Below are positions 1-64,000 of a stretch of DNA of 64,000 nt, piece after piece. Position 1 is the stretch's first letter. Every line of letters starts with the position of its first letter. The notes under the pieces were generated by a model. That model was not told the DNA's origin. It worked only from the letters and a program-made list of their open reading frames with translations, and did no database searches. The position numbers and the translations under genes are program-made. The stretch is from Erythrobacter sp. (GTDB lineage: Bacteria; Pseudomonadota; Alphaproteobacteria; Sphingomonadales; Sphingomonadaceae): NCBI GenBank assembly GCA_024642335.1, contig JAHEBH010000004.1, positions 1 to 64,000 of the forward strand, written 5' to 3'.

Positions 1-2
1 AA

Positions 3-1040
3 TTGCACTATGTGCATGACCTGGCCCGCGAGATGGGCGTCACGATCCACGAAGACCCGCTCTGGACACCGCCGCTCGACTGGTTTGCCGAAACACTCGC
101 CAATGATCGCGACCTGCCGCCATTTCCCAATGGCGCCATTACCATCGGCATGAGCAGGCATATGGTGCGCGACGGCAGCCGCGTAGTGTTGAGCGGGCTT
201 GGCGGAGATCAATGGCTCGACGGAACCTTCTTCTACTACGCGCAAATGTTGCGCGGCTTGCAGGCAGGCGCATTCTTGCGGGCGCTCCAGCGCGACCGAT
301 CAGCGTTTGGAATAAGCAGCGCCGCCAGAACGCTGGTGCATTACGGTATCTTACCCGTCCTGCCCGGTGCTATGAGCCAAGGTTTGCGCGCAGTGAAGCG
401 CGCGGTCACAAAAGCAGTGCCGGGAGCCGCTTCAGCGCTCCGGCTCAGACCGGAGATGGAACAGGAACTGGCCCGGCGGGCAGAGCTCTATCGCGCCTCC
501 CTGCCTGCTGACCGTCTTGCCGCCACCAAGCAGCAGAAGCTCGCCCACCCCTATTTCACCATGCAATATGACGTCACCGCACGGCAAATGGCTCATCTGG
601 GCATGGAGATGCGCTTCCCCATGCACCAGCGCCAGTTCATCGAATTTTCCGCCACGACACCCGAACATATCCGCCTGCGCGGCGGTGTGCACAAGTTCGT
701 CCACCGCAAGGCATTGCGCGACATCCTGCCCACCAGCATCGCCAATCGCATGGGCAAGGCCGAATTCAGCCACTCCTATTTCGAGCAGACAGAGGCCCTG
801 CAGGTCCATTTTGCGGCAAACGGGCTGCACTCGCTGGAAAAACTGGCAGATGTTGCCGGTGCGTTAACCATTCTTGAAGACTTTTGCGGCAGTTCAATTG
901 ACAGTGAATCTTCCCAGGAAGTATGGGCAATCTTCGTTGTTTGTTTAATTTTGGGACACTTTGGGGCGGGCGTTGGGGGTACGCTGCCAGGAAGATTGCT
1001 TAGTAATGCAGAGTCGAGCGGATCAGAGGATGAGCTATGA
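3..1040 (+). CDS. Lasso peptide cyclase (asparagine synthetase-like), 3' part
   Basis: This is the C-terminal part of an asparagine-synthetase-like lasso cyclase; the window edge removes the glutaminase-like and ATP-pyrophosphatase start. Family role: it adenylates the acidic side chain of the precursor core and closes the isopeptide bond to the N-terminal amine. The visible part carries the SGLGGD motif (visible residues 64-69), the counterpart of the conserved acidic motif in asparagine synthetase B, and then the usual helical C-terminal domain. The stop codon lies inside the first precursor gene, which suggests translational coupling. The function call depends on the two precursors that follow and on the PqqD-like and HprK-like genes; alone the fragment would only be called asparagine synthase-like. 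Confidence 0.85.
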   Translation: MHYVHDLAREMGVTIHEDPLWTPPLDWFAETLANDRDLPPFPNGAITIGMSRHMVRDGSRVVLSGLGGDQWLDGTFFYYAQMLRGLQAGAFLRALQRDRSAFGISSAARTLVHYGILPVLPGAMSQGLRAVKRAVTKAVPGAASALRLRPEMEQELARRAELYRASLPADRLAATKQQKLAHPYFTMQYDVTARQMAHLGMEMRFPMHQRQFIEFSATTPEHIRLRGGVHKFVHRKALRDILPTSIANRMGKAEFSHSYFEQTEALQVHFAANGLHSLEKLADVAGALTILEDFCGSSIDSESSQEVWAIFVVCLILGHFGAGVGGTLPGRLLSNAESSGSEDEL

Positions 1041-1164
1041 CCGGCCAGTTTTGACCGTTTATGGCTCAGTTCGCCACCTCACATGCGGCAGCGCAGGCCG
1101 TTGCCACGATGTTGGCACCAGAACCCGAATCTTCAACAATGGGGGCGGCACCTGCGGTGGTTAG
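1006..1164 (+). CDS. Lasso peptide precursor 1
   Basis: A 52-residue precursor. The leader carries the YxxPxL recognition motif (YDRPVL) followed by YGSVRHLTC, with Thr at the penultimate leader position as in known lasso leaders. The predicted 25-residue core begins Gly-Ser-Ala-Gly, has Asp8 (ring G1-D8, eight residues), Cys6 and Cys23, and ends CGG. An ATG at 1006 gives the same length as precursor 2; an internal ATG at 1030, immediately after an AGAGG, would give 44 residues and leave the core unchanged. The gene overlaps the end of the cyclase. Cleavage site, ring and disulfide are inferred from family rules. Confidence 0.85.
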   Translation: MQSRADQRMSYDRPVLTVYGSVRHLTCGSAGRCHDVGTRTRIFNNGGGTCGG

Positions 1165-1204
1165 ATCCGGCGAATGGAGACAAACTGCTAAGGTAACAAC
1201 GACG

Positions 1205-1363
1205 ATGGTCGCAAACATCAAGAATGCCCAGTATTCCACGCCCCGATTGGCTGTGTATGGCTCCGTCCGCCACCTTACCTGTGGTAGCGCGGGCAACTGC
1301 ACCGATGTCGCGTCCAAAACCAAGCTCTTCAACAATGGCGGAAATATTTGCGGCCCACAATAG
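1205..1363 (+). CDS. Lasso peptide precursor 2
   Basis: A second 52-residue precursor, 40 bp after the first and clearly a tandem copy: YGSVRHLTCGSAG is identical in both. The leader has the YSTPRL motif. The predicted 26-residue core has Gly1, Cys6, Asp8 and Cys23 in the same places, a shared FNNGG segment at 16-20, and ends CGPQ. Variable positions include 5, 7, 10-12, 14-15, 21-22 and the tail, so the two products should be related but distinct. The chosen ATG at 1205 follows a weak AAGGT about 12 bases upstream. The C-terminus lacks the Ser that a paeninodin-type HprK-like kinase phosphorylates. Confidence 0.87.
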   Translation: MVANIKNAQYSTPRLAVYGSVRHLTCGSAGNCTDVASKTKLFNNGGNICGPQ

Positions 1364-1396
1364 GGCCTCCGTGCAGTTCGCCGCCTGGCCAACAAG

Positions 1397-2248
1397 ATGC
1401 ATGAATATCGATTGTTAGAAGCGCGGGACCAGGCCCTTTCGCCTGGCGAGCCCTATGACAGCTGGCGCAGCGCCGGAAGTGATCGCGCTGCGCTTTTCTT
1501 TCGTACTCCGCAGGGATTTCTTGTCCGCTTCCCGGGACAGGCCGATTTCACCATCGAAATCGAAGGGCGCGAGATTGCCTGCGCACCCGTTCCCTCTATC
1601 GCGGCCGAAGTTCCCGAAAGCCTGTTTCACAACGCCATCATCCCCTTGCTCGGCAATCACGATGGCGGCCTGTTCCTGCATGGCAGCGCGGTTTCGGTGG
1701 GCGCCAGGGCCATCGGCTTTCTCGCGCCCTCGCGGCGGGGCAAGACCACGCTCGCGGGCGGCTTTGCCAGGCAAGGCCACGCTTTCCTGACCGAAGACGT
1801 GCTCGAACTTTGCCTGAAAGACGGTGTCTACATGGTGCAGCCAAGCCGCCCGGTGCTGCGCCTGTTCGATGACAGCGCAGCCTATCTGCTGGGAGAGGCC
1901 AGCAAGCCCGGCGTCCGCGCGAAGAGGGAGATGGCAGCTGGAGATGCGCTGCCTTTCGAGAACAGGGAGATGCCCCTCTCTGCCCTCTACCTGCTTGGCA
2001 CAGGTGAGAGGGGAAACATCGCTATCGAACAATTTGGCCCGGCCGCTGCCCTGGCCGAACTGATGCAGCATGGATTTATCCTTGATGTCGAGGACAAGCC
2101 GCGGCTCCGCAGGCACTTCGACCGGCTGGGCGAACTGGCCTCCAACGTCCCGGTCTTCACACTGGACTTCCCGCGCGACTATGCGCAGCTTCCCCGTGTG
2201 GTGGAGGGCATAGTGCGCCATGTGGAGGCGGCAGATGGAAGCAGGTGA
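1397..2248 (+). CDS. HprK-like kinase of the lasso cluster
   Basis: A 283-residue P-loop protein resembling the HPr-kinase-like enzymes of lasso peptide clusters. The region around residues 110-118 (APSRRGKTT) is the Walker A loop, preceded by the HGSAV strand (95-99) and followed by TEDVLEL (132-138), an arrangement seen in this family. In the paeninodin system such a kinase phosphorylates the precursor's C-terminal Ser. Here neither precursor ends in Ser, so the target, if a precursor, would be an internal Ser/Thr, or the protein has another role. It starts 33 bp after precursor 2, in the same orientation, and its end overlaps the PqqD-like gene. Confidence 0.75.
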   Translation: MHEYRLLEARDQALSPGEPYDSWRSAGSDRAALFFRTPQGFLVRFPGQADFTIEIEGREIACAPVPSIAAEVPESLFHNAIIPLLGNHDGGLFLHGSAVSVGARAIGFLAPSRRGKTTLAGGFARQGHAFLTEDVLELCLKDGVYMVQPSRPVLRLFDDSAAYLLGEASKPGVRAKREMAAGDALPFENREMPLSALYLLGTGERGNIAIEQFGPAAALAELMQHGFILDVEDKPRLRRHFDRLGELASNVPVFTLDFPRDYAQLPRVVEGIVRHVEAADGSR

Positions 2249-2525
2249 CGTTGTGCGCGTTTCGGAAGATGTGGTTGCGCGCGAGGTGGGCGGCGAGTTG
2301 GTGCTGATGCATCTCGACAGCGGCATCTATTTCGGCCTCAATGCCGTGGGCACGCGTGTGTGGGAGCTGCTGACGAAGGGCGAGCACTCCATCGCCGAGA
2401 TATGCGCCATCATGTCCGGGGAATTCGATGCCGATCCTGCAGTGATCGAGGCAGACGTGCTGGCGTTGGCGGGCGAACTCGCCGACCACGGTCTCATCAC
2501 GGCAAGCGAAGGCCGATCCGGCTGA
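2235..2525 (+). CDS. PqqD-like RiPP recognition element (lasso B1)
   Basis: A 96-residue PqqD-family protein. It matches the winged-helix recognition element that binds the YxxPxL part of lasso leaders and presents the precursor to the peptidase. Typical PqqD features are the N-terminal strands with LVLMHLDSGIYFGLNAVGTRVW and a helical second half. The ATG at 2235 was chosen because GTGGAGG lies about six bases upstream; an in-frame ATG at 2220 is possible. The gene overlaps the kinase gene by 14 bp. No peptidase domain is fused to it and no separate B2 peptidase is visible in the window. Its last 29 bp overlap the convergent nucleotidyltransferase gene. Confidence 0.85.
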   Translation: MEAGDVVRVSEDVVAREVGGELVLMHLDSGIYFGLNAVGTRVWELLTKGEHSIAEICAIMSGEFDADPAVIEADVLALAGELADHGLITASEGRSG

Positions 2526-3666
2526 GCGCTCCCGCCGCGAGGCGATAGGCGTAGAGCAGGGAAAGCGGCCAATCCTGCCTGCCGGGAAATCGCTGCCGCA
2601 TATGCTCGGGCGAGGGCATGAGGTGAAGCGAGAGCAGTTCCCGCACATCGCCCGCCCCCCGTGCCGCGCTCAGATCCATGACCATGCGCCCCAGGGCCCC
2701 GCGCCTGGCCAGGTAGTCGGCAAATCGGCCCGCCTCACCGGTGGCCTCAAGCCGGGCCATGACACCTGCGGGAATTTCCGTGCCGCAGGAAGCGCGCGCG
2801 CCAGAAAGAAGACTTGCCACCATTGGCGCCAGCCCGCGCGATGTCGCAAGATCAACCAGCCGTTCCCAATCGGCATTCCCGAAAGACCTGGCCAGCAGAT
2901 GGGCATCGTAGTGCCAGATCAGCCTGCTTTCTTCGAACAGCTTCTCCCCGCCTTCGAAATAGCCATGCACGCCATGCAGCGCCTGGTTGATGGCCCCGCG
3001 AAGCAGTGCGTGCACTGGCTCGATCATCCGCGCCGACGGAGCCAGCCTTGGCAGGGCGACCGCTCGCTCGAAACACTCCTCCACATCGAGCAAATGCCTG
3101 AGCGAGGGAGGCCCTGTGACCTCCCAGTGCAGGTCGACATAATGGATAAAGCCCTTGCCGCGTTGCTGGCGCCAGGTCTCCTGCCCGAAGTGATAATCGC
3201 CATGCGGTACAAGGCCCGCCTCGCGCAACGCCGCGCGCGCCGCGTCCAGTTGCGACCGCCGGACCAGCACGTCGCTGTCGCCGCGCTTGCGGATCGCCGG
3301 ATCGTTATAGAGTGCATAGGCGAGTGCAGTTCCCTTGATCACCAGCGCATCGACCCCCGCTTCCGCAAGCTGGCCCAGAACCTTCACCATCATCCCGTGA
3401 TGGGAGGACTCCCATATCCCCTGCAGCCTGCCTTCAGCACGAATTTCCTCGCGCAATGCCGCAAGCCAGCCGTGCATGGCGTCTTTCTCTGAACTCAGGG
3501 CAAGGGCGATGCCGTGGAAGCGAATCCGTTCGGCCAGTGCAGAGGTGTCTTCGGGCCACGCGAATGCGTCAGCCGACCGCCTCTCTCCCGGCCAGAGGGA
3601 AGCGGCCAGGAAGCGGTCGATCTCTCCCGTAGAGGGATTGGATGGCGCAGCGCTGTCACTCACCAT
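2497..3666 (-). CDS. Nucleotidyltransferase family protein associated with the lasso cluster
   Basis: A 389-residue protein of the large nucleotidyltransferase-like family often found in lasso peptide clusters (NTP_transf_5 type). KGTALAYALY (111-120) and RGDSDVLV (128-135) supply the lysine and the Asp-x-Asp-like metal site of the polymerase-beta fold. Its substrate is unknown; together with the HprK-like kinase it may modify the peptide with phosphate or nucleotide groups. It faces the rest of the cluster and overlaps the PqqD-like gene tail to tail by 29 bp, so it needs its own promoter somewhere in 3667-3954. Confidence 0.7.
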   Translation of the reverse strand: MVSDSAAPSNPSTGEIDRFLAASLWPGERRSADAFAWPEDTSALAERIRFHGIALALSSEKDAMHGWLAALREEIRAEGRLQGIWESSHHGMMVKVLGQLAEAGVDALVIKGTALAYALYNDPAIRKRGDSDVLVRRSQLDAARAALREAGLVPHGDYHFGQETWRQQRGKGFIHYVDLHWEVTGPPSLRHLLDVEECFERAVALPRLAPSARMIEPVHALLRGAINQALHGVHGYFEGGEKLFEESRLIWHYDAHLLARSFGNADWERLVDLATSRGLAPMVASLLSGARASCGTEIPAGVMARLEATGEAGRFADYLARRGALGRMVMDLSAARGAGDVRELLSLHLMPSPEHMRQRFPGRQDWPLSLLYAYRLAAGALSRIGLRLP

Positions 3667-3954
3667 GCCAGCCTTACGCTATGGCCCCAAGCCGTCAATC
3701 CACCCGCCATCGGCCTGTTCAAGCTCACACGCAGGCAATTGACGCCCCCCCTCATAGCTGCGATTCAACTGACCAGGGTTGGAACAGCGGGCAACGAGCA
3801 GCATTTTCATGAAACGATCCTCGTTGCTCAACCGGCAGATGCTGACTTGCAGGCACCTTGCGCCGACATCTCGAAACCGAAGACGGGTGACGATCGCGGG
3901 CGGCGCGGTAATGTGCCGGTGCCGACCTCAGCAGCGGACGAACAAGGTTGTCCC

Positions 3955-5418
3955 ATGCGCCTGATCAGGAACAGCATCTACAGCTTTTCGGCACAGCTGA
4001 TGCCGCTGCTGGTCGCGCTGGTCACCATCCCGCTCTACCTGTCCGAGATCGGGCTGGAACGCTATGGCGGCCTGTCCATCGCATGGCTGCTGATGGGATA
4101 CTTCGGTACGGCCGATTTCGGCCTTGGTCGCGCCATCACTCGGCGCATCGCCTCCATGCCGGAATCCAGCGCGGCACAAAGGGCCGGTGCCGTTTGGTCG
4201 GCCCTGACCGGTATGCTGGGCCTGTCGCTGATAACCGGCGGGCTCGTCTGGCTGTCCGCCCATCTCTATTTCGGCGGGCCATTCCGGATCGGCGAAGACC
4301 TGCGCGCGGAATTGCTGGGTGCGAGCTGGATCCTCGCGCTGGCCATTCCCCTGATGGCCATTAACGGTGTCGCGGCGGGCGCGCTGATGGGCATGGAACG
4401 GTTCAGGCTCTCCTCCGCCAGCCAGATGATCAGCGGATCGGGCATGCAGATCTTCCCGCTAATGACAGCCATGCTGGTTTCACACGATCTGCGGCTGCTC
4501 ATCGCCTCTGCCCTCGCCGCGCATGCCCTCAGCCTGTTGCCATCCGTTTGGGGATGCTGGCGATTGCTCCTGCGCCACCAGCCGTTTTCCTTTTCGGCGG
4601 CAGAGTTCGGCCAGCTGACGCGTTTTGGGGCATGGGTGATGGTATCCGCGCTGGTCGCACCCCTGATGATCTATGCCGATCGCCTTGTGATCGGCGCGGC
4701 CATGAATGCCACCGCCGTGGCGGCATATGCGATCGCGTTCCAGCTCACCTTCCGCATGCTGATTTTCCCGCGTTCGCTCGTCAACGCGCTGTTCCCCCGG
4801 CTTGCTTCGACAACGCATGACGAATCGCAAAGACTGAACCGGGATTTCTCCATCTTCGTCGGTCAGGCCTTTGCCATCCCGGTCATCGCGCTGATCGCGG
4901 CATTTGCTCCGTTCCTGTCGCTCTGGCTTGGCGAACAGCTGGATCCGCGCTCCATTGCAATAGGGCTGATCCTGCTGCCCGGTATCTGGCTGACGGCCAT
5001 TACCATCATCCCCCATTCGCATGTCCAGGCGCGCGGCGATTCCCGCTACACCGCTTTGGTCCACCTGCTGCAATTGCCGCCCTATCTCGGCCTGCTCTGG
5101 TGGCTGGGGTCGCAATACGGACTTTCCGGGGTCGCTGCGGCATTTTCCCTGCGCTGCCTCGCAGAGCAGATCGTCTTCTACAAGAAAACGCAATTGACAG
5201 ACCGGACAGTGTTCCTGGGCCTGTCAGTGCCAGCGCTGCTGATCCTCCTGGCCGTTCTTGTCGGCAGCCAGGTCCAGCAGTGGGAAACGGTACTTGGCGC
5301 GGGCGGTCTGCTTGCGCTGATTGCAGCTGCATTTGCCATTGTCGCCATGCCAAAGAGCATACGCACAGCCTTGCTGGCATCGCCGCTGGGAAGATATCTC
5401 CAGCCGATCCTGCGCTGA
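3955..5418 (+). CDS. Polysaccharide flippase, Wzx-like (MATE/MOP superfamily)
   Basis: A 487-residue polytopic membrane protein with roughly 12-14 hydrophobic segments spread over its whole length, typical of Wzx/RfbX-type flippases that move undecaprenyl-linked repeat units to the periplasm. The N-terminus (MRLIRNSIYSFSAQLMPLLV) is the usual amphipathic start followed by the first membrane helix. The frame is open further upstream, but those residues are not membrane-like, so the ATG at 3955 was chosen. It is followed by the polymerase and belongs to the exopolysaccharide locus that runs to 17.6 kb. Which polysaccharide it carries cannot be told. Confidence 0.85.
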   Translation: MRLIRNSIYSFSAQLMPLLVALVTIPLYLSEIGLERYGGLSIAWLLMGYFGTADFGLGRAITRRIASMPESSAAQRAGAVWSALTGMLGLSLITGGLVWLSAHLYFGGPFRIGEDLRAELLGASWILALAIPLMAINGVAAGALMGMERFRLSSASQMISGSGMQIFPLMTAMLVSHDLRLLIASALAAHALSLLPSVWGCWRLLLRHQPFSFSAAEFGQLTRFGAWVMVSALVAPLMIYADRLVIGAAMNATAVAAYAIAFQLTFRMLIFPRSLVNALFPRLASTTHDESQRLNRDFSIFVGQAFAIPVIALIAAFAPFLSLWLGEQLDPRSIAIGLILLPGIWLTAITIIPHSHVQARGDSRYTALVHLLQLPPYLGLLWWLGSQYGLSGVAAAFSLRCLAEQIVFYKKTQLTDRTVFLGLSVPALLILLAVLVGSQVQQWETVLGAGGLLALIAAAFAIVAMPKSIRTALLASPLGRYLQPILR

Positions 5419-5541
5419 ACGGGCTGTCCGCTCGATCCGAACTGTTTTACAGACAATGTTTGGACGAGGGCTTGCAGCGAGAAGGGAAGTAATGCGATCT
5501 GTCCAGGGTTCCAGAAACGAGGCCGGGAATGGGGGCTAGCG

Positions 5542-6921
5542 ATGCCTGACATCGAAGGTGCGCGGTTCGCGCCAGGGCCGGACAGCACTGCAAGTGAAGG
5601 ACGATACTCCGCCATAATGCGGATCGGCCCGCTTGCCATTCTTCTCGCCTCGATATTTATCATCGCGCCCGAGGTGAATTTCAGCTTCGGTGACCTGCTC
5701 TTCCCGCCCTACCGAACGCTCATCATTGTCCTGCTGATGGCGATCATACCGCAGCTTGCTCGCGGCCAGGTAAAGATGGGATTGCCTGACACCTTGGTGG
5801 GCATCTCGATCCTCTGGGTCTTTACATCCTTCCTCATCCATTACGGCTTTTCAGAAGGGATGGTGCGATCGAGCGCTGTCGCGATAGATACCGGCGGCGC
5901 CTATCTTATCGCGCGGTCATGCATCCGGACTTTCGCCGACCTGCGCAGGATCTTGGTTCTGCTCACCATACCGATGGCTTTCGCCGGCCTGATCATGGTG
6001 GCTGAAAGCGTGGGACACGTCCTTCTTTGGCGGCCTTTCCTTGCCTCTGTCTTTGGCCCGCTGAGCGCATTCTCCGAAGGAGAGGCCACCGGAGCGCTTC
6101 AACTCAACGCCGAAGTCAGGCTGGGGCTGCAGCGTGCGTATGGACCCTTCAGCCATCCCATCCTGGCCGGCATCATCCTGATCTCACCGCTCCCGCTTTT
6201 CTATCTCAGCGGACTGCGCTCTTGGCCGCGGGTGACCGGGACGCTCGTATCACTCCTCGGCTTCTTTTCGCTTTCCTCCGCCGCCATTCTTGCACTGATG
6301 GCCGGTATCGGGTCGATCGTGGTGAACTACCTTTTGCGCTTTGTTCGCGGCCTGGACTGGAGAGGGGTAACCGGCCTGCTGACACTCGCCTTGCTGATCG
6401 TTCAATGGGGATCCAATGGGGGTATCATCAACATCGTCTCGCGCATGACGTTGACGCCCGGGACGGCTTATTACCGGCAATTGATCTGGGAATATGGCTG
6501 GCAGTCGATGCTTGACAATCTCACGATCGGCATAGGCTACAGCAATTACAACCGGCCGAGCTGGATGACGACCAGCATCGATGCGCATTTCCTGGCACTG
6601 GGCATCCGCTTCGGATTTGTCATGCCTGTCTGCCTGCTGCTGGCCCTGTTCGCGATCATGATCGCGATCGGCCGTCGCAGCGCCCGGTGCGCCCCGCATG
6701 ATCGAAATCTGCTGGTCGGCATGAACCTGACACTCGCCATCCTGCTGATCTCGGCAATGACGGTGACCTTCTTTTCGGAGGCCAACGTGTGGTTCATGGC
6801 ATTCATGGGCATGGGCGCCGCACTGCTGCAAGCCCGCCCCGAAGGAAGTCGTCTGAACAGGACTGCTGCTCAAACGGCCCGCCTGCAGGACCCTGGCGAA
6901 GCGGTCCCGCAGGCGGTGTAG
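5542..6921 (+). CDS. O-antigen/exopolysaccharide polymerase, Wzy-like membrane protein
   Basis: A 459-residue membrane protein with about ten or more hydrophobic helices and a long soluble loop in the second half containing RMTLTPGTAYYRQLIWEYGW, as in O-antigen ligase/polymerase (Wzy_C-type) proteins. It lies 123 bp after the flippase in the same direction, the usual wzx-wzy pairing, and would polymerise lipid-linked repeat units in the periplasm. Sequence identity in this family is low, so the call rests on topology and context. The first ATG at 5542 gives a 30-residue cytoplasmic tail; an ATG at 5617 just before the first helix (MRIGPLAILL) is also possible. Confidence 0.75.
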   Translation: MPDIEGARFAPGPDSTASEGRYSAIMRIGPLAILLASIFIIAPEVNFSFGDLLFPPYRTLIIVLLMAIIPQLARGQVKMGLPDTLVGISILWVFTSFLIHYGFSEGMVRSSAVAIDTGGAYLIARSCIRTFADLRRILVLLTIPMAFAGLIMVAESVGHVLLWRPFLASVFGPLSAFSEGEATGALQLNAEVRLGLQRAYGPFSHPILAGIILISPLPLFYLSGLRSWPRVTGTLVSLLGFFSLSSAAILALMAGIGSIVVNYLLRFVRGLDWRGVTGLLTLALLIVQWGSNGGIINIVSRMTLTPGTAYYRQLIWEYGWQSMLDNLTIGIGYSNYNRPSWMTTSIDAHFLALGIRFGFVMPVCLLLALFAIMIAIGRRSARCAPHDRNLLVGMNLTLAILLISAMTVTFFSEANVWFMAFMGMGAALLQARPEGSRLNRTAAQTARLQDPGEAVPQAV

Positions 6922-6927
6922 CTCTGC

Positions 6928-8943
6928 CTAACGTACTGCGCCGGCAGGCGCGGACAGACCTCGCTGGGCACCATTCAGGTCATACCGGACCACCGACGTC
7001 TTCGGATTCACCAGCAGCTCTCCTTGTGGCGTGAAATCGCCATTGGCCGCATCCGCGAACAGGCTGGCTGCACTTCCGCCAATCGTCGTGCCAGACGGCG
7101 TATTGGGTTTGCTCTCCTGCGCATGGTTCCCGGTGTAGACAATGTCAGGGTCGGGCGAGGCCGTGAACGAATAGAGGTGCTTGGTCACGTTGTTGGCAAA
7201 CAGGCTGTATTGATCTCCCGTCAGATCCTCTCTCAAGAACACGGCCTGGGTGGCGAAGGAATTATGTGCCAGGACCATGTGGCTTTCCTGCTTCCTGAAT
7301 TGTGAAGCGAGTACTCCCGGTTCGACATTATGGAAGGCATTGTTGAGAATGATGATGTCCTTCACTCCCGGCGTGCCGCCAAAGAAGATGTCCTGCACGT
7401 CGACCATTCCGGTCGACTTGTTGGCATAGACGATCATGTTTTCGGTAAAGACCGATCCGGTATCCTGCTGCTGGTTCCAGTCTGCATGGATATCGAAGGC
7501 TGTCGTGAGCGACAGAAGCGCAGACTTTACGTCGAGAGGTCCGAATGCGGTTCCGACGCCGCCCGGCAGCCCCAGGGCGAATGCTGCCCTACTATCGTCG
7601 AGCACGTTCGCGGAAAAGCCCGCATGCGTCTCGATCCAGTTGGCCAGTTCCTGCACCGTATAGGCCCCGCTGAATGGATCGAGCGTGCTCAGCTGCAAGG
7701 TGGCGCTGTTCGGACCCCAGGTCAGCGTGACGAGATTGCTGACAGAAATGGCCAGCGTCGCTGTGGCTTCCGCGCCCGTATAATGCACATCGAGCGCGTC
7801 GATATCTGCACGATAGGTGCCCACATCGAAATCGGTGACACGGTTGCCCACGACACAATCGCAATGGTTGAACAGGTCTGACCAGCATTGGTGGAAAGTG
7901 CATCCGCGCGCCAGGCGAGCATCAACGCCTGCCTGCCACATTGCCTCGAAATAGCATTCTGTCAGCCATGTATTGCCGCCGCGGAACAGAAAGACGACAT
8001 CGTTACGCGGGCGTTTCTGGAAGAGCGAATAATTGCCGGCCGAATTGATGATGTTGACGCCATCGAACCACAGGAAAATGGGTTGCGAACTGAATATGTA
8101 GAATTCCTTGGCATACTGGAATTCGATGGTGATGTTCGCGCCCGAAAAGCGAAATGCACTGGTCTTGGGGTCGAAGTAGGGGTTTCCAACGCCGGTCAGA
8201 AACGGCGCGCTGTCCAGTGTCAGCGTTATCGGAACTGTTGCCTCCACAGCAAACACGCCATTGTGATAATAGCCCCAAAGCACGCTATCGAAAATGTGCT
8301 CGTCGCCTTCCGTAAAGGTGAAGCGCGGGAACTTGATGCTGTTGGAGCGGCAGTAGAATCCGGCCTTCCCGATCGTCTGGTAGCGCAGCCCGGCGATCTC
8401 CGGCTGCGATGGCGCAATTTCCAACTCAACATCGTAAAGTACGCTGTTGGGCAGGAACCGGTGCGGACCCGTGACGCGCTTCTGCATGGTCGCATCGCGC
8501 GGCACCGCTTCGACATACAGATGCGCTTCGCCATGCGTGCCGTTGTGCTGCAGCTCAGCCCACCAGCCGTAATAGGTGACCGGATTGCCGTTCGCATCTT
8601 CGAAGGTTCGGAAATGGGGATCTGTCACTTCCACGCTCGCACCTTCGTAATGGAAGATGACCTTCTCGACCCCCATGGTCTCCATCAGGGAGCCATTGTC
8701 ATTGGCACCGGCCATGACGCCAACCACATAGCTGTCGGTGAAACGCTGGCGATCGGGCGTAAGCAGCTGCACCGCCGGCTTGGCGGTTGTACGCACAGGA
8801 TCTGCCGGTACTTCGGCAAACCCGCTGCCGGCAATGCCGGTCCAGGCCGGATCGGGCGCAAGGCCGGCAATCTCCGGTGGGGGCGTCGAGCCGCCAGCCT
8901 GCCTGTGCCCTCGGCTTCCAAAGCCGAAACCGAAGCCGGGCAT
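6928..8943 (-). CDS. Large beta-rich protein, probable spike fibre or polysaccharide-binding/degrading beta-helix
   Basis: A 671-residue protein without a signal peptide. It starts with a short Gly/Phe-rich segment (MPGFGFGFGSRG) and continues with a long repetitive beta-strand region of the kind seen in parallel beta-helix proteins (repeated short motifs such as NIINSAGNYSLF, NNAFHNVEPGV, NNVTKHLYSF). A short glycine-rich start is, as I recall it, common in proteins encoded after Rcc01079-type spike base genes. The start codon overlaps the spike base stop (TGATG), so the two are translationally coupled. I read it as the fibre on that base, binding or cutting the polysaccharide of this locus. 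No lyase active site could be recognised, so catalysis is open. Confidence 0.6.
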   Translation of the reverse strand: MPGFGFGFGSRGHRQAGGSTPPPEIAGLAPDPAWTGIAGSGFAEVPADPVRTTAKPAVQLLTPDRQRFTDSYVVGVMAGANDNGSLMETMGVEKVIFHYEGASVEVTDPHFRTFEDANGNPVTYYGWWAELQHNGTHGEAHLYVEAVPRDATMQKRVTGPHRFLPNSVLYDVELEIAPSQPEIAGLRYQTIGKAGFYCRSNSIKFPRFTFTEGDEHIFDSVLWGYYHNGVFAVEATVPITLTLDSAPFLTGVGNPYFDPKTSAFRFSGANITIEFQYAKEFYIFSSQPIFLWFDGVNIINSAGNYSLFQKRPRNDVVFLFRGGNTWLTECYFEAMWQAGVDARLARGCTFHQCWSDLFNHCDCVVGNRVTDFDVGTYRADIDALDVHYTGAEATATLAISVSNLVTLTWGPNSATLQLSTLDPFSGAYTVQELANWIETHAGFSANVLDDSRAAFALGLPGGVGTAFGPLDVKSALLSLTTAFDIHADWNQQQDTGSVFTENMIVYANKSTGMVDVQDIFFGGTPGVKDIIILNNAFHNVEPGVLASQFRKQESHMVLAHNSFATQAVFLREDLTGDQYSLFANNVTKHLYSFTASPDPDIVYTGNHAQESKPNTPSGTTIGGSAASLFADAANGDFTPQGELLVNPKTSVVRYDLNGAQRGLSAPAGAVR

Positions 8944-9212
8944 CAGGCCAGCCCGACGATATCGGAAGCCGTGGTCCCCGTCGCCAGCACGCGCGACACG
9001 CGGATGTCGAGGATGGCACCCTGCGGAACGTTACGGAAGGTCACCGGCACGGGATTGGCGAGCGTTTCCACCGCGACATCGCCGGAAGTGCCGACATAGA
9101 GGGCCTTGGTCGCCACCGCGACCTCCTGTGCATCGTCAGGCGTGATGGCATAGCAATGGTCGGCGGGGGCGGTCAGGCTGTCACCGGTTGACCTGAAGGG
9201 ATCTTGAGGCAT
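8943..9212 (-). CDS. Spike base protein, RCAP_Rcc01079 (GTA head spike) family
   Basis: An 89-residue protein with the hallmarks of the Rcc01079 family: DPF near the start, SLTAPA, ITPDDA, KALYVGTSGDVAV, a VTFRNVP turn and the C-terminal RVSRVLATGTTASDIVGL. In Rhodobacter capsulatus members of this family sit at the base of gene transfer agent head spikes that bind the cell capsule. The ATG at 9212 was chosen because a GACGGAG lies seven bases upstream; the frame extends only seven residues further. No other GTA or phage gene is in the window. It forms a two-gene unit with the beta-rich protein downstream and runs against the polysaccharide genes on either side. Confidence 0.8.
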   Translation of the reverse strand: MPQDPFRSTGDSLTAPADHCYAITPDDAQEVAVATKALYVGTSGDVAVETLANPVPVTFRNVPQGAILDIRVSRVLATGTTASDIVGLA

Positions 9213-9354
9213 GCAAAACTCCGTCTTGAACAAATAGAGAACGCAGGCCTAAGGGGTACAGAAAGCTGTAGGAAAGGGGATTCTTGGCACCCGCCATGCA
9301 CTTGCGCTGTTTCCTTCACCGGCACGCATTGTATGACTCGGGCCTTCGCTATCT

Positions 9355-10302
9355 TTGAAAGGCGCAAGGCGTTTGACGAGTGCAGTCGACATCACTGCCA
9401 TCATGGTCAGCTACAACACGCGCGAGCTGACCCTGCGCGCGATCGAATCTCTGCTGGAACACGGCAGCGAAGCGCCCATCCAGGTGATCGTGTGGGACAA
9501 TGCCTCCAGCGACGGTTCCGCCGATGCCATTGCCCGGCGTTTTCCCGATGTAGAACTGGTGCGAAGCGACGAAAATTGCGGTTTTGCCCGCGCCAACAAC
9601 CGGGCCGCCGAGCACGCAAGGGGCGAGTATCTCCTGCTGCTCAATCCCGATACGGAAACCTTGCCCAATGCAGTGGATGCCCTGCTGGATTTTGCCCGCA
9701 AGCATCCGGAAGCGGGGATCGTCGGCGGCAGGACCTTGTTTGCCGACGGATCACTCAACCCCTCGTCATGCCTGGGCCGCATGACTTTGTGGAGCCTTGC
9801 CTGTTCCGCTCTCGGCCTGACCTATGCCTTCAACCACACCACACTGTTCAACCCGGAAGGGATCGGTGGCTGGCAACGCGACAGTGTGCGCCATGTCGAT
9901 GTGGTGGTCGGATGCTTCCTGCTCATGCCCGCCGCGCTCTGGCGCAAGCTTGGCGGCTTTCGCGCGCACTATTTCATGTACGGAGAGGACAGCGATTTGT
10001 GCCTGCGCGCCGCAAAGCAGGGCTATCGTCCAATGATCACGCCGGACGCGCAGATCGTGCATCTGGCTGGGGCAGCTTCTCCGACAAGGCAGGGCAAGCT
10101 GGTCATGCTGATGCGCGGCAAGGCTACGCTGATCCGCGATCATTGGCATCCCGCACTTGTGTGGCCGGGGTTGGCACTGCTCTGGTTATGGGGCGGGACC
10201 CGGCGGCTGTTCTCCGCCCTCTTTCTGGACAGGGGGCGGTCTGCCATGTGGAAGGCGGTGTGGCGGCAGCGGCGCGAGTGGCTGTCCGGCTATCAGGAAT
10301 AG
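9355..10302 (+). CDS. Glycosyltransferase family 2 (rhamnosyltransferase-like)
   Basis: A 315-residue GT-A fold transferase similar to WbbL-type rhamnosyltransferases. Visible motifs are IMVSYNTREL at the start of the nucleotide-binding fold, VWDNASSDGSAD, the metal-site LLNPDTE and the acceptor-side YGEDSDLCLRA. A C-terminal hydrophobic stretch (WPGLALLWLWGG) may anchor it to the membrane. It would add a sugar to the lipid-linked repeat unit. The start is uncertain: TTG at 9355 opens the frame, and a second TTG at 9373 gives the more usual N-terminus directly before the first strand. It converges with the next glycosyltransferase, overlapping by 10 bp. Confidence 0.85.
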   Translation: MKGARRLTSAVDITAIMVSYNTRELTLRAIESLLEHGSEAPIQVIVWDNASSDGSADAIARRFPDVELVRSDENCGFARANNRAAEHARGEYLLLLNPDTETLPNAVDALLDFARKHPEAGIVGGRTLFADGSLNPSSCLGRMTLWSLACSALGLTYAFNHTTLFNPEGIGGWQRDSVRHVDVVVGCFLLMPAALWRKLGGFRAHYFMYGEDSDLCLRAAKQGYRPMITPDAQIVHLAGAASPTRQGKLVMLMRGKATLIRDHWHPALVWPGLALLWLWGGTRRLFSALFLDRGRSAMWKAVWRQRREWLSGYQE

Positions 10303-11483
10303 GCGCCCGATCCTGCAGCCGTGCGCAGGCCTTGCGTAAAAACTTGCGCAATATGCGCACGGCGGAATTTTTGCGCTGCATCGCTTTGTTGCCAGTCGGC
10401 AAGGGCCGCCTTCAACTCCGCTTCTCCCTCCATCGCCCTGCGCATGGCATCCGCAATCGCGCGAGGATCTCGCGCATCGACCCTGATCGCGAAGGGAAGC
10501 CCATCGAAATAGCCGTCCACCGCAGCACCGGCTGGGTAGATGATCGGCGTTCCGGCAAACAGCGCTTCCACAAACACGAGGCCAAAGCTCTCGCGCAATG
10601 ACGGCAGCACCAGCGCCACTGCGCCATTCAGCCTGGCGGCCATCTCCGCCCGGTCAAGCGGCCCGGCGAAGTGGATGCCATCAACCCGCCTCGCCAGACG
10701 TTCGCACTTTGCAAGTACCGCTGGCTCACCACCGCCGAACACCGTCAGTTCTGCCGAACCATCTTTCCGCAGAATGCGTATGGCTGCGACCATGCCCGGC
10801 AGGTTCTTCTGGCGGTAATTCCACAGATGGAATGCCGTCACAAAACCGTCACCCTTCTGTGTGGGAGCGACAGGTTCGTCCAGATCTGTGGGACATGGCA
10901 GGAAGGCATAGTCCTGCTCCCGCCGCCCCAGCCCTTCATCGACGATCGCCTTGGTCCAGGGGGCGAAGGCGAAGACATAATCGGCATGGTGGTAGATCTG
11001 CGAAAAACGCTCACGCAAGTCCGGGCGCATGGCAAGGATCCGGGCATCGGTATTGCCCTGCAGGCAAAGCGCATAGGGAATGCCGAGAACTGATGCCACA
11101 CGCGCGACGACAACCCCCTCTATCGTCAGCTTGTGTCCCACCAGCAGATCCGGAATTTCGCCTTGCCGCAGTTGACCGGTGAGCCAATCCCCCAACTCGT
11201 CCAGCATGCTTGCATGCAATATGCCGCGCCCGGGCGCCTTGTAGCTGACACATTGCCCGAATTCGAATGGCTGCGCATCCAGCTGCAGCCTCGAACCTCT
11301 CCTGGCGGCAAGCATGCGCGCAATACCTGGCAAGCGGGGCGAAACGCGGTTCAGCGAATAGACGCGATGGTCGAAGAGTTCCGCCGTCTGCTGGATATGC
11401 GTACGAATGACATTGGTCTTGTCGGGCCTGACGGGGTCGGGGAAATCGCCCGTCACATGCACGATCTTGGGCGGAATGCTCAC
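10293..11483 (-). CDS. Glycosyltransferase family 4 (GT-B)
   Basis: A 396-residue GT-B transferase. The C-terminal half shows the nucleotide-sugar-binding Rossmann fold, with VFGGGEP and the E-x7-E motif in ESFGLVFVEALFAGTPII. The N-terminal half opens with IVHVTGDFPDP, a usual first strand. It should transfer a sugar to the polysaccharide repeat unit on the cytoplasmic face. Its ATG overlaps the stop of the Wzc-like gene by 4 bp (ATGA), placing it in the minus-strand unit 14388 to 10293 with the export lipoprotein and the copolymerase. Donor and acceptor are unknown. Confidence 0.85.
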   Translation of the reverse strand: MSIPPKIVHVTGDFPDPVRPDKTNVIRTHIQQTAELFDHRVYSLNRVSPRLPGIARMLAARRGSRLQLDAQPFEFGQCVSYKAPGRGILHASMLDELGDWLTGQLRQGEIPDLLVGHKLTIEGVVVARVASVLGIPYALCLQGNTDARILAMRPDLRERFSQIYHHADYVFAFAPWTKAIVDEGLGRREQDYAFLPCPTDLDEPVAPTQKGDGFVTAFHLWNYRQKNLPGMVAAIRILRKDGSAELTVFGGGEPAVLAKCERLARRVDGIHFAGPLDRAEMAARLNGAVALVLPSLRESFGLVFVEALFAGTPIIYPAGAAVDGYFDGLPFAIRVDARDPRAIADAMRRAMEGEAELKAALADWQQSDAAQKFRRAHIAQVFTQGLRTAAGSGAYS

Positions 11484-13681
11484 GCCTCTCCCGGTTCGTA
11501 GCGGTAATAGCGATACTGGTAATTGTAGTTCTCGCCGGCATCGAGCGGGCGGAACTTGGACAGGACGACACCGGCAATGCGCGCATTGGCCTCGCGCAGG
11601 CGGCGGATGGCAGCCTTGGTCTGCCCGAAATGCGCCCGGTTGGCTTCGACAATGAATATCACCGCATCGGCAAAGCGGGAAAGCAGCGGTGCATCGGCAA
11701 TGCCCATCACAGGCGAGCTGTCCATGATGATCACGTCGTATTCGTCGCGTTCGCGGATGAGAAAATCATTGAGCAGGCCGGAAGACAAGATCTCCACCGG
11801 ATTGGCCGGGATCTTGCCGACACCGAGAATATCGAGATTCTCGATCTTGCAGGGGTAAAGCGCCTCTTGCAGGGGCACGCGCCCGTGCAGGGCATCGACC
11901 AGTCCGCCGCTCGAACGGGCGGCCCCTGCAAGCTTGGCGACCGACGGACGGCGCAGGTCGAGATCGATCAGCAAGGTTCGCTTGCCCAGGCTCGCGTATT
12001 TCTGCGCCAGCGCGAATGCGGTGATGGTCTTGCCTTCGCCCGCCGCGGCGCTGGTGACCTGGATCACCGGCTTTTCGATGTCCTGCAGGGCGAAATCGAG
12101 CGTTGCCCTGATCGTCGAATAGGCCTCGCCAATCGGGCTGAACGGGTCGTTCAGCTCGTCAGATGCCAGCTGGGTTGCGATCGGAGTCTGGCCCAGCACC
12201 GGAAGCCTGACCTTGCGCTGCACATCCTCCATCGACCGCACGCGATCGTCGAGGATTTCACGCGACAGTGCCACAGCAACAGCAGCCGCGATGCCCAGCG
12301 CCAGCGCAATCACCAGGTTGCGGAACAGGCTGGGTGAAAATGGCGAGTCCGGAACCACGGCCGTGTCCAGCAGGGCAACATCGTTGGAGCGCAGGTTCGC
12401 GGCAGAGGAAATTTCGTTATAGCGCGCCAGCAGCACGGCCAGCTGGTTGCGCAAACCCTCCACTTCACGTTCCATGATAGTGTATGAAACCATTCGGTCC
12501 TGCTCATCCAGCGTGCGGGCCGAGAAGCGCGAAAGCTCCCGCTCAAAGGCCGCTTCCTGTGCCAGGGCAATTTCATAATCGCGGCGGAGGCCGGCCTTGA
12601 TCTGCTCGGCCTGCGTTCCGATCTGCTCGCGAATGGGCGCGGCCCGTGCCAGCAGTTCCTGCACCTGCGGATGCTCATCACGATAGCGGACGCGCAGGTT
12701 GCGCAATTCCGCTTCCAGATCGGATAGATCCGATCGCAGTGCCTGGATGGTCAGGTCCTGCATCGCCTCCGGCAATTGTTCTGACGGCACCCGTGCCACG
12801 GAGTTCCAGCGCTGTTCGGCCGCGAGACGCAGCGAACGGGCCTCGACGAAGCGAAAATTCATTGCGCCAAGGTTGGCAGAATTCAGCGTCGCCCCGCTAT
12901 CCCCAGAATCCACCTCTGATGGCCCTGTCGCAAGCGAGTTGCCGAAGATACGATTGCTGCGCGCATAGGAGTTCATCTCCACTTCGCTGCTGCGCAACCG
13001 TTCACGCACCTCCTCGATCTGGTCCTGCAGGTAGCTCAATGCATAGGAATTGGCCTCCAATCCCTCCGTGACGTTATATTCCAGGAATTGTTCGGCATAT
13101 TCATTGGCGATCCGGGCGGCAAAATTCGGATCGGTGGAATAGAAGGTGATCATCAGGATGCGCCGCTCGATCGGAGCTTCAGCCTCCACCAATGCGCTCA
13201 GGACTGCGGCAGCGGTGGAACTACGTTCTTCCGCACTGAGCTTGGCCGCAGTTTCGCCCAGCAGGATCAGGTGGTCCTGTTCCTGCAGGGATTCCGCTAC
13301 ACGCAAGCCCATGCTCCGGCTTTCAATCACCTGCGCCAGCGTTTCCGAATAGCGGGCATATTCATTGCTGGTGACAAAGGGCTCGAGCTCCAGCCCTTCG
13401 ACCACGCGATCGTTGGTCAGGTTCAGGCGCAAGCTGGCCGTGGCGCTGTACAGCGGGGTCGCGAGCAACGTTATGACAAGCCCCGCCAGAAGGGCGAAAC
13501 CGATCAGTCCGGCAACGATATAGCGTTGGCGCCAGATTATGCCGCGGATGAGGCTGAAATCGATGGTAAAGTGTTCGGCAGGGTAGGCGGGATGGCTGCC
13601 ATCTTCCGGCAGGTATCGATCCAGGAACCCTCCTCCCTCAGGCCGTTTGTCCGGAAAGGCGTTCATCACCTGCTTCTCCAC
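11480..13681 (-). CDS. Wzc-like polysaccharide copolymerase with tyrosine autokinase domain
   Basis: A 733-residue inner-membrane protein that joins a Wzz chain-length domain to a bacterial tyrosine kinase. A membrane helix at about 54-75 is followed by a long periplasmic coiled-coil-rich part, then a Pro-containing segment (VVPDSPFSPSLF) and the second helix. The cytoplasmic kinase has Walker A SAAAGEGKT (about 543-551), the second P-loop motif LLIDLDLRRP (about 570-579) and Walker B VIIMDSSPVMG (about 650-660). The tail is Tyr-rich (NYNYQYRYYRYE), the expected autophosphorylation cluster. It controls chain length and export with the Wza-like protein encoded just upstream. Confidence 0.93.
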   Translation of the reverse strand: MEKQVMNAFPDKRPEGGGFLDRYLPEDGSHPAYPAEHFTIDFSLIRGIIWRQRYIVAGLIGFALLAGLVITLLATPLYSATASLRLNLTNDRVVEGLELEPFVTSNEYARYSETLAQVIESRSMGLRVAESLQEQDHLILLGETAAKLSAEERSSTAAAVLSALVEAEAPIERRILMITFYSTDPNFAARIANEYAEQFLEYNVTEGLEANSYALSYLQDQIEEVRERLRSSEVEMNSYARSNRIFGNSLATGPSEVDSGDSGATLNSANLGAMNFRFVEARSLRLAAEQRWNSVARVPSEQLPEAMQDLTIQALRSDLSDLEAELRNLRVRYRDEHPQVQELLARAAPIREQIGTQAEQIKAGLRRDYEIALAQEAAFERELSRFSARTLDEQDRMVSYTIMEREVEGLRNQLAVLLARYNEISSAANLRSNDVALLDTAVVPDSPFSPSLFRNLVIALALGIAAAVAVALSREILDDRVRSMEDVQRKVRLPVLGQTPIATQLASDELNDPFSPIGEAYSTIRATLDFALQDIEKPVIQVTSAAAGEGKTITAFALAQKYASLGKRTLLIDLDLRRPSVAKLAGAARSSGGLVDALHGRVPLQEALYPCKIENLDILGVGKIPANPVEILSSGLLNDFLIRERDEYDVIIMDSSPVMGIADAPLLSRFADAVIFIVEANRAHFGQTKAAIRRLREANARIAGVVLSKFRPLDAGENYNYQYRYYRYEPGEA

Positions 13682-14388
13682 GTATAGCTGGTGAAGAGCG
13701 CGAAGACAGGAATGGCCCCCAGGAAGTCCTGCCAGAACTGGGACAGCCCGTTTGTGCCGATAACGATCCTGTCACCGGGCATCAGGACCGGATCGAGCAT
13801 GGTTCCCGCGCGCACAGCGGCATAATCGAACTTGGCGACCTGCACCCCCTCTTCCGTCTGGCGGAACACGGCGATGAGGGCGGTATTCGCCACGCGCGTC
13901 GGCCCCTTCGCCAGTGAAATGCCCCCGGACAGCCTTGTGCCCGGTGCAAAGGGATAGACCCCGGGCTCCTCCACCTGGCCATCCACGGTCACAAGGTGCG
14001 ATGCATAATCGAGGACGTTAACCGTGACATCGGGATTGCGCAGATAGCTCGCGCCAAGCCGCTCTTCCAGTTCGGCTTCAAGCTCCAGCGGAGTAAGCCC
14101 GGCAACCTCCAGCGTCCCTACCAGCGGGAAGGATACGCGCCCTTCTGCGGAAACCGGCACATCCTGCAGGCTCAGGTCCTCTTCGCGGAAAACGGAGATG
14201 CTGAGCCGATCGGCCGGACGCAGCACATATTCCGCAGGCAGGCTGCTGCCGTAATCCTCTTGCCCCAGGGCAGCGACTGGCACTTCCACGGCAGGTCCCG
14301 GCAGTGCGTCGGGGGAGGTGGCGCACGCCCAAAGCCCGAGCGCCATAGCTCCCGGAAGGCAAGCTTTGATGAAGGTGCATGCTCGCAC
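13666..14388 (-). CDS. Wza-like polysaccharide export lipoprotein
   Basis: A 240-residue outer-membrane export protein. From the chosen GTG at 14388 the start is a lipoprotein signal with lipobox Leu-Trp-Ala-Cys22. A polysaccharide export (Poly_export) domain follows, beginning YVLRPADRLSISVF, and then a SLBB domain (TVDGQVEEPGVYPF). The GTG was preferred because GAGAGGGGC stands about five bases upstream; an ATG at 14433 gives 15 more residues ahead of the signal but has a poor ribosome site, and the frame stays open well beyond it without sense. It overlaps the Wzc-like gene by 16 bp, and the pair forms the export channel and its kinase. Confidence 0.9.
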   Translation of the reverse strand: MRACTFIKACLPGAMALGLWACATSPDALPGPAVEVPVAALGQEDYGSSLPAEYVLRPADRLSISVFREEDLSLQDVPVSAEGRVSFPLVGTLEVAGLTPLELEAELEERLGASYLRNPDVTVNVLDYASHLVTVDGQVEEPGVYPFAPGTRLSGGISLAKGPTRVANTALIAVFRQTEEGVQVAKFDYAAVRAGTMLDPVLMPGDRIVIGTNGLSQFWQDFLGAIPVFALFTSYTWRSR

Positions 14389-14543
14389 GTCGAGCCCCTC
14401 TCCCGTTTTGGACAAATCGCTGTCCCGCAACATGTCAGGCTTACCAGCTTGGCCATGATCGGCAAGTCGCGTCACTGCCCATTTCCGCATTTCCTGCTGC
14501 AATCGCACCTTCTCTGCGCTAGCGAGTGGAGATGGGAGGGGAC

Positions 14544-15098
14544 ATGTCGCTCGCAAGCCTGATCGCATGTGGCGTCTATGTGCTGGTGATCGCCCTGGTT
14601 TGGAGGGCGATACATGCGGCACGCGCGACGGGGCGGAGCCATGCCCGCGGGTGGCTTGCCGTGGTGGCAACGATCCTGGTCCTGCTGGCTGTGCGCGTGT
14701 TCCAGGGCGAAGACCTTGCCCGCCATTTCCTGCGCGAGATTGCCGCAAGCATGGGAAGCTATGACGACAGGTATCGGTGGCAGTTACCCCTGGCCGGAGT
14801 AATTGGCCTCGTGTTTCTGGCGATCCTTGTCGGGAGCTGGCGCAGCTTGCGCAGTTCGAAAGGAGACAGAGCCCTTCGCCTGCTTCGAATCGCTCAGATT
14901 GCGAGCCTTTGCTTCGCTCCGCTGTATGCCCTGCGGATACTGTCTCTCCATGCCACCGACGCATTCCTCTATGCCGGCCCTGTCCGCCCCAACTGGCTGC
15001 TGGAGATATCTCTCCTCCTGATGATCGCCGGGTCCAGCACAGCCTACGCCGCGCGCGTCCGCGCCAGTCCGAGAATTACGGGGGGCAGCGGCTCGTGA
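14544..15098 (+). CDS. Small polytopic membrane protein of the exopolysaccharide locus
   Basis: A 184-residue protein with about five hydrophobic helices (near residues 3-22, 37-53, 83-100, 120-138 and 150-170) and no motif I recognise. The ATG at 14544 follows GGGAGGGGAC, a strong ribosome site. Its stop overlaps the GTG of the PssD/PssE fusion gene (GTGA), so the two should be co-translated, which suggests a membrane partner or anchor for that transferase. In the eukaryotic parallel, Alg14 anchors soluble Alg13 through a membrane helix; whether this protein acts similarly is a guess. Confidence 0.6.
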   Translation: MSLASLIACGVYVLVIALVWRAIHAARATGRSHARGWLAVVATILVLLAVRVFQGEDLARHFLREIAASMGSYDDRYRWQLPLAGVIGLVFLAILVGSWRSLRSSKGDRALRLLRIAQIASLCFAPLYALRILSLHATDAFLYAGPVRPNWLLEISLLLMIAGSSTAYAARVRASPRITGGSGS

Positions 15099-16111
15099 CC
15101 GCCGGGCGTGCTCCGGTGATCTGCCTTGCAGCATCAGGCGGCGGCCATCTGCGCCAGATTCTCGACCTGCAACCCGCATGGTCGGAATACGCGCATTTTC
15201 TGGTCACCGAAGAGACGGCACTGGGCCGCTCCCTGTCGGACAAGTACCAGACCGAATTCGTGCCGCATTTTGCCCTTGGCCAGGCAAGGTTGGGCAAGAC
15301 GTTCCCGATGCTGGGAGCTGCATGGAGTAGTCTGTGGCGATCGCTTGCAATTGTTCGCCGACGAAGGCCCGATGTCGTCATCACCACCGGGGCCGGATCG
15401 ATGGTCTTCGTCCTTTTCTGGGCGCGGCTGTTCGGCGCGCGCGTCGTGATCATCGACAGCTTCGCGCGCTTCCGCCGCCCCAGCGCCTTCGCCCGGCTGG
15501 TTGGGCCGCTGGCACATCGCCGCTATGCTCAGTCAGCAGAATCCGCCCAGCATTGGCGCGGCGCACAGGCATTCGATCCACTCAAGGCAGCAGGCGGGGA
15601 AATGCCGGTGAAGGAAGACCTCCTGCTGGCCACAGTCGGTGCGACCCTGCCCTTTCCCCGGTTCGCGGAGCTTGTGGCCGAGGCGAAGCGGAGCGGGATG
15701 ATTGCCGAACACGTCGTCCTGCAGATCGGCAAGGGCGCGTCGCCGCCCGATCCGTTGGAGGGGCTTGAAGTGATCGAAGAACTGCAGTTCGACGCCATGC
15801 TCGACCTGCTCCGCCGCGCAAGGACCGTGATCTGCCATGGCGGCACGGGCTCGATCATCACTGCGCTTCAGAACCACTGCCACACCATTGTGGTGCCGCG
15901 CCTGTTCGAACGCGGCGAACACTACGATGATCACCAGGCAGAAATTACCGAAAGTTTCGTCCAGCGTGGCCTTGTCCGCGCTGCGCACGACGCGGCATCG
16001 CTAAGGGAAGCGCTGGAGGCCCTCTCTCATGCCCGGCCGATCGCGATGACAACCGATTATTCCGCGCTCATCGATGAGCTTCGCGCCTATCTCGCCGATT
16101 GCTTTCGATAG
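15095..16111 (+). CDS. Fused PssD/PssE-type (Alg14-Alg13-like) glycosyltransferase
   Basis: A 338-residue GT-B enzyme with both halves in one chain. The N-terminal part matches Alg14/PssD (CLAASGGGHLRQ at 10-21; DVVITTGAGSMV). The C-terminal part matches Alg13/PssE, with CHGGTGSIITAL near 246-257 and the donor-site GEHYDDHQAEI near 273-283. In rhizobia PssD and PssE are separate proteins that transfer glucuronic acid to lipid-linked glucose as the second step of exopolysaccharide assembly. Donor and acceptor here are inferred from that family. The GTG start overlaps the stop of the membrane protein upstream. Confidence 0.85.
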   Translation: MTAGRAPVICLAASGGGHLRQILDLQPAWSEYAHFLVTEETALGRSLSDKYQTEFVPHFALGQARLGKTFPMLGAAWSSLWRSLAIVRRRRPDVVITTGAGSMVFVLFWARLFGARVVIIDSFARFRRPSAFARLVGPLAHRRYAQSAESAQHWRGAQAFDPLKAAGGEMPVKEDLLLATVGATLPFPRFAELVAEAKRSGMIAEHVVLQIGKGASPPDPLEGLEVIEELQFDAMLDLLRRARTVICHGGTGSIITALQNHCHTIVVPRLFERGEHYDDHQAEITESFVQRGLVRAAHDAASLREALEALSHARPIAMTTDYSALIDELRAYLADCFR

Positions 16112-16123
16112 GCCGGCGCCGGG

Positions 16124-17614
16124 CTAGTACGCCCGGTGGTGCACCAGCACGCGCAAGGTGGCAAGGATGATCCTGATATCCCCCCACAGGCTCCACTGGT
16201 TGAGATATTCGAAATCCGCCTGAAGCCGCTGGGATAGGTCGCCTTCCGTGTCGGTCGCGCCCCGCAGGCCGCGCACCTGGGCAAGGCCGGTGATGCCCGG
16301 ACGCAGGCTGTGCCGTTCCCAGTACTTGCGATCGACTTGCCAGAACACCTTGTCCCCCGCCAGCGAACCAAGGGCATGCGGCCGTGGCCCGACCATACTC
16401 ATGTCTCCACGCAAGACATTGTAAAGCTGAGGTAATTCATCGAGACTCGTGCGACGGAGAAAGCGCCCGATCCAGGTTACGCGCTTGTCCTGCCGCGCGG
16501 CCGAAACCGCACCATCGGCATCGGATGCAGCATCGCGCATGGTGCGGAACTTGTAGATTTCGAAGAAGCCGTTGCCCCGTCCCATGCGGCGCTGCTTGAA
16601 GAATACCGTTCCGCCATCCTCCAGCCGGATGGCCACGGCTATCAGCAGCATGACGGGTGCAGCAATGACCAGGGCAAGCGCGGAAAAGACCAGGTCGAAC
16701 GCCCGCTTGGTAACGCGCGAGCGCAAACGCAAACGCCCGCTGGATACCAGCAGCGAGGTGATTCCCGCTTCGTCGCGATTGACGATGCCGATCGCCCCGA
16801 TTTCATGCGCAAATTCGCTCACAAGTTCGCCATGCACGCCGGCGGCCTTGAGCGTATCGGCCCATGCCTTGCGCTCTGCCTCGCCGCAGCTGACAATCAC
16901 CTCGTCCATGTTCCGCACATATTGGGCCAGCCGGTCCAGCGCATGCGGATCATCAATGCCGGGATGGAGGCCCTTGCGAGCAGCATCCACGACAAAAGCA
17001 TAGGGGACCGTCACCGAAGGTCCGCCGGCCTCGATGATCAGGCGGTTGACAGACCTTTCACCCCAGATCGATTTCGCGACCCGGGCAACCACCCGCCGCG
17101 AGACTGCAATCAGCAGGCACGCCAGCAACAGCCCGGCAGTGAATGCGACGCGCGAAAACTCGGCATTGTACTTGGCAAAAAAGGCCAGGAAGTTGAGCAG
17201 CATTGCAGAAAGCACAAGCGCAACGAGTGCCTTGTTGCCCGCAAATCGCCAATCGGTGATCGCAACGCGCGAATAGGTCGAATTGTAGAAGGCGATGGTC
17301 AGAAAGACCGGAAGCAGCAGATAGGCCGGAAGCAGCGCATCGTAATATTCGCGCGTCCTGACATAGGCCGCACCGCTGAGCCAGAAACTGGCCAGGATGA
17401 TACCGATGTCCAGCAAGACCATGGCAATATAGAAATGGAGCCGCCGCCCCTCCAACGAAACGCCAAAACCCTGCGCAGGAGGAAGCGGCCAGCGCTTGGC
17501 CGGTTCCGATAGAGGTCCGGGCCGAAGCGCCTCCGCGCCTTCCCCGGCCGACCCCTCTTGCGGGGCAGGAACTGGAACACTCACGCCGAGACCCTTCTTA
17601 TTACTATTCGGCAC
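16124..17614 (-). CDS. Polyprenyl-phosphate sugar phosphotransferase (initiating transferase)
   Basis: A 496-residue WbaP/GumD/PssY-type protein that starts repeat-unit synthesis by moving a sugar-1-phosphate to undecaprenyl phosphate. After a soluble start there are four to five N-terminal membrane helices and a Rossmann-like middle domain. The catalytic C-terminal domain begins KRAFDLVFSALAL (from about 301), then FKQRRMGRGNGFFEIYKFRTM, then SLDELPQLYNVLRGDMSMVGPRP (about 387-409), and ends with RPGITGLAQVRG. The frame opens with GTG at 17614; a second GTG nine codons in is possible. It ends 12 bp from the convergent PssD/PssE fusion gene. Confidence 0.93.
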   Translation of the reverse strand: MPNSNKKGLGVSVPVPAPQEGSAGEGAEALRPGPLSEPAKRWPLPPAQGFGVSLEGRRLHFYIAMVLLDIGIILASFWLSGAAYVRTREYYDALLPAYLLLPVFLTIAFYNSTYSRVAITDWRFAGNKALVALVLSAMLLNFLAFFAKYNAEFSRVAFTAGLLLACLLIAVSRRVVARVAKSIWGERSVNRLIIEAGGPSVTVPYAFVVDAARKGLHPGIDDPHALDRLAQYVRNMDEVIVSCGEAERKAWADTLKAAGVHGELVSEFAHEIGAIGIVNRDEAGITSLLVSSGRLRLRSRVTKRAFDLVFSALALVIAAPVMLLIAVAIRLEDGGTVFFKQRRMGRGNGFFEIYKFRTMRDAASDADGAVSAARQDKRVTWIGRFLRRTSLDELPQLYNVLRGDMSMVGPRPHALGSLAGDKVFWQVDRKYWERHSLRPGITGLAQVRGLRGATDTEGDLSQRLQADFEYLNQWSLWGDIRIILATLRVLVHHRAY

Positions 17615-17714
17615 TTATCCATTAACTACAGGATATCACGTAGGTTTGAGTCTTACCAGTGTCAGGCCCTTCAAAGGGCATTTCGGTGAAGAAAAGCGGT
17701 GATTTCGGCTGGGT

Positions 17715-18749
17715 TCAGCGCCGCACCGCCGCATAGCGGGCGATCTGGGTGAGCGATTGGGCCAGGAGCAGTTCCGCCGCCTGGCTGTTGGCCAGAAGGG
17801 CGCAATGCAGTTCGCTCAGCCGTTGCACCAGCCGGTCCAGTTTCCTGACCGGCCAGCGCCTCAGCTGGATGCCAAGGTCGCGCTTGTCGCGAAAGAACAC
17901 CCGCTGCTGGTCGAGCAAGGCGTTGACATCGCCGCCCGGTTCCAGCCGCGCAGCAAGGCCGGCGATTTGCGCCGCCCGGCGTTCCAGCGCCAGCGCGACG
18001 CCGACGGGGTTGAGCCCAACCTCGCGCATGCGGCGCAGTTCCTGTGGCAGCTTGCGCACTTCACCGGAAAGCACGGCATTGACCAGCGGCATGAAGCCGT
18101 CTTCCTCGGTGCTTGCGCCAATCTCCTCATGCGCGGCGACATCGGCCAGCTTGGGCGACTGCGGCGAGGCATCGAGATAAAGCGCCAGCTTCTCCACTTC
18201 GGACTGGGCAAGGCGGATGTCGAGATTGGCTGCCCGCGCGATCCGCTCCGCCAGGTCCCCGCCCAACCGCAGGCCCGCCGCATCGGCCATCGAACGGACC
18301 TCAGCGGTGACAGAACGTATGTCAGGCGGGTGGAACATGGCCACAAGCCCGTCATCCCGGTCCAACAACAGCTTGGCCGTGCGCGATTTGTCGGTGGCCG
18401 ATGTGGCAACAATGAAAACCGGGCAGGCGCCGCCCGTTTCGCCCAGTTCGGCCATCTCGAGGAAGGTCTTCACCGCATCATGCGCTTCCTCACCCGCCAC
18501 GCGGGCAAGGATGTGCCGTGCATCGCCGAAAAGCGATGTCGAGCGCGCCTCATCCACCAACCGCACCGGATCGCCCTTCAGGTCGCCGCCCGACAGCTCC
18601 ACCCGTTCACCGGCATCGGGCAACATGGCGATGGCCTTGGCGGCGGCGGCGGATGCGCCTGCCTCGTCAGGGCCGCAGAAGAACCAGATCGCGCATTTGC
18701 CTGCAGCGCGCTGCGCCACGGAGAGAAAGTCTCTCTGTGTCGCCTTCAC
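17715..18749 (-). CDS. holA: DNA polymerase III subunit delta
   Basis: A 344-residue protein with the layout of the clamp-loader delta subunit: a degenerate AAA+ module at the N-terminus (IWFFCGPDEAGASAAAAKAIA) lacking a normal Walker A, then the helical collar domain. It opens the beta clamp for loading onto DNA. Its position directly after lptE and leuS is the conserved alphaproteobacterial order and supports the call. The start overlaps the lptE stop by 4 bp (ATGA). Confidence 0.9.
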   Translation of the reverse strand: MKATQRDFLSVAQRAAGKCAIWFFCGPDEAGASAAAAKAIAMLPDAGERVELSGGDLKGDPVRLVDEARSTSLFGDARHILARVAGEEAHDAVKTFLEMAELGETGGACPVFIVATSATDKSRTAKLLLDRDDGLVAMFHPPDIRSVTAEVRSMADAAGLRLGGDLAERIARAANLDIRLAQSEVEKLALYLDASPQSPKLADVAAHEEIGASTEEDGFMPLVNAVLSGEVRKLPQELRRMREVGLNPVGVALALERRAAQIAGLAARLEPGGDVNALLDQQRVFFRDKRDLGIQLRRWPVRKLDRLVQRLSELHCALLANSQAAELLLAQSLTQIARYAAVRR

Positions 18750-19249
18750 TGCGGCTCGCTCAGCGCCAGGGTGAGGCGAGAGACGATGCGATCGGCCACC
18801 TGCCGGGCGAGGTTTTCCAGCGCGGTCTGTTCGGCGGCGATGGTGGCATATTCGGAGGAAACCACGTCGATACCGGCATCCGAACCGGCGGTGGCATCGA
18901 CCATGATCATGCCGCTTTCCATATCCACCAGCTGGTAGCGCGCGCGCAGCGTTCGCCGCTCGCGTCCGATGGTGTCGTCGGTCAACAGGCCCAGGCCTTC
19001 GAGCTGGTCGTCAAGCAGGACGTCGAGCCGGTAGCGCGGGGCGGCACTGACCCCCGCCTGGCCCAACCGGTCGACCAGCGCATTGCGCACCAGCCAGCCT
19101 TCCTGCCCCTGGATCGTCGAAACTTCGACAGCAGCGAGGCCCTGCGCCACAGCGCCATCGGCGCCGCCTGCATAGATGGGCCGCAAGCCGCAAGCCGAAG
19201 TTGCCGCCAGCAGGCCAAGGGCCAGGCAAAGGCGCACGGGCCTCGTCAT
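18746..19249 (-). CDS. lptE: LPS assembly lipoprotein LptE
   Basis: A 167-residue lipoprotein with a signal peptide and lipobox ending at Cys20 (LAATSAC), followed by GLRPIYAGG, the usual LptE start after the cysteine. LptE plugs the LptD barrel that inserts lipopolysaccharide into the outer leaflet. It sits between leuS and holA, overlapping each by 4 bp, the standard arrangement. Length and predicted fold fit the family, although sequence conservation is low. Confidence 0.88.
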
Positions 19250-21774
19250 GTAACGATATTCACCAGCCTGCCGGGCACCACGATCACCTTTCGCACTTCA
19301 GCTCCATCGATCGAACGCTGGACCTTCTCGCTCGCCAGCGCAAGCGCCTCCAGCTCTTCCTTCGGCAGCCCCTTGGCGACAGTGAGCGTATCGCGCAACT
19401 TGCCCTTGTGTTGCACGGCAATGGTCACCTCGTCTTCGACCAGCAGCGCAGGATCGACTTCGGGCCATGCGGCCATAGCAGCCAATCCGTCATGGCCCAG
19501 CGCTTCCCATCCCTCTTCGGCAAGGTGCGGCATCATCGGCGAAACCATGAGCAGGATCGCGCGGATCGCTTCGTTGCGGCTGGCGGAGGGCTGAGTCTTC
19601 TCTAACGCCGAGGTAAGCTCGTAAAGCCGCGCTACCGCCTTGTTGAAAGACAGCGCCTCGATATCTGCAGAGACCGCATGCACGGTCTGGTGCGTCTTGC
19701 GGTCGAGCGCCTTGTCCTCGCCACTCGCATCGCCATCGAACTGCCCGAACAGCCGCCACAGGCGCTGGACGAACCGGCCACAACCCTCGATCCCGGCTTC
19801 GGACCACGGCAGGTCGCGCTCTGGCGGGCTGTCGGAGAGCATGAACCAGCGCACCGCATCAGCACCGTAATCGGCGATGATGTCTTCCGGGTCGACGACG
19901 TTCTTCTTCGACTTGGACATCTTGATGACCTTGCCGATGTCGACCTTCTGGCCATCCGCCTTCAGCACTGCGCCTTCGCTCGAACGTTCGACTTCACCCG
20001 GCGTGAAGTAAATCTCCCGCGGACCATCCCTGCGCGAATAGACTTCATGGGTGACCATGCCCTGCGTGAATAGCGAAGCGAAAGGCTCCTTGACCTCCAC
20101 CAGCCCGCAATAGGCCAGCGCACGGGTCCAGAAGCGGGCGTAGAGCAGGTGCAGGATCGCATGCTCGATGCCGCCGATATATTGCTCGACCGGCAGCCAT
20201 TGCGCGACTTCGGCCTTGTCGAACGGCTTGTCCGCAGGCTGGCTGGCGAAGCGCAGGAAATACCAGCTGGAATTGACGAAGGTGTCGAGCGTGTCGGTCT
20301 CGCGCCGCGCGGGCTTGCCGCAGGTCGGGCAGTCGGCATGCTTCCAGCTCGGATGGCGTTCCAGCGGATTGCCGGGAATGGAAAAGTCCACATCCTCGGG
20401 CAGCGTGACCGGAAGCTGGTCATTGGGAACGGGCACCACGCCGCAGGCGTCGCAATGGATGAAGGGAATGGGCGTGCCCCAATAACGCTGGCGCGAAACG
20501 CCCCAGTCGCGCAGCCGCCACACGGTCTTGCCCTCACCAGATTCGGCCGCCTCGATCCGTTTGATCACCTCGGCCTTGGCGTCGGCGACGCTCATGCCAT
20601 CGAGGAAGCCGGAATTGACGCAAATGCCATCGCCCGCCTCGGCTTCGGTCAGCGGAGCAGCGGCCTGGTCGGCGCTGGCGGCGATGACACGCACGATCGG
20701 AAGGCCGTACTTGGTGGCGAAATCGAAGTCGCGCTGGTCATGGCCCGGCACAGCCATGATCGCGCCGGTGCCGTAATCCATCAACACGAAATTGGCGATG
20801 TAGACGGGCAGGTATTCGGCGGTGAACGGGTGCTTCGCGCCGATGCCGGTATCGAATCCGAGCTTTTCCGCCGTTTCCAGTTCCGCCGCCGTCGTGCCGC
20901 CCTGCTTGCACAGATCAATGAACTTGGCCGCATCGCAGTTGGTTGAGGCAACGCCTTGCGCCAGCGGATGATCGGCAGCGACAGCGACAAAGCTCGCGCC
21001 AAAAATCGTGTCCGGCCGCGTGGTGTAGACTTCCAGCTTCTCGCCATTGGACAGGTCGAAGGCGAACTGCAGGCCGGTACTCTTGCCGATCCAGTTCTCC
21101 TGCATCAGCCGGACCTTCTCGGGCCAGTTTTGAAGGTTCCCGAGACCGTCGAGCAGGTCCTGGGCAAAATGGGTGATCTTGAGGAACCACTGGTTGAGCT
21201 TGCGCTTCTCCACCAGCGCGCCCGAACGCCAGCCGCGGCCATCAACCACCTGCTCGTTCGCCAGCACGGTCATGTCGACCGGATCCCAGTTCACCGCGCT
21301 TGTCCGGCGATAGACGAGGCCCGCCTTGTAGAGCTCGAGGAACAAAGCCTGTTCATGGCCGTAATATTCGGGATCGCAGGTGGCGATCTCGCGGCTCCAG
21401 TCGAGCGCGAAGCCCAGCTGCTTCAGCTGGCGCTTCATCGTATCGATATTGTCGTGGGTCCAACCGGCTGGGTGGACGCCCTTTTCCATCGCCGCATTTT
21501 CCGCCGGCATGCCAAAGGCATCCCAGCCCATCGGGTGCAGCACCTCGTGCCCGCGCATCTTCTTGTAGCGCGCCAGCACGTCACCCATCGTGTAGTTGCG
21601 CACGTGGCCGATATGGATACGCCCGCTGGGATAGGGGAACATCTCCAGCACGTAGCTCTTCGGCTTGTCGCTATGGCTGTCCGCCTCGAAGCAGCGAGCA
21701 TCGTCCCAGGCGGCTTGCCAACGAGAGTCTGCCTGCCCGGGGTCGAACCGGACATCGAATCGCGAATTGCTCAT
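19246..21774 (-). CDS. leuS: Leucyl-tRNA synthetase
   Basis: An 842-residue class I synthetase that charges tRNA-Leu. The HIGH motif is at 54-57 ([10 protein letters not shown]) and KMSKS at about 618-622, followed by [11 protein letters not shown]. Between them is the CP1 editing insert ([26 protein letters not shown]) that hydrolyses mischarged tRNA, and a zinc-finger-like [18 protein letters not shown] segment. It leads the leuS-lptE-holA unit, with the DUF3576 lipoprotein gene 27 bp upstream probably in the same transcript. Confidence 0.97.
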
Positions 21775-21800
21775 ACGAATCGTCCTGCCGGCCCTGCGGA

Positions 21801-22280
21801 TCAGCCGATGGCCGAGCGGCGCAAATCGCGGGCCTTGGTGAGGATGACATCCTCAAGCCGCTGCACGGTGGATGCCTGCACGGGCGCTTCGACCCACACG
21901 CCATCGCGCAGGACCTGGCGGCTGGCCGCAACGCGCAAGGCATCCGCGCGAAGATCCTGGTCAAGGATGGAAACCGAAAGCTTCACACGCTCGTTAGGGC
22001 TGTCGGGGTTGGCGTACCAATCGGTCACGATCACGCCGCCCGCACTGTCCGCCTGCGTCAGCGGCATGAAGGAAAGTGTCTCAAGGCTGGCGCGCCAGAG
22101 ATAGGAATTCACGCCGATGTAGGTGATCTGCGACGCGGCAATGTCTGCACGAATGGCCTTGTCCCCGCCGCCGCCGCATGCGGCAACGCCAAGCGCCATC
22201 GTGCCCAGCGCCAGCCCGCGGAGCGCCTGCCTTGCGGTATTTTTGCCAGTAATTGCCAAGCGGGTATCGAAGATTGCCAT
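21801..22280 (-). CDS. DUF3576 domain lipoprotein
   Basis: A 159-residue protein of the DUF3576 family, found beside leuS in many alphaproteobacteria; its function is unknown. The start carries a signal with lipobox GVAAC (Cys35) followed by GGGG. Conserved-looking parts are [20 protein letters not shown] and GGVIVTDWY. The ATG at 22280 was chosen because AGGACC is six bases upstream; the frame is open 15 residues more (GTG at 22325), which would put extra polar residues before the signal. Confidence 0.85.
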
Positions 22281-22611
22281 TATCGGTCCTGTACTCACAT
22301 CAAGGAAAGGCACGCGCGTGCCCACAGCGCCTCTATAACCCTCTTGCCGCAGGCGGCAAGGCGAAGCGCAAGCTCACCCCCAAATGCATTCAGGCGCCGT
22401 GAACCGCAGCTTAATCGCACGCTCATGTTGTGGAGCCTTGGCAACACTCGAAAAAAACGAAGCCCAGCCTTCCGCCCGCACTGGCAATGGGCTTGCAAAC
22501 GTCCTACAAACCATCGCATTGGAGAGACTCGGCGGACAGTTGCGATCAGGATCTGTTCATAACTGCCGCGGCATGATGCCATGAAGTGTCGCAATGTGAG
22601 GTTTGCAAGAC
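22281..22611. other. Intergenic region between divergent genes
   Basis: This 331 bp stretch separates the leuS-side operon from the predicted outer-membrane protein gene and must hold promoters for both. It contains a perfect seven-base stem, CTTGCCG/CGGCAAG with a four-base loop, at 22341-22358, without a T-run. No open frame in it looks coding, and no promoter stood out clearly enough to place. Confidence 0.4.
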
Positions 22612-23367
22612 GTGGGCAAGGACAATGCATCGGGAATGAAGGGCCGCCTGGCCGTCGGCATTGCCGGCGCCGCGCTGGTCCTTGGCGTTCCCTCTGCGGG
22701 CCTTGCCGTTGGCCTCATTGATGATGGCGACGATTTTGCTTCACTGAAAAGTTTGACCACTTTTACGCCCGCTTCAGCGGATCCTGAGATGGCGCGCATG
22801 ATGGAAGCACGTGGCGCGATGGCGGGCATGGTCCGCTTCACGCCTGCCGGACGGGACAGAAATGCCGATCGTGCCGTGACCGTGGCCGTTCGGGTCGATG
22901 GCGGGGCCGCGCAGGCCATCTCGGTCCGCAATGCGATCCAGGCCGTGCGCGAGCCTACGGCACAGGAAGCCGCACCGCGAATCGCTCCGACGCGTTACAA
23001 TCTGGGCCTCGCCCGCGGTTATCGCAGCTTTGCGCAGGCACCTGCGCTGTCGCAACCGCTCAGCACCGCGGCCATTCCGGATCTTTCGAAATTCGAGCCC
23101 TCGCCCGGTGTGCGCCAGGAGCCAAGCCGCTTTGCAGCGCGAATCGAACTGGGCGAGGAAGAGCGTCCCAACACGCCTGCCAGACGATCCCTGGGTGCTG
23201 TGGGCGACCAGTCGCTTGATGTCGCAGGCAGCTATCGCCTGAGCCGCAATCTCGATGTGACCGCGGGCGTGCGTTACCAGCAGGACCGCAACCATCTGTC
23301 GCCGCTACCCAATCTGGAGCAGCTGGACAGCCAGGCCGTTTACGTGGGCACGCAATTCCGCTTCTGA
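22612..23367 (+). CDS. Predicted outer-membrane protein of unknown function
   Basis: A protein of about 251 residues with an N-terminal signal-like hydrophobic stretch (LAVGIAGAALVLGVPSAGLAVG), a Pro/Ala-rich middle and a C-terminal part with alternating strands (SLDVAGSYRLSRNLDVTAGVRYQQ) ending in Phe (YVGTQFRF), as in outer-membrane beta-barrel proteins. I know no specific family. The start is uncertain: GTG at 22612 is given because GAGG lies upstream, with TTG at 22603 or ATG at 22636 possible. A clear terminator follows the stop, so it is probably a single-gene transcript. Confidence 0.65.
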   Translation: MGKDNASGMKGRLAVGIAGAALVLGVPSAGLAVGLIDDGDDFASLKSLTTFTPASADPEMARMMEARGAMAGMVRFTPAGRDRNADRAVTVAVRVDGGAAQAISVRNAIQAVREPTAQEAAPRIAPTRYNLGLARGYRSFAQAPALSQPLSTAAIPDLSKFEPSPGVRQEPSRFAARIELGEEERPNTPARRSLGAVGDQSLDVAGSYRLSRNLDVTAGVRYQQDRNHLSPLPNLEQLDSQAVYVGTQFRF

Positions 23368-23399
23368 CCGGCGGGCTGGCTGCAACTCGGCCCAATCGC

Positions 23400-23421
23400 A
23401 CCCCGCTTCGGCGGGGTTTTT
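23400..23421 (+). terminator. Rho-independent terminator
   Basis: A perfect stem CCCCGC-TTCG-GCGGGG (23401-23416) capped by the stable TTCG loop and followed by TTTTT. It stands 33 bp after the predicted outer-membrane protein gene and separates it from phaB. Confidence 0.9.
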
Positions 23422-23493
23422 CTTTGCCCACAATCCGCAGCCTGCCTAATACTGGCCGGTGAGGTCATACTCGATTCGAAGGAGACAATTTCT

Positions 23494-24216
23494 ATGGCAC
23501 GTGTCGCAGTCGTAACCGGTGGAACCAGGGGCATTGGCAGGGCAATTTGCGAGGCCCTGAAAGCGGACGGCATGACTGTGGTGGCCAATTACGCGGGCAA
23601 TGAAGCCAAGGCCCGCGCCTTCACCGACGAGACGGGCATCCCCGCCTACAAGTTCAATGTCGGCAATTTCGAGGAAACGCAGGCCGGCTGCGCCAGGATC
23701 GCCGAAGAGGTCGGGCCGATCGACGTACTGGTCAACAATGCCGGCATCACGCGCGACGGGACGCTGCTGAAGATGAGCTATGACGACTGGACAGAAGTGC
23801 TGCGCATCAACCTTGGCGGCTGCTTCAACATGGCGAAGGCCTGCTTCCCGCATATGAAGGACCAGAAGTGGGGCCGCATCATAAATATCGGCTCGATCAA
23901 CGGCCAGGCCGGACAATATGGCCAGGTCAACTATGCCGCTGCCAAGAGTGGTATCCACGGCTTCACCAAGGCTTTGGCGCAGGAAGGTGCGCGCTACGGC
24001 ATCACCGTGAACGCCATCGCCCCGGGCTATATCGATACCGATATGGTCGCCGCTGTTCCCGAGAACGTGCTGGAAAAGATCGTCGCCAAGATCCCCGTCG
24101 GCCGCCTCGGCCATGCAAACGAAATCGCTCGCGGCGTGAGCTTCCTGGCATCCGAAGACGGCGGCTTCGTCACCGGGTCCACGCTGTCGATCAATGGCGG
24201 CCAGCACATGTATTGA
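23494..24216 (+). CDS. phaB: Acetoacetyl-CoA reductase
   Basis: A 240-residue short-chain dehydrogenase matching PhaB/PhbB, which reduces acetoacetyl-CoA to (R)-3-hydroxybutyryl-CoA with NADPH for polyhydroxyalkanoate synthesis. The cofactor motif GGTRGIGRA is at 9-17; the catalytic Ser134, Tyr147 and Lys151 lie in IGSINGQAGQYGQVNYAAAK, a segment typical of PhaB rather than FabG, and the protein ends NGGQHMY as PhaB does. A strong GAAGGAGA precedes the ATG. No PHA synthase or thiolase gene is in the window. Confidence 0.92.
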   Translation: MARVAVVTGGTRGIGRAICEALKADGMTVVANYAGNEAKARAFTDETGIPAYKFNVGNFEETQAGCARIAEEVGPIDVLVNNAGITRDGTLLKMSYDDWTEVLRINLGGCFNMAKACFPHMKDQKWGRIINIGSINGQAGQYGQVNYAAAKSGIHGFTKALAQEGARYGITVNAIAPGYIDTDMVAAVPENVLEKIVAKIPVGRLGHANEIARGVSFLASEDGGFVTGSTLSINGGQHMY

Positions 24217-24226
24217 GCCTTTCCGC

Positions 24227-24478
24227 GTGAACGACATCTATCATCCGCCCGTGAAGCATTCCGTCGAAATTGCCGGACACAAGACCTCGATCAGCCTGGA
24301 GCCGCTGTTCTGGGAGCTGCTGCAGGACGAGGCAAGCGCACGCGACATTCCGGTCAATGCGCTGATCGCCAGGATCGATGCCGAACGGATCAAGGCAGAA
24401 ACGCCGCCCGGGCTTGCCAGCGCCATCCGGCTCTGGCTCATGACGCAACTGGTCGATGTGCGCATGACGGGTGCGTGA
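24227..24478 (+). CDS. Ribbon-helix-helix domain protein
   Basis: An 83-residue protein of the RHH_4 type: a strand (HSVEIAGHKTSISLE) followed by two helices (FWELLQDEASARDIPVNALIARIDAER). Such proteins are predicted DNA-binding regulators, common in alphaproteobacteria, with unknown targets. The GTG at 24227 gives the family-like start VNDIYHPPVKHS; an ATG at 24194 inside phaB would add 11 residues. It lies between phaB and galU and probably shares their transcript; its stop overlaps the upstream in-frame GTG of galU. Confidence 0.75.
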   Translation: MNDIYHPPVKHSVEIAGHKTSISLEPLFWELLQDEASARDIPVNALIARIDAERIKAETPPGLASAIRLWLMTQLVDVRMTGA

Positions 24479-24522
24479 CAATCACGGTTGACCGGCTCGG
24501 CGCACCCACTATCCCACTGCCC

Positions 24523-25404
24523 ATGAGCGACAAGAAACCGATCCGCAAAGCCGTCTTCCCCGTTGCCGGGCTGGGCACGCGTTTCCTTCCCGCCACCAAG
24601 GCAATCCCGAAGGAGTTGCTTCCGATCGTCGACAGGCCGCTGATCCAGTATGCGGTAGACGAGGCGCGCGAAGCGGGGATCGAGCAGATGATCTTCGTCA
24701 CCGGACGCGGCAAGACCGCGATCGTCGAACATTTCGATGTCGCCTACGAGCTCGAAACCACCATGACCGAACGCGGCAAGTCGCTCGATGTACTGGAAGC
24801 CACGCGTGCGACGCCCGGTGATATCATTACCGTGCGCCAGCAGGTTCCTCTGGGACTGGGCCATGCCATCTGGTGCGCGCGCGCCATCGTGGGGGACGAG
24901 CCCTTCGCCATCATGTTGCCCGACGAGCTGATGGTGGGCAAGCCCGGCGCCGGCTGCATGAAACAGATGGTCGATGCCTACAACCAGGTGGGCGGCAACC
25001 TCATCTCGGTGCTCGAAGTCCCGCATGATGAGGTCTCGAGCTATGGCGTGATCGATCCGGGCGCGACCAGCGGCGCACTGACCGAGGTAAAGGGCCTGGT
25101 CGAAAAGCCGCCGGTCGAAAAGGCCCCGTCAAACAAGATCATCTCGGGCCGCTACATCCTGCAACCCGAAGTGATGCGCACGCTGGAAAACCTGGGCAAG
25201 GGTGCCGGGGGCGAAATCCAGCTGACCGACGCCATGGCGCGCATGATCGGCAAGCAGCCCTTCCATGCGGTGACCTTCGACGGCCGCCGTTTCGATTGCG
25301 GCAGCAAGACCGGCTTCATCGAAGCGACGCTGGCCCTGGCGCTCGAGCGGCCCGACATGGGTGAAGATGTTCGCCGGATCGCCCAAAGATTGCTGGCGCA
25401 ATAG
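24523..25404 (+). CDS. galU: UTP-glucose-1-phosphate uridylyltransferase
   Basis: A 293-residue GalU that makes UDP-glucose from UTP and glucose-1-phosphate, a precursor for exopolysaccharide and lipopolysaccharide sugars. It shows the nucleotidyltransferase signature KAVFPVAGLGTRFLPATKAIPKE, then VDRPLIQYAVDEA, LGHAIWCAR and the sugar-site VEKP. The ATG at 24523 matches the usual N-terminus MSDKKPIRKAVFPVAG but lacks a good ribosome site; a GTG at 24475 overlapping the upstream stop would add 16 residues. It may supply the polysaccharide locus at 4-17 kb, though it is not linked to it. Confidence 0.95.
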   Translation: MSDKKPIRKAVFPVAGLGTRFLPATKAIPKELLPIVDRPLIQYAVDEAREAGIEQMIFVTGRGKTAIVEHFDVAYELETTMTERGKSLDVLEATRATPGDIITVRQQVPLGLGHAIWCARAIVGDEPFAIMLPDELMVGKPGAGCMKQMVDAYNQVGGNLISVLEVPHDEVSSYGVIDPGATSGALTEVKGLVEKPPVEKAPSNKIISGRYILQPEVMRTLENLGKGAGGEIQLTDAMARMIGKQPFHAVTFDGRRFDCGSKTGFIEATLALALERPDMGEDVRRIAQRLLAQ

Positions 25405-25414
25405 GCGGCGGCAA

Positions 25415-25441
25415 GAAAAAAGGCGGCACAATCGCCGCCTC
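25415..25441 (-). terminator. Rho-independent terminator of the M23 peptidase gene
   Basis: Read on the minus strand, an AGGCGGC/GCCGCCT stem with a six-base loop is followed by TTTTTTCTT. It lies 27 bp after the M23 gene stop. The stem could also slow transcription arriving from galU on the other strand. Confidence 0.85.
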
Positions 25442-25467
25442 ATTCCAATCGCCAATGTGCCGGAGAA

Positions 25468-26154
25468 TTATTCCGGACCGCCCTGTGCGCCTTCGACCCG
25501 GTCGATAGAGGCGAATTGCGGCGTCATATAGGGCAGTGGATCGACCGATTCTTCCCCGACGCGCACTTCGTAATGCAGGTGCGGACCGGTGGATCGGCCG
25601 GTCGAGCCGACGTAGCCGATCAGGTCTCCCTTGCGCACCGCATCGCCTGCTTCAACAGTGTAGGAAGAAAGGTGGCCATAGCGCGTATGCAGTTCGCCGC
25701 CATGTTCGATGCGTACGAAGTTGCCATAGCTGCCGTACCATTCCGCCTGGCCCACACGGCCATCTGCCGTGGCATAAACCGGCGTACCGGTGGTTGCAGC
25801 CAGATCCACGCCATTATGCTGGCGACGCTGGCGCAGGATCGGATGGTTGCGATCACCATAGCCGCTGGTCATCCGCACACTTTCCACCGGCATGCGCGAG
25901 GGAACCGACACGGCCAGACGCGGCGCAGCGCGGATCATGCCAGTGGCGTCGATACGGCCACCATCGTCCAGCGCTTCCCAGCTGGCGAACAATTCGCGAA
26001 ACTCTTCATCGCCGGAATCGGTAACGACAGCATCTGCGGCGTCGATCGCATTGGAAATCTGGATTGTTGCGGCGGGCATACCGTCATTGGCCAGGGCAGG
26101 CGTGCCGGTTGCGGCCGCAGCGGCAACAGCAAACAGAGCGGATTTGATGATCAT
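25468..26154 (-). CDS. Secreted M23 (LytM-type) peptidase
   Basis: A 228-residue periplasmic protein with a signal peptide (cleavage near ALA-ND, residue 22) and a C-terminal LytM domain. Zinc ligands are His113 and Asp117 (HNGVDLA) and His194 (HLHYE), with His161 as the extra active-site histidine, so the domain looks active. It should cut peptidoglycan cross-links or stems. The strand order TSGYGDRNHP to GPHLHYEVRVG is complete. AAAGGGA precedes the ATG and the gene has its own terminator, so it is likely monocistronic. Confidence 0.92.
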   Translation of the reverse strand: MIIKSALFAVAAAAATGTPALANDGMPAATIQISNAIDAADAVVTDSGDEEFRELFASWEALDDGGRIDATGMIRAAPRLAVSVPSRMPVESVRMTSGYGDRNHPILRQRRQHNGVDLAATTGTPVYATADGRVGQAEWYGSYGNFVRIEHGGELHTRYGHLSSYTVEAGDAVRKGDLIGYVGSTGRSTGPHLHYEVRVGEESVDPLPYMTPQFASIDRVEGAQGGPE

Positions 26155-26305
26155 ACGATCCCTTTTGTTATCACCGCGCCCTGTAAGGCACCGTCCACTT
26201 CATCGCCCTTTCGCCTCTTTCGAGGCGCCCCATCAAAGGCTTTGTATCCAGGTTCGGACCTTTCCGTCCCTGATCCGTTTTCCTCGGTAAGGGGGCAAAG
26301 GTTAA

Positions 26306-27097
26306 CTAGGCAAGTGCGCCATAGGCATCGCGCGACAAACCGGCAGCAAGACGCGCTGAGTCGTTGAACGGTGGCTTCAACCCGCCGCGGAAAAACTTCC
26401 GAACAAGATTTTTCCACCTTGTTTCAGCATTTTCGCCGGATTCGCGGCAGATTCGCGCGAAATGGCTTGATCCCACACGGACATGGCGGATTTCGTCGTC
26501 AAGGATTCGTTCGAGAATTTTCGCCCCGTTTTCATCACCTTGTGCGCGCACCCGATCGAGCGTGGCAGGCGTTACATCCAGCCCGCGCGCTTCGAGCACC
26601 ATGGGCACGATAGCCAGGCGTGCGGCCAGATCATGGCGGGTATCATGCGCCGCGCTCCATAATCCGTCATGTGCAGGCAGGTCACCGTAGCTGGCGCCAA
26701 GCCGGTTCAGCTTTCGCTCGATCAGCGCAAAATGCATTGCCTCGTCCGCAGCGACATCGAGGAAGTCGGCGATGAATTGATCGTCCCTTTGCGCCCCGAA
26801 GCGCCCGGCCATGTCGAGTGCGAGGTCGATGGCGACAAATTCGATATGGGCGAGCGAATGCCACAGGGCGATACGGTTCTTCTGTGAAACGCCGCGCCCG
26901 CGCTTTGGCATGCGGCCGGGGGGAAGCAGTTCGAGCCGCTGCGGCCAGAGGGGCCGGTCGGGCATGGTCGCGGAAAAGCCCGTGACCAACCTTCCGCTGC
27001 GCCATTCACGCACCAGCTTGCGGGTCGCCATCACCTTGGCACGGGGTTCACCCGTCAGCAGGGTGGCGCGAATTGCCTGTGAAAGATCCCCCGTCAT
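26306..27097 (-). CDS. DUF455 ferritin-like protein
   Basis: A 263-residue protein of the DUF455 family, a ferritin-like helical bundle with probable di-metal ligands: HIEFVAIDLALD, DEAMHF and DDEIRHV. Its reaction is unknown; related proteins are thought to act as metal-dependent oxidases or hydroxylases. It lies 9 bp after the peroxiredoxin gene in the minus-strand series glnE-bcp-DUF455, suggesting co-transcription, but I see no shared function. Confidence 0.85.
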   Translation of the reverse strand: MTGDLSQAIRATLLTGEPRAKVMATRKLVREWRSGRLVTGFSATMPDRPLWPQRLELLPPGRMPKRGRGVSQKNRIALWHSLAHIEFVAIDLALDMAGRFGAQRDDQFIADFLDVAADEAMHFALIERKLNRLGASYGDLPAHDGLWSAAHDTRHDLAARLAIVPMVLEARGLDVTPATLDRVRAQGDENGAKILERILDDEIRHVRVGSSHFARICRESGENAETRWKNLVRKFFRGGLKPPFNDSARLAAGLSRDAYGALA

Positions 27098-27106
27098 ACC
27101 GCCGGC

Positions 27107-27580
27107 TCAGAGCGCCCTGGCGGCTTCCAGAACTTCGGCGGCATGGCCCTTCACCCGCACCTTTCGCCAGACGCGCGCGATCTTGCCTGTCTCATCGACC
27201 AGGTAGGTCGAACGTTCGATCCCCATATAGGTCCGGCCGTAATTCTGCTTCTCGGTCCACACGCCGAGCGCGTCCGACAGACCATTTTCCTCCGAATCAC
27301 TAGCGAGCGGCGCCTTGAGATCGTGCTTGGCGATGAAATTCTGGTGCTTCTTGGGCGAGTCCTTGCTGATACCGAGCAGCCTAGTCCCCGCCGCTTCGAA
27401 TTCGGGCGCGAGTGCGGAAAAGTCGATATTCTCCACGGTGCAGCCGGGCGTATTGTCCTTGGGATAGAAGAACAGCACCAGCTTGTGGCCGGCAAAGTCG
27501 GAAGGCTTCACGCTGCCGCCATCGGGGGTTTCCATCGCGATATCGGGCAGGCTGTCGCCGATGTCCGGACGGTTGCTCAT
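27107..27580 (-). CDS. bcp: Thiol peroxidase, BCP/PrxQ type (1-Cys)
   Basis: A 157-residue peroxiredoxin that reduces peroxides. The peroxidatic Cys47 lies in FYPKDNTPGCTVENIDF. The position five residues on, where many BCP proteins have the resolving cysteine, is Ile52, and no other cysteine occurs in the protein, so it must work as a 1-Cys enzyme resolved by an outside thiol. Its start overlaps the stop of glnE by 4 bp, placing it in that operon. Confidence 0.93.
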   Translation of the reverse strand: MSNRPDIGDSLPDIAMETPDGGSVKPSDFAGHKLVLFFYPKDNTPGCTVENIDFSALAPEFEAAGTRLLGISKDSPKKHQNFIAKHDLKAPLASDSEENGLSDALGVWTEKQNYGRTYMGIERSTYLVDETGKIARVWRKVRVKGHAAEVLEAARAL

Positions 27581-30258
27581 GACTCAATCTCCAGTGTCTC
27601 GCCGAAATGTTCGGCCCATTGCGCGGCCACGGCCTGCCGCGCTTCTTCCAGGCGCTGCAACAGCGCCGCGTAACTGTCTTTCCCGCAAGCCTGTGCCAAT
27701 GCAGCCTGTGCCGCAAGCGGCGGCTCCTGGCAGTCGGGGGCGAGCAGGCGCGACGATATCAGCAGCCGGGCCAGGGCGGAAAAATGTTCGCCAAAACCGG
27801 CCGGCAGCAGGCCCGCCTCGGTCAGCAAGGCAATACCGCCATCGATGCCGGGGGTGAGCGCAATTCTTTCGCGCAATTGCAGGTAATGGACGATGAACTC
27901 GCAATCGACCAGGCCCCCGCGCAGCAGCTTTGCATCCAGCGGCCCTTTGGGCTGCTTGTGCTGCGCCATATCGCCGCGCATCTTGAGCACATCGGCCTTG
28001 AGCTTTTCCGGATCGCGCGGCGTTTCCAGCACGTTGCGGATTATTCCCTGCAATTTCTCGCGCGCTTGCGGCGTGCCATAGAGCGGGCGGGAGCGGCACA
28101 GTGCCATGTGCTCCCATGTCCATGCATCCTCGTGCTGGTATTTGGCAAAGCTTTCCAGGCTCACGGCAAGCGGGCCCTGATTGCCCTGCGGACGCAATCT
28201 TGTGTCCACTTCGTAAAGCGCGCCTTCAGCCGTCGGGACGCTCAAGGCCGCGGTGACGCGCGTGGCGAGGCGGTTGAAATAGAGCGAAGTCGTGAGCGGC
28301 CTCGGGCCATCGGATTCCTTGCCTGCCTCGCCATCGAAGAGATAGACGACATCGAGGTCCGACGCATGCGTCAGCGCCCCGCCGCCGAACCTGCCGAGGC
28401 CGAGGACCAGCAATTCACTGCCATCGATTCGCCCGTGCTTGGCCTCGAACTCCGCAGTCGCGGCCGCCGCGCCGGTCTGCAGCGCGGCTTCGGCGAACCG
28501 GCACAGTCCTTCTGCGATATCGAGCGGATCGTGCGCGCCCTCGATCAACTGCACACCCAGCGCGAAGCGCCCGTCGCCTACCACCTGCCTGATGTGATCG
28601 AGCCGCGCTTCGTAATCATCGTCCTCGCTGGCAGCCATATGCGCCGCGAGTGCGGATACGCTGCCCGGCAGGTCGAGCGCGGTGGTATCGATCAGCGCAT
28701 CGAGCAAGTCCGCCCGGCGCGCCAGTTCGTCGGCCAGCGGCGGTGCCAGGGTAAGGATCCGCAACACGCGTTCGAGCAGGCCCGGCCTCTGCTCAAACAA
28801 ACGAAACAGGTTAATCGCTGTGGGCAAATGTGCCAAAAGGGTTTCCCAACGCGCCGTGGCGCGCTCCGGGTCGCTTGCCTGTGAGAGAGCCCTGAAAAGT
28901 TCGGGGGTTATGGCATCGAAAGCCAGCTGCGCCTCCGCACCCTTCAGGACACGGATACTCTCCTTCCAGTAGAGCACCTTCTTCGCGAATTCATCCGGAA
29001 TGACCGGTGCATCGGCAGGCACGGCAACACTCGTCTGCCTGGCATCTTCTCCCAACAAGGCATCATACCGTTCCGCCACCGCGCCGCAGACCTGATCCAG
29101 TTCGGCGATCAGCGCCCCGCCATCGGCAAGCCCGTCAAGCTGCGCGACATTGTCCAGCGCATCCGCCTTGCCGGGCAATTCATGCGTCTGGTGGTCATTC
29201 ACCATCTGCAGGCGATGTTCGACCTGCCGCAGCCGATCATAGGAATCCCCCAGCACGCGCGCGTCGCCGGCATCGATTATGCCTTCTGCTGCCAATGCAT
29301 CCAACGCGGCGCGTGTACCCTTCATGCGCACCGATGGGAGGCGGCCACCATAGATCAGCTGGTGCGTCTGCGCGAAGAATTCCACTTCGCGAATCCCGCC
29401 ACGCCCGCGCTTCAGGTCGAACCCGGGGCCGGGCTGCCTGGGACCGCTATAGGCCTGCCGGATCCGTGCGGTCAGCCGCCGGATTTCCTCGATCGCCGTG
29501 AAGTCCAGGCTCCGCCGCCAGACGAAGGGGCGCACCTGGTCGAGAAAGGCCTCTCCCGCCGCCAGATCGCCGCCAGCTGCGCGCGCACGGATATAGGCGG
29601 CCCGCTCCCACGCCAGCGCCGATGATTCATAGTGGCTCATGGCCCCGGCAAAGGATATCGCCAGCGGGCTGACCTCCGATGCCGGCCGCAGGCGCAGGTC
29701 CACGCGGAAGACATAGCCATCGCCCGTCTGGTGTGCGAGCAGCTCCACCAGTCCGCGGGCATAGCGTTGCGCCGCTTCTCCCGGCTCGTCCCGCTCACGG
29801 CGCGGCAGGGTTTCGGGATCGTACAGCAGGATCGGATCGATATCAGAGCTGTAGTTGAGCTCGCCCGCCCCCTGCTTTCCCAGCGCAATGGCGGAAAAGC
29901 CGCGCGGATCGGCATCAGGCACGCGCTTGGCAATCACCGCCTCGATCGCGCGGTCCAATGCGCGATCGGCAAGCGCGGAAAGTTCACCGGTCACTTTCAG
30001 CAGCGGGAAATGCCCCGCCAGATCGCCGATGCCCAGGACCAGCGCCAGGCCCAGCTTCTCCCGCCGAAGCGCACGGCCCACGTCCTCGTCCTCCACCGCA
30101 AGGGCGGCTCCGAGCGCGGCATCGGCCTGCCCCTCGGCCAGCATGGCGGCGAGGTCAGGCATTCGCTGCATCGCCAGCGCGAGATAGGGCGCATGATCGT
30201 GCGCGCGCCGGATTGCGTATTCCCAGTCAATCTGCATGCCCACATCCCTGCATCGCAT
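27577..30258 (-). CDS. glnE: Bifunctional glutamine synthetase adenylyltransferase/deadenylase
   Basis: An 893-residue GlnE, slightly shorter than the E. coli enzyme. It has two nucleotidyltransferase domains: IALGKQGAGELNYSSDIDPILL in the N-terminal, de-adenylylating half and LGLGRFGGGALTHASDLDVVYLF in the C-terminal, adenylylating half. It adds or removes AMP on glutamine synthetase in response to PII and glutamine, setting ammonia assimilation. The ATG at 30258 gives MRCRDVGMQID; shorter starts are possible. The peroxiredoxin gene follows with a 4 bp overlap. Confidence 0.95.
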   Translation of the reverse strand: MRCRDVGMQIDWEYAIRRAHDHAPYLALAMQRMPDLAAMLAEGQADAALGAALAVEDEDVGRALRREKLGLALVLGIGDLAGHFPLLKVTGELSALADRALDRAIEAVIAKRVPDADPRGFSAIALGKQGAGELNYSSDIDPILLYDPETLPRRERDEPGEAAQRYARGLVELLAHQTGDGYVFRVDLRLRPASEVSPLAISFAGAMSHYESSALAWERAAYIRARAAGGDLAAGEAFLDQVRPFVWRRSLDFTAIEEIRRLTARIRQAYSGPRQPGPGFDLKRGRGGIREVEFFAQTHQLIYGGRLPSVRMKGTRAALDALAAEGIIDAGDARVLGDSYDRLRQVEHRLQMVNDHQTHELPGKADALDNVAQLDGLADGGALIAELDQVCGAVAERYDALLGEDARQTSVAVPADAPVIPDEFAKKVLYWKESIRVLKGAEAQLAFDAITPELFRALSQASDPERATARWETLLAHLPTAINLFRLFEQRPGLLERVLRILTLAPPLADELARRADLLDALIDTTALDLPGSVSALAAHMAASEDDDYEARLDHIRQVVGDGRFALGVQLIEGAHDPLDIAEGLCRFAEAALQTGAAAATAEFEAKHGRIDGSELLVLGLGRFGGGALTHASDLDVVYLFDGEAGKESDGPRPLTTSLYFNRLATRVTAALSVPTAEGALYEVDTRLRPQGNQGPLAVSLESFAKYQHEDAWTWEHMALCRSRPLYGTPQAREKLQGIIRNVLETPRDPEKLKADVLKMRGDMAQHKQPKGPLDAKLLRGGLVDCEFIVHYLQLRERIALTPGIDGGIALLTEAGLLPAGFGEHFSALARLLISSRLLAPDCQEPPLAAQAALAQACGKDSYAALLQRLEEARQAVAAQWAEHFGETLEIES

Positions 30259-30335
30259 TCACGCGCGGAGCAAGGTCGCGCTTGCAGCAAGAGCCATGCT
30301 TTGCCACAGCGCGCCCAAAGAAAGGCTGTCCGATA

Positions 30336-31328
30336 ATGAACTACCGCATGCCCGCCGAATGGGCGCCGCAGGACTGGATCTGGATCGGCTTTCCCGCCGC
30401 CGCGGACTTGTGGGAGGATGACCTGGCTCCTGCGCAGGAGCAGGTCGCCGCTTTCGCCAATGCCATTGCCGGGACCGGCCAGCAGGTGCGGCTGGTGGTG
30501 CGCGACGATGTGAGCGAGGCGCAGGCGCGCGCGCTGGCGCATCCTTCCGTGGTCTTCGAACGCCATCCCTACGGCGATATCTGGTTGCGCGACACTGGCC
30601 CTCTGGTGGTTCTGGGAGAGGATGGAACGCGCGCCGCGCGGCGCTTCGGTTTCAACGGTTGGGGCGGCAAATACCTCCTCGACGGCGACCAGGAAACGGG
30701 CCAGTCGATGGTTCAGGCTGGCTCGCTGGCTGACCTTGGCAAGGCTGAATGGGTGCTGGAAGGCGGCGCGGTGGATACCGATGGCAGCGGACTCGTTGTG
30801 ACCACCGAACAATGCCTGCTCAATGCCAATCGCAACCCACAATTGTCCCGGCAGGATATCGCGATTCGGCTGGAGCGCGATCTCGGCCTCGACCGCATCT
30901 TGTGGCTGGGCGACGGCTTGCTGGGTGACCACACCGATGGCCACGTCGACAATCTTGCGCGCTTCGTAGGTCCCGGAAAGCTCGCCATTCCCGTGGCGAC
31001 AACTGCAGACGATCCCAATGCCGCGACCTATGAGGATGCCGCTGCGCGGGCAGCCAGCTTCGGACTGGAAGTTGCCCGCATCCCCTCTCCCGGCCTGATG
31101 GGAGAAGACGAGGACGTAGAACCGGCAAGCTACATGAACTTCGTCATCGCCAATCATCTGGTGGTGGTGCCGATCTATGGCTCGGGCCAGGACGAGGCAG
31201 CAGTCGCGGCAATCGGAGCACTGTTCCCCAGCCGCAAGACAGTAGGCCTGCGCGCCGATGCCGTCCTCACCGGCGGTGGCAGCTTCCATTGCTGCAGCCA
31301 GCACGTGCCATCGGCGGCCAAGAGTTAA
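30336..31328 (+). CDS. aguA: Agmatine deiminase family protein
   Basis: A 330-residue enzyme of the peptidyl-arginine/agmatine deiminase family, which converts agmatine to N-carbamoylputrescine and ammonia. Catalytic features are RDTGPLVV, GGAVDTDG, GDHTDGHVDN (the His-Asp pair) and the C-terminal GGGSFHCCSQHVP with the nucleophilic Cys319; the usual form is GGGNIHC. The ATG at 30336 was chosen from the family start MPAEWAPQDWIWIGFP. No N-carbamoylputrescine amidase gene is adjacent. Confidence 0.88.
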   Translation: MNYRMPAEWAPQDWIWIGFPAAADLWEDDLAPAQEQVAAFANAIAGTGQQVRLVVRDDVSEAQARALAHPSVVFERHPYGDIWLRDTGPLVVLGEDGTRAARRFGFNGWGGKYLLDGDQETGQSMVQAGSLADLGKAEWVLEGGAVDTDGSGLVVTTEQCLLNANRNPQLSRQDIAIRLERDLGLDRILWLGDGLLGDHTDGHVDNLARFVGPGKLAIPVATTADDPNAATYEDAAARAASFGLEVARIPSPGLMGEDEDVEPASYMNFVIANHLVVVPIYGSGQDEAAVAAIGALFPSRKTVGLRADAVLTGGGSFHCCSQHVPSAAKS

Positions 31329-31354
31329 CGCTTCGTTAGGACTTTGGGCCGATC

Positions 31355-31486
31355 ATGCTTGGCATGAGCAAGGCCCTCGCCCTTACCCACAATTATGCCG
31401 CGCAAAGCGTTGAGACGATCCGCTGTGCGATCGTGCTCAGCTGCGGTGTTGCACTGATCGCGGCGGGCCAGGCGCTGCCTTTCTAG
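31355..31486 (+). CDS. Possible small membrane protein (43 aa)
   Basis: A 43-residue frame in the 217 bp gap between aguA and the convergent TauE/SafE gene. The C-terminal half is one hydrophobic helix (IRCAIVLSCGVALIAAGQAL). The first ATG is at 31355, with an alternative at 31364. The ribosome site is weak and I know no homologue. It is reported because the sequence looks like a single-span membrane peptide. Confidence 0.35.
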   Translation: MLGMSKALALTHNYAAQSVETIRCAIVLSCGVALIAAGQALPF

Positions 31487-31545
31487 GCCGGCCACATCCA
31501 GATCAACTTCGACGGCAATGCTCGGGCGATCGGTCCTGACAGCTG

Positions 31546-32289
31546 CTAAACCAGCTTGATCAGGGCCACGAGTGCTGCGGCAGCAAGAACCAGCCCTACA
31601 AATCCGCGCCAGACTACGTCGCTGACTTTGCCGAAGGCAAGCGAACCAAGCCAGTTTCCTGCCAGCACAAGCGGGAAGAGGATCAACCCCAGTGCCACCA
31701 TGCGCCATTCCAGCACCCCTAGCGCGACACCGGAGACAATGCCCGCCAGCGCCGCGGTTCCGAATATTCCGATCATCGAAGCCTTGGCCTTGTGGCGCGG
31801 GATGTTCCGGTTGACGTAATAGGGGACCACCGGCGGTCCCGGCATGGCCGCAAAGCCCGTCAGTAAACCTGCAGACAGACCCGTCAAGGTGGTGGAGAGA
31901 CGGCCTGGCAGTGCCGCCGATCGACGCGGGACGAGCACGGCAAGGAAGGCTGACAATGCCACCAGCGCGATGAGCAACCGCGCCAGTCGCGGAGGAGTCA
32001 ACTCCAGCAACATCAACCCGGGCGCGGTCGCAAGCACTACCAACACGCTTATCGAAATGGCTGAATGTTCCGCTTCCTTCAGGACGAAGCGTATGTCGGT
32101 CACCGCCATCAGGAAGGCGATGACGAGCACCGTCTGCACCGCTTCGATCGGAGTCAACGACAGCGCCAGGATCGGCACGAGCAGAATCCCGAACCCGAAT
32201 CCCGCCAAGCCGCGGATGAAGGCTGCTGCCAGGGTGGAGAGGATGGCGATGGCGATCTGCGCCGCAGTAAAACCATCCAGTATTTCCAC
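31546..32289 (-). CDS. Sulfite exporter TauE/SafE family permease
   Basis: A 247-residue polytopic protein with about eight membrane helices and the family pattern GLAGFGFGILLVPIL early in the chain and a matching second half, AALAGIVSGVALG. Members move small organic or sulfur anions; the substrate here is unknown. It ends 7 bp before the thrS stop side and runs in the same direction as thrS, so it may be read from the thrS promoter. Confidence 0.88.
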   Translation of the reverse strand: MEILDGFTAAQIAIAILSTLAAAFIRGLAGFGFGILLVPILALSLTPIEAVQTVLVIAFLMAVTDIRFVLKEAEHSAISISVLVVLATAPGLMLLELTPPRLARLLIALVALSAFLAVLVPRRSAALPGRLSTTLTGLSAGLLTGFAAMPGPPVVPYYVNRNIPRHKAKASMIGIFGTAALAGIVSGVALGVLEWRMVALGLILFPLVLAGNWLGSLAFGKVSDVVWRGFVGLVLAAAALVALIKLV

Positions 32290-32295
32290 CCGCGA

Positions 32296-34299
32296 TCAGG
32301 CCGTGACCAGATCCGGCGCGGTTGCGGCCTTGCGCAGCATTTCCACCGCTTCGTCCAGCTTGAGGAACTGCTGCTGCTTTTCGCCCAGTGTCCGCAGCGC
32401 CACCGTTGCTTCCTCGGCTTCGCGTTTGCCAAGCACGAGGATGTAGGGAACCTTGGCCACAGAGTGTTCGCGCACCTTGTAGTTGATCGATTCGTTGCGG
32501 AAATCGGTGTCGATCCGCAGGCCCGCCGCCGCCAGATTTGCCGCCACTTGCCGGGCATAGGGATCGGCATCGGAAACGATGGTTGCGACGACCGCCTGCA
32601 CCGGCGCCAGCCATGCTGGAACGCGTCCAGCAAAATGCTCGATCAATATGCCGATGAAGCGCTCGTAGGAGCCGAAGATCGCGCGGTGCAGCATGACCGG
32701 GCGGTGCTTCTCGCCGTCCTCGCCGACATAGGTCGCATCGAGGCGTTCGGGCAGGACCCGGTCGGACTGGATCGTGCCCACCTGCCAGGTGCGGCCGATG
32801 GCATCGGTGAGGTGCCATTCCAGCTTCGGCGCATAGAAGGCGCCTTCGCCGGGAAGTTCTTCCCAGCCGTATTCCTCTGTCGCCATGCCTGCATCGACAA
32901 CGGCCTGGCGCAATTCCGCCTCTGCCTTGTCCCAATCCTCGTCCGAACCGAAACGCATCTCGGGGCGCAGGGCGAGCTTGACCGAATAGGTGAAGCCGAA
33001 GTCCTTGTAGATCCGGTCCGCCAGTTCGCAGAAGGCGCGCACTTCGGACACGATCTGGTCCTCGCGGCAGAAGATGTGCGCATCGTCCTGCGTGAACTGG
33101 CGTACGCGCATCAGGCCATGCAGCGCGCCATGCGGCTCGTTGCGGTGGCAGCAGCCGTTTTCATACAGGCGCAGCGGCAGGTCGCGATAGGAGGTGATGC
33201 CCTGTTTGAAGACCTGCACGTGCGCCGGGCAGTTCATCGGCTTCAGCGCCATCCACGCCGCCTCGTCGGACACGATGGGGCCATCGTCCTCGGTATTGGG
33301 AACCTCGTCAGGGATGACGAACATGTTCTCGCGATATTTGCCCCAGTGGCCGGATTTCTCCCACTGGCGCGCATCCATGACCTGCGGCGTCTTGATCTCC
33401 TGATAGCCCGCCGCATCGATCGCGCGGCGCATATAGGCTTCCAGCTCGCGCCAGATCTTGTAGCCGTTGGGGTGCCAGAAAACGCTGCCATGCGCTTCTT
33501 CCTGCAGGTGGAACAGGTCCATCTCGCGGCCCAGCTTGCGATGGTCGCGCCTGGCAGCTTCTTCCAGCCGGACAAGGTGCGCATCAAGCTGCTTCTTGTT
33601 GAGCCAGCCGGTGCCGTAAATGCGCGTGAGCTGCGCGTTCTTCTGGTCGCCGCGCCAGTAGGCTCCCGCCACGCGCATCAGCTTGAAGGCTTGGCTGTCG
33701 AGCTTGCCGGTCGAGGGAAGGTGCGGGCCGCGGCACATGTCGAGCCAGTCATCGCCGGACCAGTAGACGGTGAGTTCTTCGCCTTCAGGCAATTCCTGCG
33801 CCCATTCGGCCTTGAAAGCCTCGCCATCGGCCTGCCATTTTTCGATCAGCTGCTGGCGCGTCCACACCTCGCGGCGCAGCGGCTTGTCGGCAGTGATGAT
33901 CGCGCGCATCTTTTCCTCGATCGCGGGGAGATCATCCATGCTGAAAGGCTCGCGGGAGGCGGGGGCCATCACGTCATAATAGAAGCCGTCATCGGTAGCC
34001 GGGCCGAAGGTGATCTGCGTGCCCGGCCACAGCGCCTGCACGGCTTCGGCCAGCACATGGGCATAATCGTGGCGCGCCAGTTCCAGCGCCTCTGCCTCGT
34101 CGCGCGCAGTGACAAGCGCAAGTTCGGCATCGCCATCGAAGGGCCGGTTCAGATCGCGCAATTCGCCGTTCACGCGCGCCGCAATCGCCGCCTTGGCAAG
34201 GCCCGGACCGATAGCGGCAGCCACGTCTCCCGGGGTCGAGCCCGCGGGAACCTCGCGCACCGAACCATCGGGAAGGCTGATCTTCAACAAATCGCTCAT
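32296..34299 (-). CDS. thrS: Threonyl-tRNA synthetase
   Basis: A 667-residue class II synthetase that charges tRNA-Thr. In order: an N-terminal TGS domain, the editing domain with its [11 protein letters not shown] metal motif, the catalytic core ([12 protein letters not shown] with the zinc Cys; [15 protein letters not shown]), and the C-terminal anticodon-binding domain ending in [15 protein letters not shown]. The 135 bp before the ATG hold the elements of a transcription attenuator, and before these lies a Thr-rich leader gene, so expression probably rises when charged tRNA-Thr is scarce. Confidence 0.97.
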
Positions 34300-34380
34300 C
34301 GAAACTCGCTCTCAATTCTCTTGCGCGCGCCATGGCACATCAGCCAGCGCACCGGAAGGGGCGGCGCCGAGTTGGAAACA

Positions 34381-34420
34381 GCTTCGGGAGGTTGACGCCG
34401 CACCGCCCGAAGCCGGGCGG
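34381..34420 (-). promoter_or_regulatory. Predicted transcription attenuator before thrS
   Basis: On the minus strand the leader transcript can fold in exclusive ways. Segment 2 (34414-34420, CCGCCCG) pairs with segment 3 (34403-34409, CGGGCGG), a seven-base stem with a GCTT loop. Alternatively GCTTCGGG (34406-34413) pairs with CCCGAAGC (34381-34388), eight bases extendable to ten, followed by TTTCC, a terminator-like form. A GGGCGG inside the leader peptide gene (34450-34455) can in turn pair with CCGCCC of segment 2. This is the 1:2:3:4 layout of ribosome-controlled attenuators. The terminator T-run is short. Confidence 0.65.
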
Positions 34421-34434
34421 CGGCAGTCGCGAAT

Positions 34435-34506
34435 TCAGCCCGCGACCAACCGCCCCCGGTAGCCCGGGGTGGTAGTAGTCTGGGTAGTGATGCGCTCCTG
34501 CGTCAT
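34435..34506 (-). CDS. Threonine-rich leader peptide of thrS
   Basis: A 23-codon open frame ending 135 bp before thrS. Seven residues are Thr (positions 2, 7, 8, 10, 11, 12, 13), with a run of four at 10-13; the remainder is PGYRGRLVAG. Such a density of the amino acid charged by the downstream enzyme is the mark of an attenuation leader. No ribosome site precedes the ATG, and the predicted transcription start is only about two bases upstream, so it may be translated as a leaderless mRNA. Confidence 0.75.
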   Translation of the reverse strand: MTQERITTQTTTTPGYRGRLVAG

Positions 34507-34514
34507 GTGTGCAG

Positions 34515-34543
34515 CATATAAGCATGGAATGCTTAACTGTCAC
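34515..34543 (-). promoter_or_regulatory. Predicted thrS promoter
   Basis: On the minus strand GTGACA (34543-34538) and TATATG (34520-34515) are separated by exactly 17 bases, close to the sigma-70 consensus. Transcription would start near 34508, just before the leader peptide ATG at 34506. Confidence 0.6.
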
Positions 34544-34600
34544 TAACCCGCCGTTCCGGCCCTTGGCGCGGCTGCCGCAAGGGTCCATGATGAGCTCCAT

Positions 34601-35338
34601 ATGAGTGCGTTGGTCACACAGTTTGCAGAGATTGCCGGGCGCCGGATCGCTTTTCGCCACGCTCCCGGAAGCGGGCCGGCGATCGTCTTCCTGCCCGGCT
34701 ATATGTCCGACATGGCGGGCAGCAAGGCGACGGCCCTGTTCGACTGGGCCAGCGCTGTCGGGCGCGAATGCCTGTTGCTCGATTATTCGGGTTGCGGCGA
34801 AAGCCCCGGCCAGTTCGCCGATGGCACGCTGTCACGCTGGTGCGAAGAAGTTGTGGGGCTGGTGCAGAGCGCGATCGGCAGCAAGCACGTCGTGCTGGTA
34901 GGATCCTCCATGGGCGGCTGGCTGATGCTGCTCGCGGCGCAGGCTCTGGGCGACAAGGTTTGCGGACTGGTCGGGATTGCTGCCGCACCCGACTTTACCA
35001 GCTGGGGCTATGACGCGGAACAGAAGGCAAGCCTCGCCGCCGGGACGACGATCTATCAGGAAAGCGACTACGGCTATGATCCCATGCCCACCCATCCGGG
35101 CTTCTGGGCAGACGGCGAGGTGCAACTGCAATTGACGGGCGAGATACCGCTCGCCTGCCCGGTACGCCTACTGCACGGGCAGGAAGATGCCGATGTCCCG
35201 CCCGAAATCTCCTTGCGACTTGCCAATGCACTGCGTTCAGAGGATGTGCAGGTGACCCTTGTCAAAGGCGGCGATCACCGCCTCTCGCGCGATAGCGATA
35301 TCGCCCTGCTCCTGCGCACGGTGGCCACGATACGCTGA
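34601..35338 (+). CDS. Alpha/beta hydrolase
   Basis: A 245-residue alpha/beta hydrolase resembling the ABHD10/thioesterase-like group. The nucleophile elbow is GSSMGG (Ser103); the acid is in LHGQEDADVP and the His in KGGDHRLS near the end. The cap region is short. The substrate is unknown, probably a small ester or thioester. It is divergent from thrS and is followed 16 bp later by a repeat protein gene and then an LLM oxidoreductase gene, which may form one operon. Confidence 0.85.
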   Translation: MSALVTQFAEIAGRRIAFRHAPGSGPAIVFLPGYMSDMAGSKATALFDWASAVGRECLLLDYSGCGESPGQFADGTLSRWCEEVVGLVQSAIGSKHVVLVGSSMGGWLMLLAAQALGDKVCGLVGIAAAPDFTSWGYDAEQKASLAAGTTIYQESDYGYDPMPTHPGFWADGEVQLQLTGEIPLACPVRLLHGQEDADVPPEISLRLANALRSEDVQVTLVKGGDHRLSRDSDIALLLRTVATIR

Positions 35339-35354
35339 TCCGGAAACCGACCCG

Positions 35355-36122
35355 ATGTTCTCAATGATCGCCGCTTCGCTCGTCTTTGCCCAGCTCGCCA
35401 TGCCGGTCACGCTGGAACAGGACCGGCTGACCGCCTGCATGGATGAAGCGCAGGGAGATCCCGCAACGGCGATTGCCACGGCCAATGAATGGCTGGAAGG
35501 AACCAGCGGCCCGGGACGCAGCCTGCCGCAGCAATGCCTGGGCTTTGCCTATATGGCGCTGCTGCGCTGGGAAGCTGCGCAGCAGGCTTTCGTGACTGCA
35601 CGCGACGCGCGGCTGGTAGATGATTACCTCGCCCGGGCAAGGCTGGGCGGAATGGCAGGCAATGCTGCGCTGGCCGGCGAAGTCTATTTGCAGGCCACCA
35701 GCCTGTTGCTGCGGGCGGAGGAGGATGCGCTGGCCGCCGATCAGCAGACGATGGCCGGACAATTCGCCACCGATCGCGCGCGGGCATTGGTCGCCTTGGG
35801 CCTTGAGAGCGAGGCTGCGGCGGCACTGGACAAGGCACGCGGATTTGCGCCGCAGGATGCGACGATCTGGCTTCTTTCAGCCACGCTGGCCCGGCGGATG
35901 GGCGATCTGGAGAACGCCCAGAACTGGATCGAAATCGCCAGCCTGCTCGATTCGGTCAATCCCGCGATCGGGCTCGAAGCCGGGTTGATCGCCGCTTTGG
36001 CCGGATTCGACGATACCGCGCGCGCAAGCTGGCAATCGGTGGTCGACAATGCCGGCGGATCGCCGCAAGCTGCCGCGGCGCAACTTTACCTGCAGCAACT
36101 TGACGAGGTACCAGCACCCTGA
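35355..36122 (+). CDS. Predicted secreted helical-repeat (TPR-like) protein
   Basis: A 255-residue protein starting with a signal-like stretch (MFSMIAASLVFAQLAMP) followed by Ala-rich helical pairs in the style of tetratricopeptide repeats (for example GRSLPQQCLGFAYMALLRWEAAQQAF). It probably serves as a protein-binding scaffold in the periplasm; no partner is evident. The ATG at 35355 was chosen because upstream in-frame residues are not signal-like. Its stop overlaps the next start (TGATG). Confidence 0.7.
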   Translation: MFSMIAASLVFAQLAMPVTLEQDRLTACMDEAQGDPATAIATANEWLEGTSGPGRSLPQQCLGFAYMALLRWEAAQQAFVTARDARLVDDYLARARLGGMAGNAALAGEVYLQATSLLLRAEEDALAADQQTMAGQFATDRARALVALGLESEAAAALDKARGFAPQDATIWLLSATLARRMGDLENAQNWIEIASLLDSVNPAIGLEAGLIAALAGFDDTARASWQSVVDNAGGSPQAAAAQLYLQQLDEVPAP

Positions 36123-37105
36123 TGACAACGCTTTGTGTCCTCGACCTCGTACCCATCCGCGAAGGCTGGCAAGTTGCAGACGCCCTGGCAGAAGCGGGCA
36201 ACTTGGCAAGGGTAGCGGAAGAGGCGGGATACAAGCGCTTCTGGGTTGCCGAACATCATGCGACCGAAGGCGTGGCGGGAGGGGCAACCTCGGTCGTCAT
36301 TTCCCATATCGGCCATTGCACAAGCACTATCCGCATTGGCGCGGGCGGCATCATGCTGCCCAACCACAACCCCTTCGTCATCGCAGAGCAGTTCGGGACC
36401 CTGGACGGGCTGTTCCCCGGCCGGGTCGACCTGGGACTGGGCCGGGCACCCGGGGCAGCGCCGATACTGGGGCAGGCCTTGCGCAAGGACCTTGGCCGCG
36501 CGGCCGAGTATTTCCCGCAGGACGTTGTCGAACTGCGCGCTCTGCTGACGGGCGATCTTGACCTGCCAATCACCGCCACGCCGGGTCTTGGGGCGAAGGT
36601 CGAGATGTGGATGCTTGGCTCAAGCCTGTTCGGCGCGCAGCTCGCCGCGCAGTTGGGCATGCCATACGCCTTCGCCAGCCACTTCGCGCCCGACCATCTC
36701 GACGCCGCGCTGCATTCCTATCGCAGCCAGTTCCGTCCCTCGGCCTATCTCGACCAGCCGCATGTCATGGCGGCAATGACAGTGATCTGCGGCGAAAGTG
36801 ATGCGGACGCCGTGCTGCTCGCCAGTTCGCAGGACCAGGCCTTCGTGCGGCTGCGCAGCGGCGATCCGGGCAAACTGCCGCCGCCGGTTGCGGGCTATCG
36901 CGAGGGGCTCGACGCCTCTGCGCGCGGTATGCTTGAGCGCATGGATGTCGCCCGCGCTGTCGGATCACCGCAAGCAGTGAGAGAAAAGATTGCGCGTTTC
37001 ATTGAGCGGACACAGGCGGACGAGATCATCGTCTCCGGCGCCACGTTCGATCCGCTCGCGCGCCAGCAATCGCTGCGCCTCACGGCAGAGGCAGTGGCAC
37101 GCTAA
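36122..37105 (+). CDS. LLM class flavin-dependent oxidoreductase
   Basis: A 327-residue luciferase-like monooxygenase family protein (MsnO8 subgroup). It opens with LCVLDLVPIREGW, contains FWVAEHHATEGVAGGATSVVISHI and IRIGAGGIMLPNHNPFVIAEQFGTLDGLFPGRVDLGLGRAPG, which together form the barrel strands that hold FMN. It probably reduces or oxygenates a small molecule using reduced flavin, but its substrate is not known. It is the last gene of the unit starting at 34601. Confidence 0.9.
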   Translation: MTTLCVLDLVPIREGWQVADALAEAGNLARVAEEAGYKRFWVAEHHATEGVAGGATSVVISHIGHCTSTIRIGAGGIMLPNHNPFVIAEQFGTLDGLFPGRVDLGLGRAPGAAPILGQALRKDLGRAAEYFPQDVVELRALLTGDLDLPITATPGLGAKVEMWMLGSSLFGAQLAAQLGMPYAFASHFAPDHLDAALHSYRSQFRPSAYLDQPHVMAAMTVICGESDADAVLLASSQDQAFVRLRSGDPGKLPPPVAGYREGLDASARGMLERMDVARAVGSPQAVREKIARFIERTQADEIIVSGATFDPLARQQSLRLTAEAVAR

Positions 37106-37174
37106 AACCGGTTTCAGTTTATACTAGTCTCGGCTAGGAGGCGCCAGACAGGACGACAGGAGAGGTCCGAACCT

Positions 37175-40100
37175 ATGGCCAAGGCAAGACCCACGGCGAA
37201 GACAGCCCGGCAGCATTTCGCCAAGGTGCTGAAGGGCCGGATCAGCGATTCGATCCTGCCGGGCGAGGTCGGCCTGGAAGGCAAAGCTCTGGATGAAGCG
37301 GCAGACTTCCTGCTCGAAGCCGCGCATCATCGCGACAATGGCAAGCCTTCGATCCTCATCGAAACAGTAACCGGCAGCAAGCGGATCACCCGCATCGCGG
37401 TGGTCAACCGCGACGTGCATTTCCTGGTCGATTCGATATCGCGCGCCATTGCTACCCAGGGTCTGACAATCGACCTCCTGGTCCATCCCATCCTGCACGT
37501 CCGCCGCGATTCCGGTCGCAAGCTTGTCGCACTGCCCCCGGACCAAGGTGGGGGCGAATTGCGCGAAAGCTTCATCTATGTCGAAACCGACCGGATAGAT
37601 GCCAAGCAGCGGCGCGCGCTCGAATCTGAAATTGCCCGCACCATTGCCGATGTCCGCGCCGCCGTGGCCGACTGGCCAAAGATGCGCGAGCGTATTCTCC
37701 AGGACGCCGACGAGCTCTGCGATGCCGAAGGAGCCGCGCTGCTGCGCTGGCTGGGCGGCGGTATGTTGACGCAGCTAGGCCATGTAACCCGCCACCGCGA
37801 GGGCAGCGAAACCGGCAAGCTCGGCATCTGCCGCATGAGTACGCAAGACGTAATGGCCGATGCAACCTTCGATCGCGCATTCGCGTGGTTCGACGGAGCG
37901 AATGACGGTCAGGGCCGCGCACCGCTGATCATCAAGGCCAACCGCCTGAGCAAGGTCCACCGCCGCGTGCCGCTGGACCTGTTTATCATCCCGCACTTCG
38001 AAAATGGCCGCGTAGCCGCACTCTCGATCCATGCCGGCATCTGGACCAGCGCTGCTCTGACCGCACCGCCCGACCAGGTTCCCGTGCTGCGCCGTCAGCT
38101 TGCGGGGATCATGGAGGACCTCGCATTCAAACCCGAAAGCCATGACCACAAAGCGTTGATCCATGCGCTGGGCGTGTTGCCGCATGACCTGATGGTCAGC
38201 TTTGCCGAGAGCGACACATTGCGCGTCGCCACCGCCATGATGTCGCTGGTGGACCGCCCGCGCCCGCGCGTCGCGCTGGTATCGGCACCGCTCGAGAGGC
38301 ACATCTTCGCCTTCGTCTGGTTGCCGCGCGACATGCTTTCCACCACGGTGCGCTTGCAGATCCAGCACCTGCTGGAAGAATCCACCAACTCACGGCCGCT
38401 CGACTGGAGCCTCGTGGTGGAGGGCGGCAATCTCGCCCTGCTTCGCTATGTGCTCGATGCCCGCGGCGAGACGACCAGCGCCGATGCGGAAGTTCTGGAT
38501 GCGCGACTGCAGGTCATGCTTCGCGGCTGGGGCGATGCAGTGGAAGCCGCACTGTCCGAAATTGAGGAGCCTGGCAGGGCCGCTGGACTGGCCCTTCGTT
38601 ATGCCGCCAGCTTTCCCGCTTCCTATCGCACGGCTTATGGCGCCGCCGACGCCGCGCGCGATATCGAGCGGTTGCGTCATCTGGGTGCAGAGGATGGTCA
38701 TGCGCTGGGGCGCGATGCGCGCCTCTACTGCTTGCCGGACGATACGGGAGACCGCCTGCGCCTGAAGATCTATCAGGCAAAAGGGTCTCTGCCCTTGTCC
38801 GACGCCGTTCCGGCGCTGGAGAATTTCGGCTTCCGCGTGCTGGCAGAAGTGCCCACCATGCTGACCGGCGAGGACGACGGAACGATCCACGATTTCCTGC
38901 TCGCCGTCCCTCAAGGGATGACATACGCGCCTCTCCTTGAGCGCGCGGACAGCATCGAACTGGCGATCACCGCCGTCCTCAACGAAAAGGCGGATGACGA
39001 TGTCTTCAACCGGCTGGTCATCGCCTGTGCGCTTTCCGCGCAGGAGAGCGAATGGCTGCGCAGCTTCTATCGCTACCTGCGGCAGGCCAGTACCGCCTTC
39101 ACCATCTATACGGTGGTCGATGCGCTGGCGCATGCCCCGCAGGTGACGCGCGGGTTGGTCGAATTCTTCCGCCATCGCCATGACCCGGCCTTCACGGGCG
39201 ACCGCGCGGAGGCCTGTGCCAGGGCAGAGGCGGAGATTCGAGCGGGCCTGGCCAATGTGGCAGCAATCAATGACGACCGCATCCTGCGCCTGTACTGGCA
39301 GGTCATCGGCGCAATATTGCGCACCAATGCCTTTGCCCCGGCCGGTGCCGACGCGCTCGCATTCAAAATCGATTCCGCACTGGTGCCGGGCCTGCCCAGG
39401 CCTGTGCCGTGGCGCGAGATCTTCGTCTATTCGCGCCGGGTGGAGGGCATCCACTTGCGCGCCGGGCCGGTTGCGCGCGGAGGCCTGCGCTGGTCCGACC
39501 GGCGCGACGACTTCCGCACCGAAGTGCTGGGCCTGATGAAGGCGCAGCGGGTCAAGAACGCGGTGATCGTTCCCACCGGGGCCAAGGGCGGATTCTATCC
39601 CAAGATGCTCCCTAACCCCGCGCTGGACCGCGATGCATGGTTCAACGAAGGGCGCGAGAGCTACAAGCTCTTCATCCGCACGCTGCTGTCGGTCACGGAC
39701 AATATCGTCAATGACAGGGTAGTACATCCCGAAGGCGTGGTCGTACATGACGGGGACGACCCCTATTTCGTGGTTGCCGCAGACAAGGGCACGGCGACAT
39801 TCTCGGACACTGCCAACGCCATCGCGCTGGAACATGGCTTCTGGCTGGGCGATGCCTTCGCCAGCGGAGGGTCCAACGGTTATGACCACAAGGCGATGGG
39901 CATTACGGCGCGCGGCGCATGGATATCGGTCCAGCGCCACTTCCTCGAAATGGGCATCGATGTGCAGAAGGAGCCTGTACGTGTCGTCGGCTGCGGTGAC
40001 ATGTCGGGCGATGTCTTCGGCAATGGCATGCTGCTCTCCAAGGCGATCAAGCTCGTCGCGGCCTTCGACCACCGGCATATCTTCATCGATCCCGCCCCCG

Positions 40101-41866
40101 ATCCGGCGTCCAGTTGGAAAGAGAGGAAACGCCTGTTTGCCAAGCCGCGCAGCAGTTGGGCGGATTACAATTCCGCCCTCATCTCCAGGGGTGGCGGCGT
40201 GTATCCGCGCAACCAGAAGCGCATTGTCCTGTTCAGACAGGCGCGCGAATTGCTGGGCATAGCCGAGACAGAACTCGATCCCGAAAGCCTGATCGCCGCC
40301 ATTCTCAGGAGCCCCGCTGACCTGATCTGGTTCGGAGGCATCGGCACCTACATCAAGGCGGAAGGCGAGAGCCACGCACAGGTGGGTGACCCGGCCAATG
40401 ACGGATTGCGCGTCAATGCATCCGAGTTGCGCGCCAGGGTGATCGGCGAGGGCGCCAATCTGGGCGTCACACAAGCGGGCCGGATCGAATTCGCCCTGCA
40501 CGGCGGACGCATCAACACCGATTTCATCGACAATTCGGCGGGCGTCGATTGTTCCGACAATGAGGTGAACATCAAGATTGCGCTTACCGCCGCGCGCAAG
40601 GCGGGGCGCCTGTCCGAAGCGCGCCGCAACTCCCTGCTGGAGGATATGACGGGCGAAGTGGCCGGGCTGGTGCTGGAAGACAACCGCCTGCAGGCACTGG
40701 CGCTCTCCATCGCCGAAAGGGGCGGATCGCTGGCAATGGGCTCGCAAGTCCGGCTCATCGAGATGCTGGAGGAAATGGGCGAACTGGACCGCAAGACCGA
40801 AGGGCTGGCCGCCAGCGATGTCTTGGCCCGCCGCGCCGCGGACGGACACGGCCTGACGCGGCCGGAACTGGCGGTACTGCTCTCCAGTTGCAAGCTGGTC
40901 CTTCAGGACGCCGTTGAGGCTGGCACGCTGTCAGAGGACAAGGTGGCGGAGGATCTCCTGCTGTCCGATTTTCCGCCGCAGATGCGCGACGCCTATCGCA
41001 AGGTGCTGCTTTCCCACCACCTGCGCCGGGAGATCGTCGGCACGGTGGTGGCCAACCGGATCGTCAACCGCATGGGCATGGTCCATCCTTTCGAGCTGGC
41101 TGAGGAAGCCGGAGCCGGTCTGGACCGTGTTGCCTGCGCCTTCGTTTCCGCCTGCTCCTTGCTGGGAATGGATGCGCTGTGGGATGCGATCGAGCGGGCG
41201 AAGATCTCCGAAGAGGCGCGCCTCATGCTGTTCGAACAGGCTGCCCTTGGGCTCCGCCTCCATATGGCCGACCTGCTGCGTGCCGGCGGCTGTGGCGAGG
41301 CGCCAAGCCGTCTGAACGCTGAGCTCGGCCCGCTGGTCGATGCACTGTCCGAGCAAACCGAAAGCCTGCTCGGCTCGGAGGCACGCGCCCATGTCGGTTC
41401 CATTTCCAGCTTGCTGGCGAACGCCGGTGCTCCGGCGAAGCTGGCACAAATGGTTGCGCGGCTCTTTGCGCAGGATGGCGCATTCGGCCTCGCCATGCTC
41501 GCGCGGGACCGCAAGATTGCGCCTCTGGTGCTGGCCCAGGCCTTTGTGCAGCTGGGCGCCCTGCTTGGCCTCGACTGGGCACAATCGCGCGCTGCGGCGA
41601 TGAATCCTTCCGATCCATGGGAGCGATTGCTGGTCGCCGGGCTGGCAAGGGATTTTCAGCAGATGCGCCTCGAATTTCTGGGCAATCTGGCTTCTCGCCG
41701 CAAGGGCTTCGACATTGCAGGACAGGTCCAACAATGGGCCCAGCACAACCAGGCGAGTATCGCCAAGTTCCGTTCGGTCATCGCCAGGGCGCAGGCATCT
41801 TCGCCGACGACCCCTGCGGCACTGGCGCAAATCGCCAGCCATGCACGCACCCTGCTGGGGCGCTGA
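37175..41866 (+). CDS. gdhB: NAD-specific glutamate dehydrogenase, large type
   Basis: A 1563-residue GDH of the 180 kDa class, which deaminates glutamate to 2-oxoglutarate with NAD. A long N-terminal ACT-like regulatory part precedes the catalytic core, where RWSDRRDDFRTEVLGLMKAQ and VPTGAKGGFYPK (substrate-binding lysines) are seen, then VVGCGDMSGDVFGNGML in the NAD-binding domain and a helical C-terminal part. GGAG lies upstream of the ATG at 37175. The large class is used mainly for catabolism of amino acids. It is a single gene with no operon partner. Confidence 0.96.
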   Translation: MAKARPTAKTARQHFAKVLKGRISDSILPGEVGLEGKALDEAADFLLEAAHHRDNGKPSILIETVTGSKRITRIAVVNRDVHFLVDSISRAIATQGLTIDLLVHPILHVRRDSGRKLVALPPDQGGGELRESFIYVETDRIDAKQRRALESEIARTIADVRAAVADWPKMRERILQDADELCDAEGAALLRWLGGGMLTQLGHVTRHREGSETGKLGICRMSTQDVMADATFDRAFAWFDGANDGQGRAPLIIKANRLSKVHRRVPLDLFIIPHFENGRVAALSIHAGIWTSAALTAPPDQVPVLRRQLAGIMEDLAFKPESHDHKALIHALGVLPHDLMVSFAESDTLRVATAMMSLVDRPRPRVALVSAPLERHIFAFVWLPRDMLSTTVRLQIQHLLEESTNSRPLDWSLVVEGGNLALLRYVLDARGETTSADAEVLDARLQVMLRGWGDAVEAALSEIEEPGRAAGLALRYAASFPASYRTAYGAADAARDIERLRHLGAEDGHALGRDARLYCLPDDTGDRLRLKIYQAKGSLPLSDAVPALENFGFRVLAEVPTMLTGEDDGTIHDFLLAVPQGMTYAPLLERADSIELAITAVLNEKADDDVFNRLVIACALSAQESEWLRSFYRYLRQASTAFTIYTVVDALAHAPQVTRGLVEFFRHRHDPAFTGDRAEACARAEAEIRAGLANVAAINDDRILRLYWQVIGAILRTNAFAPAGADALAFKIDSALVPGLPRPVPWREIFVYSRRVEGIHLRAGPVARGGLRWSDRRDDFRTEVLGLMKAQRVKNAVIVPTGAKGGFYPKMLPNPALDRDAWFNEGRESYKLFIRTLLSVTDNIVNDRVVHPEGVVVHDGDDPYFVVAADKGTATFSDTANAIALEHGFWLGDAFASGGSNGYDHKAMGITARGAWISVQRHFLEMGIDVQKEPVRVVGCGDMSGDVFGNGMLLSKAIKLVAAFDHRHIFIDPAPDPASSWKERKRLFAKPRSSWADYNSALISRGGGVYPRNQKRIVLFRQARELLGIAETELDPESLIAAILRSPADLIWFGGIGTYIKAEGESHAQVGDPANDGLRVNASELRARVIGEGANLGVTQAGRIEFALHGGRINTDFIDNSAGVDCSDNEVNIKIALTAARKAGRLSEARRNSLLEDMTGEVAGLVLEDNRLQALALSIAERGGSLAMGSQVRLIEMLEEMGELDRKTEGLAASDVLARRAADGHGLTRPELAVLLSSCKLVLQDAVEAGTLSEDKVAEDLLLSDFPPQMRDAYRKVLLSHHLRREIVGTVVANRIVNRMGMVHPFELAEEAGAGLDRVACAFVSACSLLGMDALWDAIERAKISEEARLMLFEQAALGLRLHMADLLRAGGCGEAPSRLNAELGPLVDALSEQTESLLGSEARAHVGSISSLLANAGAPAKLAQMVARLFAQDGAFGLAMLARDRKIAPLVLAQAFVQLGALLGLDWAQSRAAAMNPSDPWERLLVAGLARDFQQMRLEFLGNLASRRKGFDIAGQVQQWAQHNQASIAKFRSVIARAQASSPTTPAALAQIASHARTLLGR

Positions 41867-41917
41867 CCCGCCGCACAAGGCTTGACGGGAGGGCCAATTG
41901 CGGCAAACCCCTGCGCC

Positions 41918-43144
41918 ATGACCAGTGCGGATGTAGTGATCGTGGGCACAGGACATGGCGGCGCACAGGCCGCCATATCGCTGCGCCAGAACGGCTTTGC
42001 AGGATCGATCCTGATGATCGGCCGGGATAGCTCTCCGCCCTATGAACGCCCGCCATTGTCCAAGGATTATTTCTCTGGCGAGAAGCCTTTCGAGCGCCTG
42101 CTGATCCGACCGGAACAGTTCTGGCGTGACAAGGAGATCGAGCTGCTGCTGCGCACTTCGGTGACGCGGATCGACCCTGTCGCACGAGAAGTGACCCTGA
42201 GCCAAGGCGGGCCGGTACGGTATGGCACGCTGATCTGGGCGGCCGGGGGCGATGCACGCCGCCTGTCATGCGCGGGCGGGCACCTGAATGGTATTCACGC
42301 CGTGCGCAACAAGCCCGATGTGGATGCCATGCTGGCCGAACTCGATGCGGGTGCCAAACGTGTGGTCGTCATCGGTGGCGGCTATATCGGCCTGGAAGCC
42401 GCTGCGGTGCTGACCAAATTCGATTGCAAGGTAACGCTGATTGAGGCGCTCGACCGCGTGCTGGCGCGCGTTGCCGGGGAAGACCTGTCGCGCTTTTTCG
42501 AAGCCGAGCATCGCCGGCACGGCGTCGACATCCGCCTGTCCTCGGCCGTTGAAGCCATCCTTGGCGATGGCGATCGCGTGCAGGCGGTCAAACTGGCCAG
42601 CGGCGAAGAAATCGCCTGCGACATGGTGGTGGCCGGCATCGGCATCGTGCCCGCAGTCGGCCCGCTGATCGCAGCAGGTGCCGCCGGGGCAGACGGCGTG
42701 GATGTGGACGAATTTTGCCGCACCAGCCTGCCCGATGTCTACGCCATCGGGGATTGCGCAGCACACGCCAATCCCTATGCCGATGGCGCCGTATTGCGGC
42801 TCGAGAGCGTGCAGAACGCGCATGACATGGCCACCGTGGCAGCGAAGGCGATTTGCGGTGAGGGCGAGCCCTATGACGCGCTGCCGTGGTTCTGGTCCAA
42901 CCAGTACGACATCCGCCTGCAGACTGCGGGCCTAAGCCTTGGTCATGACGATGCGGTCCTGCGCGGCGATCCGGCCGATCGCAGCTTCTCGGTCGTCTAT
43001 CTGAAAGACCTGCGCGTGATCGCGGTCGATGCGGTCAATCGCACCAAGGATTATGTGCAGGGGCAGAAGCTGGTGAAGGCGCGCACCATCGTGGACCCTG
43101 AGGCACTGCGAGATGCCGAAGTCCCGCTCAAGGATTTCCTCTGA
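41918..43144 (+). CDS. FAD-dependent ferredoxin reductase (rhodocoxin reductase type)
   Basis: A 408-residue flavoprotein with two dinucleotide-binding folds: [19 protein letters not shown] for FAD and [17 protein letters not shown] for NAD(P)[12 protein letters not shown] and YAIGDCAAH are family signatures, and the C-terminal Reductase_C domain is present. It passes electrons from NADH to a [2Fe-2S] ferredoxin for a P450 or ring hydroxylase. A P450 is encoded at 61 kb, but no ferredoxin gene is in the window, so the link is only possible. The ATG at 41918 is chosen over a TTG at 41882. It overlaps the convergent queG gene by 17 bp. Confidence 0.9.
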
Positions 43145-44201
43145 GCCTGCTGAGTGCCCATCGGGCGCTTTCTGCTACCACATCGTCTGCATCCTGAAGC
43201 AGTGCCTCGACTGCTGGCAGAAGCGCCGGATTGCCGCTGTTGCCGGCTGCAATCAGGCAGTTGCGGACAAAGCGGTTGCGCCCCACCCGCTTGACCGGGG
43301 AGCCGGAGAACTTCTGCCGGAAGGCGGCATCATCCAGCGCCAGAAGCTCCGCAAGATCGGGTGCGATCAGCTCCCCGCGCGGAGCAAGCGCGCGGTGGCG
43401 GGCGGCGGTATCGGCGAATTTGTTCCACGGGCAGACGGCGAGGCAATCATCGCAGCCGTAGATACGGTTGCCGATCGCCTCACGGAATTCCTCGGGGATC
43501 GGCCCGTGATGCTCAATCGTCAAATAGGATATACACTTCCTAGCATCTAACCGATATGGTTCTACAAATGCATCTGTGGGGCAGGCAGCCTGGCAAGCGG
43601 TGCAGGACCCGCAGCGATCATCGTGCTCCACATCGGGCGCGAAAGGCAGCGTGGTATAGATCGCTCCCAGGAACAGCCAGCTGCCATGTTCGCGACTTAC
43701 CAGGTTGGTATGCTTGCCCTGCCACCCTATGCCTGCCGCCTGTCCCAACGGCTTTTCCATCACCGGCGCGGTATCGACGAAGACCTTGAGTTCGACTTCC
43801 AGCCCGACTTTGCTCCCCTCCTCCACCAGCCAGCGCGCCAGCGCCTTGAGCGCCTTCTTTACCACGTCGTGATAGTCGCGCCCCTGCGCATAAACGGAAA
43901 TACGTGCCTTTTCCGCATCGCCTTCGAGCGCGAGCGGATCGACATCGGGCGCGTAGGACATGCCAAACGCGATCACGCTCTGCGCCTCGGGCCACATGCT
44001 TTGCGGGCCCTGCCGCACATCGGCGCGATCCGCCATCCATTCCATCGATCCGTGAAAGCCCGCATCGATCCATTCGTGCAGCCGCGCAGCGCGGACCGGG
44101 TCATCGGCAGCAGGCGCAAAGCCCACGGCGGCAAAGCCCAGCTCCGCCGCCTTGACGCGCAAGGCGTTCTGAAGTGGAGCGAGGACCAGCGCCTTAACCA
44201 T
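43128..44201 (-). CDS. queG: Epoxyqueuosine reductase
   Basis: A 357-residue QueG, the cobalamin- and iron-sulfur-dependent enzyme that reduces epoxyqueuosine to queuosine in tRNA. Cluster ligands are in [16 protein letters not shown] (around 197-212) and [13 protein letters not shown] (around 247-259). The N-terminal [15 protein letters not shown]-like segment ([18 protein letters not shown]) is conserved, and a HEAT-like C-terminus ([20 protein letters not shown]) is present. No other queuosine gene is nearby. Confidence 0.95.
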
Positions 44202-44245
44202 AATCCTGCTTGCTCCCGTTCATGCTTGGCCTGTAACCCGTAGCG

Positions 44246-45208
44246 ATGGACATTGCGACATCCGACATCACGGAACTGGCGATAGAGGCCCGCGGGCTGG
44301 TCAAGCGCTTCGATGAAACACTCGCGGTCGACGGCGTGGACATCAGCGTGCCCAGAGGCTCCATCTACGGCATCCTCGGCCCCAATGGCGCAGGCAAGAC
44401 CACCACATTGCGCATGCTGCTGGGGATCATCGATCCCGATTCCGGCACCCGCCGCGTGCTCGGCCACGACAATCCGCAGGATATTGCCCGCCTGATCGGC
44501 TACCTGCCCGAGGAGCGTGGCCTCTACCCGGCAATGAAAGCCTATGAGGCAATTGCCTTCATGGGCGCGTTGCGCGGCTTGCCGCTGCCGCAGGGACGCG
44601 AGCGCGGCAGAAAGCTGATGGAAGACCACGGGCTGGGCCATGCGGTGGACAGGCAGATTCGCAAATTGTCCAAGGGCATGGCGCAGATCGTGCAATTGCT
44701 GGGCACTCTGGTGCACGACCCGCAGCTGGTGGTGCTGGATGAGCCGTTCTCCGGCCTCGATGCCATCAACCAGGGCAAGCTCGAAGTGCTGATCCGCTCG
44801 CTGGCGGACAGGGGAACCACGGTGATCTTTTCCACCCATGTCATCTCCCATGCCGAACGCCTGTGCGAAAACATCGCCATCATCGCAGGCGGGAAGGTTC
44901 CCTTTGCCGGACGCGTGGACGTGGCGCGCGATCGCATTCCCGCGCAGGTGCGGCTGGAAACCAGCGCCAGCGAGGGGCCGTGGCGCCATGCCCTTCCGCC
45001 GGACACGCGCCGAATCGGCCAGTTCTGGAATTTTCCCCTGCCCGAAAGCGGGATTGAACCACTGCTGCGCGCCCTGATCGATGGCGATGCCGGGATTTTG
45101 TCGCTCTCGATCGAGCGCGCCGGACTGCACGATGCCTTTGTCGCCATTGCCGGCGAAGCGGCTGCGGCAGAACTGGCCAAGAACACACCGAGCGAGGAGG
45201 CGGCATGA
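44246..45208 (+). CDS. ABC transporter ATP-binding protein, NatA type
   Basis: A 320-residue ATPase with Walker A GPNGAGKTTTLR, signature LSKGMAQ (the variant typical of NatA/ABC-2 exporters), and Walker B LVVLDEPFSGLD. A C-terminal extension of about 90 residues after the ATPase core is normal for this group. With the permease downstream it forms an ABC-2 exporter, possibly for sodium or a small toxic molecule. The stop overlaps the permease ATG by 4 bp. Confidence 0.92.
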   Translation: MDIATSDITELAIEARGLVKRFDETLAVDGVDISVPRGSIYGILGPNGAGKTTTLRMLLGIIDPDSGTRRVLGHDNPQDIARLIGYLPEERGLYPAMKAYEAIAFMGALRGLPLPQGRERGRKLMEDHGLGHAVDRQIRKLSKGMAQIVQLLGTLVHDPQLVVLDEPFSGLDAINQGKLEVLIRSLADRGTTVIFSTHVISHAERLCENIAIIAGGKVPFAGRVDVARDRIPAQVRLETSASEGPWRHALPPDTRRIGQFWNFPLPESGIEPLLRALIDGDAGILSLSIERAGLHDAFVAIAGEAAAAELAKNTPSEEAA

Positions 45209-46452
45209 GCATGGGCACGCAGGCGGGCCGCCTTTCGCTGTGGCATGCAGCATTCGTCATCGCGCGGCGCGATTTCACCGCAATATTGTTCAGCCGTGCC
45301 TTCATCTTCTTCCTGCTCGGCCCGCTCTTTCCGCTGGGCGTTGCCGCGCTGGCAGGCGGGATCGGCGCGCAGATCCAGTCCGAAGCACTGGCTGCCGATG
45401 TCGGCATCGCCATGCAGGCAGAGGACACCGATGCCTTCATTCAGGCACGAGACGGACTGGCGGCGCAGGTCGGCCCAGCGATTCCGCCAGTCGTGGTACT
45501 GGAAAGGCTTGAGCCCGGAGAAATCTTTGACGCGCAGGACGTGCTGGAAGGCGGCGAAGGCCGGATCGCGGCAGTGGTCACAGGCACGCTGGCGGCACCC
45601 GAACTGACCGCCCCGCAAGGCAATCTTGCGCGCTGGAGCGGGACGATAGCGCTGATCTCCGCCACTGCGCAGCGCGGCGAGGCGGCGACCTATCCGCACG
45701 TAGCGACCCATTCGGTTTCGACCAGCGGGGCGAGCGAAAACCGCGGCCGATACCAGACCGCGCAGGGCGGGCAGATATTGCTGTTCCTGCTGATCATGCT
45801 GCTGGCGAGCATGGTGCTGTCCAACCTCGTCGAGGAGAAGGGCAACAAGATTATCGAGATCCTCGCTGCTGCCGTGCCGATGAACGCCGTCTTCATGGGC
45901 AAGCTTTTGGCCATGCTGGGCATTTCCATTTTCGGGATCATGGTGTGGGGATCGGTCGGAACCGGCCTGCTGGCGCTGGGCGAACGCTCGCTATCAGAAT
46001 TCGCCAACCCGGGCGTGGGTTGGCCGATGTTCTTTGCGCTGGGAGCCATCTATTTCGCCATGGGCTATTTGCTGCTCGGCTCGATATTCCTGACGATTGG
46101 CTCGATGGCACCAACGGTGCGCGATGTGCAGACCATGGCCATGCCTGTGACCATGGCGCAGGTGGTGGTCTTCTTCCTGGCAAATATGGCTGTAACCAGA
46201 ATGGGGACATGGATCGAATATGCAGGCATCATGTTCCCGCTCAGCTCCCCCTTTGTCATGGTTGCGCGCGGAGCAATGGATGAGGCCTTGTGGCCGCATC
46301 TGCTCGCCATCGCCTGGCAGATTGTCTGCGTGGTGATCTTCGTGCGCGTCGGGTCGTCTCTGTTCCGCCGGAAAGTGATGAAGTCCGGCCCGCAAACGAC
46401 AAGGAGGAAGGGGCTCGCGTTGTTCAGGATCGGTTCGAAAACTACCGGATAG
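45205..46452 (+). CDS. ABC-2 type transporter permease, NatB type
   Basis: A 415-residue membrane protein with one N-terminal helix (AFIFFLLGPLFPLGVAALAGG), a periplasmic domain of about 150 residues and about five helices at the C-terminal end, the first at LLFLLIMLLASMVL followed by VEEKGNKIIEILAAAVP, a hallmark of the NatB/ABC2_membrane_3 group. It is the partner of the ATPase immediately upstream. The exported substrate is not known. Confidence 0.9.
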   Translation: MSMGTQAGRLSLWHAAFVIARRDFTAILFSRAFIFFLLGPLFPLGVAALAGGIGAQIQSEALAADVGIAMQAEDTDAFIQARDGLAAQVGPAIPPVVVLERLEPGEIFDAQDVLEGGEGRIAAVVTGTLAAPELTAPQGNLARWSGTIALISATAQRGEAATYPHVATHSVSTSGASENRGRYQTAQGGQILLFLLIMLLASMVLSNLVEEKGNKIIEILAAAVPMNAVFMGKLLAMLGISIFGIMVWGSVGTGLLALGERSLSEFANPGVGWPMFFALGAIYFAMGYLLLGSIFLTIGSMAPTVRDVQTMAMPVTMAQVVVFFLANMAVTRMGTWIEYAGIMFPLSSPFVMVARGAMDEALWPHLLAIAWQIVCVVIFVRVGSSLFRRKVMKSGPQTTRRKGLALFRIGSKTTG

Positions 46453-46461
46453 GAAGGCCAA

Positions 46462-46977
46462 ATGACTCTGCCAGAAAGCGACATTCGCTTACTCGACCGC
46501 CGCAAGGCCCTGCTCTGGCTGGGCGCGGGCGTGGCAATGCCTGCCATTACTGCATGCGGATCCCCTGCAAGCGCGCAACAGACCTATCGCTACAATTATT
46601 CCGAAGCCGAATGGCGCCGCCGCCTGACGCCGGAGGAATTCCGTATCCTTCGCGAGGCGGGGACGGAAAGGTCCTTCACCTCCCCGCTCAATGACGAAAA
46701 GCGTGCAGGCACTTTCGTTTGCGCGGGGTGTGCGAACCGCCTTTATTCCTCGCAGACGAAGTATGACAGCCGCACCGGATGGCCCAGTTTCTGGCAGCCG
46801 ATCGATCAGGGTGCGGTGAGCTATTCGACCGATTACAAGCTCGGCTACCCGCGCCGCGAAGTGCATTGCGCCGATTGTGGCGGGCACCTGGGGCATGTGT
46901 TCAACGATGGCCCCCCGCCCACCGGCAAGCGTCACTGCATCAACGGCATCGCGCTCGATTTCGTCCCCGCCGCCTAG
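46462..46977 (+). CDS. msrB: Peptide-methionine (R)-S-oxide reductase, exported
   Basis: A 171-residue MsrB with an N-terminal export signal: DRRKALLWLGAGVAMPAITAC, whose Arg-Arg and lipobox-like end suggest Tat export and possible lipidation at Cys32. The catalytic domain has the zinc cysteines CAGC and CADCGGHLGHVF, the substrate loop TGWPSFW, and the catalytic Cys159 in RHCINGIAL. It would repair oxidised methionine in the periplasm. It ends 4 bp inside the convergent gene and follows the ABC permease by 9 bp. Confidence 0.92.
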   Translation: MTLPESDIRLLDRRKALLWLGAGVAMPAITACGSPASAQQTYRYNYSEAEWRRRLTPEEFRILREAGTERSFTSPLNDEKRAGTFVCAGCANRLYSSQTKYDSRTGWPSFWQPIDQGAVSYSTDYKLGYPRREVHCADCGGHLGHVFNDGPPPTGKRHCINGIALDFVPAA

Positions 46978-48722
46978 CGGACCCGATAGACGCGCAGCGG
47001 CGCTGCGCTGAAACCCTCGACCGGTTCCAGCCATTCAGTCACTTCACCCACGGCGATCGCATCGGCGAAATTGCCCTCACCGGCGCTGCGGTAATGCGCA
47101 ATATCGGCATTGGACGTGCAGGCGACGACGTAATCGGCCCCGGTGGAACGGACGATCTCCTGCGCTGCATCGACGCTGCCGATGTTCGCGGCGATCACCT
47201 GGGCCATGCGCTGCTGGTTGCGGTGATAATTGGCGGCGACAACCGCATGACCGGTCTTGGCGAGTATTTCCGGCCCGCTGTCCAGAGGGGCGAAGAGAAG
47301 GCCGGACGGGAGGCTTGCGAGCTGCGCGAAGTCGCATTCCTCCGCTTCCAGAGGCGTGACTTGCAGCACCGCCTCCGGCGCAATCGGAGACAGCGGATCG
47401 AGCGGTTTCAAGGCCCCCGACACAAAGCTCGGCGTGGCAAGAAGGAAGCAGGCGAGCGTGGCGATGATGCGCGGCGCGGAGGCTTGCACGGCGCGCGCTT
47501 TGGGCAGGTAATGCGCCAGCAGGGCCGCCGCGAAGGGCACGGCGAGCAATTGCGCCACGATCGCCTCGCGCATCAGGACGAGCGAATAGAGGCAGGCGCA
47601 CAGGGTCAGGCCGGCATAGAGCAGCCAGGCTCGCGCGCCTTCCTCTGCCGCAAGGGCGACATGCCTTCGCGGCCAACAGGCAGCAAGCACCAGCAACGGC
47701 GTCCACAGCAGCATGGCCATGACCGAGAATGGTTGTTGCCAGATCGGCAGGCCCTCGGTGATCTGCCCATGCCAATACTGCAGGATGAGCGGATCGAGCT
47801 CCCCGAACGGATCGGCGGCACAGCTCCCCAGTGCGAAATAGGCGACGGGCGCGCTGATGGCGGCGATCACCACCAGTCCGCCCCACCGGCCCGCAGCGCG
47901 ATCCTGTCGCGGCAAGGCGGGCAAAGCCCAGGCGATGACAGCCGCTGCCGCAAAAGCCGCCATATGGCCGGGCAGCAGTATGTCGCAGTATGGCAGGGCA
48001 AATGAGCCAAGAGGCCGCGTCGCCAAAGACAGGGCAGGAGCGGCCATCGCGAGCGCGGTCAGGAACACTGCCAGCCGGCGATCGTCCCACAACCAATAGG
48101 CAAGACCGTAAAGCCCCGCAAAGGCTGCAACCATCGGCAGTCCTTCAAGCGAGATCGCCACCCATGCAGCCGCCAGCAGGCCGCACAATGCCGCACCCGC
48201 GCGCCCCGGCCTAAGCATCAGTGCAGCAGCGACCAGCCCCAGCACCGCCTGCGGCGCATGGTGATCGATGCGGAAGGGCATGAAACTGCCGGTCAGCAGG
48301 GGAAAGAGCGGCAGGATGACAAGGCCGAGACCAATGCCGAGCGGCGGCAAGTCCAGCCGCAGCAGGATCGACCTCAGCGCAAAGAGCGCACCCAGCAGGT
48401 AGAGCAGCGGAACGGCGAACAATGCCGCGGTCTCGCCCGCCAGCAGTGCCAGAAGCGCCAGCGGAATATCGACCAGACGCGACCAGTGCATGCTCGCGCC
48501 AGCAGGCGGATCGACGCGATATTGCGTGACATCCCACCAGCCCTGCCCGGCCAAGAGGTCGCGCACTTGCAGCAGGCGCATGTAGTCATCGGGGCCGTCC
48601 GGCTCGAAACCCGCCAAAATCTGGTATGCCAGAGCGAGCAGGCAGCAGAACCCCCACACCGCCCAGACGGCATCAGGGCGGGTCACAAAACGGTTCCAGT
48701 CAAAGGGGTTGGCTGTGGTCAT
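46974..48722 (-). CDS. GT-C-like polytopic membrane protein of unknown substrate
   Basis: A 582-residue membrane protein with about 12 helices and a C-terminal soluble domain. The first luminal loop has acidic residues (GPDDYMRLLQVRDLL), then a MHWSRL segment and FRIDHHAPQ after helix 3 or 4. This resembles oligosaccharyltransferase-like GT-C enzymes, which use polyprenyl-linked sugars, with DD acting in metal binding. I cannot name a specific family. It is followed upstream on the same strand by a GtrA protein and a UDP-galactopyranose-mutase-like flavoprotein, so it probably acts in a surface glycan modification. Confidence 0.65.
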   Translation of the reverse strand: MTTANPFDWNRFVTRPDAVWAVWGFCCLLALAYQILAGFEPDGPDDYMRLLQVRDLLAGQGWWDVTQYRVDPPAGASMHWSRLVDIPLALLALLAGETAALFAVPLLYLLGALFALRSILLRLDLPPLGIGLGLVILPLFPLLTGSFMPFRIDHHAPQAVLGLVAAALMLRPGRAGAALCGLLAAAWVAISLEGLPMVAAFAGLYGLAYWLWDDRRLAVFLTALAMAAPALSLATRPLGSFALPYCDILLPGHMAAFAAAAVIAWALPALPRQDRAAGRWGGLVVIAAISAPVAYFALGSCAADPFGELDPLILQYWHGQITEGLPIWQQPFSVMAMLLWTPLLVLAACWPRRHVALAAEEGARAWLLYAGLTLCACLYSLVLMREAIVAQLLAVPFAAALLAHYLPKARAVQASAPRIIATLACFLLATPSFVSGALKPLDPLSPIAPEAVLQVTPLEAEECDFAQLASLPSGLLFAPLDSGPEILAKTGHAVVAANYHRNQQRMAQVIAANIGSVDAAQEIVRSTGADYVVACTSNADIAHYRSAGEGNFADAIAVGEVTEWLEPVEGFSAAPLRVYRVR

Positions 48723-48731
48723 CGGCCCGCC

Positions 48732-49133
48732 TTAGCGGAAAACGACCTTGCTGCGCAGCACCCAGGTTGCGGCAAAGCTCACGGCAACGGCAACCAGCTT
48801 GGCCAGGCGCGGATCGAATCCCGACCCATCGCCCGCCCAGACGATTGCAGTGGTCAGTCCGAGTCCGACCAGCGCCGAAATGACAAACAGCGCCTTTTGC
48901 CGCGTCCGTTCCAGTCCGCGCTCCGCCACATTGCCGACAAAGACCGCGCGGCTGGACATCAGCCAGTGGGCAATGATCCCGGCACAATAGGCAATCGCGC
49001 TTGCCCCTGCCGCCCACATTCCGGCGGACAGAAGGGCAAGGAAGCATCCCATGTCCACAGCCAGCGCGCCCACGCTCGCCAGCAAATAGCGGATGAAGCG
49101 GATATCGCGCAGGCGGAGGAGGATGGCCGACAT
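48732..49133 (-). CDS. GtrA family membrane protein
   Basis: A 133-residue protein with four membrane helices, matching the GtrA family (FIRYLLASVGALAVDMGCFLAL and a KLVAVAVSFAATWVLRSKVVF end). GtrA proteins are thought to flip polyprenyl-phosphate-linked sugars to the periplasm. It sits between the GT-C-like gene and the flavoprotein gene with gaps of 9 and 5 bp, so the three are probably one transcript acting in the same glycan pathway. Confidence 0.9.
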   Translation of the reverse strand: MSAILLRLRDIRFIRYLLASVGALAVDMGCFLALLSAGMWAAGASAIAYCAGIIAHWLMSSRAVFVGNVAERGLERTRQKALFVISALVGLGLTTAIVWAGDGSGFDPRLAKLVAVAVSFAATWVLRSKVVFR

Positions 49134-49138
49134 ATTCG

Positions 49139-50722
49139 TCAGGCGGCGCGCTTGTCGTTGCCGGAAACGCGTTCCGGTACGTCGCGGACGGAACCAAGCG
49201 CAGCGGCCTGGTCTTCGGTCAGTTCGCCGCGGGCGGGCAGGACCTTCTCGTCACCTTCGTCGCCAGCCTCATGGTATTCGGCATCCTCGTTGACGCACCA
49301 GGTGTCGTAAATGCGTGTCCCGGCGATGATGTTCTCGACCGTCAGCATGGCGGTCATCATCGCGTGGTCCTGGTTGTTGTAGCGGTGCATGCCGTTGCGG
49401 CCAACGAGGTGCAGCGTTGGGAATTTCTCCTCCAGCTCGCGGCGCATGGCATCGACATTGGCAGCGTAGTCCTCATCATAGACGGGATAGGCCTTTTCCT
49501 GCCGCACCACTGCGCCGCCGACCACGTCTTGCGGATCGCACAGGCCGAGGATTGCCATTTCGCGCTTGGCCTGTTCGACAAGGTCCTCATCGGATGAAGA
49601 CCACAAGCCGTCGCCTTCGAAGCAGAAATATTCGAGGCCGACGCAGGCAATGTCCTGATCGGGCACCATTTCGGGTGACCAGCTGCGGAAGTTCTGCACA
49701 CGGCCGACCTGCACCTTGCTGTCATGGATATAGATCCAGTTGTCGGGGAAAAGATCCTCCGACTTGATCATCAGCGCCACCGTCAGGAAGTCACGATATT
49801 TGAGCTTCTTGGCATTGAGCGTGGTTGCCGGCAACGGATGCAGACGGGCACCCAGTTCGCGCATGGGAGCAGAGCTGATGGCATGCGCGGCCTTGATAGT
49901 CACATCGCCATGCGGGCCGTTTGCCGTCAGACGCCAGCCGCCTTCGCCATCGCTGGCCAATTGCTTCAGCGCGTGGCCCATGAGCATCTGGCCTTTGCCC
50001 GATGCCACGATCCTGTCGCGCGCCGCTTCCCACATCATGCCGGGGCCAAGGCGCGGGTAGCGGAAAGTTTCGAGCAGGGTCTTCACCTTGCCGTCATTCG
50101 GGCGCTTGTTGAGGCCGAGCGAGCGTTTCAGCCCGTCGGTCACCGCACCCCAGAGCGAGAGGCCCTTGATGCGCTGCGCGGCCCAGTCCGCGCTCATCTC
50201 GTCACAGGGCATCCCCCACACCTTCTCGGTATAGGTCTTGAAGAAGATCGAGTAGAGCTTCCGGCCGAACTGGTTGGTGGTCCAGTCCTCGAAACTCTTC
50301 ACTTCGGCAATCGGGAAGAGCTTGTAGCGCAGGTAGGAGAGCATGCAGGCCGTCGAGCGCAGGATGCCCAGGTTGCTCAACGCCTCGAATGCGCGCAGCG
50401 GGTAGGAGTAGAACTTGCCCTCGTAATAGATGCGGCTCATCCTTGGGCGCTGGATGAAATCATCGGGCAGGATCTCGTTCCACAGGTCGACAACCTGCTG
50501 GCTTTTCGAGAAGAAGCGGTGGCCGCCGATATCGAAGCGATAGCCTTCGTGCTCGACCGTGCGACTGATGCCGCCGACATAGGTGGCATCTTTCTCGATG
50601 ATCGCCACCGACTTGCCCGCCTTGGTGAGAAGGTATCCGGCAGTCAGGCCCGCTGGCCCGGCTCCGATAATGGCCGCATCGACGCTGATCTGCCCGGCAG
50701 TGCTGTGGACACTGTTGTTCAT
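49139..50722 (-). CDS. FAD-dependent oxidoreductase, UDP-galactopyranose-mutase-like
   Basis: A 527-residue flavoprotein with the FAD-binding motif AAIIGAGPAGLTAGYLLTKAGK near 16-37 and IIEKDATYVGGISRTV, then the substrate-side FDIGGHRFFSKS and YNNQDHAMMTAML near the end. It resembles UDP-galactopyranose mutase and protoporphyrinogen-oxidase-like proteins found with polysaccharide genes. The exact reaction is uncertain: a sugar-nucleotide mutase or a redox step are both possible. It is the first gene of the unit with gtrA and the GT-C-like gene. Confidence 0.75.
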   Translation of the reverse strand: MNNSVHSTAGQISVDAAIIGAGPAGLTAGYLLTKAGKSVAIIEKDATYVGGISRTVEHEGYRFDIGGHRFFSKSQQVVDLWNEILPDDFIQRPRMSRIYYEGKFYSYPLRAFEALSNLGILRSTACMLSYLRYKLFPIAEVKSFEDWTTNQFGRKLYSIFFKTYTEKVWGMPCDEMSADWAAQRIKGLSLWGAVTDGLKRSLGLNKRPNDGKVKTLLETFRYPRLGPGMMWEAARDRIVASGKGQMLMGHALKQLASDGEGGWRLTANGPHGDVTIKAAHAISSAPMRELGARLHPLPATTLNAKKLKYRDFLTVALMIKSEDLFPDNWIYIHDSKVQVGRVQNFRSWSPEMVPDQDIACVGLEYFCFEGDGLWSSSDEDLVEQAKREMAILGLCDPQDVVGGAVVRQEKAYPVYDEDYAANVDAMRRELEEKFPTLHLVGRNGMHRYNNQDHAMMTAMLTVENIIAGTRIYDTWCVNEDAEYHEAGDEGDEKVLPARGELTEDQAAALGSVRDVPERVSGNDKRAA

Positions 50723-50766
50723 GCTCGCCCCTGATCTTGTTCCTGATCGGGAGTGAAGGAAAATGG

Positions 50767-51414
50767 TTAAGAGGCCGTTACCACCTCAACGGTATCCTGC
50801 TGCATATTGGCGATAATTCGGGCAAGATCGCCGAACTGGAACGTATCTTCGAATACCAGGCCAAACAGCTCGCCGCGACGCCACCGGACCTTGGCGCTCA
50901 CCTGTCGCAGCCCGTCGGCCGAAAGCTGAACGCGCTGGTCGATCGCAAATCGGTGCTTGCTGGTGACCTGCGCGCCTTGTTGCGAGATATTCCTGATGCG
51001 CACGCACGCCTGTTCCGAAAGTGTGGAAAGCAAGGCTCCAATATCCAGATTGATGCGGATCGGACGCTTGGCGAAGCGGCTGGGGCATTCGATGATGCGT
51101 GCGATATTGGCTTCCTGAGCGAACTGCAGGCCGGCGCGGTCTTCCTCCTGCCAGACAATTTTCGCCTCGTGCTGGTCGCCATTCTGCAGCTCCAGCATCA
51201 TCTGGCCGCATTCCGGAAGCGCATGGAACAGGCGCACATTGACACCTGTTTCCGAGGCATCGCGGATCACGCACATATATTCGCCCGCCGGCCCGACGAG
51301 CTTTGCGGCACGTATCAACAAGGTATAGCGTTGCGCGCCACGATGCTCGTGGTCCGATTCCAGGCTCGCTACCAAGCCAAGCACATCCGTGTCGCGCTGC
51401 AAGGCCTCGGCCAT
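50767..51414 (-). CDS. Protein with two PilZ domains
   Basis: A 215-residue protein made of two PilZ domains. Each has the complete c-di-GMP pattern: RGAQR (25-29) with DASETG (52-57) in the first and RFAKR (113-117) with NISQQG (142-147) in the second. It should bind the second messenger and change its contact with a partner, often a polysaccharide or motility machine. The ATG at 51414 is chosen because GGAGG is five bases upstream. It stands 45 bp before the glycan module on the same strand and may regulate it. Confidence 0.85.
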   Translation of the reverse strand: MAEALQRDTDVLGLVASLESDHEHRGAQRYTLLIRAAKLVGPAGEYMCVIRDASETGVNVRLFHALPECGQMMLELQNGDQHEAKIVWQEEDRAGLQFAQEANIARIIECPSRFAKRPIRINLDIGALLSTLSEQACVRIRNISQQGAQVTSKHRFAIDQRVQLSADGLRQVSAKVRWRRGELFGLVFEDTFQFGDLARIIANMQQDTVEVVTAS

Positions 51415-51546
51415 ACAACCTCCATCCTTTGCGGAAAGACGCCGAAGAGCCCCACCGCATTCTTGCATGAGCCACTCTTAACCTTGTGATGTTTAGGAAC
51501 CGCTAACGGGGACTTGGGAAGGTCCCTTAGTCGCTCCTGGCCGATC

Positions 51547-51633
51547 TGGTGCGGGCGGCGGGACTCGAACCCGCACGATCCGTGGATCAGGGGATTTTAA
51601 GTCCCCGGCGTCTACCAATTCCGCCACGCCCGC
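51547..51633 (-). tRNA. tRNA-Leu (UAA)
   Basis: An 87-base tRNA with encoded CCA. The acceptor stem GCGGGCG/CGCCCGC pairs fully; the anticodon loop is CTTAAAA, reading UAA, and the T arm is GGGTTCGAGTCCC. The long variable arm (TGATCCACGGATCGT) confirms a class II tRNA such as Leu. No integrase or att-like repeat was seen next to it. Confidence 0.95.
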
Positions 51634-51850
51634 ATTCCCCCGCCACGGGCAAGGCACCGCCTCACCCCGCGTTGGCCGGAATGAAGTCCTTAGCCGCAGC
51701 CCATTCCGCTTTCCAGTGGCGCAGGGCGATCCGCGCCAAGCATCAACCGGTTTCTTCAGCCAAGGGCTTCACCCGCAAGGCAGTGCTGGGTAAGGTTATG
51801 CACGGGTATTACAGGGACAGGGGGATGGGCGGCGTCCGTCCGGCAACGAT
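51634..51850. other. Intergenic region between tRNA-Leu and the MarR gene
   Basis: This 217 bp stretch should hold the promoters of tRNA-Leu (minus strand) and of the MarR regulator (plus strand). I could not place a clear promoter or a palindromic operator. A short frame on the minus strand (about 24 residues, ending PANAG) has no support beyond its composition. Confidence 0.3.
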
Positions 51851-52351
51851 ATGGTCGATAAGAACCAACAGGAAAACAGTTTGCCAAAACCCAAGAGTGG
51901 CGAATTTCCGCCAGAGACGCGGCTAACCATAGCTCTTGTCCTGGTCGCTCGCCGCTGGCGTTCGCTGCTGGATGAGAAGCTGCGCGCCATCCAGCAAGGG
52001 ACCGCGCGGATGGAGGCGCTTTCCGCGATCCACAACTCGCCGGAAGCAACCTCACAAGTGAACATCGCCCGCCGCTTGCGGATCGAGGGGCCGACGCTGA
52101 CGCGCATGATCGACTCGCTGGAAAAGGACGGCCTGGTGGAACGGCTGGCCGACCCGGAGGACCGCCGGACAAAGAAGCTGAAGGTCACCAGGGAAGGCGA
52201 GGCTGCCCACAAGGAAATATTCGCCATTGCCGAAATCTATCGCGAGCGGCTGCTGGACGACCTTTCGGGCGAGGAAATCGCCCTGCTCAACAAGCTGCTG
52301 GGCAGAATGCTCGACAAGCTCGATGATGGCTTGCCCGACCCGGAGGCCTGA
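51851..52351 (+). CDS. MarR family transcriptional regulator
   Basis: A 166-residue winged-helix repressor of the MarR/SlyA type. The recognition helix region is QVNIARRLRIEGPTLTRMIDSLEKDGLVERLADPEDRRTKKL, where the DxRxxKL wing signature is clear (PEDRRTKKL). It is followed tail to tail, 3 bp away, by the MetE-like genes and probably senses an aromatic or related ligand for the catabolic island. Its own operator is not identified. Confidence 0.9.
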   Translation: MVDKNQQENSLPKPKSGEFPPETRLTIALVLVARRWRSLLDEKLRAIQQGTARMEALSAIHNSPEATSQVNIARRLRIEGPTLTRMIDSLEKDGLVERLADPEDRRTKKLKVTREGEAAHKEIFAIAEIYRERLLDDLSGEEIALLNKLLGRMLDKLDDGLPDPEA

Positions 52352-52354
52352 TGG

Positions 52355-53473
52355 CTACCAGTAACGCGCGGTAGCGATCCGGGCGCCTTCCGCCAGTGCC
52401 GCCAGCTTGGCCCAGACCACTTGCGGATCGAGATTGTTGCTGCCCGCATGGACCGAAAAGCCGCAGTCGACCCCTGCCATCACCCGCTCACGCCCTAGCA
52501 GATCGGCATAGCGCCCGATGCGCTGCGCGATGAGCTCGGGGTGTTCGATATAGGTACTCTGTGGCTCGATCATGCCGGGGCACAATATCTTGCCTTCGGG
52601 CAGCGCATTTTCCTCGAAGTAGGCGAATTCGTGCGCATGGCGCGGGTTGGCGCCTTCAAGCAAAACGGTCTGCGGCTTGGCGCTCCACACGATGTCGGCA
52701 ATGTCATGCAGGGGAACATCGCAATGATGCGGGCCGGGATAATTGCCCCAGCACAGATGCATGCGGCACTGCTCGGCCGGGATGTTCTGCAACGCGTGAT
52801 TGAGCGCCGCGATGTTCATGCCGATACGCTTGCGGAATTCCTCCAGCGAAAGGCCGGTGAATTGCACATGGCGGCCCATGGCAAGATCCGGGCAATCGAC
52901 CTGCAGCGTTATGCCGGCATTGGCGATCGTCTCGTATTCGTGCCGCAACCCTTCGGCGAGGGCGAAGACATATTCCTCGTCGCTGGCATAATACTGGTTG
53001 GGAAAGAACAGGGCGGTCACGCCGGGTGACGCCGCGGACATGAAGGTTTCCTGGCCGTCGGCCAGTCGCACCAGCCGCTCCGCATCGATGCGAGGCGCTT
53101 CCATGTCGATCACTTCGATGGGGGAGGTACAGGCCGGCGCAGAACGCTTGGCGCGGCCCTTGTTGCCGAAGACCTGCGCCTTGGCGCCGGGGAAATCCTC
53201 CAGGTCCTGGAACTCGTACTGCCCCGCCTCGCCGCCAAAACCCGACAGGCGGTGCTTGATATAGGTAGCGTAGCTGGGCTTGGACATTTCGCCGTCACCA
53301 ACGACCGTGATCCCCGCCTTCACCTGCTCGGCGATCACCCCTGCAGTGGCGCGATCAATGGCATCGTCGAGCGCCGCCCGGTCGACATCCTCGCCGCCCT
53401 CGCGGGCAAACATCAGTTCGAGCAGATATTCGGGGCGCGGCAGGCTGCCTGTGTGCGTGGTCTTGAAACTCAC
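52355..53473 (-). CDS. Cobalamin-independent methionine-synthase-II-like protein 1
   Basis: A 372-residue protein that corresponds to the C-terminal catalytic barrel of MetE. The zinc site is complete: HLCWG (about 238-242, His and Cys), an acidic residue in LLEGANPRHAHE and GVDCGFSVHAG (Cys near 337). The MetE segment DEPAL is here DCPDL. Such core-MetE proteins move methyl or alkyl groups onto thiols; epoxyalkane:CoM transferase is a known relative, so the substrate need not be homocysteine. GTG at 53473 follows GGAGG; it overlaps the stop of the second copy by 4 bp. Confidence 0.85.
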   Translation of the reverse strand: MSFKTTHTGSLPRPEYLLELMFAREGGEDVDRAALDDAIDRATAGVIAEQVKAGITVVGDGEMSKPSYATYIKHRLSGFGGEAGQYEFQDLEDFPGAKAQVFGNKGRAKRSAPACTSPIEVIDMEAPRIDAERLVRLADGQETFMSAASPGVTALFFPNQYYASDEEYVFALAEGLRHEYETIANAGITLQVDCPDLAMGRHVQFTGLSLEEFRKRIGMNIAALNHALQNIPAEQCRMHLCWGNYPGPHHCDVPLHDIADIVWSAKPQTVLLEGANPRHAHEFAYFEENALPEGKILCPGMIEPQSTYIEHPELIAQRIGRYADLLGRERVMAGVDCGFSVHAGSNNLDPQVVWAKLAALAEGARIATARYW

Positions 53474-54501
53474 GACACCTCCGCCCGCACGGTGGCCGCA
53501 CCTTCGGCCATCGCCTTCATCTTGCCGAATGCCACTTCGCGCGGGAGATATTTGAGGCCGCAATCGGGCGCGATGATGATTTTCTCCTTCGGCGCATGCG
53601 CCAGCCCGCGCCGTATCCGCGCGGCGACCACTTCGGGCGTTTCCACCTCATGCGTCGAGAGGTCGAGAACTCCGAGGATGATCGTCTTGCCTGGCAGGGT
53701 TTCGAGCACCTTGGTATCGAGGTTGGACTGCGCCGTTTCGATGCTGATCTGCTTTACGTCGCTCGATGCCAGTTCGGGCAGGAAGGAATAGCCTTCAGGC
53801 CGCTCGTGGATCAGATGGGCATAGCCGAAGCAGATATGGAGCGCCGTGGTTCCGGCAACACCATCAAGCGCACGCTCCAGTGCCTTCAACCCGAATTCAC
53901 GCGCCTTTTCGGGGCGCGCCTGCATGTAGGGCTCGTCCAGCTGCACCACATCGGCACCTGCTGCGAAAAGATCCTTGATTTCCTCGTTCACCGCAGCGGC
54001 ATAGCCCAGCGCCAGTGCCTCGGGATCGCCGTAATAGTCGTCCTGTGCCTGCTGGCTCATGGTGAAAGGGCCGGGCACGGTGATCTTGATCGCCTTGTCC
54101 GTATGCTGCTTCATGAACTCCACGTCGCGCACCTGCACCGCATGGCGGCGGCTGATCTCACCCACTACGCGCGGCACGGGTACAGGCTCTCCTGACCGAT
54201 CAAGCGCGGTGCCGTGATTGTCCATGTCCACGCCGTTGAGCGCGGTGGCGAAGCGGTTGGAATAGCTCTCGCGCCGCATCTCGCCATCGGTGATGATGTC
54301 GAGCCCTGCGCGCTCCTGCTCGTGCATGGCGTAGATCGTCGCATCGTCCCAGGCTTCCTCGAGGAATTCCTCGGGGATGCGCCACAGCTCCTTCTGCCGC
54401 GTGCGCGGAGGGAAGCGGCCGGCAAGCTTGGCGCGGTCGATCAGCCATTCGGGCTGGGCGTAAGAGCCGACCAGGCTGGTCGGCAACAAGGGAAGCGCCA
54501 T
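53470..54501 (-). CDS. Cobalamin-independent methionine-synthase-II-like protein 2
   Basis: A 343-residue second core-MetE protein, distinct from its neighbour. It keeps DEPYMQ, the zinc pair LHICFG (His221, Cys223), Glu in SIETAQSNLD and Cys near 311 in APDCGLKYLP. The ATG at 54501 gives the start MALPLLPTSLVGSYAQPEW, typical of the family; its TAATG overlap with the VOC gene supports it. Two linked copies with a VOC gene suggest a heteromeric or two-step alkyl-thiol transfer in a catabolic route, rather than methionine synthesis. Confidence 0.85.
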   Translation of the reverse strand: MALPLLPTSLVGSYAQPEWLIDRAKLAGRFPPRTRQKELWRIPEEFLEEAWDDATIYAMHEQERAGLDIITDGEMRRESYSNRFATALNGVDMDNHGTALDRSGEPVPVPRVVGEISRRHAVQVRDVEFMKQHTDKAIKITVPGPFTMSQQAQDDYYGDPEALALGYAAAVNEEIKDLFAAGADVVQLDEPYMQARPEKAREFGLKALERALDGVAGTTALHICFGYAHLIHERPEGYSFLPELASSDVKQISIETAQSNLDTKVLETLPGKTIILGVLDLSTHEVETPEVVAARIRRGLAHAPKEKIIIAPDCGLKYLPREVAFGKMKAMAEGAATVRAEVS

Positions 54502-55043
54502 TACGCCGCTTCTTCGTGGCGGAACTGGTTGTTGGTCGTGTGATCGCCCGCCAGCCAACGCTTCAGCTCGGCATGGGCATTGGCGCGACGTTCGGCATCG
54601 CCATCGGCGGCGCGCGGATCGTCACAGGTGAATTCCACGATCATGCCATCGGGGTCCTCGACATAGACCGAACGGCAATAGCCATGTTCCAGCGTATAGG
54701 TCTTGGGCGGCTGGAGGCCCGCCTTTTCGATGCGCCGTTCCAGCTCTGCCTGGGTTTCCTTGTCCACATTGAGTGCGATGTGGCGGAAGGGCGAAGCGGG
54801 GAGGTCAGGGCCGAACAGCGCCTGGTCTTCGGCATCGGCAAACTGGAAGAACGCCAGCGCGCTGCCATCTCCAAGCCCGAAGAAGAGGTGGCAATAGGTG
54901 CGGTCCTTGCCGAACAGGAAATCGGTCTCGCACCAGGTGGCCACCAGCGGAATGCCCAGCGTGTCCTCATAAAAGGCGCGCGTGGCCTCCAGGTCCTTGG
55001 ACACATAGGCCGTGTGGTGCAGGCGGCTTGGCAGTTTACCCAT
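54501..55043 (-). CDS. VOC family protein (glyoxalase/extradiol dioxygenase-like)
   Basis: A 180-residue vicinal-oxygen-chelate protein with the paired beta-alpha-beta modules: LHHTAYVSKDLEATRAFYEDTLGIPL and RHIALNVDKETQ, then GYCRSVYVEDPDGMIVEF. Likely metal ligands are His9 or 10, the His in FRHIALNV and the Glu in IVEFT. The reaction could be isomerisation, ring cleavage or thiol conjugation. Its overlap with the MetE-like gene suggests it acts in the same pathway, perhaps on a thiol adduct. GGGAGAGAGAT precedes the ATG. Confidence 0.88.
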   Translation of the reverse strand: MGKLPSRLHHTAYVSKDLEATRAFYEDTLGIPLVATWCETDFLFGKDRTYCHLFFGLGDGSALAFFQFADAEDQALFGPDLPASPFRHIALNVDKETQAELERRIEKAGLQPPKTYTLEHGYCRSVYVEDPDGMIVEFTCDDPRAADGDAERRANAHAELKRWLAGDHTTNNQFRHEEAA

Positions 55044-55137
55044 TATCTCTCTCCCATGGGAATTTCTCGTCTGGAGCCGACTCCTGCAGCCCCGTTCCGG
55101 TTAGCAATCTATCAAAGACAGGCGCGGGCGCAAATGC

Positions 55138-56265
55138 TCACTTCCTGCCCAGTATCTCCTCGTTATCCGCGCCGAGTTCGGGCGGCGGGACAACGCTGTC
55201 CTCTATCTCGCCGTCGAAGCGGATGGGGTTACGGATCGTGCGGAAGGTCCCGCGCGCGCCCTCGCCTTCGACCACCAGCCGGTGATGCGCGGCCAGATCG
55301 CCTTCGACCACTTCCTTCGAGGTATAAACCGCTGAGTGCGGCACTTCGAGGCTTGTCAGCGTCTCTTCCCATTCGGCGCGCGGCCTGGTGGCGAAGATCG
55401 GGGCTAGAAACGCGACCACCTTCTCGTAATTGGCGATGCGCGCGGGGCGGCTTTCGAACTCGGGCCGCTGCAACATGTCGGGCTGGCCGACCGCGGTGGC
55501 AAGGTTCTCCCAGAACTTGGGCGGTGAGGACATGTGCAGCGCGATCCACCCGCCGTCCGAACACTGGAAGACATAGGACTGCGAGACATGCGGGCGAGAC
55601 CACGGCCCCATGACTTCATCGACACTGAGGTAATGGGTGAAATCGTCGAGATTGAAATGGCACATCGCCTCGAACATCGAGGTTTCGACCTTGCGCCCCT
55701 TTCCGGTCTTCTCGCGCTCATAAAGCGCCGCAAGCACACCATAGGCGGTGTAGAACCCGGTCACCGCGTCACCAATGGCAGGGCCGACCACGCGCGGATT
55801 GGCGGGGTTGACCAGCAGGCGCAGGAACCCGCTGGAGGCCTGCGAAACCGTGTCGAACGCGGGGCGGTCCTTCCACGGCCCATCATTCCCGAAACCGGAG
55901 ATATCGGCATAGACCAGCCGCGGATTGATGCCCTGCAGCCTCTCGCAGCCGACACCCAGCCGCTCGGCCACGCCGGGCCGGAAGTTCTGGATGAAGACGT
56001 CGGCGGTCTTCACCAATTCGTCCAGTGCCTCCAGGTCCTCGGGGTTCTTCTTGGTGTTGAGCGTGATGCTCTTCTTGTTGCGGTTGTAGGTCTGGTAATG
56101 CGGCGAATAGAGATCGCCCTTGAAGGCGCGGAAGGGATCGCCCGTCTCGGGCATTTCCACCTTGATCACCTCTGCCCCCAGATCCGCCAGCAACATGCCG
56201 CAAGCCGGGCCGGTGATGAATGTGCCCATGTCGAGCACGCGGACGCCTGCCAAAGGTTTTGCCAC
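55138..56265 (-). CDS. Family III CoA-transferase (CaiB/BaiF)
   Basis: A 375-residue enzyme of the CaiB/BaiF family, which moves CoA between organic acids through an aspartyl-CoA thioester. The start has GVRVLDMGTFITGPACGMLLADLGAEVIKVE, and the catalytic Asp is in GPAIGDAVTGFYTAYGVLAAL. It should activate a carboxylic acid intermediate. It faces, divergently, a citryl-CoA lyase-like gene, a pairing that suggests activation of an acid followed by cleavage of a C-C bond. Confidence 0.92.
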   Translation of the reverse strand: MAKPLAGVRVLDMGTFITGPACGMLLADLGAEVIKVEMPETGDPFRAFKGDLYSPHYQTYNRNKKSITLNTKKNPEDLEALDELVKTADVFIQNFRPGVAERLGVGCERLQGINPRLVYADISGFGNDGPWKDRPAFDTVSQASSGFLRLLVNPANPRVVGPAIGDAVTGFYTAYGVLAALYEREKTGKGRKVETSMFEAMCHFNLDDFTHYLSVDEVMGPWSRPHVSQSYVFQCSDGGWIALHMSSPPKFWENLATAVGQPDMLQRPEFESRPARIANYEKVVAFLAPIFATRPRAEWEETLTSLEVPHSAVYTSKEVVEGDLAAHHRLVVEGEGARGTFRTIRNPIRFDGEIEDSVVPPPELGADNEEILGRK

Positions 56266-56283
56266 TCTGTCTTACTCTCCTGA

Positions 56284-56400
56284 GTTCCGTTCGTGCTGCG
56301 CCCTTCGGCTCGCTCAGGAGAGCCTTGTCGAAGCACCGCTTTTTCTTCAAGAGTCACGCTAGAAGCAAAGACAACCCTTCGACAAGCTCAGGGTGAGCGG
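56284..56400. repeat. Palindromic intergenic repeat 1
   Basis: Between the divergent CoA-transferase and lyase genes. It contains CCCTTCGACAAGCTCAGG (56375-56392), a sequence I recognise as a frequent intergenic repeat in sphingomonad genomes, and inverted partner segments: CCTTGTCGAAGCACC (56323-56337) and the upstream CGCCCTTCGGCTCGCTCAGG. The arms can fold into stem-loops. Confidence 0.7.
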
Positions 56401-56412
56401 TGAGGAAGAAAA

Positions 56413-57195
56413 ATGCGCATCGGCAAACAGGACCAACCCTATTCCGCGATCTGCACATCGGATGCGGAGAGCATCACCGTGCGCGGCAAGGATCTGTGCG
56501 GCGATATCATCGGCAAGATGGATTTCAGCTCCTACTTCTGGTTCCTCGTTACCGGGCAGGAGCCGAATGAGCAGCAGAGCTTCTTCCTCAACGCCGTGCT
56601 CTGCGCGCTGGCCGAACACGGTCTGGTGCCGAGTGTGGTCGCCGCGCGCATGACGCTCGCCGCCGCGCCCGAGGCGGTGCAGGGCGCCGTCGCCGCCGGG
56701 CTGTTGGGGTGCGGATCGGTGGTGCTGGGCAGCGCCGAAGTGGCGGGCCGCTTCTACGCCCAATGCGTGGCGGACCAGCGCGCGAGCGGCGATGACCTCA
56801 ACACCGTGGCGGTGCGCCAGATCACCGAATTGCGCAAGACGACCAAGGCCGTTCCAGGCTTCGGCCACCCGCAACATTCCGAAGGCGACCCGCGTGCGAA
56901 CCTGCTGCTGAAATTGGCCGACGAGCGCGGGGTGAGCGGCGAGCATGTCGCCATGATGCGCGCGCTGCAGGCCGCGCTGCCAGAGACCATCGGGCGCGGC
57001 CTCCCCGTCAACGTCAACGGCCCGATCCCCGCCATCATGCTCGACCTCGGCTGGCCCGTCGCGGCGCTGAAAGGCATCGGCCTGCTCTGCCGCACCGGCG
57101 GCCTGATCGGCCACCTGACCGAAGAGGCCGAACGGCCTATCGGCTTCGTGATGTCAGGTGCTGCGGCGAAGGCGATCGAGTATGATGGGGAGTAG
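56413..57195 (+). CDS. Citryl-CoA lyase-like protein (citrate synthase fold)
   Basis: A 260-residue protein with the citrate synthase fold but shorter than citrate synthase. It keeps VPGFGHPQHSEGDPRA, matching the substrate-binding His segment of citrate synthase, while the usual HGGANE segment is replaced by GCGSVVLGSAEVAGR without the catalytic His. This suits a lyase or aldol cleavage of a citryl-CoA-like or 3-hydroxyacyl-CoA ester, not citrate synthesis. It is divergent from the CoA-transferase gene, with a repeat between them. Confidence 0.8.
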   Translation: MRIGKQDQPYSAICTSDAESITVRGKDLCGDIIGKMDFSSYFWFLVTGQEPNEQQSFFLNAVLCALAEHGLVPSVVAARMTLAAAPEAVQGAVAAGLLGCGSVVLGSAEVAGRFYAQCVADQRASGDDLNTVAVRQITELRKTTKAVPGFGHPQHSEGDPRANLLLKLADERGVSGEHVAMMRALQAALPETIGRGLPVNVNGPIPAIMLDLGWPVAALKGIGLLCRTGGLIGHLTEEAERPIGFVMSGAAAKAIEYDGE

Positions 57196-57733
57196 GTCGG
57201 TTCGATTGGTAGCAGTCTGCCTTATCGCCTTTGCCGTTCCGAGCATTGCCGTAGCCCAAATTGACGAAATGACCGATCCGTCAGCCATGAACGAAGACCC
57301 GCCAAGTCCCGAAAAGCTTGAGCTTATCCGGGAGTTCATGCGCGTTACCGGAATTCAAGGCAGGATTGATAGTGGTCGTAACCTAGAGCGGTACGCCTTC
57401 ATCTCGGAACTCAATTGGGATGACAAGGATCGACAAGTCACTCTGCTGGATGCTGTCGGACAAACCGACAGGATTGCAGCCCTGCGAACGGTCTACGCAC
57501 GCTATCGCTCTGTCTATCAGGAAGAATTCGAGAGCCACATCAACTGGGAGTTCACCGAAAGCGAGTTGCGGGAAATGGTCGCTTTCTTTGGCTCGCCCAC
57601 GGGCCAACACTATTTCGACGGGACTTGGCGCATGAATGCCTACACCGGGACGAATTTGGAGGAAGTCGAGCAGCAATTGGTGGAAGAAGCCGTCGAATTC
57701 TACAATTCCGGCGATAAGACCGACCAACCCTAA
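57182..57733 (+). CDS. Secreted protein of unknown function (DUF2059-like)
   Basis: A 183-residue protein with a signal peptide (VRLVAVCLIAFAVPSIAVAQ) and a helical domain with INWEFTESELREMVAFFGSPTGQHYFDG, similar to the small DUF2059 family of periplasmic helical proteins. It has no catalytic motif. The ATG at 57182 (or 57185) overlaps the end of the lyase gene by about 11 bp. Its link to the catabolic island may be only positional. Confidence 0.7.
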   Translation: MMGSRSVRLVAVCLIAFAVPSIAVAQIDEMTDPSAMNEDPPSPEKLELIREFMRVTGIQGRIDSGRNLERYAFISELNWDDKDRQVTLLDAVGQTDRIAALRTVYARYRSVYQEEFESHINWEFTESELREMVAFFGSPTGQHYFDGTWRMNAYTGTNLEEVEQQLVEEAVEFYNSGDKTDQP

Positions 57734-57803
57734 CCCCCCGATAGAATTCACCTTGCAATGCCCAGATTCCCTTCGCAGGGTGCGGCCTGAAAGTGAGGCG
57801 CAT

Positions 57804-58175
57804 ATGATCGCAAGCAATGGAATTCCCACCACATTGGCAAAGCTCGCCCTGCCCGGCCTGCTACTGGCGCTGGCCGCTTGCGAGACCACGGGGGAAGCAC
57901 CTTATGCGCCCGATGCTTCGATGGGCATGCTGATCGCGCGCGATAGCTGTGCCGCCTGCCACCAGACGGGCCTCAACGGGGATTCGCCCAATGAAGATGC
58001 CACGCCCTTTCACGAAGTCGCCAGCCGCCCCGGCATGACCGAGGAAAGCCTCGCCGCATGGCTGCGCGACGGGCACAATTATCCGGCGGAAATGAACCTG
58101 CGCCTCGAACCGCACCAGGTCGATTCGCTGGTTGCCTATATGCTCCGCCTGCGATCGGGCCAGCCAATATCCTAG
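57804..58175 (+). CDS. Small c-type cytochrome lipoprotein
   Basis: A 123-residue monohaem cytochrome. A lipoprotein signal (LALPGLLLALAAC, Cys near 29) is followed by the haem-binding CAACHQ and a late Met in NYPAEMNLR that can serve as the sixth ligand. It probably takes electrons from a periplasmic dehydrogenase; the GMC oxidoreductase gene 193 bp downstream is a candidate partner but has no export signal. GAGG lies six bases before the ATG. Confidence 0.85.
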   Translation: MIASNGIPTTLAKLALPGLLLALAACETTGEAPYAPDASMGMLIARDSCAACHQTGLNGDSPNEDATPFHEVASRPGMTEESLAAWLRDGHNYPAEMNLRLEPHQVDSLVAYMLRLRSGQPIS

Positions 58176-58180
58176 CTGCC

Positions 58181-58290
58181 GTCATGCTGAACTTGGTTGT
58201 GCAGGCACAGCTTCGCTTCCAGCATCCATTGAGCAACATCAGGCGGCGGTGCAGCTAGAGAAATGGACCCTGAAACAAGTTCAGGGTGAC
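58181..58290. repeat. Palindromic intergenic repeat 2
   Basis: Between the cytochrome and GMC genes. GTCATGCTGAACTTGGTT (58181-58198) and AACAAGTTCAGGGTGAC (58274-58290) form imperfect inverted arms about 75 bases apart; the second arm, ACCCTGAAACAAGTTCAGGG, is itself a small palindrome. The wording is typical of sphingomonad intergenic repeats. Confidence 0.7.
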
Positions 58291-58367
58291 GAGAAGCGGG
58301 ATTCTGCCATCCCTTCTTGCAAAGCGATGCTCCCCCAAGCACAGTGCGGAAAGGGAGAGAGACATCA

Positions 58368-60011
58368 ATGATCGCTGGTGAGTTCGATTACGTGGTTATC
58401 GGGGCAGGCTCCTCCGGCGCCTGTGTTGCGGCACGCTTGGGAGAGGATGCGAGCAAGACCACATGCGTGCTCGAAGCCGGCGGCGCGGACAGCCACCCGT
58501 TTATTCATGTGCCCAGCTTCGTGGCCGCCGCAATCGGACGCAAGGAGACCAACTGGCGTTTCGAAACCACCCCGCAAGCGGGCATGGCGGGGCGCAAGAT
58601 CGGCGTGCCGCGCGGGAAAGTGCTCGGCGGTTCGGGCGCGATCAACGGCATGGTCTATTTCCGCGGCCACCCCACCGATTATGACGATTGGTCGGACAAT
58701 GGCTGCAGCGGATGGTCCTATCGCGAAGTGCTGCCCTATTTCACCCGCACCGAGCACAATGAGGATCATCCCGAAAGCGTGTTTCACGGCAAGGACGGGC
58801 CTATCAATGCCAAGGTGGTGGAGAACCCCAACCAGCTCAATTACGACTTCATGGCAGCTCTGGGCGAGTTGCAATTCCCCGTCTGCCCCGATTTCAACGG
58901 GCCCGATCCCGAAGGCTATGGCCGCCGCCAGGGCCTGATCCGCGACGGTCTGCGCGAAAGCACCGCCAAGAACATGCTCCGCCCGGCGATGGAACGCGGC
59001 AATGTCCATGTGCAAACGCATGCGCAGGCCGCGCGCATCGTTATCGAGAATGGCCGCGCTACCGGCGTCGAGCTGACTGATGGCAGGGTGGTCAAGGCGC
59101 GGCACGAAGTGGTGCTCTCCGCCGGCACGGTGCAAAGCCCGCAGATATTGATGCTCAGCGGCATCGGTCCGGCAGATCACCTGCAGGCCATGGGCGTGGA
59201 GGTGGTGCACGACCTGCCCGGCGTGGGCGGCAATTATCACGACCATGTCGCCAGCCCGATCCATATGGAGACGAGCGATTCCACCAGCTACGGCATCAGC
59301 TGGAAGGCCATGCCGCGCGATATCTTCTGGTTCTTCTACTATCTCGCCACCCGCAAGGGACCGCTGGCGGGCAACGTGTTCGAAAGCGTCGCCTTCCTGC
59401 GCACCGACAAGAGTCTGGCCAAGCCCGATGTGCAGTTCGTTTTCCAGCCTGCCAAAAGGCTCACCGTCAAGGGCGTGCCCTTCCCCGTCGGCCATGGCTA
59501 TGCGATCAGCCCGGTGGCGCTCTATCCCAAGAGCCGCGGCACCATCCGTCTTGCCAGCAATGATCCCACGGCCGCGCCGCTGATCGATCCGAACCTGCTC
59601 AAGGAGCCGGAGGATATCTTGCCGCTGATCCGCGCACTGAAGATCAGCCGCGAGGCTTTCGCCACAGCTCCCTTCGCCAAGTATGACGGAGTGGAAGTCG
59701 CGCCGGGGCCGGACTGCGTCACCGACGAGCAGTGGGACGCCTATATCCGCGCGACAGGCTATACGGTCCACCACCCCGTGGGCACCTGCAAGATGGGTAC
59801 GGATGATGCGGCGGTGGTCGATCCGCAATTGCGCGTGAAGGGCATCGCCGGATTGCGTGTCGCCGATGCCAGCGTGATGCCATCGGTGATAGGCGGCAAC
59901 ACCAACGCGCCCTGCGTGATGATTGGCGAGCGTTGCGCGGATTTCATCCTCGGCAAGGCGCAACTGCCCGCCGCAGAACTGCCGCCGGAAAGTGTGGCGC
60001 GATACAAGTAG
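58368..60011 (+). CDS. GMC family FAD oxidoreductase (choline-dehydrogenase-like)
   Basis: A 547-residue GMC flavoprotein that oxidises an alcohol to an aldehyde or ketone. The FAD motif YVVIGAGSSGACVAARL opens the chain; GKVLGGSGAINGMVYFRGH and the catalytic-His region HHPVGTCKMGTDD follow, with GGNTNAPCVMIGERCAD near the end. No signal peptide is seen, so it acts in the cytoplasm. AAGGGAGAGAG is close before the ATG at 58368. It precedes the metallohydrolase and P450 genes. Confidence 0.93.
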   Translation: MIAGEFDYVVIGAGSSGACVAARLGEDASKTTCVLEAGGADSHPFIHVPSFVAAAIGRKETNWRFETTPQAGMAGRKIGVPRGKVLGGSGAINGMVYFRGHPTDYDDWSDNGCSGWSYREVLPYFTRTEHNEDHPESVFHGKDGPINAKVVENPNQLNYDFMAALGELQFPVCPDFNGPDPEGYGRRQGLIRDGLRESTAKNMLRPAMERGNVHVQTHAQAARIVIENGRATGVELTDGRVVKARHEVVLSAGTVQSPQILMLSGIGPADHLQAMGVEVVHDLPGVGGNYHDHVASPIHMETSDSTSYGISWKAMPRDIFWFFYYLATRKGPLAGNVFESVAFLRTDKSLAKPDVQFVFQPAKRLTVKGVPFPVGHGYAISPVALYPKSRGTIRLASNDPTAAPLIDPNLLKEPEDILPLIRALKISREAFATAPFAKYDGVEVAPGPDCVTDEQWDAYIRATGYTVHHPVGTCKMGTDDAAVVDPQLRVKGIAGLRVADASVMPSVIGGNTNAPCVMIGERCADFILGKAQLPAAELPPESVARYK

Positions 60012-60045
60012 CAATGGCACAAGGCCGATATAGACGTACCATCGA

Positions 60046-60139
60046 TCTCCCCTCCCTGGAGGGAGGGGTTGGGGGGTGGGTGGCCCAACGCCACTGGCCT
60101 GGCAGGCCCCCACCCAACCCTCCCCCACACGGGGGAGGG
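60046..60139. repeat. Palindromic intergenic repeat 3
   Basis: A 94 bp C/G-rich element between the GMC and metallohydrolase genes. It has two local hairpins, CCTCCCTGGAGGGAGG near 60051 and CCCTCCCCCACACGGGGGAG near 60118, and an outer pairing of GGTTGGGGGGTGGG with CCCACCCAACC, so it can fold as a branched stem. It resembles large palindromic repeats found between genes in alphaproteobacteria. Confidence 0.7.
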
Positions 60140-60175
60140 CATAAAGGGAGAGTGAGTTTGGCCAAGGACACGATG

Positions 60176-61051
60176 ATGAGCTGGCAGGTGGGTGAGGTGA
60201 AAATCACCCGCATCGTCGAGCTGTATGATTTCACCGACAATATCAGCATGACAATGCCCGATGCGACCGCCGAGGAGGTGATCGCGATGAAGTGGCTGCA
60301 CCCGCATTACGCCACGCCCGAAGGCCTGCAGCGGATGAACTTCCAAGGGTTCGTGGTGCAGACTCCGGCACGCAATATCGTGGTCGACAGCTGTATCGGC
60401 GCGGGGCGCGAACGGGACTTTGATGTGTTCTGCGACCTGCCCGAGGGATTCCTGGAGGACCTCGAAAGCCTCGGCATTTCGCGGCACGATGTCGACACCG
60501 TCCTGTGCACGCATCTCCACTTCGACCATGTCGGCTGGAACACCTACAAGGACCCGGAGACGGGCGAGTACAAGCCCACCTTCCCCAATGCGAAATATTT
60601 GTTCGGGGAGAAGGAATACAAAGCCTGGCAGGAAGTGATCCGCCATGACGGCCACCATTCGGATAACCATCTGGTCGAATGTGTCGATCCGATCGTGGAA
60701 CTGGGGCTCGCCGAGTTCATCGATGCGAACCATACCATCGCGCCCGGCATCACCACCGAACCGAGCCACGGCCACACGCCGGGCCACGTGCATGTCTGTA
60801 TCGAGAGCAAGGGCGAGCGCGCGGTGATTACCGGGGACCTGATGCACCACCCGATGCAATGCGCCATGCCGCACCGCCATGCGACCTTCGACCTCGACAA
60901 GGACAGCGGCAAGGCCACGCGCATCGGTTTCGTCGAGAAGTACCGGGACAGCGGCGTAGTGGTGATCGGCGCGCATTTCTTCGATCCTACCGCCGGCCAT
61001 ATCGAGACCGGCGCGGACGGCGAGACCTGGTTCCACGGACTGGGGCTGTAG
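60176..61051 (+). CDS. Metallo-beta-lactamase-fold hydrolase 1
   Basis: A 291-residue MBL-fold enzyme with the metal-binding HLHFDHVGW, the later HGHTPGHVH and TGDLMHHP, and a final HFFDPTAGHI. It probably hydrolyses a lactone or ester of the pathway. The ATG at 60176 follows AAGGA by seven bases; an upstream GTG at 60152 and TTG at 60158 are in frame. It is followed after 4 bp by the P450 gene, so the two are likely co-transcribed. Confidence 0.87.
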   Translation: MSWQVGEVKITRIVELYDFTDNISMTMPDATAEEVIAMKWLHPHYATPEGLQRMNFQGFVVQTPARNIVVDSCIGAGRERDFDVFCDLPEGFLEDLESLGISRHDVDTVLCTHLHFDHVGWNTYKDPETGEYKPTFPNAKYLFGEKEYKAWQEVIRHDGHHSDNHLVECVDPIVELGLAEFIDANHTIAPGITTEPSHGHTPGHVHVCIESKGERAVITGDLMHHPMQCAMPHRHATFDLDKDSGKATRIGFVEKYRDSGVVVIGAHFFDPTAGHIETGADGETWFHGLGL

Positions 61052-61055
61052 AGCG

Positions 61056-62237
61056 ATGGTGAAGGAAATCCCCCTCTTCCCTTATGACATCTTCACCCCC
61101 GATGCGGTGCGCAATGCCCGCGCGGTGGATGACGAGGTGCGCGAATTTGCACCGGCCGTGCGCCTGCACGATGGCACGGTGATGATCGCGCGGCACGAAC
61201 ATGTCTCGCAAGGCCTGCTCGACTGGAAGAGCTTCTCTTCCACTTCGCGCCCGTGGCACGATCCCAATTCGCCGCGCCCGGAAATCCTCCTCACCGACGA
61301 TCCGCCCCGCCACACGCAGGTGCGCAAGGTCGTGTCCGATGCGCTCAGTCCGCGCGCGCTTGAAGGGGCGAAGGTGACCTTCCAGCAGGCGGCGCAGGAG
61401 TTCGTCGACGAGTTGCGCGCGAAAGAGGGCGAGGTGGTGGATGCCGTGGGCGATATCACCCAGGCCTATATCTTCCGCGTGCTGCCCGATGTGCTCGGCC
61501 TGCCCAAGGAAGGGCGGCACTTCATGCATGACTTCAGCCAGATGGTATGGGCTACGATGGGCCCGCCCGGCGAGTTGTTCGACGAAGCGATGAACCATGA
61601 TTTCTCGGGCGTGATCGAATGGCTCGGCACGGCGTGCGACCGCGGGGCGCTGTCACCCGACGGCATCGGCCAGTCGATCTTTGCCGCCGCAGATCGGGGC
61701 GAGGTGACGATGGATGAGGCCAAGCTGCTCTTGCAGACCATCCTTTCTGCGGGGGCCGACACCACCTATCTCACCATGGCCAATTGTATCCGCGCATGGG
61801 CCTTGTTCCCGGACCAGTACGCCAAGCTGCGCGCCGAGCCCAGATTGCTGCGCAAGGCATTCGAGGAATCGCTGCGCTGGGACAGCCCCAGCCGCATGGC
61901 CGGGCGCATCACCACATGCGATGTCGCGATCGACGACTATGTGGTGCCAGCGGGGACAAGGTGCGGGCTTATGTTCGCTGCCGCCAACCGCGATCCGCGC
62001 TTCTGGGAGGAGCCGGAGAAATACGATATCGAGCGTGACAACAAGCACTCGCTCGGCTTTGGCTATGGCGTGCACGGATGCGTCGGGAGGACGCTCGCGC
62101 AGACCGAAGCCAATGCCTTTTTGGGTGCTCTGGTCGATGCGGTGGAGGCTTTCGAGCTTGCTGGCGAGTACGAACCGTGGATGACGACGGTCGGCCACGG
62201 TCCGATCCGCCAACCCGTAAAGCTCAAGTTTTCTTGA
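61056..62237 (+). CDS. Cytochrome P450
   Basis: A 393-residue bacterial class I P450. The I-helix oxygen site is LSAGADTT, the ExxR pair is in EESLRWD and the haem loop is FGYGVHGCVG, with the ligand Cys near 342. It hydroxylates or demethylates a pathway substrate using a ferredoxin and a reductase; neither is adjacent, though a suitable reductase is encoded at 42 kb. It lies between the two metallohydrolase genes, and its substrate cannot be told from sequence. Confidence 0.93.
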   Translation: MVKEIPLFPYDIFTPDAVRNARAVDDEVREFAPAVRLHDGTVMIARHEHVSQGLLDWKSFSSTSRPWHDPNSPRPEILLTDDPPRHTQVRKVVSDALSPRALEGAKVTFQQAAQEFVDELRAKEGEVVDAVGDITQAYIFRVLPDVLGLPKEGRHFMHDFSQMVWATMGPPGELFDEAMNHDFSGVIEWLGTACDRGALSPDGIGQSIFAAADRGEVTMDEAKLLLQTILSAGADTTYLTMANCIRAWALFPDQYAKLRAEPRLLRKAFEESLRWDSPSRMAGRITTCDVAIDDYVVPAGTRCGLMFAAANRDPRFWEEPEKYDIERDNKHSLGFGYGVHGCVGRTLAQTEANAFLGALVDAVEAFELAGEYEPWMTTVGHGPIRQPVKLKFS

Positions 62238-62244
62238 GTTAACC

Positions 62245-63069
62245 ATGGTCTCGCTAGCGAATCCTGCGCCCGTCACCAAGATCCAGGCAATTCGTTACGC
62301 ACGTCACGAGCGCACCGCCGATGCCAATTTTTCGGCGCCGGTGGACGACCATGACCTGCCCATGCCGCTGGATTACTACGTCTGGGCGGTGCATCGGGAG
62401 GGCCATCAGCCACTGATCGTCGACACCGGTTTCGGCGAACACGCGGCGGTGGCACGCGGACGCACGATGATCCGTGATGTGGGGCAGGGATTGCGCGATG
62501 CGGGTATCGACCACCTGCTGGTGGAGGACGTGATCCTCACGCACCTGCATTACGACCACGCCGGATCATTGAACGTCTTCCCCAATGCCAAATTCCACGT
62601 GCAGGATGACGAGATGGCCTTCGCCACCAGCCGCCATGTCTGCGATCATGGCGTGCGCGCGCCGTTCGATGGCGAACCGGTCGCGCAATTGGTGCGCAAA
62701 CTCTATGCCGATCATGTCATCTTCCACGATGGCGACGAGGATTTCGCGCCCGGCATCCGCCTGTGCAAGGCGCCCGGCCATACGGCAGGGCTGATGGTGG
62801 TGGTTTGCGAAACCGCGCGGGGGCCGGTGGTGCTCTGCAGCGACGCAGCGCATCTCTACGCCAATATCACCCGCTCCATCCCTTTCCCCATCTTCGTGGA
62901 TGAAGAAGCCTATGCCGCAGCGCAGGTAAGGGTGATGGAACTGGCGGGGGGATCGCTCGACCACGTGATCCCCGGACATGATCCGCTGGTGCTGTCCTGC
63001 TTTCCGTCCGAAAACGATATTGCCCGCGTGGACTTGCCGCCGCATAGGCCCATTGCGGAGGTGGTATGA
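62245..63069 (+). CDS. Metallo-beta-lactamase-fold hydrolase 2 (lactonase-like)
   Basis: A 274-residue MBL-fold protein similar to the AttM/AiiA N-acyl-homoserine lactonase group, with HLHYDHAG, the substrate-side PGHTAG and a final IPGHDP. It could open a lactone or another ester ring. The family is also used for ring lactones in catabolic clusters, so quorum quenching is not proven. It begins 7 bp after the P450 gene, and its stop overlaps the next start (ATGA). Confidence 0.87.
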   Translation: MVSLANPAPVTKIQAIRYARHERTADANFSAPVDDHDLPMPLDYYVWAVHREGHQPLIVDTGFGEHAAVARGRTMIRDVGQGLRDAGIDHLLVEDVILTHLHYDHAGSLNVFPNAKFHVQDDEMAFATSRHVCDHGVRAPFDGEPVAQLVRKLYADHVIFHDGDEDFAPGIRLCKAPGHTAGLMVVVCETARGPVVLCSDAAHLYANITRSIPFPIFVDEEAYAAAQVRVMELAGGSLDHVIPGHDPLVLSCFPSENDIARVDLPPHRPIAEVV

Positions 63070-63956
63070 CGACAATCGGATTTCTGGGGTTGGGACGCAT
63101 GGGCGCTCCCATGGCTGCGAACCTGTTGAAAGCAGGGCATGATCTGTTCGTGCACGACGTCTCACGGGAAGCCGTGGCCGCGCTGGTGCATCAGGGTGCA
63201 GAGGCCGCAGGGTCCGCATCTGCACTCGGCCGGCAATGCGAGGTCGTCTTCACCAGCCTTCCTACCCCCGCAATCGTGCGCGAGGCGACCCTAGGGCCGG
63301 ACTCCATCTTCGTGCGCGGCCAGCCGAAGGTGTTCTGCGACCTTTCGACCTCCGGCCCGCAGCTGGCGCAGGAGCTTTCCGCAGCGCTCACGCCCAGGGG
63401 CATTGCCTGTTTCGACGCACCGGTATCGGGCGGCATCAAGGGTGCGCAGGAAGGCACCGTCTCGATCATGGTGGGCGGGCCTGCAGCGGAATACGAAACG
63501 ATCCTGCGCCCGCTGCTCGAAGCCATAGGCAAGCCGGCGCATATGGGCGAGGCCGCCGGCGCCGGGCAGACGATGAAACTGGTCAACAACCTGCTGGGCG
63601 CGGTCGCCATCGGTGTGACGGCGGAGGGCATGGCGTTCGGCATCAAGCAGGGCCTCGACCCGGCCAAGATGATCGACGTGCTCAACCAGTCGACCGGAAT
63701 CAATTCGGCCACGCGCGACAAATGGCCGCGCAGCGTGCTGCCGCGTACATTCGACTTCGGCTTTGCCGCAGCGCTGAGCCTGAAGGATACGAAACTGCTG
63801 ATGGACGAGGCCGACGCTGCCGGAGTACCCCTGCCGTTAGGCAAGATCGTGCAGGATTACCTCGAACGTACACTGAAGCGCGAGGGACCTGATGCAGACT
63901 TCACCGCCATCGCCAAAGTGGTTGAGGAAGCCGCAGGCCTCGATCCCGAGCGTTGA
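63066..63956 (+). CDS. 3-Hydroxyisobutyrate-dehydrogenase-family oxidoreductase
   Basis: A 296-residue NAD(P)-dependent beta-hydroxyacid dehydrogenase. It shows the Rossmann motif GLGRMGAPMAANL, the substrate-binding DAPVSGGIKGAQEG, and the catalytic lysine in GAGQTMKLVNNLL. It oxidises a beta-hydroxy acid to a semialdehyde or ketone, a late step in many catabolic routes. It is the last gene of the unit starting at 60176 and ends before the window edge; the remaining 44 bp contain no gene. Confidence 0.92.
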   Translation: MTTIGFLGLGRMGAPMAANLLKAGHDLFVHDVSREAVAALVHQGAEAAGSASALGRQCEVVFTSLPTPAIVREATLGPDSIFVRGQPKVFCDLSTSGPQLAQELSAALTPRGIACFDAPVSGGIKGAQEGTVSIMVGGPAAEYETILRPLLEAIGKPAHMGEAAGAGQTMKLVNNLLGAVAIGVTAEGMAFGIKQGLDPAKMIDVLNQSTGINSATRDKWPRSVLPRTFDFGFAAALSLKDTKLLMDEADAAGVPLPLGKIVQDYLERTLKREGPDADFTAIAKVVEEAAGLDPER

Positions 63957-64000
63957 ATTTGCAGCAGGAATTTCTGCATCAATCCGATCTTAACCACTTG

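Follow-up and report, generated by a model that had tools for sequence, protein, structure and literature searches.

In the 64-kb stretch of Erythrobacter DNA analysed here (the window), the threonine--tRNA ligase gene thrS is preceded by a Thr-rich short frame and a set of competing hairpins, an arrangement common to many Erythrobacter- and Novosphingobium-type bacteria. We consider it very likely that this is a Thr leader attenuator, and we marginally favour the fuller reading in which the thrS leader is a ribosome-mediated attenuator that senses the charging of tRNA-Thr and is wired in reverse compared with the trp leader. The leader frame, the competing stems and two promoter-like elements (P1 and P2) emerge from comparison with related loci; sensing, the direction of control and the output are inferred. 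The features of the region are given below, in the order of their coordinates.

32296..34299, minus strand: thrS, threonine--tRNA ligase, 667 aa (TIGR00418, E 4e-192, above its cut-off)
34330..34358, minus strand: P2, promoter-like, CTTCCG (34358-34353), a fixed spacer of 17 nt, CCATGG (34335-34330)
34361..34401, minus strand: stem B, GCGGCGTC (34401-34394) with GGCGCCGC (34368-34361)
34381..34413, minus strand: stem 3:4 (C), GCTTCGGG (34413-34406) with CCCGAAGC (34388-34381)
34401..34422, minus strand: stem 2:3 (A), CGCCGCCCG-GCTT-CGGGCGGTG, including CCGCCCG (34420-34414) with CGGGCGG (34409-34403)
34415..34457, minus strand: stem 1:2, GGGGGCGG (34457-34450) with CCGCCGCCC (34423-34415), including GGGCGG (34455-34450) with CCGCCC (34420-34415)
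34446-34441 with 34431-34426, minus strand: stem F, which extends 1:2 around the stop codon (partner-swap test)
34435..34506, minus strand: leader frame MTQERITTQTTTTPGYRGRLVAG including the stop, ATG at 34506 and TGA at 34435
34454..34469, minus strand: hairpin 0:1, CCCCGG (34469-34464) with CCGGGG (34459-34454), starting in the last Thr codon
34515..34543, minus strand: P1, promoter-like, GTGACA (34543-34538) and TTATAT (34521-34516), from motif counts in 49 leaders

The leader frame and the promoter-like elements

The leader frame in the window has 23 codons, seven of them for Thr, with four in tandem at codons 10-13 (34479-34468), and both the coordinates and the content agree with the original prediction. 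Its stop lies 135 nt before the start of thrS, whose product contains the Pfam domains TGS, tRNA_SAD, tRNA-synt_2b and HGTP_anticodon, and the frame is thus rich in the amino acid that the downstream gene serves. No other short frame of 12-60 codons in the window has four or more consecutive Thr codons. In 30 simulations under a first-order Markov model such frames averaged 0.2 per 64 kb, and those with at least seven Thr codons 0.07; taken by itself, a four-Thr short frame in 64 kb is only moderately unlikely to arise by chance. A chance origin of the leader is excluded because, of the named thrS loci compared (the best 80 of a longer list), 48 keep it, and 46 of these 48 leaders are 22-24 aa in length.

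Together with the window these loci gave a set of 49 leaders, in which 47 peptides are 22-24 aa long and 33 of these exactly 23, the start codons in the relatives having been chosen by rule. One locus (L037) was excluded as a false Thr-run match, and another with an interrupted run (L076) was added by hand. Each leader has 4-12 Thr codons with a longest run of 2-9, and runs of at least four, using mixed codons, are present in 46 of the 49. Codon choice in the leaders differs from that in the gene, with ACT making up 21% of 373 leader Thr codons versus 7% of 1239 Thr codons in thrS genes. The distance from leader to thrS is 117-174 nt (median 135), the exceptions being L019, L035 and L041, which have an extra gene between, and L073, which has a deletion. 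The other 32 of the best 80 loci have no leader, including loci from Sphingobium, Stakelama and Sphingorhabdus and several from Novosphingobium, Croceicoccus and Aurantiacibacter.

Two variants of the arrangement were observed among the relatives. L073 is a natural deletion, in which the Thr leader is retained, the stretch holding 2:3, 3:4 and B is lost, and the leader stop lies 50 nt before thrS. In five loci (L019, L035, L041, L107 and L114), a frame distantly like RNase AS (NCBIfam RNase_AS, E 1.3e-5, far below the cut-off) lies between thrS and the leader with its stems 2:3 and B.

Upstream of the leader, P1-like boxes recur across the 49 leaders, with TGAC at -45 to -21 in 36 and CTA/TTA at -19 to -4 in 46; both are present in 35, separated by a spacer of 17 in 33 of these. 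The corresponding rates in random nearby 45-mers were 0.07, 0.07 and, for both boxes together, 0.00. The transcription start predicted from P1 would coincide with the leader ATG or lie no more than about 3 nt from it, and the leader frame is therefore expected to be leaderless. P2, for which we compiled the second hexamers by eye, is present in 42 of the 48 named loci with a leader (spacer of 17 in 41) and in 8 of the 32 without one (17 in all 8), and would function as a second promoter. A downstream hairpin around TTGTGCCATGG (GCGCGC arms) had been considered as an RNA element or tRNA-Thr mimic, and was set aside by eye because the CTTYNN-17-NNNNNN spacing is fixed and is also found in loci with no leader, as in a promoter. 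Four of the loci with no leader (L005, L038, L043 and L071) carry TTGAGG-17-TAAGGG at a distance of about 10 nt or less from the thrS ATG, which suggests a leaderless thrS message in these loci.

Competing hairpins and termination

Stems 1:2, 2:3 and 3:4 are mutually exclusive and were all found at the positions originally predicted for them; beyond these, our analysis added the conserved stem B, hairpin 0:1, stem F and the promoter-like elements P1 and P2. Segment 4 sits inside the loop of stem B, and B and 3:4 can exist together only as a pseudoknot.

We examined the stems in two alignments. The first (A1) held 45 of the 49 leaders, leaving out L019, L035 and L041 (inserted gene) and L073 (deletion). 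The second (A2) was a sequence-only alignment of 40 leaders, leaving out L073, L017 (atypical), L008, L010, L024, L026, L049 and L050 (indels or register shifts) and L057 (a near copy of L053), a selection of rows that therefore favours alignable ones. RNAalifold returned two stems from the 45 leaders, 2:3 and B. Across the 40 leaders, 1:2 was 93.1% paired with 9 double-change cells versus 2.2 in shuffles, 2:3 was 92.9% paired with 13 versus 5.0, 3:4 was 86.8% paired with 29 versus 11.0, and B, at 95.8% the best paired of the stems, had 21 versus 4.7 (0/500 in every case), where compensatory cells count sequences and not events. Likewise, each of the four beat six slid versions of itself in cells paired, compensatory cells and score. 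Counting pairs with a double change, or pair types, gave a weaker signal, with 32-33/500 for B, 12-20/500 for 3:4, values weakly above shuffles for 1:2 (69/500 and 68/500) and no excess over shuffles for 2:3 (372/500; 40 leaders). Hairpin 0:1 had 78.8% of its cells paired and showed no compensatory excess in a fixed register (5 versus 3.1, 59/500). Furthermore, in a partner-swap test, which is independent of alignment columns, the arms paired better with their own partner for each of 0:1, 1:2, F, 2:3, 3:4 and B (0/2000 for each), with four control pairings giving 507-1969/2000. Judged by these comparisons, 1:2, 2:3, 3:4 and B are a selected set of competing hairpins, and in the 40 of 49 leaders aligned they lie downstream of the regulatory codons. 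Both outcomes for which an alignment of relatives had been proposed in the original prediction, a conserved frame and compensatory changes, were thus obtained.

Termination at 3:4, which had also been predicted, was not supported. We found no intrinsic-terminator-like site in 34200-34700 of the window, where 3:4 is directly followed by TGTTTCC. Of 40 leaders, none had at least five T within 8 nt after 2:3 or after B, and 3 had them after 3:4. With no U-run in 37 of the 40 leaders and none in the window, 3:4 was rejected as an intrinsic terminator, and the hairpin plus U-run of a trp-type leader is missing from this position. A lax scan flagged 8 of 45 leaders as having a terminator-like site, compared with a shuffle mean of 4.0 (range 0-8). 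The loop of stem B is C-rich in the leaders (38% C, 15% G), a composition that suits Rho.

Elsewhere in the window, U-run terminator-like sites were no commoner than in shuffles (18 versus 14.2 in 1-20000 and 13 versus 14.1 in 40001-60000). A missing U-run therefore tells us less here than it would in E. coli, and the lineage of the Erythrobacter window may rely little on U-run terminators.

Ribosome position and the control of thrS

We computed equilibrium folds for the 40 leaders and took mean pair probabilities, with the ribosome placed by its front edge in nt past the last Thr codon. For RNA ending at segment 4, edges of 0 to +9 gave 0.85-0.94 for 1:2, 0.82-0.94 for 3:4 and 0.05-0.12 for 2:3. 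At +12, 1:2 was at 0.68 and 3:4 at 0.73, and at +15 these had fallen to 0.21 and 0.32, with 2:3 at 0.62. From +18 to +36, 2:3 reached 0.81-0.91 and 3:4 was at 0.08-0.13, and at about +45, with the ribosome at the stop and before B is made, 2:3 and 3:4 were at 0.52 and 0.48, respectively. The same RNA when free gave 0.65 for 0:1, 0.54 for 2:3 and 0.24 for 3:4, and in free RNA overall 2:3 reached just 0.45-0.54. For RNA extending through B, edges of 0 to +9 gave 0.83-0.88 for 1:2, 0.57-0.65 for 3:4 and 0.09-0.22 or less for B, and edges of +15 to +45 gave 0.75-0.88 for 2:3 and 0.42-0.74 for B. With a further 45 nt of RNA the 3:4 mean at 0 to +9 dropped to 0.44-0.47, and B was weak (0.23-0.51). 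A stall earlier in the Thr run (edge -9) gave 0.64-0.69 for 1:2 but 0.25-0.50 for 3:4. The window leader alone behaved like the 40-leader means, with 0:1 coexisting with 1:2 in some folds.

In these folds segment 1 is lost only when the front edge is at least 15 nt past the last Thr codon, and a ribosome whose A site holds a Thr codon should, from its footprint size, extend to about +9. Since the fold means change with edge position in this way, stalling would go with 1:2 and 3:4, and passage with 2:3 and B, an assignment of stems to ribosome position that is computational. Between the last Thr codon and segment 1 the alignment is gap-free in 40/40 rows, which fits segment 1 being kept just outside the ribosome footprint. 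A ribosome stalled on the Thr codons had been predicted to cover segment 1 and so allow 2:3 to form, as in trp-type leaders where stalling favours 2:3 over 3:4; the folds show the opposite. What survives of the proposed trp-style 1:2:3:4 layout is the mutually exclusive stems with their compensatory changes, and what is not supported is the terminator at 3:4 and the formation of 2:3 on stalling. Provided that this is a Thr leader attenuator, reversed wiring has, on the modelled folds, a moderately good chance of being correct.

With the wiring reversed, transcription from P1 would start at the leader ATG. When charged tRNA-Thr is ample, the ribosome would clear the Thr run and leave, and segment 1, covered or held in 0:1, would be unavailable, allowing 2:3 and B to form and giving low expression. 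When tRNA-Thr is uncharged, the ribosome would stall on the Thr run, opening 0:1 and ending just short of segment 1, upon which 1:2 would form, 3 would pair with 4, and B would be opened or forced into a pseudoknot, giving high expression. The low state probably operates without intrinsic termination, and could act either by Rho, through the C-rich B loop exposed by 2:3, or by B hindering downstream initiation, with a basal level of thrS provided by the separate promoter-like element next to the gene. A more committed form of this reading, to which as a whole we give somewhat less than even credence, is an even-parity switch, in which the stalled ribosome would keep segment 1 accessible and 1:2 with 3:4 would be the starvation state; in which a low state of 2:3 with the long-loop B (or a high state made of a 3:4 and B pseudoknot) would control Rho or ribosome entry with no intrinsic terminator; and which would form its own class of leader attenuation, found in one bacterial family so far and once before an RNase-like frame.

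The alternative that survives best, and one we regard as unlikely, is a classic trp-type attenuator, in which 3:4 terminates transcription and RNA polymerase reads on when a stall on the Thr codons allows 2:3 to form. The four-segment layout with compensatory changes is as this would have it, a short U-run does follow 3:4 in a few leaders, the lax scan found sites above the shuffle mean, and termination may not need a U-run, given that U-run terminators in other parts of the window do not exceed their frequency in shuffles; moreover, Thr leaders with textbook terminators do precede thrS in another family of the same class. However, the window region has no terminator-like site and nearly all leaders have no U-run after 3:4, the folds favour 3:4 precisely when the last Thr codons are occupied by the ribosome, and disfavour it in free RNA to segment 4, and stem B is left with no role. 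An improbable alternative is that the same leader switch acts on downstream translation only, with B and what follows it hindering ribosome entry. B is the best-paired stem, and by eye its 3' arm adjoins the presumed ribosome site of the intervening frame in the five loci that have one, but in the usual arrangement, which the window shares, about 60 nt containing P2 separate the end of B from the start of thrS, and B is weak in folds with the longer RNA. Finally, self-repression by ThrRS through binding to the leader RNA, with the Thr run being incidental, is very improbable, as this leaves the long runs of mixed Thr codons unexplained and there is no Rfam match at the leader, even though PMC2965389 describes the E. 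coli ThrRS as a protein that binds RNA and regulates itself.

Relation to known systems and distribution

At gathering score the 64-kb window had no Rfam match other than a tRNA at 51550-51633, and 34250-34650 had none up to E 1, Thr_leader and T-box included. The leader of the thr operon, which we take to be Rfam Thr_leader (RF00506), lies before thrABC and senses Ile codons as well as Thr; the thrS leader resembles it in having Thr codons, but differs in that thrS and not thrABC lies downstream. Our literature search, which ran mostly outside subscription journals, found no thrS leader-peptide attenuator in Alphaproteobacteria. Vitreschak 2004 and Lopatovskaya 2010, the second of which concerns aminoacyl-tRNA operons, are the likeliest places for an earlier thrS prediction. 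A thrS leader is not mentioned in the available parts of Naville and Gautheret (PMC2965389) and Korolev et al. (PMC4833913).

The closest system in print that we found is the uORFC-8-2 motif (PMC8632094), a Cys-codon uORF before cysS in Rhodobacterales that is predicted to act by ribosome-mediated attenuation. Its regulatory codons number two, it has two main stems, and the paper describes a U-run terminator for every case. Both are short frames with codons for the cognate amino acid before an alphaproteobacterial aminoacyl-tRNA synthetase gene; unlike uORFC-8-2, the thrS leader has Thr codons, up to 9 in tandem, and four competing compensated stems, usually with no U-run, and falls outside the definition of that motif. 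The thrS leader shares its leader peptide with regulatory codons and its mutually exclusive stems with trp-type leaders, and its predicted leaderless frame with the trpL/rnTrpL of Sinorhizobium, which is described as leaderless in PMC10117765; it differs from trp-type leaders, which have a terminator with a U-run, in that the computed folds place the stalled state in 1:2 and 3:4.

If the preferred reading of a reversed attenuator is correct, a leader peptide would place thrS under the control of its own charged tRNA in a large environmental group of Alphaproteobacteria, and synthetase leader attenuation in the class would extend from Cys and cysS to Thr and thrS and span at least two separate families and perhaps three. 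Four compensated competing stems with no terminator would also provide a test of how a stalled ribosome acts beyond intrinsic termination.

A covariance model built from the 40-leader alignment matched 67 of 199 genomes of the family of the window, with one match each, a lower bound because the scans used strict filters and scored at most 9 candidates per genome. Of these matches, 65 are upstream of thrS on the same strand, 61 at 48-96 nt and four at 568-581 nt; one of the remaining two is on another contig than thrS, and the other is in a genome with no listed place for thrS. Among 385 genomes of the class four matched, all from the same family, and for the reasons just given the absence of matches outside it is weak evidence. 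In the genome of the window itself the model matched only at thrS, other matches having E above 3.

A lax rule applied to 60 thrS upstream regions from outside the family flagged five (L129, L134, L137, L139 and L153). In the family of L129 (f65; loci L206-L214), which belongs to the same class, a Thr leader precedes thrS in 6 of 9 loci, and a compact hairpin followed by TTTTTT is present in 5 of 9, with the lax scan flagging the sixth leader locus as well. These counts include one locus with just 145 nt upstream (L212) and leave out one that is truncated (L215). In L207, for example, the arrangement lies about 230-320 nt before the thrS match; the terminators of the five loci are of the textbook kind (GACCCTCCCGG...CCGGAGGGTTTTTTG). 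As in the window, competing hairpins follow a Thr-rich frame, which in f65 lies 120-270 nt upstream of the thrS match; unlike in the window, the peptide is MTARTTTTATTTRTSCGGP-like and terminators are present, and we noticed no likeness in sequence. A fold map of three f65 loci did not show a clean antiterminator, and the f65 leader looks like a trp-type layout. Thr leader candidates followed by a strong hairpin also precede thrS in L153 (MRTHPVLRSTATTTTTATGGRWRMRA) and L234 (MNARTLTTTTTATGGRWEGAR). L234 was the only one with a candidate leader among 20 further loci from the family of L153, with no Thr run in 30 others (L176-L205), and L153 and L234 may represent a possible third lineage with a Thr leader before thrS.
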